Below are positions 1 to 21,024 of a DNA stretch of 21,024 bases, piece by piece. Both the position numbers and the translations under genes were made by a program. The stretch's first letter is position 1. Each line of letters begins with the position of its first letter. The notes beneath the pieces were generated by a model. It made no database searches, had not been told where the DNA came from, and saw only the letters and a program-made list of their open reading frames with translations. Source of the stretch: a virus; IMG/VR virus record IMGVR_UViG_3300023281_001092, positions 1-21,024 of that record; one strand, written 5' to 3'.

Positions 1-116
1 GCGTCGAGGCGCGGGAGAACAGCAGCGTCGTGGCGCGGGGGAACAGCAGCGTCGAGGCGCGGGAGAACAGCAGCGTCGTGGCGTGGGGGAACAGCAGCGT
101 CGTGGCGTTGGAGAAC
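1..116 (+). repeat. 24-bp tandem repeat within a coding region (about 5 units)
   Basis: Units of 24 bp start at 1, 25, 49, 73 and 97. Each begins GCGTCG and ends near GAACAGCA; the last unit is degenerate. Each encodes an 8-residue step of the form A-x-x-N-S-S-V-x, as expected of a short-coil beta-solenoid. The array runs off the left edge, so its full copy number is unknown. Confidence 0.9.
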
Positions 117-596
117 GTATTTATCAGATTTTTCTCAGCACTCAAAGTAACGGCATCGGCGCATGTGGCGATCATGATGCATGCATCGTCGTCGGTCGTT
201 ACCGGCGGCAAGCAGCTAGAAGCTGCGCCAGAGCCCGTTACTGGCGCAGAGTATTGCGAACAATGGGGCATCAAGTCGGACGCGCCATTTGCTGTTCCCA
301 ATATTGATGCTGCTATTCTTGCTGCCGTGGAAGCCGGCAAGGCGGAATTAGACATGGGCTCATGGCATGGCGAAAAATGCGACGAAACGAACTGGTGCAA
401 GACGACTCACTGTCGTGCAGGATTCGCAATCTGCTTGGCTGGCAAGGCTGGCTTTGATCTGGCCAAGAAATACGGCGATGAAAAAGCCGGCCAGATGATT
501 TACGCCGTCAGTCGGCCGAATGATCCGCTTCCTGATTTTCACGCATCAAACCATGACGCGATGGAAGATATGAAGAAATATGCAGGTGTATCATGA
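3..596 (+). CDS. Beta-solenoid repeat phage protein with Cys-containing C-terminal domain (5' end missing)
   Basis: The frame is open to the left edge; the first possible start codon (GTG at 30) sits inside the repeat array, so the gene almost certainly begins upstream. The N-terminal part consists of 8-residue A-R/W-x-N-S-S-V repeats predicted to stack as a beta-solenoid. A less regular stretch rich in A, S, V and H follows (roughly residues 30-65 from the GTG). The C-terminal 110 residues contain a W-C-K-T-T-H-C-R-A-G motif and an S-N-x-x-A-M-x-D-M-K-K end. Proteins with this layout are common in phages and prophages and are normally left as hypothetical; no enzymatic role is established that I can name. 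The stop overlaps the next start as ATGA, indicating translational coupling. Confidence 0.8.
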   Translation, partial: VEARENSSVVARGNSSVEARENSSVVAWGNSSVVALENVFIRFFSALKVTASAHVAIMMHASSSVVTGGKQLEAAPEPVTGAEYCEQWGIKSDAPFAVPNIDAAILAAVEAGKAELDMGSWHGEKCDETNWCKTTHCRAGFAICLAGKAGFDLAKKYGDEKAGQMIYAVSRPNDPLPDFHASNHDAMEDMKKYAGVS

Positions 597-865
597 CAGA
601 TCAAACATCTACCGAGTTAAGAATGGCAGGCCGTGATCGTGAAAACGATGAGCGGTCACTGCATGCTCGAATGAAGTGGTTCACCAAGAAGTGGACATTC
701 GAACTGGACAAGCACGCTTCGGCGGAGTTCAGCGCTGATTTTATGATTGTCGTTCAAGCCATCCATAGGGATGCCAATCGAGAAACGCATGCACTGTTGA
801 TGAAGGCGCTGATGGCAGCGCCACCACAGCCTATCTTCATTCCAAAAACAGGGTATCCGTCATGA
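593..865 (+). CDS. Hypothetical phage protein, 90 aa
   Basis: I do not recognise this protein. It starts at an ATGA overlap with the preceding stop and itself ends in an ATGA overlap with the next gene, so it lies in a translationally coupled chain. The sequence is charged at the N-terminus (D, R, E rich, residues 5-25). It then has a helical stretch with W29, W34 and several Ala/His residues, and ends in a proline-containing tail. No membrane segment, Cys cluster or catalytic motif is visible. The context is the early/middle block of small phage genes upstream of the RecT-like gene. Confidence 0.7.
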   Translation: MTDQTSTELRMAGRDRENDERSLHARMKWFTKKWTFELDKHASAEFSADFMIVVQAIHRDANRETHALLMKALMAAPPQPIFIPKTGYPS

Positions 866-1083
866 CGTATGAAGATGCCGGAATGTTTGCTGTAATAGGA
901 ACAGCAATGTCTGTTTTTTTCAGCTTGGTTGCTGGCTTCGTGACACATCTATGGTGGATTATCTCATTGCTGATGACGGCTGGCGCGGTGCCCGGTGGAA
1001 AAATCGTGCTGGCCTTCATTGGAGTGATCATCCCTCCATTCTGGTGTCTGCATGGCATATATCTGTGGTTCAACCACTGGTGA
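862..1083 (+). CDS. Small membrane protein, two predicted transmembrane segments
   Basis: This 73-residue protein is almost entirely hydrophobic. One membrane segment covers about residues 8-30 (FAVIGTAMSVFFSLVAGFVT) and a second about 45-68, ending in an aromatic W-F-N-H-W tail. The start is an ATGA overlap with the previous stop. It could be a small inner-membrane protein such as a superinfection-exclusion or holin-like product. However, it lies about 5.6 kb from the lysis genes, so I do not assign holin function. It is followed by about 98 bp without a convincing gene before the next start at 1182. Confidence 0.65.
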   Translation: MTYEDAGMFAVIGTAMSVFFSLVAGFVTHLWWIISLLMTAGAVPGGKIVLAFIGVIIPPFWCLHGIYLWFNHW

Positions 1084-1181
1084 GAAAAAGGGCCGCCGGG
1101 AGAGACTGGCACGCGGTTGGTAGCGGACGAGACAGAGCAGCACCGACAACACCAATGTACCACACACAATGGAACCAAGTC

Positions 1182-1421
1182 ATGAATGACTCGTCAGCAA
1201 AAGAAATTGTTGAGTTCGTCGCTGAAGCCTTGTGGCAGGAAGACAGCGCTCGCGCGGCAAATCGGAAACGGCTGACCTCATGGAGTGATGAAAGTGAAGA
1301 TTTGCGCGACAAATGGCGCATGATGGCAACTGCCGCCATCAGTGCTCTTTTGGGTCACGGATACATGATTTACGGTGAGCCAACTTACGCGACATTGGAC
1401 GAACTGAGGGGAAAGAAATAG
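1182..1421 (+). CDS. Small phage protein, 79 aa, unknown function
   Basis: I chose ATG 1182 because a GGAA lies about 10 nt upstream and the sequence becomes well-behaved protein from there. The same frame is open further back to 951, but that part lies inside the membrane-protein gene and reads like out-of-frame sequence. The protein has an acidic, amphipathic helix (E-I-V-E-F-V-A-E-A-L-W), a W-S-D-E-S segment and an R-D-K-W-R-M-M-A-T-A-A-I-S-A-L helix. This W...RDxWRxxAxAAxxAL pattern recurs in small phage proteins of unknown function. The stop codon abuts the next start directly (TAG then ATG), so the two are probably co-translated. Confidence 0.65.
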   Translation: MNDSSAKEIVEFVAEALWQEDSARAANRKRLTSWSDESEDLRDKWRMMATAAISALLGHGYMIYGEPTYATLDELRGKK

Positions 1422-2588
1422 ATGTCTGATCAGTGGTCATGGTGGCGCGAAGCCCTAGATGGAACATTCGGTGATATCACTGAGACGGCTCCACATTCTG
1501 GATTTTACCGGACCCGCGATGGTCATCCTGTTGCGTTCTGGCGCGATGCCGACGCTCAGTACGGTAAGATCGATGGCTCTGCGATTGATACTGATCGTAT
1601 GGGCGGCATATGGATCAGCGTCGCCAAGCGTCCAGTAACACGACCAGAGTACAACTATCGCCGTGAGCACGGTAGGTGGGAAGCCGATCTTGATCCGGTC
1701 AAGCCGTTGGCGGCAGAATTAGCGGAACCGTTGGGGCATGATCCGGTCGTTTCTGAGGCGCAACCTGTTGAAATTGCGGAACAAAAATTCAACAGCGAAC
1801 CGGCAAAAATAGCGGCAACGGGTGATGTTTCACGTGAAACAATCGGCCCGGGCCACAACTCCGGCGATCTCGATACCTTCCGCACCATGCGTGAGGCGTT
1901 GCTTGGCGACGTGGCTGAATCAAAAGCCTACTATGCTCGCAATCCGATCAAGACTAAGCCGGAAGCTGACAAGGCTGAGAACTGGCGCAAGCGCATCAAT
2001 GATGCTGCAAAGGCCGCTGACGAACGCCGCAAAGTCGATAAGGCCCCACATCAAGACGCCGCCGATGCCGTCGATGCGTTGTACTTCCCAATTGTGCGCG
2101 AAGCACAAGCCCAAGCCAAGGCGATAGCTGCGCTTGCAGACGGATGGTTGCGCTTAGAGCAAGAAAGGCTGCGCAAAGAAGCCGAAGCCACTGCACGGGC
2201 TAAATTCGAACGGGAACAAGCCATCGCCAAGGCAGAGCGAGCCCGACTTGAATCCGAGCGAGCGGAAAAGATCAAAACAGACCCGGTGGCAGCTTACACC
2301 GAAGCGCCTCCGGTCCTGCCTGACATCCCCGTGGCACCGATGCCAGTCGTGGCAGCACCTAAAATCATGATTGGCACGACTGGCACGCGTCGCAGTGTGC
2401 GGGACGTGCCAGCTACGGCAACGATTGTGGACCTTGCAGCGGTTGCAAAGTTCTATGCGGATCAGCAGCATCCATCGCTTGTCGAGTTGCTGCAAAAACT
2501 TGTTGACAAAGCAGCCAAGGCACGAACTACCGTCGTAGGGTGTCGTATGTCATGGGAAGAAAAGCAAACAGTTGAGGCCGCCGAATGA
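1422..2588 (+). CDS. Coiled-coil phage protein of the GHNSG type, upstream of RecT
   Basis: This 388-residue protein is preceded by GAGGGGAAAG, a good ribosome binding site, at the stop of the previous gene. Residues 1-90 form a small W-rich domain (WSWW near the start). Residues about 95-140 are a linker. From about residue 141 an I-G-P-G-H-N-S-G motif opens the part widely seen in alphaproteobacterial phages and prophages. That part has helices, then a long Lys/Glu/Ala/Arg coiled coil (about 225-290), a Pro/Val-rich segment, and a C-terminal domain beginning G-T-T-G-T-R-R-S-V-R. Proteins of this layout are often found next to single-strand annealing genes; their biochemical role is not known to me. 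The linker contains an exact parS palindrome at 1826-1841. The end overlaps the next gene as ATGA. Confidence 0.8.
   Translation: MSDQWSWWREALDGTFGDITETAPHSGFYRTRDGHPVAFWRDADAQYGKIDGSAIDTDRMGGIWISVAKRPVTRPEYNYRREHGRWEADLDPVKPLAAELAEPLGHDPVVSEAQPVEIAEQKFNSEPAKIAATGDVSRETIGPGHNSGDLDTFRTMREALLGDVAESKAYYARNPIKTKPEADKAENWRKRINDAAKAADERRKVDKAPHQDAADAVDALYFPIVREAQAQAKAIAALADGWLRLEQERLRKEAEATARAKFEREQAIAKAERARLESERAEKIKTDPVAAYTEAPPVLPDIPVAPMPVVAAPKIMIGTTGTRRSVRDVPATATIVDLAAVAKFYADQQHPSLVELLQKLVDKAAKARTTVVGCRMSWEEKQTVEAAE
1826..1841. promoter_or_regulatory. parS: Exact match to the chromosomal parS site
   Basis: The sequence TGTTTCACGTGAAACA is a perfect 16-bp palindrome, identical to the well-known bacterial chromosomal parS consensus bound by ParB. 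It lies inside the coiled-coil gene, where it encodes part of D135 and V-S-R-E-T in an interdomain linker. A random 16-mer match in 21 kb is very unlikely. What binds it here, host ParB or a phage product, is inference. Confidence 0.75.
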
Positions 2589-2806
2589 TGCTCATGACAG
2601 CCAATCCGTGCGAGGATGTTCACGAATTCGCCAAGCGCATGATTGTCGAGGCGTACATAACGAACGGTGTCGTTCTCGGCGAGTTCAATCAGCACACATT
2701 CGAGGTCCGTCCAGGATCGATGATCGAGGATGTGATCCGACCCTATGATGAGTGGGCGCAGCGTTCGTATTTTGGCGAAATCAAGTTCCAGCGAGCAACA
2801 CCATGA
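2585..2806 (+). CDS. Hypothetical phage protein, 73 aa
   Basis: The start is an ATGATG at the stop of the coiled-coil gene (overlap ATGA) and the end overlaps the RecT-like start (ATGA). It is therefore locked into the same coupled translation chain. The protein is acidic and soluble, with a helical first third (E-D-V-H-E-F-A-K-R-M-I-V-E-A) and a likely beta-rich remainder containing F-E-V-R-P-G-S and Y-F-G-E-I-K-F. No Cys, metal or nucleotide motif is seen. Coupling to the annealing protein hints at a recombination accessory role, but that is inference from position only. Confidence 0.65.
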   Translation: MMLMTANPCEDVHEFAKRMIVEAYITNGVVLGEFNQHTFEVRPGSMIEDVIRPYDEWAQRSYFGEIKFQRATP

Positions 2807-3723
2807 CCAGCACCAGCACCAGCATCGCTCAACTCAAGTCAGGCGGCACACTTGGTCCGATCTATCCTCAATCCGTCGAGGAAGTCTATCGGTTCGCCAA
2901 GATGGCGCTGACATCCGGTATGCTGAAGCCGCAAAAGATAGGCTACGGGCAGGGCGCTACGATAGAGGATGCAGACGCAACGCTTGCGCGGGGAACAATG
3001 ATTGTTCTCCAGGGCATGGAGATCGGCGTTCCTCCCATGCAAGCAATTCAATTGCTCGCGATGATCAATGGTCGGATCACAGCTCATTCTGAGGCCGTCC
3101 CCGGCATTCTTCTGGCCAAGGGCTTCAAGATCAAAACAACGTGGTCCGGCACAGAAATGCAGGACGACTGGACATGCACCGTCGATCTGACGCGCCCGGA
3201 CGGCTCAGTTCACACCGCATCGTTCTCGGTCGCGCGCGCCAAGCGAGCTGGCCTATGGGACGAATGCCCCACCAAGGAAAGCTACGGCAAGGTCAAGCAG
3301 AACGATAGCGCATGGTTTCGTTATCCAGATCGGATGCTGAAAGCGCGTGCTCTTGGGTTTGCGGGTAAGGATGGAGGATCAGACGCACTGAGAGGTATCC
3401 AGGTACGCGAGGAAGCCGATGACATGGCTCACGTCGAAGATATGCGCGATATCACGCCATCCGCCACAAAGCCACAGCCATCCAACATCGAACCGCCAGA
3501 CCCGGACGCGCCAGTCGAACCAACAAAAACCGTCACAGTCGAACCCGTTTATGATGAACCAATCGTTGATCCGGAAGGTTTTCTTGCCAAGCTCGAAGAA
3601 AGCCGGTCACTTGTCGACAGCATCGAGGAACTACAAGAGTTGATTGCAGCAAACATCGACGCAATCAATCAGCTTCCGCCCGGACTTAAAGCAAGAGCCA
3701 TGAAGTTACTGGAGGTTGATTAG
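2803..3723 (+). CDS. recT: RecT-like single-strand annealing recombinase
   Basis: I chose ATG 2803, which overlaps the previous stop as ATGA; an upstream in-frame extension to 2752 lies inside the previous gene. The 306-residue protein has the RecT-family core. Residues about 25-90 carry the pattern A-R-G-T-M-I-V-L-Q-G-M-E-I-G-V-P-P-M-Q-A followed by I-N-G-R-I-T-A-H-S-E-A. A strand-rich part contains W-T-C-T-V-D-L-T-R, and a segment about 160-215 includes the S-A-W-F-R-Y-P-D-R-M-L-K-A-R-A-L-G-F motif that corresponds to the conserved basic helix of the family. The C-terminal 90 residues are Pro/Glu rich and acidic, typical of the variable tail. RecT-type proteins anneal complementary single strands in phage recombination and replication. 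No partner exonuclease is recognisable in this window. Confidence 0.8.
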   Translation: MTSTSTSIAQLKSGGTLGPIYPQSVEEVYRFAKMALTSGMLKPQKIGYGQGATIEDADATLARGTMIVLQGMEIGVPPMQAIQLLAMINGRITAHSEAVPGILLAKGFKIKTTWSGTEMQDDWTCTVDLTRPDGSVHTASFSVARAKRAGLWDECPTKESYGKVKQNDSAWFRYPDRMLKARALGFAGKDGGSDALRGIQVREEADDMAHVEDMRDITPSATKPQPSNIEPPDPDAPVEPTKTVTVEPVYDEPIVDPEGFLAKLEESRSLVDSIEELQELIAANIDAINQLPPGLKARAMKLLEVD

Positions 3724-3825
3724 CCATGCGTCCACTGTTTACGTTGTTTGAGTTGAGCTTTGTCCGGCACCATCAGATAGAGCCAAACAGAAACTTAGCG
3801 TCTGCGTTACAGTTGGGAGTTGAGC

Positions 3826-4740
3826 ATGTTGAACTTATCAGGCGAGAAATCGCGCAAACTCAAGTCAGGGGTAAAGCCAATGTTGTCAGTCGTGGAAGTC
3901 GTCAAGAAATCACCAGTCAAAGCGTCGTCGAAGCCGCGCAAAAGTGAAAAAACGCGGCAGGAGATACTTGTTGTGACGCCAGACATTGCGGAAGCGTGGC
4001 TGTCGAAAAATAAGAACAACCGTAAGATTTCGCGGTACACAGTCGACACACTGGCGCGCGCTATGGAGAACGACAATTGGGAGTTCAACGGCGAGGCCAT
4101 CCAGTTTGACGACAGCGGAAACCTGATCAACGGCCAACATCGGCTAACGGCATGTGTTCAATCTGGCTGCAATTTCGAAACGCTGGTGGTTTACGGCGTA
4201 AGCTTCAAAGCCGTGACCACAATCGACACTGGAAGACCGCGCCGCGCGACCGACGTGTTGACGATGAACGGCCTTGTAAACAGTGCAAAGCTGGCATCGG
4301 CAGCACGGCTTCTGCTCATGATCAAGAATGGTGTAATTACGGAACCGCTTAAGTTTACGCATCGTGAAATCCTGGAGGCAGCCAAGGCGAGGCCGCAACT
4401 GCAATATTCGGTATCAAAAACCATGGGTGTCGTCGGTCTCTCGCCAACGCTTGCGGCGTTCATCCATTACGCTGGCGGTCACGTCGTGGGCCTCAATGAA
4501 GTTGCTGATAGCTTCATTGACGTATTCAAGACGGGGTCGCCATCGTATCCAGGGTGCCCAGCGCATGCATTGCGGGAGCGGCTGATTCGGAGCGGTGATA
4601 CGCGCAATAGTGTTAAACGCAAGGATATGTTGAAAATTTCATTCCACGCATGGAACTTGTTCGCCCAAGGCAAGCCTGTCGAAAATCTGAGAACGCCGAA
4701 TGAAGCCGTGATCGACGGCCTTGACATTAAGAAACTGTAG
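3826..4740 (+). CDS. ParB/sulfiredoxin-fold (ParB-like nuclease domain) phage protein
   Basis: ATG 3826 is favoured because GGGAG lies 6 nt upstream; a TTG at 3820 is the alternative. The first 45 residues are Lys/Ser rich and probably flexible. Residues about 50-135 carry the diagnostic pattern: I-S-R-Y-T-V-D-T-L-A-R-A-M, then W-E-F-N-G-E-A-I-Q-F, then I-N-G-Q-H-R-L-T-A-C, the (N/D)GQHRL signature of ParB/Srx-fold proteins. An I-D-T-G-R-P-R-R-A motif follows near residue 137. The C-terminal half is helical, without the helix-turn-helix of true partition ParB and without the G-E-R-R-x-R-A CTPase motif. Such proteins occur in many phages; reported activities of the fold include nuclease and nucleotide hydrolysis, but function here is unknown. 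It is notable that the same genome carries parS sites. Confidence 0.7.
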   Translation: MLNLSGEKSRKLKSGVKPMLSVVEVVKKSPVKASSKPRKSEKTRQEILVVTPDIAEAWLSKNKNNRKISRYTVDTLARAMENDNWEFNGEAIQFDDSGNLINGQHRLTACVQSGCNFETLVVYGVSFKAVTTIDTGRPRRATDVLTMNGLVNSAKLASAARLLLMIKNGVITEPLKFTHREILEAAKARPQLQYSVSKTMGVVGLSPTLAAFIHYAGGHVVGLNEVADSFIDVFKTGSPSYPGCPAHALRERLIRSGDTRNSVKRKDMLKISFHAWNLFAQGKPVENLRTPNEAVIDGLDIKKL

Positions 4741-4747
4741 GTGTGCA

Positions 4748-5137
4748 ATGTCGACGATCAGTGAGCAAGCCATAGCATCAAGCCGACCTCCAATCGCAGA
4801 AATGCCGGAGCAAGAGCGGTCGATCAGCGAGAGGTTCAGAATAGTTGCTAAGGCTTGGGTTGAGGCCGACAAGGCGGCTAGCTTGCGGGAAGAATGTAAG
4901 ACCGCAACATTGTCGCAGCTAGCGCTCGCCTTGAATGAAAAATCTGTTGCCGCTGCCGAGCAGAAAGTAAAGGCGTCACCAGAATGGATGGAGTATCTTC
5001 GCGCGATGGTGGAAGCGAGGGCGGATGCAAATCTCAAGAAGGTACAGCTAGAGTATCTTCGCATTTTGGAGCGAGAGATGGACCGATCCGAGTGGATGCA
5101 GCGGACTGAGCGAAAAATGGGACGGCAAGCGACATAA
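4748..5137 (+). CDS. Helical phage protein, 129 aa, unknown function
   Basis: The ATG at 4748 lies 8 nt after the previous stop. The protein is almost wholly helical and charged. It has a short Ser/Pro-containing N-terminus, then S-E-R-F-R-I-V-A-K-A-W-V-E-A-D-K-A-A and K-T-A-T-L-S-Q-L-A-L-A-L-N-E-K-S. A further helix runs through S-P-E-W-M-E-Y-L-R-A-M-V-E-A-R-A-D-A-N, ending in a likely coiled coil (Y-L-R-I-L-E-R-E-M-D-R-S). I recall the same architecture from small phage proteins located beside recombination and nuclease genes, without an assigned function. It contains no Cys and no membrane segment. Confidence 0.7.
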   Translation: MSTISEQAIASSRPPIAEMPEQERSISERFRIVAKAWVEADKAASLREECKTATLSQLALALNEKSVAAAEQKVKASPEWMEYLRAMVEARADANLKKVQLEYLRILEREMDRSEWMQRTERKMGRQAT

Positions 5138-5152
5138 AACGAACGGAGTTGT

Positions 5153-5401
5153 ATGATGAGTTTAATTGCGATCACGCCACGTATCAAAAGCAACGGCAAT
5201 CGCAGGTGTGCGGATTGCCTATGGCTCGGCGGAAGCCTACGAGATGCGTGCGAACACGGGCGCGTTATCCGAGCCGGTGAAATGCGGACGCGCACAGAGA
5301 TTGCACGATCTGGAAAAGGAAAGTGCGGCGGTCACGGGCAATATTGGGAACCACGAGTACATCAAAACATGGACAACGAAAATGAGCCGCACAGAGTTTA
5401 G
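5153..5401 (+). CDS. Small Cys-rich, probably zinc-binding phage protein, 82 aa
   Basis: GGAG lies 4-8 nt upstream of the ATGATG start at 5153. The protein has four cysteines arranged as C-A-D-C-L-W, a later A-C-E-H-G and a later G-K-C-G-G-H-G-Q-Y-W-E-P. The ending G-K-C-G-x-x-G-x-x-W-E-P is a recurring signature of small phage proteins that probably bind one zinc ion. It overlaps the HNH gene start by 20 bp in another frame, with the C-terminal residues M-D-N-E-N-E-P-H-R-V lying in the overlap region. The function is unknown; a nucleic-acid or protein adaptor role next to the nuclease is possible. Confidence 0.65.
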   Translation: MMSLIAITPRIKSNGNRRCADCLWLGGSLRDACEHGRVIRAGEMRTRTEIARSGKGKCGGHGQYWEPRVHQNMDNENEPHRV

Positions 5402-5744
5402 CAAAACCGTCCGTCTTGCGGCATGGAACCGATGTGGCGGCCATTGCGAGAAATGCACGGCCAAGATCACGGCTGCCAACGGGCCGCCACAGTATGATCA
5501 CATCGTGCCCGATGCTGTCGGCGGTCCTGCCACGCTGGATAATTGCCAGACGCTTTGCAAGACGTGCCACAACACAAAGACCCATGAAGCAGATGTCCCG
5601 CAGATTGCGAAAACGAAACGTGTCATGGTCAATCGCGTCAACGCGGTGGAACGCAGAAGCGGTTTTCGCAAGCCGCCGGCTGGCTTCAAATACGATTGGA
5701 AGCGTGGCGGGCTTAAAAAGGAAGCGCAAGATGATCCCGATTGA
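5382..5744 (+). CDS. HNH endonuclease
   Basis: I chose ATG 5382 because the sequence from there (M-S-R-T-E-F-S-K-T-V-R) reads as a normal HNH N-terminus. The open frame upstream to 5166 overlaps the Cys-rich gene and looks non-coding. The 120-residue protein has the full zinc-ribbon HNH fold: C-G-G-H-C-E-K-C, then Y-D-H-I-V-P-D-A-V-G-G, then T-L-D-N-C-Q-T-L-C-K-T-C-H-N-T-K-T. The H of DHI is the likely general base; the N of LDN and the H of CHNTK complete the HNH triad. The two CxxC pairs hold structural zinc. Phage HNH proteins cut or nick DNA in packaging, recombination or homing. This one lies in the early block rather than beside terminase. Confidence 0.8.
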   Translation: MSRTEFSKTVRLAAWNRCGGHCEKCTAKITAANGPPQYDHIVPDAVGGPATLDNCQTLCKTCHNTKTHEADVPQIAKTKRVMVNRVNAVERRSGFRKPPAGFKYDWKRGGLKKEAQDDPD

Positions 5745-5928
5745 GCGCTGTATCTGGCGGATTAACGTCGAGCTGCGGCGTGTAACTGAAATGAAAAACG
5801 CCGATGCCGCCGATGAGCTACAGCAAATTCTAGCCATCCTAACGACAGTGCAAGAGCATGCAGACGTAATCAGAGCAGTGATCGCAGCCAAGAAAGTCGT
5901 GCCAGGCTCGAAAGTGATCGAGAATTAG
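5731..5928 (+). CDS. Small helical phage protein, 65 aa
   Basis: ATG 5731 overlaps the end of the HNH gene by 14 bp and has AAGGA about 10 nt upstream. The same frame is open far upstream, but that part is the shadow of the HNH gene. The product is a short helical protein with C7 and W9 near the start, an A-D-E-L-Q-Q-I-L-A-I-L-T-T-V-Q helix and a basic-hydrophobic C-terminus. No recognisable motif is present and I cannot name a function. It is part of the run of small early genes ending at 6478. Confidence 0.6.
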   Translation: MIPIERCIWRINVELRRVTEMKNADAADELQQILAILTTVQEHADVIRAVIAAKKVVPGSKVIEN

Positions 5929-5937
5929 GAGAACACC

Positions 5938-6183
5938 ATGAAGGATCAATCAGCGGGATACCAATTCGAGCCCGACACCATCAATGATCCGGTTCCAGTC
6001 TATGATGCGCTGCACGATTTTATTCAAATGTGGCGTAGCATGGATCGTGAGGCGGCACTTCAGTTTGGCGATCTCATAGAAAGCGGCCAACTGAACAAAT
6101 TCGGTGGCATCGGAACGGACATAACGCGGTTGCTATTGAGATATGGCGTCGCCAAGAGAATGAGTGAGATTGTCGCAACCTGA
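5938..6183 (+). CDS. Hypothetical phage protein, 81 aa
   Basis: An AGGAG sits just upstream of the ATG at 5938, a near-ideal ribosome binding site. The protein is soluble and helical after residue 20. It has A-L-H-D-F-I-Q-M-W-R-S-M-D-R-E-A-A, then a G-D-L-I-E-S-G-Q-L-N-K-F-G-G-I-G turn and a final helix L-L-L-R-Y-G-V-A-K-R-M. No known domain is recognised. Its stop codon is the first base triplet of a 10-bp block that is tandemly repeated downstream (6171-6220), so the 3' end has been involved in a local duplication. Confidence 0.65.
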   Translation: MKDQSAGYQFEPDTINDPVPVYDALHDFIQMWRSMDREAALQFGDLIESGQLNKFGGIGTDITRLLLRYGVAKRMSEIVAT

Positions 6184-6220
6184 AAATTAATGTCGCAACC
6201 TGAAAATTAATGTCGCAACC
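6171..6220 (+). repeat. 20-bp direct repeat, 2.5 copies, at a stop codon
   Basis: The unit is TGTCGCAACC followed by TGAAAATTAA. It occurs at 6171-6190 and 6191-6210, followed by a half copy at 6211-6220. The first copy encodes the last three residues and the stop of the upstream gene; the rest fills the spacer before the ribosome binding site (GAGG, 6221-6224) of the next gene. Confidence 0.9.
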
Positions 6221-6229
6221 GAGGTCAAT

Positions 6230-6478
6230 ATGCAAACGGTAGATCGCGAAAGATTGATTGCATTTAGCGATGGAATACTCTTGTCGAGAACTGTCGATGG
6301 CATCGTGACCATTGGCGACGATCCTAATTGCTATGCGGCAGAAGCGGCCATGGATAAAGGCGAAACGGTTGCGCTTTTAGTGGACGGCAACATTGTATCC
6401 TACTGTCGGCTTGTTGACGGTGCATACGTTGAGATAAAAGATATTTCTTTCGGAGGTGAAAAGCCAAAAGAAGACTAG
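6230..6478 (+). CDS. Small acidic phage protein, 82 aa
   Basis: GAGG at 6221-6224 is placed 5 nt before ATG 6230. The protein is acidic and probably beta-rich, with alternating hydrophobic stretches such as T-V-D-G-I-V-T-I-G-D-D and V-A-L-L-V-D-G-N-I-V-S-Y-C-R-L-V-D-G-A-Y-V-E-I. It ends in a charged E-K-P-K-E-D tail. I recognise no family. It is the last gene before the control region at 6479-6723. By position it could be a late-gene regulator, since antiterminators often sit just upstream of the lysis promoter, but nothing in the sequence itself demonstrates that. Confidence 0.6.
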   Translation: MQTVDRERLIAFSDGILLSRTVDGIVTIGDDPNCYAAEAAMDKGETVALLVDGNIVSYCRLVDGAYVEIKDISFGGEKPKED

Positions 6479-6526
6479 GTGCGACAATTTAGCGCATCAT
6501 TTTGCCTTTACATTGCATTAATCTTA

Positions 6527-6555
6527 TTGCAGACAACCGCCGACTAGGCTATATT
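6527..6555 (+). promoter_or_regulatory. Sigma70-like promoter upstream of the lysis genes
   Basis: TTGCAG (6527-6532) and TATATT (6550-6555) are separated by exactly 17 bp and lie in an AT-rich stretch of a 245-bp gene-free interval. Transcription would start near 6562 and run into a terminator at 6580-6610 and then the endolysin gene. This is a pattern-based call with no experimental support. Confidence 0.5.
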
Positions 6556-6579
6556 TTCCTTAACATCCAACGATGTTGC

Positions 6580-6610
6580 GCCCGGAACCAGCAATGGTGT
6601 CCGGGCTTTT
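6580..6610 (+). terminator. Intrinsic terminator with GCAA tetraloop
   Basis: GCCCGGA-ACCA (6580-6590) pairs with TGGT (6595-6598), one bulged G, and TCCGGGC (6600-6606), closing on the tetraloop GCAA (6591-6594). TTTT follows. This 11-bp GC-rich stem with a GNRA loop and a U tract is a convincing rho-independent terminator. It may end the early operon or act on the promoter just upstream. Confidence 0.8.
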
Positions 6611-6620
6611 GCATTTCATC

Positions 6621-6700
6621 TTCGCTCTTGCGCACACCAGCTCGGCGTCACCCTAACTTCATGTTTTGGATGCCCAGACGCTGCGTTCCGCAAGAGCGAA
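6621..6700. repeat. 12-bp perfect inverted repeat in the endolysin leader
   Basis: TTCGCTCTTGCG (6621-6632) is the exact reverse complement of CGCAAGAGCGAA (6689-6700), with 56 nt between. It lies between the terminator and the ribosome binding site of the endolysin (GAGGGA, 6715-6720). In RNA it would fold the leader into a long hairpin; as DNA it could be a two-half-site operator. Confidence 0.7.
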
Positions 6701-6723
6701 AATGGGTGCGGCATGAGGGAACC

Positions 6724-7641
6724 ATGCGCTCAAATTTTGATAAATTCTTTCGCGACGCCCTTCAATTCGAGGGGACGGCTTACGAAGATGTAGCTGCCGA
6801 CCGAGGCGGCCCGACGAAGTGCGGTATAACCATTGGTCGCGTTGCGCAGGTCAAGGGCGTCAAGCTCCCAAAGCGTGATGCCGCCGGATGGGATCAGCTT
6901 CGAGATGCCGTGCGCGATCTATCAATGGAAGATGTTGAAGCTATCTATCGGTCTGATTATTGGGCTGCGGTTGGTGGTGACGATCTTCCGAGCGGACTAG
7001 ATTACGCCGTGGCCGACTATGGATTGAATAGTGGTCCATCCCGCGCCGTCAAATATCTACAGCGAATTGTCGGAACGCCACAAACTGGCAAGCTGGATCA
7101 TGGCACGATTGCCACCGTCAACGATCGGTCGCCGACCGACCTCATCAATGACTATTGCGACGCTAGAGCTAAGTTTCTTGTTCAGATCGTCGAAAACGAT
7201 GCATCGCAAGCCAAATTCAAGAAGGGGTGGCTTGTCCGCGTAGCTTCCGTTCGCAAGACGGCGTTGCGCCTTGTTGGCGACGAACCTGCTACCCCTCGCA
7301 TGGGCAAGGCCGAGTTGCCTGACGAACCTGTCACACCTGATAGCCTTGCGCCGATCTCGCGCAAAGTCGAGACAACTCAGGTTGCGCAGGGTGGCGCTGC
7401 GGTTGTTGCAGCAACTGGCGGACTGATCGAGTTGGCCCCGCACGTCCAGGCCGTGACCGAGCAAATCGGAATTTTCAAGGAAATGGGCATGGCTGTTGCT
7501 GGCTTTGCAGAATTCGCAAAGGATCATTTCGGTATTGTGTTGCTTATCTTGGGTTGTATTGCAGTCTTTCATTACCGCAAGCAGCTTTGGCTCATGGTTG
7601 ACGATTTCAAGTCCGGCCGCTGGACGCCGAGCGGGAAATAG
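6724..7641 (+). CDS. Endolysin: GH108 muramidase with PG-binding domain and C-terminal membrane segment
   Basis: ATG 6724 follows GAGGGA closely; the open frame continues upstream through the control region but is not coding. Residues 1-95 match the GH108 (secretion-activator/DUF847-like) lysozyme pattern: F-E-G-T-A-Y-E-D-V-A-A-D, then R-G-G-P-T-K-C-G-I-T. Glu16 is the expected catalytic acid. Residues about 105-170 (L-D-Y-A-V-A-D-Y-G-L-N-S-G-P and following) match the PG_binding_3 region that normally completes the family. After a Pro/Glu linker (about 190-225) there is a weakly hydrophobic stretch and a strong transmembrane segment near 266-284 (F-G-I-V-L-L-I-L-G-C-I-A-V-F), followed by a basic tail. 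The enzyme cleaves the peptidoglycan glycan chain at lysis. The C-terminal membrane anchor suggests a fused holin or anchoring module; no separate clear holin is seen. Confidence 0.85.
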   Translation: MRSNFDKFFRDALQFEGTAYEDVAADRGGPTKCGITIGRVAQVKGVKLPKRDAAGWDQLRDAVRDLSMEDVEAIYRSDYWAAVGGDDLPSGLDYAVADYGLNSGPSRAVKYLQRIVGTPQTGKLDHGTIATVNDRSPTDLINDYCDARAKFLVQIVENDASQAKFKKGWLVRVASVRKTALRLVGDEPATPRMGKAELPDEPVTPDSLAPISRKVETTQVAQGGAAVVAATGGLIELAPHVQAVTEQIGIFKEMGMAVAGFAEFAKDHFGIVLLILGCIAVFHYRKQLWLMVDDFKSGRWTPSGK

Positions 7642-7654
7642 CTGGGGGACTACC

Positions 7655-7969
7655 ATGTTTTTTGGGTTGGCAATTTCACCTGCAACTCGGTTCGGGTTGC
7701 AGGTCACAGCTATGCTTTTTGTGGCGGGTTATCTCGTGTCATGGGGTGACAGGCACGGGTTCAACGCCCACCGTATCGCTGCCATGCAGCGCGAGATCGA
7801 TGCCACCAATGACAGCCTGAAAACCTTTGCAGAACATGACTTTGCCACGGCTGCCACGGCTGACAGCTTGCGCGAGGAAGGCTACCAAGCTGCCGTGGCA
7901 CTGCTGAATGGCAGCGGAAAATGCCTTGTAACACCTGTCATGGCACAAGCCTTTGCGAGGTTGCCATGA
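7655..7969 (+). CDS. Inner-membrane spanin-like protein (Rz-like)
   Basis: The ATG at 7655 has GGGGGA about 7 nt upstream. The 104-residue protein has one N-terminal membrane segment (about residues 13-30, containing T-A-M-L-F-V-A-G-Y-L-V-S-W). An alpha-helical region follows (about 35-85, A-A-M-Q-R-E-I-D-A-T-N-D-S-L), which would lie in the periplasm, and it ends A-Q-A-F-A-R-L-P. This is the layout of an i-spanin. It sits between the endolysin and an overlapping lipoprotein gene, exactly the Rz/Rz1 arrangement, and shares an ATGA with that gene. I-spanins link to the outer-membrane partner to fuse the two membranes in the last lysis step. Sequence similarity among spanins is low, so the call rests on topology and context. 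Confidence 0.65.
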   Translation: MFFGLAISPATRFGLQVTAMLFVAGYLVSWGDRHGFNAHRIAAMQREIDATNDSLKTFAEHDFATAATADSLREEGYQAAVALLNGSGKCLVTPVMAQAFARLP

Positions 7970-8304
7970 ACCAGAACATCATTTGTACATTCTGCTGTCA
8001 TCGGGGCCATACCGCAGGCAATTGCCCGCGTCGCATTGCCCAGTGGCACGTGTTCGCGACGCTCTGTGCCATGGCAACGATTGCCGTGGTTGGCATGACC
8101 GGATGCTCAACCCTAACGGTTCCACCGTCTAAGTTGCTGGCACCACCGGCACGCCTCATGGTGCCAGTCAGCAAGGCGGAAGCCATCAAGTCAGGCGACG
8201 ATTTGGTTATTAAGTATCTACAACTTCGCAAACAGTTTTCACGTGAAACATCCCGTTTAAATAGTCTTCAAGGATATGTTCGCGCATTGGGTGTATCCAA
8301 ATGA
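7966..8304 (+). CDS. Outer-membrane spanin-like lipoprotein with N-terminal CCHC zinc knuckle
   Basis: The start at 7966 is an ATGA overlap with the i-spanin gene. Residues 7-20 form a perfect C-x2-C-x4-H-x4-C zinc knuckle (C7, C10, H15, C20). R22-R23 and a hydrophobic segment (about 29-43) follow, ending in M-T-G-C, a lipobox with Cys47 as lipidation site. The mature part (about 65 residues) begins S-T-L-T-V-P-P-S, has a Pro-rich stretch typical of Rz1-like proteins, then a helical segment. The fusion of a zinc knuckle ahead of the signal sequence is unusual. A downstream start that would omit the knuckle (for example Met36) leaves no basic residues in the signal peptide, so the long form is preferred. 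A parS-like site lies inside at 8235-8250. Confidence 0.65.
   Translation: MNQNIICTFCCHRGHTAGNCPRRIAQWHVFATLCAMATIAVVGMTGCSTLTVPPSKLLAPPARLMVPVSKAEAIKSGDDLVIKYLQLRKQFSRETSRLNSLQGYVRALGVSK
8235..8250. promoter_or_regulatory. parS: Second parS-like site (14 of 16 matches)
   Basis: The sequence GTTTTCACGTGAAACA differs from the parS consensus only at the two outermost left bases. The inner 12-bp palindrome TTTCACGTGAAA is intact. It lies in the spanin lipoprotein gene, coding F91-S-R-E-T95, the same reading phase (S-R-E-T) as the exact site at 1826. Binding is not demonstrated. Confidence 0.5.
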
Positions 8305-8361
8305 CAACCACAAACATGGACGATCTGGCGCTTGCAATCAGTGCATATCGTGGAGATGGTA

Positions 8362-8751
8362 ATGCAACACGACATGCTCGCAGCAATATCCCACCTTCGG
8401 GAACGCCTGGCAGTGGCGGAAACGCGGATTTACCATATCGAGACGGTCTTGGAGCACATGAGGACGCGCAATCATTCGATCGACGAACGTCTGAACCTAG
8501 CAATGACCAACGTCGGCCGCATGCAGGACGCAATAGCGAACCACCAGCGATGGCACTCAGACCAGATGCGCCGGATTTCTCAGGACATGAGCAAGCTGTC
8601 TCAATCGAAGACGGCTATGAAAGAGACCTTGCCCTCCTTGGGCGTGGCACTCGAAATCCTGAAATGGGGATCGGCGGCGGTCATCATAGCGCTCGTGATC
8701 TTCGGCAAAATCAGCCCGGAGCAAGCCAAACATTTGATTGGAGCTGGATAA
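8362..8751 (+). CDS. Coiled-coil protein with C-terminal membrane segment (lysis module)
   Basis: ATG 8362 has GGAG six nucleotides upstream; ATG 8356 and 8374 are alternatives. The 129-residue product has a long helical, coiled-coil-prone region (residues about 8-90: L-R-E-R-L-A-V-A-E-T-R-I, E-R-L-N-L-A-M-T-N-V). A C-terminal transmembrane helix (W-G-S-A-A-V-I-I-A-L-V-I-F-G) and a short tail ending L-I-G-A-G follow. Similar helical, tail-anchored proteins occur beside holins and endolysins in phages of Alphaproteobacteria; a holin accessory or regulator role is plausible but unproven. A second long open frame runs through the whole of this gene and continues into the next one. Confidence 0.65.
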   Translation: MQHDMLAAISHLRERLAVAETRIYHIETVLEHMRTRNHSIDERLNLAMTNVGRMQDAIANHQRWHSDQMRRISQDMSKLSQSKTAMKETLPSLGVALEILKWGSAAVIIALVIFGKISPEQAKHLIGAG

Positions 8752-9218
8752 CGAAGGTCCGCCCATCGACGGCTGCGCTTTTCCTTGCGATATTCGTGGC
8801 GCTCATTTCCATGCTCACGCCCCGGCTTGTCGACCGCATGATTTACAACGACCGTCCGGCCATGGTTCTATGGGATATTCAGCCTTTCAAGGCAATTCTG
8901 AAGCCGGGAGAGGATTTTTCTTATTCGTTCCATTACTCCAAGCGTCCAGAATGCTATCCGCCGAAAGGCAATGTCGAGGTCTTTTATCGCCTTTGGTATG
9001 CCGATGCAGACGGGACGTTTTCTCGGTTTAGGCTGATCGATAGCACGGTTTCTTTTGCAACACCGTCAGATCATGGCCAGAGAACTACATCGGTTGCGCT
9101 TCCGAGCGTCAAGCCAGGTCATTACGCCGTCCAATACCGCGCCGTGTTCACGTGCGAAGGCGCTGCCCAACAGCAGCGGTTCGACGGGCCGCTCATGAAA
9201 ATTCAAATCACGGATTAG
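8664..9218 (+). CDS. Membrane-anchored periplasmic protein with beta-sandwich-like domain; start uncertain
   Basis: The C-terminal part is clearly protein-like. R-P-S-T-A-A precedes a membrane helix (L-F-L-A-I-F-V-A-L-I-S-M-L), then about 125 residues rich in aromatic and beta-forming segments with two cysteines (P-E-C-Y-P-P and F-T-C-E-G) that could form a disulfide. It reads like a single-pass anchor with an Ig-like domain outside the inner membrane. The start is the difficulty. ATG 8664 is the nearest in-frame ATG upstream of the membrane helix, but it has no good ribosome binding site and lies inside the previous gene. The frame stays open back to ATG 8301, which forms an ATGA with the spanin stop and would give 305 residues. 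A shorter product from 8811 would lose the anchor. The function is not recognised. Confidence 0.55.
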   Translation: MGIGGGHHSARDLRQNQPGASQTFDWSWITKVRPSTAALFLAIFVALISMLTPRLVDRMIYNDRPAMVLWDIQPFKAILKPGEDFSYSFHYSKRPECYPPKGNVEVFYRLWYADADGTFSRFRLIDSTVSFATPSDHGQRTTSVALPSVKPGHYAVQYRAVFTCEGAAQQQRFDGPLMKIQITD

Positions 9219-9257
9219 TCAATTCCAATCGGTCGCGCATCCCCTTGCGTTGACCGA

Positions 9258-9316
9258 GGCGTCGGCGCTGTCCCCGAGCGGTTCCCTCCCGCCCAAAAGC
9301 GCCGACGCCATTCATT
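9258..9316 (+). terminator. Strong intrinsic terminator after the lysis module
   Basis: GGCGTCGGCGCT (9258-9269) pairs perfectly over 12 bp with AGCGCCGACGCC (9298-9309), followed by ATTCATTTTT. The 28-nt loop may contain a small inner GCGG/CCGC helix. It lies 40 bp after the last lysis-module stop, a natural end of that transcription unit. Confidence 0.75.
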
Positions 9317-9349
9317 TTTGTGCGCGTACATACTCAGGAGATCAGCACC

Positions 9350-9463
9350 ATGGTTATGGCTGATAAGGGAAACTGGTGCAGCCATCATGCGAACGGGTGT
9401 CCGCCTCCACCGGATCAACCTGATTTCTGCATGATGCTTTTCAAGGAAAGTTGTACCACCTAG
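9350..9463 (+). CDS. Very small Cys-rich protein, 37 aa
   Basis: AGGAG at 9336-9340 stands 9 nt before ATG 9350, and the frame closes with TAG at 9461-9463. The 37-residue product contains four cysteines and two histidines: N-W-C-S-H-H, G-C-P-P-P-P, D-F-C-M-M and E-S-C-T-T. The even Cys spacing suggests a single zinc site or two disulfides. It stands alone between a terminator (9258-9316) and a second hairpin (9486-9516). It therefore forms its own small transcription segment or a leader for the next gene. No family is recognised; the strong ribosome binding site is the main argument that it is real. Confidence 0.5.
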   Translation: MVMADKGNWCSHHANGCPPPPDQPDFCMMLFKESCTT

Positions 9464-9485
9464 CTCCAATGTTGATAGCACACGC

Positions 9486-9516
9486 TGCCGGCGGGATTAC
9501 AACATGCCCGCCGGCA
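9486..9516. repeat. 10-bp perfect hairpin upstream of the GNAT gene
   Basis: TGCCGGCGGG (9486-9495) pairs with CCCGCCGGCA (9507-9516) around an 11-nt loop. Only ATTCT follows, so it is a weak terminator candidate at best. It ends 22 bp before the ATG of the GNAT gene and may shield or control the leader. Confidence 0.6.
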
Positions 9517-9538
9517 ATTCTACCAAAAGGCTTAGAAC

Positions 9539-10303
9539 ATGGCCGACGCAACCCAGTCAAGTCAGGGCATCACTTATCCGACCGATATGCTGCGGCAGCA
9601 ATCCTTTGCGCCATCCGATCGCTATAGCGGAGATGTGCGAGACCTGCCACCGTGGCACGAAAGACCAGTATCCGCAACGGGAGACGCCGTTCGTTCGTTG
9701 GGTCGGTCCATGGGTTATTATAATTTCGATGAACGAACAAACGCAGCATTGATGCTTGCCAGCTTAATGTCTGGAGCGTCTAGTCCGGCTTGGCTTGGTG
9801 TCAAATCGGTTGGCCAAGCGGCAAGAATGACGCCGTATCTAAAGCCTGATGCAAAAATGGAAAACGGAGTTCAGTTTTTCATTCCGCAAGCAGGCAGGAT
9901 AACAGCCGCCGTTGATCATGATAACGGCCTCGTTGGGGTTGGTGGAGCATATGTTCAAGATGCCTTGCAAGGCCAAGGCTACGGCAAAGCACTCTACAAG
10001 GCCGCTGTCGACCATGCTCACGGCCTTGGTTATCCGCTTACCAGCGATATGTCAGTATCGAGCAAGGCAGCTCGAATGTATGAAGGAATGGCACGACGTG
10101 GCTACGATGTTGAAAAATTACCAGGGAGCACCAAGTGGCACGCGTCCAAAGATAGATGGGGTTGGGATGCGCCTGATGGGCATCAAGGCCAAAGGGGCGT
10201 GTTTACAGTCAATATGCCGCCGCGTGCATCCGGCGGTCCCGTCAATGATCCATTTCTTCAAGCCCTACATCTCGCTATGCTGTACGCCAACCACCGGCAG
10301 TAA
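9539..10303 (+). CDS. GNAT-family acetyltransferase-domain phage protein
   Basis: AAGG lies 8 nt before ATG 9539. Residues 1-95 are a Ser/Gly/Pro-rich leader of no known fold (with P-P-W-H-E-R-P and a small hydrophobic part near 70-90). Residues about 105-200 carry a GNAT core: a strand pair (I-T-A-A-V-D-H-D and L-V-G-V-G-G-A-Y-V), then the acetyl-CoA-binding loop Q-G-Q-G-Y-G-K-A-L-Y near 144-153. Next come a helix, then T-S-D-M-S-V-S-S-K-A-A-R-M-Y-E and R-R-G-Y-D-V, matching motifs A and B. The C-terminus has R-A-S-G-G-P-V and a helix F-L-Q-A-L-H-L-A-M-L-Y-A. This end resembles the portal C-terminus here. GNAT proteins transfer acetyl groups to small molecules or proteins; the substrate is unknown. 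Placement beside ART and VRR-NUC genes suggests an effector role. Confidence 0.7.
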   Translation: MADATQSSQGITYPTDMLRQQSFAPSDRYSGDVRDLPPWHERPVSATGDAVRSLGRSMGYYNFDERTNAALMLASLMSGASSPAWLGVKSVGQAARMTPYLKPDAKMENGVQFFIPQAGRITAAVDHDNGLVGVGGAYVQDALQGQGYGKALYKAAVDHAHGLGYPLTSDMSVSSKAARMYEGMARRGYDVEKLPGSTKWHASKDRWGWDAPDGHQGQRGVFTVNMPPRASGGPVNDPFLQALHLAMLYANHRQ

Positions 10304-10308
10304 TCACA

Positions 10309-10707
10309 ATGACAAAGAAACCAACCAAACCAGAGCCATCCGAGCTTCAAATCCACATCGCCGTTGTTCAGCACCTCAAGTTCCGTGCCCGCAAAGGTGT
10401 GCTGTGGTTCCACGCTGCAAACGGCGAGCTAAGAACCAAGCGCGACGCTGCCAAGCTCAAAGCCATGGGCGTTACTCCTGGTATTCCTGATATCGTCATG
10501 ATTGCAGATGGAAAGACTTACGGCCTTGAACTAAAAACGAAAAAAGGTCGCCTTTCCCCAGAACAGCAATCCATGCTAGAGACATTCCAGAATGTCGGAG
10601 CATTGTCAGCAGTCGCCTATGGGCTTGACGCCGCAATCTCTATTCTTGATGCGTGGGGTATTCTACAAGACAGCAAGTCGCCGAAGATGTGCGAATGCTT
10701 TAACTGA
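10309..10707 (+). CDS. VRR-NUC domain nuclease
   Basis: The ATG at 10309 is 5 nt after the previous stop. The 132-residue protein shows the VRR-NUC pattern of the PD-(D/E)XK nuclease superfamily. It has an N-terminal helix with E-L-Q-I-H-I-A-V-V-Q-H-L, then W-F-H-A-A-N-G-E and K-A-M-G-V-T-P-G-I-P-D-I-V-M-I, with Asp of PD as metal ligand. G-L-E-L-K-T-K-K-G-R-L-S follows, with the E-x-K catalytic pair, then P-E-Q-Q-S-M-L. Stand-alone phage VRR-NUC proteins are small DNA nucleases, with suggested roles in junction cleavage or host-DNA degradation. It has the usual length of the family (100-140 residues). Confidence 0.85.
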   Translation: MTKKPTKPEPSELQIHIAVVQHLKFRARKGVLWFHAANGELRTKRDAAKLKAMGVTPGIPDIVMIADGKTYGLELKTKKGRLSPEQQSMLETFQNVGALSAVAYGLDAAISILDAWGILQDSKSPKMCECFN

Positions 10708-10720
10708 CGAAGGTAGCGCC

Positions 10721-10963
10721 ATGACACCGTATGAGAATGCCATAGCGCTGGCTCGATACTATGCAGACGGTGGGGCTGTGTCCGATGACGGCCTAGAGCC
10801 GTGGTACTCCAAGCTGCGGCGCGAACGCTGGACTTGGTGTGCTAGACTATTACACGGCTGGCATTCCAAGCACGATGGCAGGTCTCGTGAACGGGGCAAT
10901 TCCAGGTCAGCCACTCGGCGGCATAAGCGAAGCCAAGCGAGCCGCGTCGGATGCTCATTCTGA
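10721..10963 (+). CDS. Probable 5' part of a frameshifted ART-PolyVal gene
   Basis: ATG 10721 has AAGG upstream and begins M-T-P-Y-E-N-A-I-A-L-A-R-Y-Y-A-D-G-G, a plausible N-terminus that resembles the start of the large polyvalent protein (F-A-N-A-L-A-T-A-R-R-Y). After W-Y-S-K-L the frame turns into Arg/Ser/His-rich sequence typical of out-of-frame reading. Skipping one base near 10817 instead yields K-L-G-A-N-A-G-L-G-V-L-D-Y-Y-T-A-G, which runs straight into the ART-like protein that follows. The most economical reading is one gene of about 472 codons split by a single-base insertion. A sequencing error or a programmed +1 shift are the alternatives. Confidence 0.55.
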   Translation: MTPYENAIALARYYADGGAVSDDGLEPWYSKLRRERWTWCARLLHGWHSKHDGRSRERGNSRSATRRHKRSQASRVGCSF

Positions 10964-12137
10964 TGCAGCCAAGATGTTCGGTCGTGATGTTCTCGGCGGT
11001 GCTGAAATTCCAATCATGGGCATGACAGCAATGCCTGCATTCCGACGTATGTCAGCGCCATCGCGGGCCGCAGAAGGACTAGAACGCGGCACGGCGGCGG
11101 CATCTGCGACTGAAGTTCAGCCAGGCATCCGCGCCTATCACGGCAGCCCGCATGATTTCGATCGGTTCAGCATGGACAGAGTGGGGTCAGGTGAAGGTGC
11201 GCAGGCGTATGGGCATGGGCTGTATTTTGCAGAAAAAGAGGGCGTTGCGAGAAGTTATCGCGATGCCCTGGCGGATAGAGGATTGCCAATTGGGAATGGG
11301 CCAATACCATACCGCAACGGTCGTCCAATACAAGGAGAGCCCGATAGCGTTAACCAGGCAATAGCATTGATCGAAAAACACGGCGGCGATACGCAAAAGG
11401 CTCTTGACGAAGTCAACATAGAGGCCATGGCAAGGCAGAAAGCTGTAATTGAAGCAAGAGACGCTGAGGAATCATTTTTTCCATGGAAAAGGCGTCCTTT
11501 TGATATGAAGTTGATTGAAGAAAGGAATAAAATTCACAATATCGCTCAAGCCCTGGAAAACTCTATTAGAGATAAAACTAAATTGGAATTAAGAGAACGC
11601 CCGAAGGGGCACATGTACGAAGTCAACATCAACGCCCACCATGATCATTTCCTCGACTGGGACAAGCCGGTTGGGCAGCAGCATTGGCTTGTAGATGACA
11701 TGGCGGGACAGCATTTGCCGCCGACAAAGTATGAATACGAAGTTGGTTCTCACTATCTCACGCCAAAGCGGTTCAAAACAGAAGCCGACGCCAAAAATTA
11801 CGCTTCCGGTCATCGCGGGGCCACGGTAACGCCGCGAGAACTTGGACCAGATATGTTCACCGGGAAAGACATCTGGGAGCATATCAATAAGGGAAAACCG
11901 GAAGCTGGCGCAAAGGCCCTTCGCGAAGCCGGCATCCCCGGCATTAAATACCTAGACCAAGGCTCCCGCACCGCTGGTGAAGGTTCGCGCAACTACGTCG
12001 TGTTCGACGACAACCTAATCTCGATCCTTCGCAAGTACGGCCTGCTTGGCATGGCTGGTGGCGCTGCATCCATGTACGGTTCAAGTCCATCAGACGCAAA
12101 TCCAGCAAAATACGAATTTCGCGCGCCGGAGCAATGA
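10839..12137 (+). CDS. ADP-ribosyltransferase-like polyvalent protein (ART-PolyVal type), main part
   Basis: The frame opens at a GTG (10839) without a convincing ribosome binding site, consistent with being the 3' part of the gene begun at 10721. Residues 1-85 are a small-residue-rich leader. Around 98-145 is the ART signature: R-A-Y-H-G-S-P-H-D-F, G-S-G-E-G-A-Q-A-Y-G-H-G-L-Y-F-A-E and V-A-R-S-Y-R. The middle is helical and charged. The C-terminal part contains L-R-E-A-G-I-P-G-I-K-Y-L-D-Q-G-S-R and G-S-R-N-Y-V-V-F-D-D-N-L-I, as in phage ART-PolyVal domains. Those domains are predicted to transfer ADP-ribose from NAD to host targets and are described in polyvalent proteins thought to enter the cell with phage DNA. 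Activity of this protein depends on whether the frameshift is real. Confidence 0.7.
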   Translation: MLDYYTAGIPSTMAGLVNGAIPGQPLGGISEAKRAASDAHSDAAKMFGRDVLGGAEIPIMGMTAMPAFRRMSAPSRAAEGLERGTAAASATEVQPGIRAYHGSPHDFDRFSMDRVGSGEGAQAYGHGLYFAEKEGVARSYRDALADRGLPIGNGPIPYRNGRPIQGEPDSVNQAIALIEKHGGDTQKALDEVNIEAMARQKAVIEARDAEESFFPWKRRPFDMKLIEERNKIHNIAQALENSIRDKTKLELRERPKGHMYEVNINAHHDHFLDWDKPVGQQHWLVDDMAGQHLPPTKYEYEVGSHYLTPKRFKTEADAKNYASGHRGATVTPRELGPDMFTGKDIWEHINKGKPEAGAKALREAGIPGIKYLDQGSRTAGEGSRNYVVFDDNLISILRKYGLLGMAGGAASMYGSSPSDANPAKYEFRAPEQ

Positions 12138-12190
12138 ACGAAACATAACCCATCAACAAAAGGGCGGACATACATTCCGCAGTTATTCCA

Positions 12191-12757
12191 ATGCCAGCCA
12201 AGGCAAAGACTAAGAAGAAATCCAAGGATAAAAAGACAGTCAAAGCACAAGCAACAGAGAAGCGACAAGTTGGTCGCCCAAGTGCTTACAAGCCTGAGTA
12301 TGCCGAGCAAGCAAAAAAGCTCATTCTGCTTGGCGTAACTGATGATGAAATGGCCGGTTTCTTTGGTGTTATTAAACAGACCATCTACAACTGGCGGAAA
12401 GAATTTCCAGAATTTTTAGACCCCGTTGCTTATAAATCGATTTCTGACGCCGAAGTTGCCGCCAGCGCGCACAAACTTGCTACTGGTTACGACTATGAAG
12501 TTGAACGAGTAATTGGCAAGGGCGATAACGCCAAGGTTGTCAAGATCAAGGCGCATGTGCCCGCTAATCCGGTTGCCCAACAGCATTGGCTTCGCAACCG
12601 TCGTCGCAAGGAATGGGGCGATACCAAGCAGGTTGAGGTCGGCGGTCCTGGCGAGTTCGACCAGATGGACGTTGACCAGCTTCGTGACTTTATCCTTGCG
12701 GAACAGGAAGCTATCGGTCTGTATGACGCCGAGCCGGGCAGTGATGCGCTTAATTAA
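12191..12757 (+). CDS. terS: Terminase small subunit
   Basis: The 188-residue protein has a Lys-rich N-terminal tail (residues 1-25). The DNA-binding region follows: V-G-R-P-S-A-Y-K-P-E-Y-A-E-Q-A-K-K-L, then a helix-turn-helix L-G-V-T-D-D-E-M-A-G-F-F-G-V and T-I-Y-N-W-R-K-E-F-P-E-F. Next come A-T-G-Y-D-Y-E-V-E and P-V-A-Q-Q-H-W-L-R-N-R-R-R-K-E-W-G-D, the standard end of many phage small terminases. It recognises phage DNA for packaging and regulates the large subunit, whose gene follows. There is no clear Shine-Dalgarno upstream of the ATG, only an AT-rich leader. Confidence 0.85.
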   Translation: MPAKAKTKKKSKDKKTVKAQATEKRQVGRPSAYKPEYAEQAKKLILLGVTDDEMAGFFGVIKQTIYNWRKEFPEFLDPVAYKSISDAEVAASAHKLATGYDYEVERVIGKGDNAKVVKIKAHVPANPVAQQHWLRNRRRKEWGDTKQVEVGGPGEFDQMDVDQLRDFILAEQEAIGLYDAEPGSDALN

Positions 12758-12878
12758 ACTACAATTGCAGCGTTTTTAGCAAATATAATTCGGTAGCATA
12801 TGAAATACGTTGGGTAATCTCCCGGCTAAACACTTTCAAAACCCCAAAACAACCACATGGGAACGAAATAATTTTCTA

Positions 12879-14564
12879 ATGTCAGACCTTCGCCCCCGTC
12901 TCATCCAACTCGCAAAGGCTAAAAAAGCACTGCGGATGAAGCTGGAGAAGGAACATCTTGAGGGGAGTTTGATCGAGTTCTATCGGGCAGCATGGCATGT
13001 CATTGATCCAGCTGCCTATCAGGATAACTGGCACCTAGATGCGATTGCAGAACATCTGGAGGCTGTGGCGCGCGGTCAAATTCGAAAACTATGCGTGAAC
13101 TTACCGCCTAGGCATTCCAAGACGATCCTATGCAGCGTGGCGTTCAATGCCTGGATTTGGTGCCAGAAGCCGGACGAGCGCTATCCTTTGCTTGGTCCGG
13201 GCTCGCGGTTCATGTGCTTGTCGTATGGCGACGACTTGGCGATGGACAATTCCGTTCTCACGCGGCGTTTGATCGAAAGCCCGTGGTATCAAGAGCGGTG
13301 GGGCGATCGTGTCGCCATCCACAAGGATCAGGACGCTAAAGGCAAGTTTGATACCACATCTGGCGGCACTCGAATATCTGGATCGTTCAGAGGAACGGTG
13401 ACGGGTCGCGGCGCTGGCATTCGCGTCTATGACGATCCGCACAAGATGGATGAGGTCGAAAGCCAAACTCAACGCGAACGGGTCTTGACGCTCTACAATA
13501 CGACACTCAAATCTCGCGTGAATGACCCGCGAACGTCTGCTGAAGTGTTGGTGGCACAGCGTGGTCATCAGGATGATTTGTCCAGCGTGTTTTTGAACGA
13601 CCCGGAAACCGTGCACCTCAACTTGCCAGCCGAGTACGATACAACTCGGCATTGCGTGACATCGCTTGGATGGGAAGACCCGCGTACCTACGATGGTGAG
13701 TTGCTATGGGCTGATCGATGGGGACCAAAAGAGCTAGCACAGTATAAGCTCAACCCATACGAATGGGCGGCACAGTGGCAACAGCAGCCGACACCACGCG
13801 GTGGCGGATTGATCCATGAAGAATGGTTCCAGCCGCATGAGGTCCGTAGGGGCGACGGCGGAATGCTACGGTTTATCCCAGAGGTCAAGCCGCTGTATGT
13901 GCTGGCGTCGCTCGATACGGCGTTCAGCGAGAAAGAAACGGCCGACTACAGCGCCCTGACGATTTGGGTTGTTCACGAAGACCCAATCACGAAGCACCGC
14001 AAGATTTTGCTTGCCGACGCTTGGCAGAAGCGGCTGCCTGAATTGAGCGGCGAGACGGTCGAACGCGAAGACGGCGAAAGTGAAATTTCATGGAAGAAAC
14101 GCCAGCAAGCCAAGTGGGGACTTGTCGAGTGGGTTGGCTATTCCTGTAAGCGCCGTCGCGTTAATCAGTTGATCATCGAGAACAAAAATCGTGCACCCGA
14201 TGTTGTGCGCGCCATCAAACGACTGTTCGCGGATCGAGATTTTGGCGTCCAAGCCATCAACATCCACGGCGACAAGCGTTCGCGCGCCAGTGCAATAGTT
14301 GATATTTTTACGGACGGCATGGTTCATGCGCCAGCCGTGATTACCAAGAATGACGACGTTCAATTTCTTGATTGGGCGTCCAACGCCATGCAAGCAATTT
14401 GCTCCTACCCGCACGGGTCACATGATGACTTGCTTGATGCAATGACATTGGGATTGAAGTATCTTCGAGACAACGGTTGGGCCATCCGCAAAGACGAACA
14501 CAAGGCCGATGAGCTTGCAAGATCGCAGCATCAGAGCCAACGAGATGCCTTGTATCCCGTCTGA
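12879..14564 (+). CDS. terL: Terminase large subunit
   Basis: I chose ATG 12879 (M-S-D-L-R-P-R-L); the frame is open to a TTG at 12810 but that part has no protein character. The 561-residue protein has the ATPase and nuclease modules. The ATPase has a Walker A-like loop L-P-P-R-H-S-K-T (residues 75-82), D-D-P-H-K with D185-D186 as Walker B, and the A-Q-R-G-H-Q-D-D-L coupling motif. The RNase H-like nuclease has D346 in S-L-D-T-A-F-S, E434 in I-I-E-N-K-N and H-D-D-L-L-D-A-M at 515-522. It translocates and cuts concatemeric DNA into the prohead through the portal encoded downstream. Like terS, it lacks an evident ribosome binding site. Confidence 0.9.
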   Translation: MSDLRPRLIQLAKAKKALRMKLEKEHLEGSLIEFYRAAWHVIDPAAYQDNWHLDAIAEHLEAVARGQIRKLCVNLPPRHSKTILCSVAFNAWIWCQKPDERYPLLGPGSRFMCLSYGDDLAMDNSVLTRRLIESPWYQERWGDRVAIHKDQDAKGKFDTTSGGTRISGSFRGTVTGRGAGIRVYDDPHKMDEVESQTQRERVLTLYNTTLKSRVNDPRTSAEVLVAQRGHQDDLSSVFLNDPETVHLNLPAEYDTTRHCVTSLGWEDPRTYDGELLWADRWGPKELAQYKLNPYEWAAQWQQQPTPRGGGLIHEEWFQPHEVRRGDGGMLRFIPEVKPLYVLASLDTAFSEKETADYSALTIWVVHEDPITKHRKILLADAWQKRLPELSGETVEREDGESEISWKKRQQAKWGLVEWVGYSCKRRRVNQLIIENKNRAPDVVRAIKRLFADRDFGVQAINIHGDKRSRASAIVDIFTDGMVHAPAVITKNDDVQFLDWASNAMQAICSYPHGSHDDLLDAMTLGLKYLRDNGWAIRKDEHKADELARSQHQSQRDALYPV

Positions 14565-14793
14565 GCATATCAATTCATCGCCATTCGAACGGGACCATCC
14601 AATGGTGCACCAAGAGATTGAAGACCTCGCTAGATATCTATGCAAGCGGGACGGGCAAGACCCTGATGCTGTTGTGTTCTTGCGGCTTCCGCACGGCAAG
14701 AAAAAGCAGGAAGTTCTATGGCGCTTGTACGTTTCTGTTGCGCGCGGGGTGCACTTGGTGCATGCTGAACCTGCTAGCTATTCGGTGAATTGA
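14545..14793 (+). CDS. Small phage protein between terL and the polyvalent gene, 82 aa
   Basis: Several starts are possible: ATG 14509 (56-bp overlap with terL), ATG 14545 (20-bp overlap) or ATG 14602, which has GGGA seven nt upstream and would give 63 residues. The shared part contains H-Q-E-I-E-D-L-A-R-Y-L-C-K-R-D-G-Q-D-P-D-A-V-V and a helical C-terminus with L-W-R-L-Y-V-S-V-A-R. The ARxLCxxDGxDPD pattern recurs in small phage proteins of unknown role, often near structural genes. No membrane or metal-binding feature is seen. Confidence 0.55.
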   Translation: MPCIPSEHINSSPFERDHPMVHQEIEDLARYLCKRDGQDPDAVVFLRLPHGKKKQEVLWRLYVSVARGVHLVHAEPASYSVN

Positions 14794-14795
14794 CG

Positions 14796-17700
14796 ATGGC
14801 CAACAATGATGATTTTGACGTATTCGCCAACGCTCTTGCAACGGCGCGTCGATACAATGATCTATCGCAGCCGGAAGGCCCTTCGACGGTTGATCTGAAT
14901 GCGGGACTTGGCACGGATCGACCTGCGACATTGAGCGGCGTCGGATCACGTCTAGGCTCTATGCGATCGACGCCAGAACAGCAAGACGCGTTTCATCAGC
15001 GGTTCATGGAAGCCAGGGACAAGCCGACGTTGGGCGGAAAGTTGCTTGGCGCGATCAATGGCATCAATGACACTGAACTTGGCAAGTCGACGATGACAGG
15101 TCGAGCACTTGGCATGTTTGGCAGCGATGACAGCGGAGATCGGGCGCGCACGCCATGGGCCGATGCGGTCATGTCGACGGCACACATGCCACATCGATTT
15201 GGCGATGCAGTGTATGACGCAGGCGAGCTGATTTACGACGCCGTGACAAAGCCGTTTGCTCAACGTGGCGACAGGACAGAAGAAGGCTCAATCGATACAA
15301 ACGAAATGATGTATCCAGAGTTGGGACGGCGTGGGATCGGCTTTGCTGGCACTCTTGCACTTGTTGCTGGCGCACTGGCACGACCGGCGCAAGGTGTTGG
15401 TATCTTTGCAGGACGGACAGCTAAGACAGCAGATCATGCGGCGCTCGCCAAAGCAGAAGCTATGGCTGCGGACAATGTTCCGCGTGGGCGCATATGGGGC
15501 GAGACTGGACAGTTTCGAGCCATGGACGGCGAATGGCTGCACGAGATCGATGATAGCAAGATGAGGCTGCACAACGTTCCAACGAAGTTCGAAGAACCGA
15601 AAACAGCGCACGCCGAGCATGGCCGTCCAATTCTTGATCTTGTCGATCACTCCAAATTTTTCGATGCGTATCCAGACGAAAGCGGGTTGGCAGCCCAGCG
15701 CATCAACGGGACGAGCCGCACGGGTTGGAATGGAATGTTCGTCAAGGACAGGGGTATTGCATACAACGCAGCCATGCCGGATGGCGGTAGGTCGACGGTG
15801 TTGCATGAATTAGATCATGTTGCCCAAAACAGAGACAAAAGGTGGACGGGTCCAGGATACGATAGAACAAATCCAGATGGGTACGACATATACCATCGAT
15901 CCCATCCGGAAGTCGAAGCCCGTGCCGTCCAAGCCCGTCGCGATCTCACACCAGAACAACGTTCAGCCCGTCCACCATGGGAAGACTACGACGTTCCTGA
16001 AAGCCAACAGATTGTAAGGTTCAACTCCAACGGTGACAAAGCAACTCTTCCAGGAACAGTCCTAAGCCAAGCGTCTAAAGACCTTCCTATGAACCATCCC
16101 ATGGATACGCGCACGCCCAAATTTGTTGAGCGTGGATACCATGGAACAGATGAATACGGCATCTTGAATGTTCCCATGAATGAGCGTGTGGAAAACGGTA
16201 TTGGCCCATGGGGAACAAGTAACGCAAAGGTTGCAGAGACCTATGCTAACATTGGTAATTCCCCCGCCATTGTTCCTGTTGAGTATAGGTTTGACAATCC
16301 GCGCGTGATTGAAGGCCATGGGAGGCGGTTTGGCGTCAGAACTGACCGGCACGGCATTAACTCAGACATTGAGGCCGCGATGGCGCGTGATGCTGGGCAT
16401 GATGGGCTGGTGATCCGCAACATGCGTGATGCGGCAGGTTCCGACCTCACCATGGCTGATACATACGCGCCGCTAAAGCCTGGAACCGCTTACAACTCAT
16501 TGACCGGCGATCTGCTGTACTCCAACGGTGACAAAGCTACCATTCCAGGAACACTTATCTCTCAATCCAGTCGTGATCCAATAGAGAGAGGATTGGCAGT
16601 GGCGCGTAACGTCGACAGTCTCGGATACTATTCACAAGCTCTTGAAGCAGCAAAAGGCTTGAAGCAAGCCAAAGGCACGCCAGAGCAGATGCTTGCCATG
16701 CTCAAGAAATCAGGTGTGAAGGATGCGGAGATCGAAGCGACGGAGCTCCGCAAGATGTTGGCCGATAATCCGTCGATCACACGAGACGATATCGTCAAGC
16801 ACCTGGAGGGGAATAGGGTTAGGCTGAGTGAAAAGGAGTACGCTGCGCCCGACATGGAAGCGCTGAACAACGCGTCGAGGATGTATCACGGCGAACAGTA
16901 TTCCGAACTAGGCCACGATCAGCAACGCATGATCAGAGACGAGTTGGGGGCGTCAAGCAGCGCACCAAAGTGGTCCGCCCATTCTCTCGATCCATCCAAC
17001 CCGACATATAGAGAAACAGTACTGCATCTGCCGGAGAATGTAGACAAATCAGGGATTGAAGCCGCACTCAAGAAATTCGACGCAAGCATGTTGGATAAAT
17101 ACGGACAGGATTGGCGTTTCAAAATGTCAATTCAAGATGGTGAACTCCGTACAGATCTAATGAAAGGACATCTTGGTTTAGACTTTCGTTCCGGTCATTT
17201 CCCCGAGCCCAACATAGTAGGTCACATGATGACTTCTACGACTAAGCACGAGGGCAAGCCTGTCTTTACAGTCGATCAAATACAGAGCGATTGGGGACAG
17301 AAACTTAGAGACGGTGGCGTTAGGGATGAGGCGAAGATTGCGGAGTTGAAGGCCGCACAAGATGCGGCGCAACGGCGTGCTAACGAAATAGCTGACAAGT
17401 TCATGGCGTCACTGCCAGACGGCGACAGATCAAAGAACTATCGCGGGGATGCTAACGATCGATTGTCTCAAATGCGGGCTCTTGGAGACCCTACCGGCAT
17501 AGAGTGGGCGGACAACTACCAAAAGGCCAGAATGCTTGCCGCAGAGTTGAAAACGGCCGAGAACTCAGCATCCGGTCATCCTCTCGTCAACACCACAGAC
17601 CAATGGACAAACACAACGCTTCGCAGAGCGCTAAGCCAAGCTGTTGAGGCTGATGCACAGTATATTGCTATTCCGAGTGGCGATACGGTACTTGGCTATA

Positions 17701-18158
17701 ATCCTGGCGGCATGGAGGGAATGGAGGCATTTTACGGCCATAAGCCGAACGCAAGAGCGGCAGAATCTTTACGCAGAGAAATCAAGCAGGTCGAAGATGG
17801 CCAACGTACTGATCTTGATGTTTCGTACTTGAAGAAACGGCTTGAGATTGCCGAAAATGGCGTAACCGGCATTGTCCCTAAGAACCTCCGCAATATCCTG
17901 ACCAAGATCGACCCCAGCATCAAGCCTCAACACATCGAAACTCTTGACAGTCCATCAGGCAAGACAGGTCTCGGTAATGGCTTCACGATCTTCCCGTTAA
18001 CTGATAAGGTAAGGGAAGCAGTCAAGGGAGGGCAACCGTTGTTTGCCAATCCGCGTCAGTCCGCATTGCCTGGAACAATGATCAATGATGATGGCGTGAA
18101 CGCAGAAGATGCAATGAACCGTGCGCTTGATATCGCGCGCAGACATTCACAAGAATAG
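14796..18158 (+). CDS. Large polyvalent protein: zincin, ART-like and LPD regions
   Basis: ATG 14796 follows the previous stop by 2 nt; TTG 14790 is an alternative. The 1120-residue protein is modular. It starts with an A-N-A-L-A-T-A-R-R-Y helix and a small-residue-rich region with a short hydrophobic stretch near 175-195. A zincin domain follows, with H-E-L-D-H at 337-341 (metal ligands H337, H341, catalytic E338) and H-P-E-V-E-A-R-A-V downstream as the probable third ligand. Then comes an ART-like domain starting G-Y-H-G-T (H449) and including H-D-G-L-V-I-R-N-M-R-D. The C-terminal half has Y-R-E-T-V-L-H-L-P, F-R-S-G-H-F-P-E-P-N (797-806), Q-I-Q-S-D-W-G-Q-K (828-836) and a W-T-N-T-T-L-R-R-A-L-S region. 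This part is known from phage polyvalent proteins as a large-polyvalent-protein-associated domain. Such proteins are thought to be packaged and delivered with the genome. The C-terminus again ends in A-L-D-I-A-R-R-H. Confidence 0.75.
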   Translation: MANNDDFDVFANALATARRYNDLSQPEGPSTVDLNAGLGTDRPATLSGVGSRLGSMRSTPEQQDAFHQRFMEARDKPTLGGKLLGAINGINDTELGKSTMTGRALGMFGSDDSGDRARTPWADAVMSTAHMPHRFGDAVYDAGELIYDAVTKPFAQRGDRTEEGSIDTNEMMYPELGRRGIGFAGTLALVAGALARPAQGVGIFAGRTAKTADHAALAKAEAMAADNVPRGRIWGETGQFRAMDGEWLHEIDDSKMRLHNVPTKFEEPKTAHAEHGRPILDLVDHSKFFDAYPDESGLAAQRINGTSRTGWNGMFVKDRGIAYNAAMPDGGRSTVLHELDHVAQNRDKRWTGPGYDRTNPDGYDIYHRSHPEVEARAVQARRDLTPEQRSARPPWEDYDVPESQQIVRFNSNGDKATLPGTVLSQASKDLPMNHPMDTRTPKFVERGYHGTDEYGILNVPMNERVENGIGPWGTSNAKVAETYANIGNSPAIVPVEYRFDNPRVIEGHGRRFGVRTDRHGINSDIEAAMARDAGHDGLVIRNMRDAAGSDLTMADTYAPLKPGTAYNSLTGDLLYSNGDKATIPGTLISQSSRDPIERGLAVARNVDSLGYYSQALEAAKGLKQAKGTPEQMLAMLKKSGVKDAEIEATELRKMLADNPSITRDDIVKHLEGNRVRLSEKEYAAPDMEALNNASRMYHGEQYSELGHDQQRMIRDELGASSSAPKWSAHSLDPSNPTYRETVLHLPENVDKSGIEAALKKFDASMLDKYGQDWRFKMSIQDGELRTDLMKGHLGLDFRSGHFPEPNIVGHMMTSTTKHEGKPVFTVDQIQSDWGQKLRDGGVRDEAKIAELKAAQDAAQRRANEIADKFMASLPDGDRSKNYRGDANDRLSQMRALGDPTGIEWADNYQKARMLAAELKTAENSASGHPLVNTTDQWTNTTLRRALSQAVEADAQYIAIPSGDTVLGYNPGGMEGMEAFYGHKPNARAAESLRREIKQVEDGQRTDLDVSYLKKRLEIAENGVTGIVPKNLRNILTKIDPSIKPQHIETLDSPSGKTGLGNGFTIFPLTDKVREAVKGGQPLFANPRQSALPGTMINDDGVNAEDAMNRALDIARRHSQE

Positions 18159-18167
18159 AGATAACCC

Positions 18168-18389
18168 ATGAACCAGAACGAAGCCTTCCCACTCACCACA
18201 AACGATATGCTCGGTATCATCCAGCGCCAGCTTGCAGAGTTGAATGCCTACTGTGGTCAAGCCCCGCATCATGTCGACCGTGACGTGTGCATGAAATACC
18301 TAGAGCGGATTGCATCGTTTGTTGTTCAAATTCCGCCCGCGCATGTTCCGTCAAGCGAGAATGACGACGCGCCTTCGATGAGGAATTAG
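18168..18389 (+). CDS. Hypothetical phage protein, 73 aa
   Basis: The ATG at 18168 comes 9 bp after the polyvalent gene, with AGAGATAA as a weak ribosome binding site. The protein is helical, with M-L-G-I-I-Q-R-Q-L-A-E-L-N-A-Y-C and a second helix around C-M-K-Y-L-E-R-I-A-S-F-V-V, and ends in an acidic, flexible tail. No known domain is seen. Its place directly before the portal, separated by a terminator-like hairpin, suggests co-transcription with the polyvalent gene rather than with the portal. Confidence 0.6.
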   Translation: MNQNEAFPLTTNDMLGIIQRQLAELNAYCGQAPHHVDRDVCMKYLERIASFVVQIPPAHVPSSENDDAPSMRN

Positions 18390-18427
18390 TAGAACACGTT
18401 ACGCCGCATTCATTGTTAAGATTTCTT

Positions 18428-18459
18428 GCCCGCTTCGGTTCATCCGTGGCGGGCTTTTT
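18428..18459 (+). terminator. Intrinsic terminator just upstream of the portal gene
   Basis: GCCCGC (18428-18433) pairs with GCGGGC (18449-18454), with an inner CGG/CCG helix in the loop, followed by TTTTTATT. It lies between the stop at 18389 and the ribosome binding site GAGGA (18463-18467) of the portal gene, so it would attenuate read-through into the head genes. Confidence 0.65.
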
Positions 18460-18476
18460 ATTGAGGAATTTCCATC

Positions 18477-20981
18477 ATGTCCATGTCACAAGATTTCAAC
18501 GCGCCGAAGCCAAAGCGCAAGCGCACCAAGAAATCCGATGGATTGTTGCCGGCGTTCGCCGCGTTCGATTCGTCCGAAATCACCATCCCAACCGCAGATG
18601 ACGGCCCCAAAGACGACAGCGGAATTACCATTAATCCTATGACTGGCGCAGTCACGATCGATCATGACGACGGCTCGATTACGATTGATCCGACCGGCGA
18701 AAGCCTCCATGAGCCCGACCTGTCCGGCCCATCAGCACACCAGGATAACCTTGCAGACCGCATTGATATCATGGAGCGTAATCGTATCGCCGAAGATTTG
18801 CTTGATGCCATCGGGTCCGACAAGCAAGAGCGCACGTCGTGGGAAAACATGCGCGCCAAGACGATTGAGTTGCTTGGTATGAAACTGGAAGACCCGAAGT
18901 CGAGCGTATCAACGTCGTCGTCCGGCATGAGCACTTCGGTTGTCCGTGATCCGGTTCTACTAGAGGCGGTCGAGCGGTTTCGTGCCAATGCGTTTGCCGA
19001 GCTATGCCCGGCTGCGGGTCCGGTCAAGGTGGTCGACTTCGGCTCTGAGACGGCAAACAGCGATGATCTCGCCAACTGCCTGCAAAAAGACCTGAACTAC
19101 TATCTCACGACAACCGCAAGTGAATATTACCCCGACACCCGCTATATGCTGTGGTGGACGGGTCTCGCATCCGGGACATTCAAGAAGGTCTACAAGTGCC
19201 CGCTGCGCCGTCGCCCGGTCTCCGAGTACGTCGATGGAACACATCTGATTGTCCCATCAAACGCGACCGACTTGAAGAACGCAGGGCGCATTACGCACGA
19301 AATCTCAATGCGCCGATCGACCATGAAACGCATGCAAATCCTTGGGGTCTATCGCGATGTGGATTTGACGGAACCACTGGCGCAAACACCAAGCGTGGTC
19401 GATGCTAAGAAGGCCAATATCGAAGGTAAGTCTGTCCAGTCCCAGCGCGTCGAAGATCAGGAATACACTGTATTCGAATGCTATTGCGAGCTTGATATCA
19501 AGGGCTTCGAGCACCAGGAGGATGGCGAGGAAAGCGGGCTTCCATTGCCATACCGTGTGACGATCGAGGAGGGTTCGCGCCAAATCCTTGAAATCCGCCG
19601 CAATTGGGAGGAAGACGACGAAGACCAGATTGCGCAAATCCCATTCGTGCTGTTTCCCTATTCGACGGGTCTAAGCCGCATTTACGGGTCCGGCCTTGGT
19701 CAGATGATGGGCAACATGGCAAGTGCGCTAACGGCCCTGTTGCGTATATCCATCGATAGCGGCATGGCCGCAAACTATCCTGGATTGTTGAAAGCAAAGG
19801 GATCGGGTCGCCAGCTTTCAAACGAAATTGTCGTTCCTCCGGGCGGATGCGCCGAGATCGATACGGGAGGTCTCCCCATTCGGGATTTTGTCATGGGGAT
19901 GCCGTACAAAGACGTATCGGCAATGGTCGTTCAGTTGATCGAGCAAACGCGCAATGTTGCGCAACGTCTTGGTGGAACTGCAGATTTGCCAGTCGGGGAA
20001 GGCAAGCAAGACGCGCCTGTCGGAACTACGCTTGCAATGATCGAACAGGCGACCAAGATCGAGGGTAGCGTTCACAAGGCGCTGCACGCGGCACAGAGCG
20101 AAGAATTTCGACTGTTGGTCAAACTGTTCCGCGATGATCCGGAAAGCCTGTGGCGCGGCAATCTGCGTCCTGCCATGGGATCAGCCAAGACCGAGGCCGA
20201 TAAGCAGGCCCGGTTGGTGAAGTTCAAAGCCGCACTCGACAACTGTAATATCATCCCGATGGCTGATCCGAATGTGCCGAGTGAAATGCACCGCATCTTG
20301 AAAGGCATGAGCCTGAAGCAGTTGACACAAGGCAATCCGGCGTATGACCAGATTGCGGTGGATCGGCGGATAGCAGCAATTCTGAAGATCGACGATTTCG
20401 ACAGCTTGCTTGCCCGCAATCCAGGCCAGCCGCAGCCTGATCCATTGGCCATTGCCATGCTTCAAATCAAGGCCAAGGAAGTCGAGATCAAGGAACAGAA
20501 GTTGCAGCTTGACGCACAGAAAGCCGATAAGGACCGGCAGTCGAAGGAAGGCATTGCCTCGTTGCAGATCGCAAAGGATATGCACGGACAGCCAACCGGC
20601 GCACCCGCACAGCCACAAATCGATCCGCTGGCGGCAGGAGCACTACAGCTCAAGCATCGCCAGCAGCAATTGCAAGAGGCCAAGATGGGCTTGGACGCTC
20701 ACAACGCCCATAAGGATCGGCAGTCTAAGGAAACCATCGAGGCCATGCGCATTGCCGAGCGGATGGTGACACATCCCGAGGCTCAAGGAGTGGTCAACAA
20801 CGAGCTGGATAGCCTGTCTGAGTACATGACGCCAGCAACCGCAAACGCCGAGCCACAAGCACAGCAAGCGCCACCAATGAGCAATGGCGGACCTGTTGGC
20901 GGGTATCAGGATCGAGAGGCATTCCTGTCGGCGGTGGCAAGGGCTATTGCGCTTGGACCGATCTCGGAAACTGTGAATTAA
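18477..20981 (+). CDS. Portal protein
   Basis: GAGGA nine nt upstream supports ATG 18477. The 834-residue protein opens with a basic, low-complexity tail (K-P-K-R-K-R-T-K-K) and a repeated T-I-D/T-I-N stretch. It continues with a portal body: A-V-E-R-F-R-A-N-A-F-A-E-L, W-W-T-G-L-A-S-G-T-F-K-K-V-Y, I-P-F-V-L-F-P-Y-S-T-G-L and Y-G-S-G-L-G-Q-M-M-G. The helices of a long channel follow (about 470-640), including A-P-V-G-T-T-L-A-M-I-E-Q. The C-terminal region (about 650-765) is a coiled coil carrying an internal duplication with K-D-R-Q-S-K-E in both copies. It ends with S-N-G-G-P-V-G-G and a short helix. Its length and order after terminase suggest a podovirus-type portal. It forms the dodecameric DNA gate on which TerL docks. 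Confidence 0.8.
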   Translation: MSMSQDFNAPKPKRKRTKKSDGLLPAFAAFDSSEITIPTADDGPKDDSGITINPMTGAVTIDHDDGSITIDPTGESLHEPDLSGPSAHQDNLADRIDIMERNRIAEDLLDAIGSDKQERTSWENMRAKTIELLGMKLEDPKSSVSTSSSGMSTSVVRDPVLLEAVERFRANAFAELCPAAGPVKVVDFGSETANSDDLANCLQKDLNYYLTTTASEYYPDTRYMLWWTGLASGTFKKVYKCPLRRRPVSEYVDGTHLIVPSNATDLKNAGRITHEISMRRSTMKRMQILGVYRDVDLTEPLAQTPSVVDAKKANIEGKSVQSQRVEDQEYTVFECYCELDIKGFEHQEDGEESGLPLPYRVTIEEGSRQILEIRRNWEEDDEDQIAQIPFVLFPYSTGLSRIYGSGLGQMMGNMASALTALLRISIDSGMAANYPGLLKAKGSGRQLSNEIVVPPGGCAEIDTGGLPIRDFVMGMPYKDVSAMVVQLIEQTRNVAQRLGGTADLPVGEGKQDAPVGTTLAMIEQATKIEGSVHKALHAAQSEEFRLLVKLFRDDPESLWRGNLRPAMGSAKTEADKQARLVKFKAALDNCNIIPMADPNVPSEMHRILKGMSLKQLTQGNPAYDQIAVDRRIAAILKIDDFDSLLARNPGQPQPDPLAIAMLQIKAKEVEIKEQKLQLDAQKADKDRQSKEGIASLQIAKDMHGQPTGAPAQPQIDPLAAGALQLKHRQQQLQEAKMGLDAHNAHKDRQSKETIEAMRIAERMVTHPEAQGVVNNELDSLSEYMTPATANAEPQAQQAPPMSNGGPVGGYQDREAFLSAVARAIALGPISETVN

Positions 20982-20987
20982 TGGTTG

Positions 20988-21024
20988 CCCAAGAGCACGT
21001 TGCGACGGTTAACGTGCTCTTGGG
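20988..21024. terminator. 14-bp perfect hairpin after the portal gene
   Basis: CCCAAGAGCACGTT (20988-21001) pairs perfectly with AACGTGCTCTTGGG (21011-21024) around GCGACGGTT. It begins 6 bp after the portal stop. The window ends with the right arm, so a following T tract cannot be seen. Confidence 0.65.

Follow-up and report, generated by a model that had tools for sequence, protein, structure and literature searches.

A 16-bp sequence at positions 1826–1841 of the phage DNA analysed here probably serves the phage as a docking site for borrowing the chromosome-sorting machinery of its host. The DNA, referred to as the window, is a stretch of 21,024 nt from an IMG/VR virus record, and the sequence at these positions, TGTTTCACGTGAAACA, matched the consensus of the bacterial chromosomal parS at 16 of 16 positions, with no mismatches. 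We regard it as reasonably likely that the sequence is a parasitic parS which loads host ParB, the host partition system being captured for the positioning and inheritance of phage DNA when lysis is delayed.

An exact parS palindrome in an optional linker

The initial annotation had noticed the 16-position match to parS, called its chance occurrence in 21 kb very improbable and placed it in a linker where the protein is under low constraint. All three statements were borne out by the analysis. The palindrome was found as described, and the number of exact copies of TGTTTCACGTGAAACA expected in the 21,024-nt window was 3.3e-6 under independent bases and 2.8e-6 to 7.6e-6 under Markov models of orders 1–3 of the window (about 3e-6 to 8e-6 overall). 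The site and the genes around it are as follows.

1422–2588, + strand: site-bearing gene, encoding a 388-aa protein, a distant member of phrog_10477 (labelled exonuclease)
1826–1841, no strand assigned: exact parS palindrome TGTTTCACGTGAAACA, read in frame as D-V-S-R-E-T
2752–3723, + strand: RecT-like ssDNA annealing protein (phrog_561, E=5.6e-17), downstream of the site

The palindrome lay in frame within the open reading frame 1422–2588, where D-V-S-R-E-T was followed by IGPGHNSG. Homologues of the encoded protein, with 25–30% identity, were identified in a Rhizobium phage and a Synechococcus phage, and in both of them a recombinase gene (RecT or Bet) adjoined the homologue too. No close relatives of the gene turned up among phages, in IMG/VR or in GTDB contigs, and RecT used as a synteny bait in IMG/VR revealed no relatives. 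Most of the linker with D-V-S-R-E-T, about 40 residues, was missing from both aligned homologues; the site thus sits in an optional linker. When the codons of gene 1422–2588 were shuffled synonymously, 29 of 20,000 shuffles recreated the site at the same place, and the joint codon probability, given D-V-S-R-E-T and the codon usage of the phage, was about 1e-3.

Phage context of the site

The presence of genes for terminase subunits, an SU10-type portal, an endolysin of the glycosyl hydrolase 108 type and spanin-like proteins identified the window as a fragment of a tailed phage. A 30-kb IMG/VR contig, L123, shared 11,690 bp (positions 9335–21024) with the window, with a single mismatch, and extended the known part of this phage to about 39 kb of a still incomplete genome, in which a single exact parS was present. 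Because the overlap with L123 stops short of the site, the sequence at 1826–1841 rests on a single contig. The best matches of gene 3820–4740 came from Rhizobium phages and several portal relatives of the window phage infect alphaproteobacteria, which is no more than suggestive as regards the host. The protein encoded by 3820–4740 belongs to phrog_5931 (E=9e-59), a family with no assigned function, and had no Pfam match; its NGQHRL string is one that we take to be reminiscent of ParB/sulfiredoxin-like folds. Among other genes of the window, the product of 14790–18158 is a large polyvalent protein in which an LPD23 domain and, weakly, an ADP-ribosyltransferase domain (ART-PolyVal) were matched; the protein of 10839–12137 likewise matched ART-PolyVal weakly, with a score under the curated cut-off.

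The site could also be the phage's own centromere, serving a plasmid-prophage life with ParA and ParB encoded in the missing part of the genome. Complete parABS systems do exist in some temperate phages, such as the RedRock group (PMC7157519), and the incompleteness of the genome leaves room for one here. However, ParB_N was sought without success in the window, in L123 and in three longer relatives (G002, G004, G007), and no integrase domain was detected in the first two. The RedRock parS, moreover, is made up of 8-bp repeats in an array, a design different from that of TGTTTCACGTGAAACA. No member of the ParA or ParB families was present among the scanned ORFs of the incomplete genome either. 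A phage-encoded parABS was rejected on the lack of ParB_N in the known 39 kb or so, and we consider it highly improbable.

The position of the site allows for another role, in which ParB, bound there and spread over the adjoining DNA, acts as a roadblock that slows transcription of the operon ahead of the recombination genes. Gene 1422–2588 is located two genes upstream of the RecT-like gene 2752–3723, all on the + strand, but the sites of other phages lay in varied genes or intergenic places and shared no position relative to recombination genes. This role for the site is very doubtful.

Exact parS sites recur in phages and viral contigs

The exact parS 16-mer was present in 286 of 50,697 GenBank phage records, at 824 places counted on both strands, which corresponds to about 412 sites; in the same records, none of three control palindromes occurred. 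In IMG/VR, exact parS was found in at least 120 contigs falling into at least 71 nucleotide clusters, and two control palindromes were found in 1 and 9 contigs. Judged by the worse control (9 against at least 71 clusters), about one eighth or less of the exact viral sites would be due to chance. The carriers included Listeria P100-like, actinobacterial, lactobacillus, roseobacter and phi29-like phages as well as gokushoviruses and inoviruses. ParB_N was absent from 10 of the 11 phage records tested (10 carriers of exact parS and one of a 15/16 site) and from 48 of the 50 IMG/VR parS contigs tested, many of which are fragments. Among the small genomes, the inoviruses bajarodino virus 69 (L163) and PQ006149.1, 5.8–5.9 kb in size, carried five to six exact parS each, and exact parS was also borne by gokushoviruses and Spiroplasma phage 4.

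In the contigs listed (at least 120), coding sites were read in the V-S-R-E-T frame in 38 cases and in the F-H-V-K frame in 10, and many coding sites fell in proline-, glycine- or charge-rich linker-like stretches, as in the window. In the annotated GenBank carriers most sites lay outside annotated genes, as judged by eye and with relatedness ignored. For IMG/VR, the share of sites without a 100-codon open frame was 44% versus 32%; the ORF test was crude and the difference modest, and this non-coding excess was set aside as evidence. A degenerate DNA search for S-R-E-T-x-G-x-G-H-N gave 0 matches in IMG/VR and 8 in GTDB contigs. One of these eight, in a Rhodobacteraceae MAG (L167), had an exact parS in a stretch taken for host chromosome, and the remaining matches look like chance. 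In the literature searched, outside which most subscription papers fell, neither a broad enrichment of parS in phages nor terminase-side arrays were found, and no priority is claimed.

These counts bear on the simplest explanation of the window site, namely that an unconstrained linker acquired V-S-R-E-T and that parS is an accident of the codons used, with no function at the DNA level. The linker is missing from the homologues, the joint codon probability is of the order given above, many windows had been read for many motifs, and the nearest portal relatives are without the site (see below), all of which is in line with coincidence. Nevertheless, the tiny number of copies expected per window, the low share of chance sites in IMG/VR and the complete lack of the three control palindromes in GenBank phages argue against it, and we find coincidence distinctly unlikely.

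Sites in the wider kin of the window phage

Homologues of window-phage proteins, mostly terminase and portal, were encoded by 45 of the 120 parS contigs listed, a figure that is not an estimate of enrichment. In the largest nucleotide cluster, the parS sites formed 23 groups by their flanking sequence. The sites are thus gained and lost at differing places, which fits a small binding site selected for its presence and not for its position. In the available DNA of the nearest portal relatives (G002 and others), sites within 2 mismatches of parS were absent, so parS is not fixed in the lineage.

Relatives with about 41% identity in the portal, 34% in the terminase and 55% in the capsid, included two contigs with clustered sites. 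In L018 (2657–3444) and L045 (10535–11462), five exact parS each were found within 0.8–0.9 kb, adjoining the terminase gene. The copies in these two contigs, which are without a ParB_N domain, form a centromere-like array. Intergenic 15/16 parS sites near the gene for the terminase small subunit were also identified in two portal relatives, L143 (2880–2895) and MN698241.1 (16412–16427), with the mismatch at a tolerated position in each.

Near-matches point to a ParB-type reader

Among the fetched phage loci, sites with one mismatch were altered at position 1 (6 sites), position 5 (24 sites) or position 8 (1 site), with positions numbered from the outer edge of the palindrome. In total, position 1 or 5 was the altered one in 30 of the 31 sites; since some sites come from related phages, with phi29 relatives among the 24, the counts cannot be treated as independent. 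Caulobacter parS also varies at positions 1 and 5, among others (PMC7022226), and reading by a ParB-type protein would explain the pattern of mismatches. In eight two-mismatch sites from the fetched viral loci, both copies of position 7 were changed together, giving a symmetric parS variant, possibly a related palindrome for another ParB/Noc-type protein.

The window contained only one other match within 3 mismatches of parS, located in a spanin-like gene.

7921–8304, + strand: Rz-like spanin gene holding GTTTTCACGTGAAACA (phrog_1267, E=7e-4)
8235–8250, no strand assigned: GTTTTCACGTGAAACA, 14/16 match to parS, weak candidate only

This sequence reads F-S-R-E-T in frame. One half of it is perfect (GTTTCAC), a half-site to which certain ParBs bind (PMC7022226); the other half is mismatched at positions 1 and 2. 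Because position 2 is altered, which is unique among the near-sites, 8235–8250 was not counted as parS and was rejected as a true second site. In L123, the rest of the known phage, no site within 2 mismatches of parS was detected.

A conserved coding site in the phi29 family

The phi29 family was used as a surrogate for the gene of the window. Phage phi29 (L185) carries four TGTTTCACGTGGAACA sites, each matching parS at 15 of 16 positions, at 10445, 15903, 17243 and 18760, and all nine Salasmaviridae genomes examined had two to four such sites each. The site in gene 15, encoding the endolysin, occupied the same place in nine of nine phages amid variable flanks and was translated as N-V-S-R-(E/G)-T. 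Each of its five invariant residues was encoded by a single codon in the nine phages, compared with 21 of the 146 invariant residues in the rest of the gene, and its only variable base was the tolerated position 5. Such codon use indicates that the gene-15 parS is conserved at the level of DNA in this family. The frozen coding site, the enrichment in phages relative to the control palindromes and the ParB-like tolerance of the near-sites lend indirect but strong support to the proposal, made in the initial annotation, that the window site is kept for a function of its DNA.

Proposed function

On the favoured reading, the 16 bp would act as a functional parS of the chromosomal type in a phage that carries no ParB itself. 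On binding parS, ParB closes into a CTP clamp that slides onto adjacent DNA and engages ParA (PMC12704722). Since the clamp slides away from parS, a parS on a phage genome would coat the phage DNA with host ParB. After entry of the DNA, host ParB would bind the phage parS, load as a CTP-dependent clamp and spread along the phage DNA. The likeliest benefit is that host ParA, and possibly SMC, which ParB also engages, would then treat the ParB-coated phage DNA like DNA of the chromosomal origin, placing it in the cell and passing it on where lysis comes late, e.g., in slow, dormant or carrier-state cells. We infer that ParB binds the site in the host of the window phage and that the phage benefits from it.

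The same site evidence would also suit a decoy, i.e., a site that, once replicated, titrates ParB off the host origin and disturbs segregation, division or ParB-dependent control, with no positioning of the phage by ParB. The parS mimics of SGI1 compete for the ParB of IncC, destabilise the plasmid and stabilise SGI1 (PMC10954446), and multicopy carriers exist among the viruses, with five sites in L018 and L045 and five to six in the inoviruses. However, the single site per genome found in the window and in many carriers would be a weak sponge until late replication, and the phi29 precedent is one of phage genome capture, not of titration. A decoy is viewed as unlikely.

Capture of the host partition system for positioning and inheritance is favoured because of the reported entrapment of the phi29 genome by Spo0J and the parS mimics of SGI1, and it was ranked above ParB titration, coincidence, a transcription block and a phage-encoded system. 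The wider proposition, that a host-type parS without ParB is a widespread convergent trait of phages, placed often in V-S-R-E-T linkers and sometimes in terminase-side arrays in podophages of this kind, seems evenly balanced to us. If it holds, host ParB would mark the genomes of many lytic phages for positioning or inheritance, beyond the case of phi29, and the CTP-driven ParB clamp would often be the partner of phage DNA during infection. Such a role would matter for the persistence of lytic phages in slow or dormant cells, for the location of phage DNA in the cell and for disturbed segregation in the host. The idea is directly testable, as ParB can be traced in model hosts and phi29 is a laboratory system.

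Comparison with known systems

The window site shares its 16 bp with the chromosomal parS of Caulobacter and Hyphomonas, and TGTTTCACGTGAAACA itself is present in Hyphomonas neptunium (PMC7022226). In bacteria these sites are located near oriC, whereas here the site lies within a phage gene. Mycobacteriophages of the RedRock group likewise carry a partition site on the phage genome and form extrachromosomal prophages (PMC7157519), but they encode ParA and ParB, neither of which was seen in the window phage, and their parS is built from an 8-bp motif repeated directly eight times (PMC7157519), in contrast to the single 16-bp palindrome of the window.

SGI1 resembles the window phage as a mobile element without its own ParAB, whose parS mimics are bound by the ParB of another element, to the benefit of SGI1's stability and at the expense of the owner of the protein (PMC10954446). 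The ParB in that case is encoded by a plasmid and has a different site, whereas the site of the window phage is of the bacterial chromosomal type.

In design, the window phage resembles phi29, which has near-perfect chromosomal parS sites and no detectable ParB, with one of the sites in a V-S-R-(E/G)-T linker within a gene. The sites of phi29 number four and occupy conserved places, and a host ParB has been implicated experimentally: Spo0J (ParB) is reported to bring about the trapping of phi29 genomes in spores (Meijer 2005, cited in PMC9437464). The window phage, a member of an unrelated podophage-like lineage, has one full site. The precedent for the use of host ParB by a phage is therefore phi29, and the window phage brings in a different lineage.
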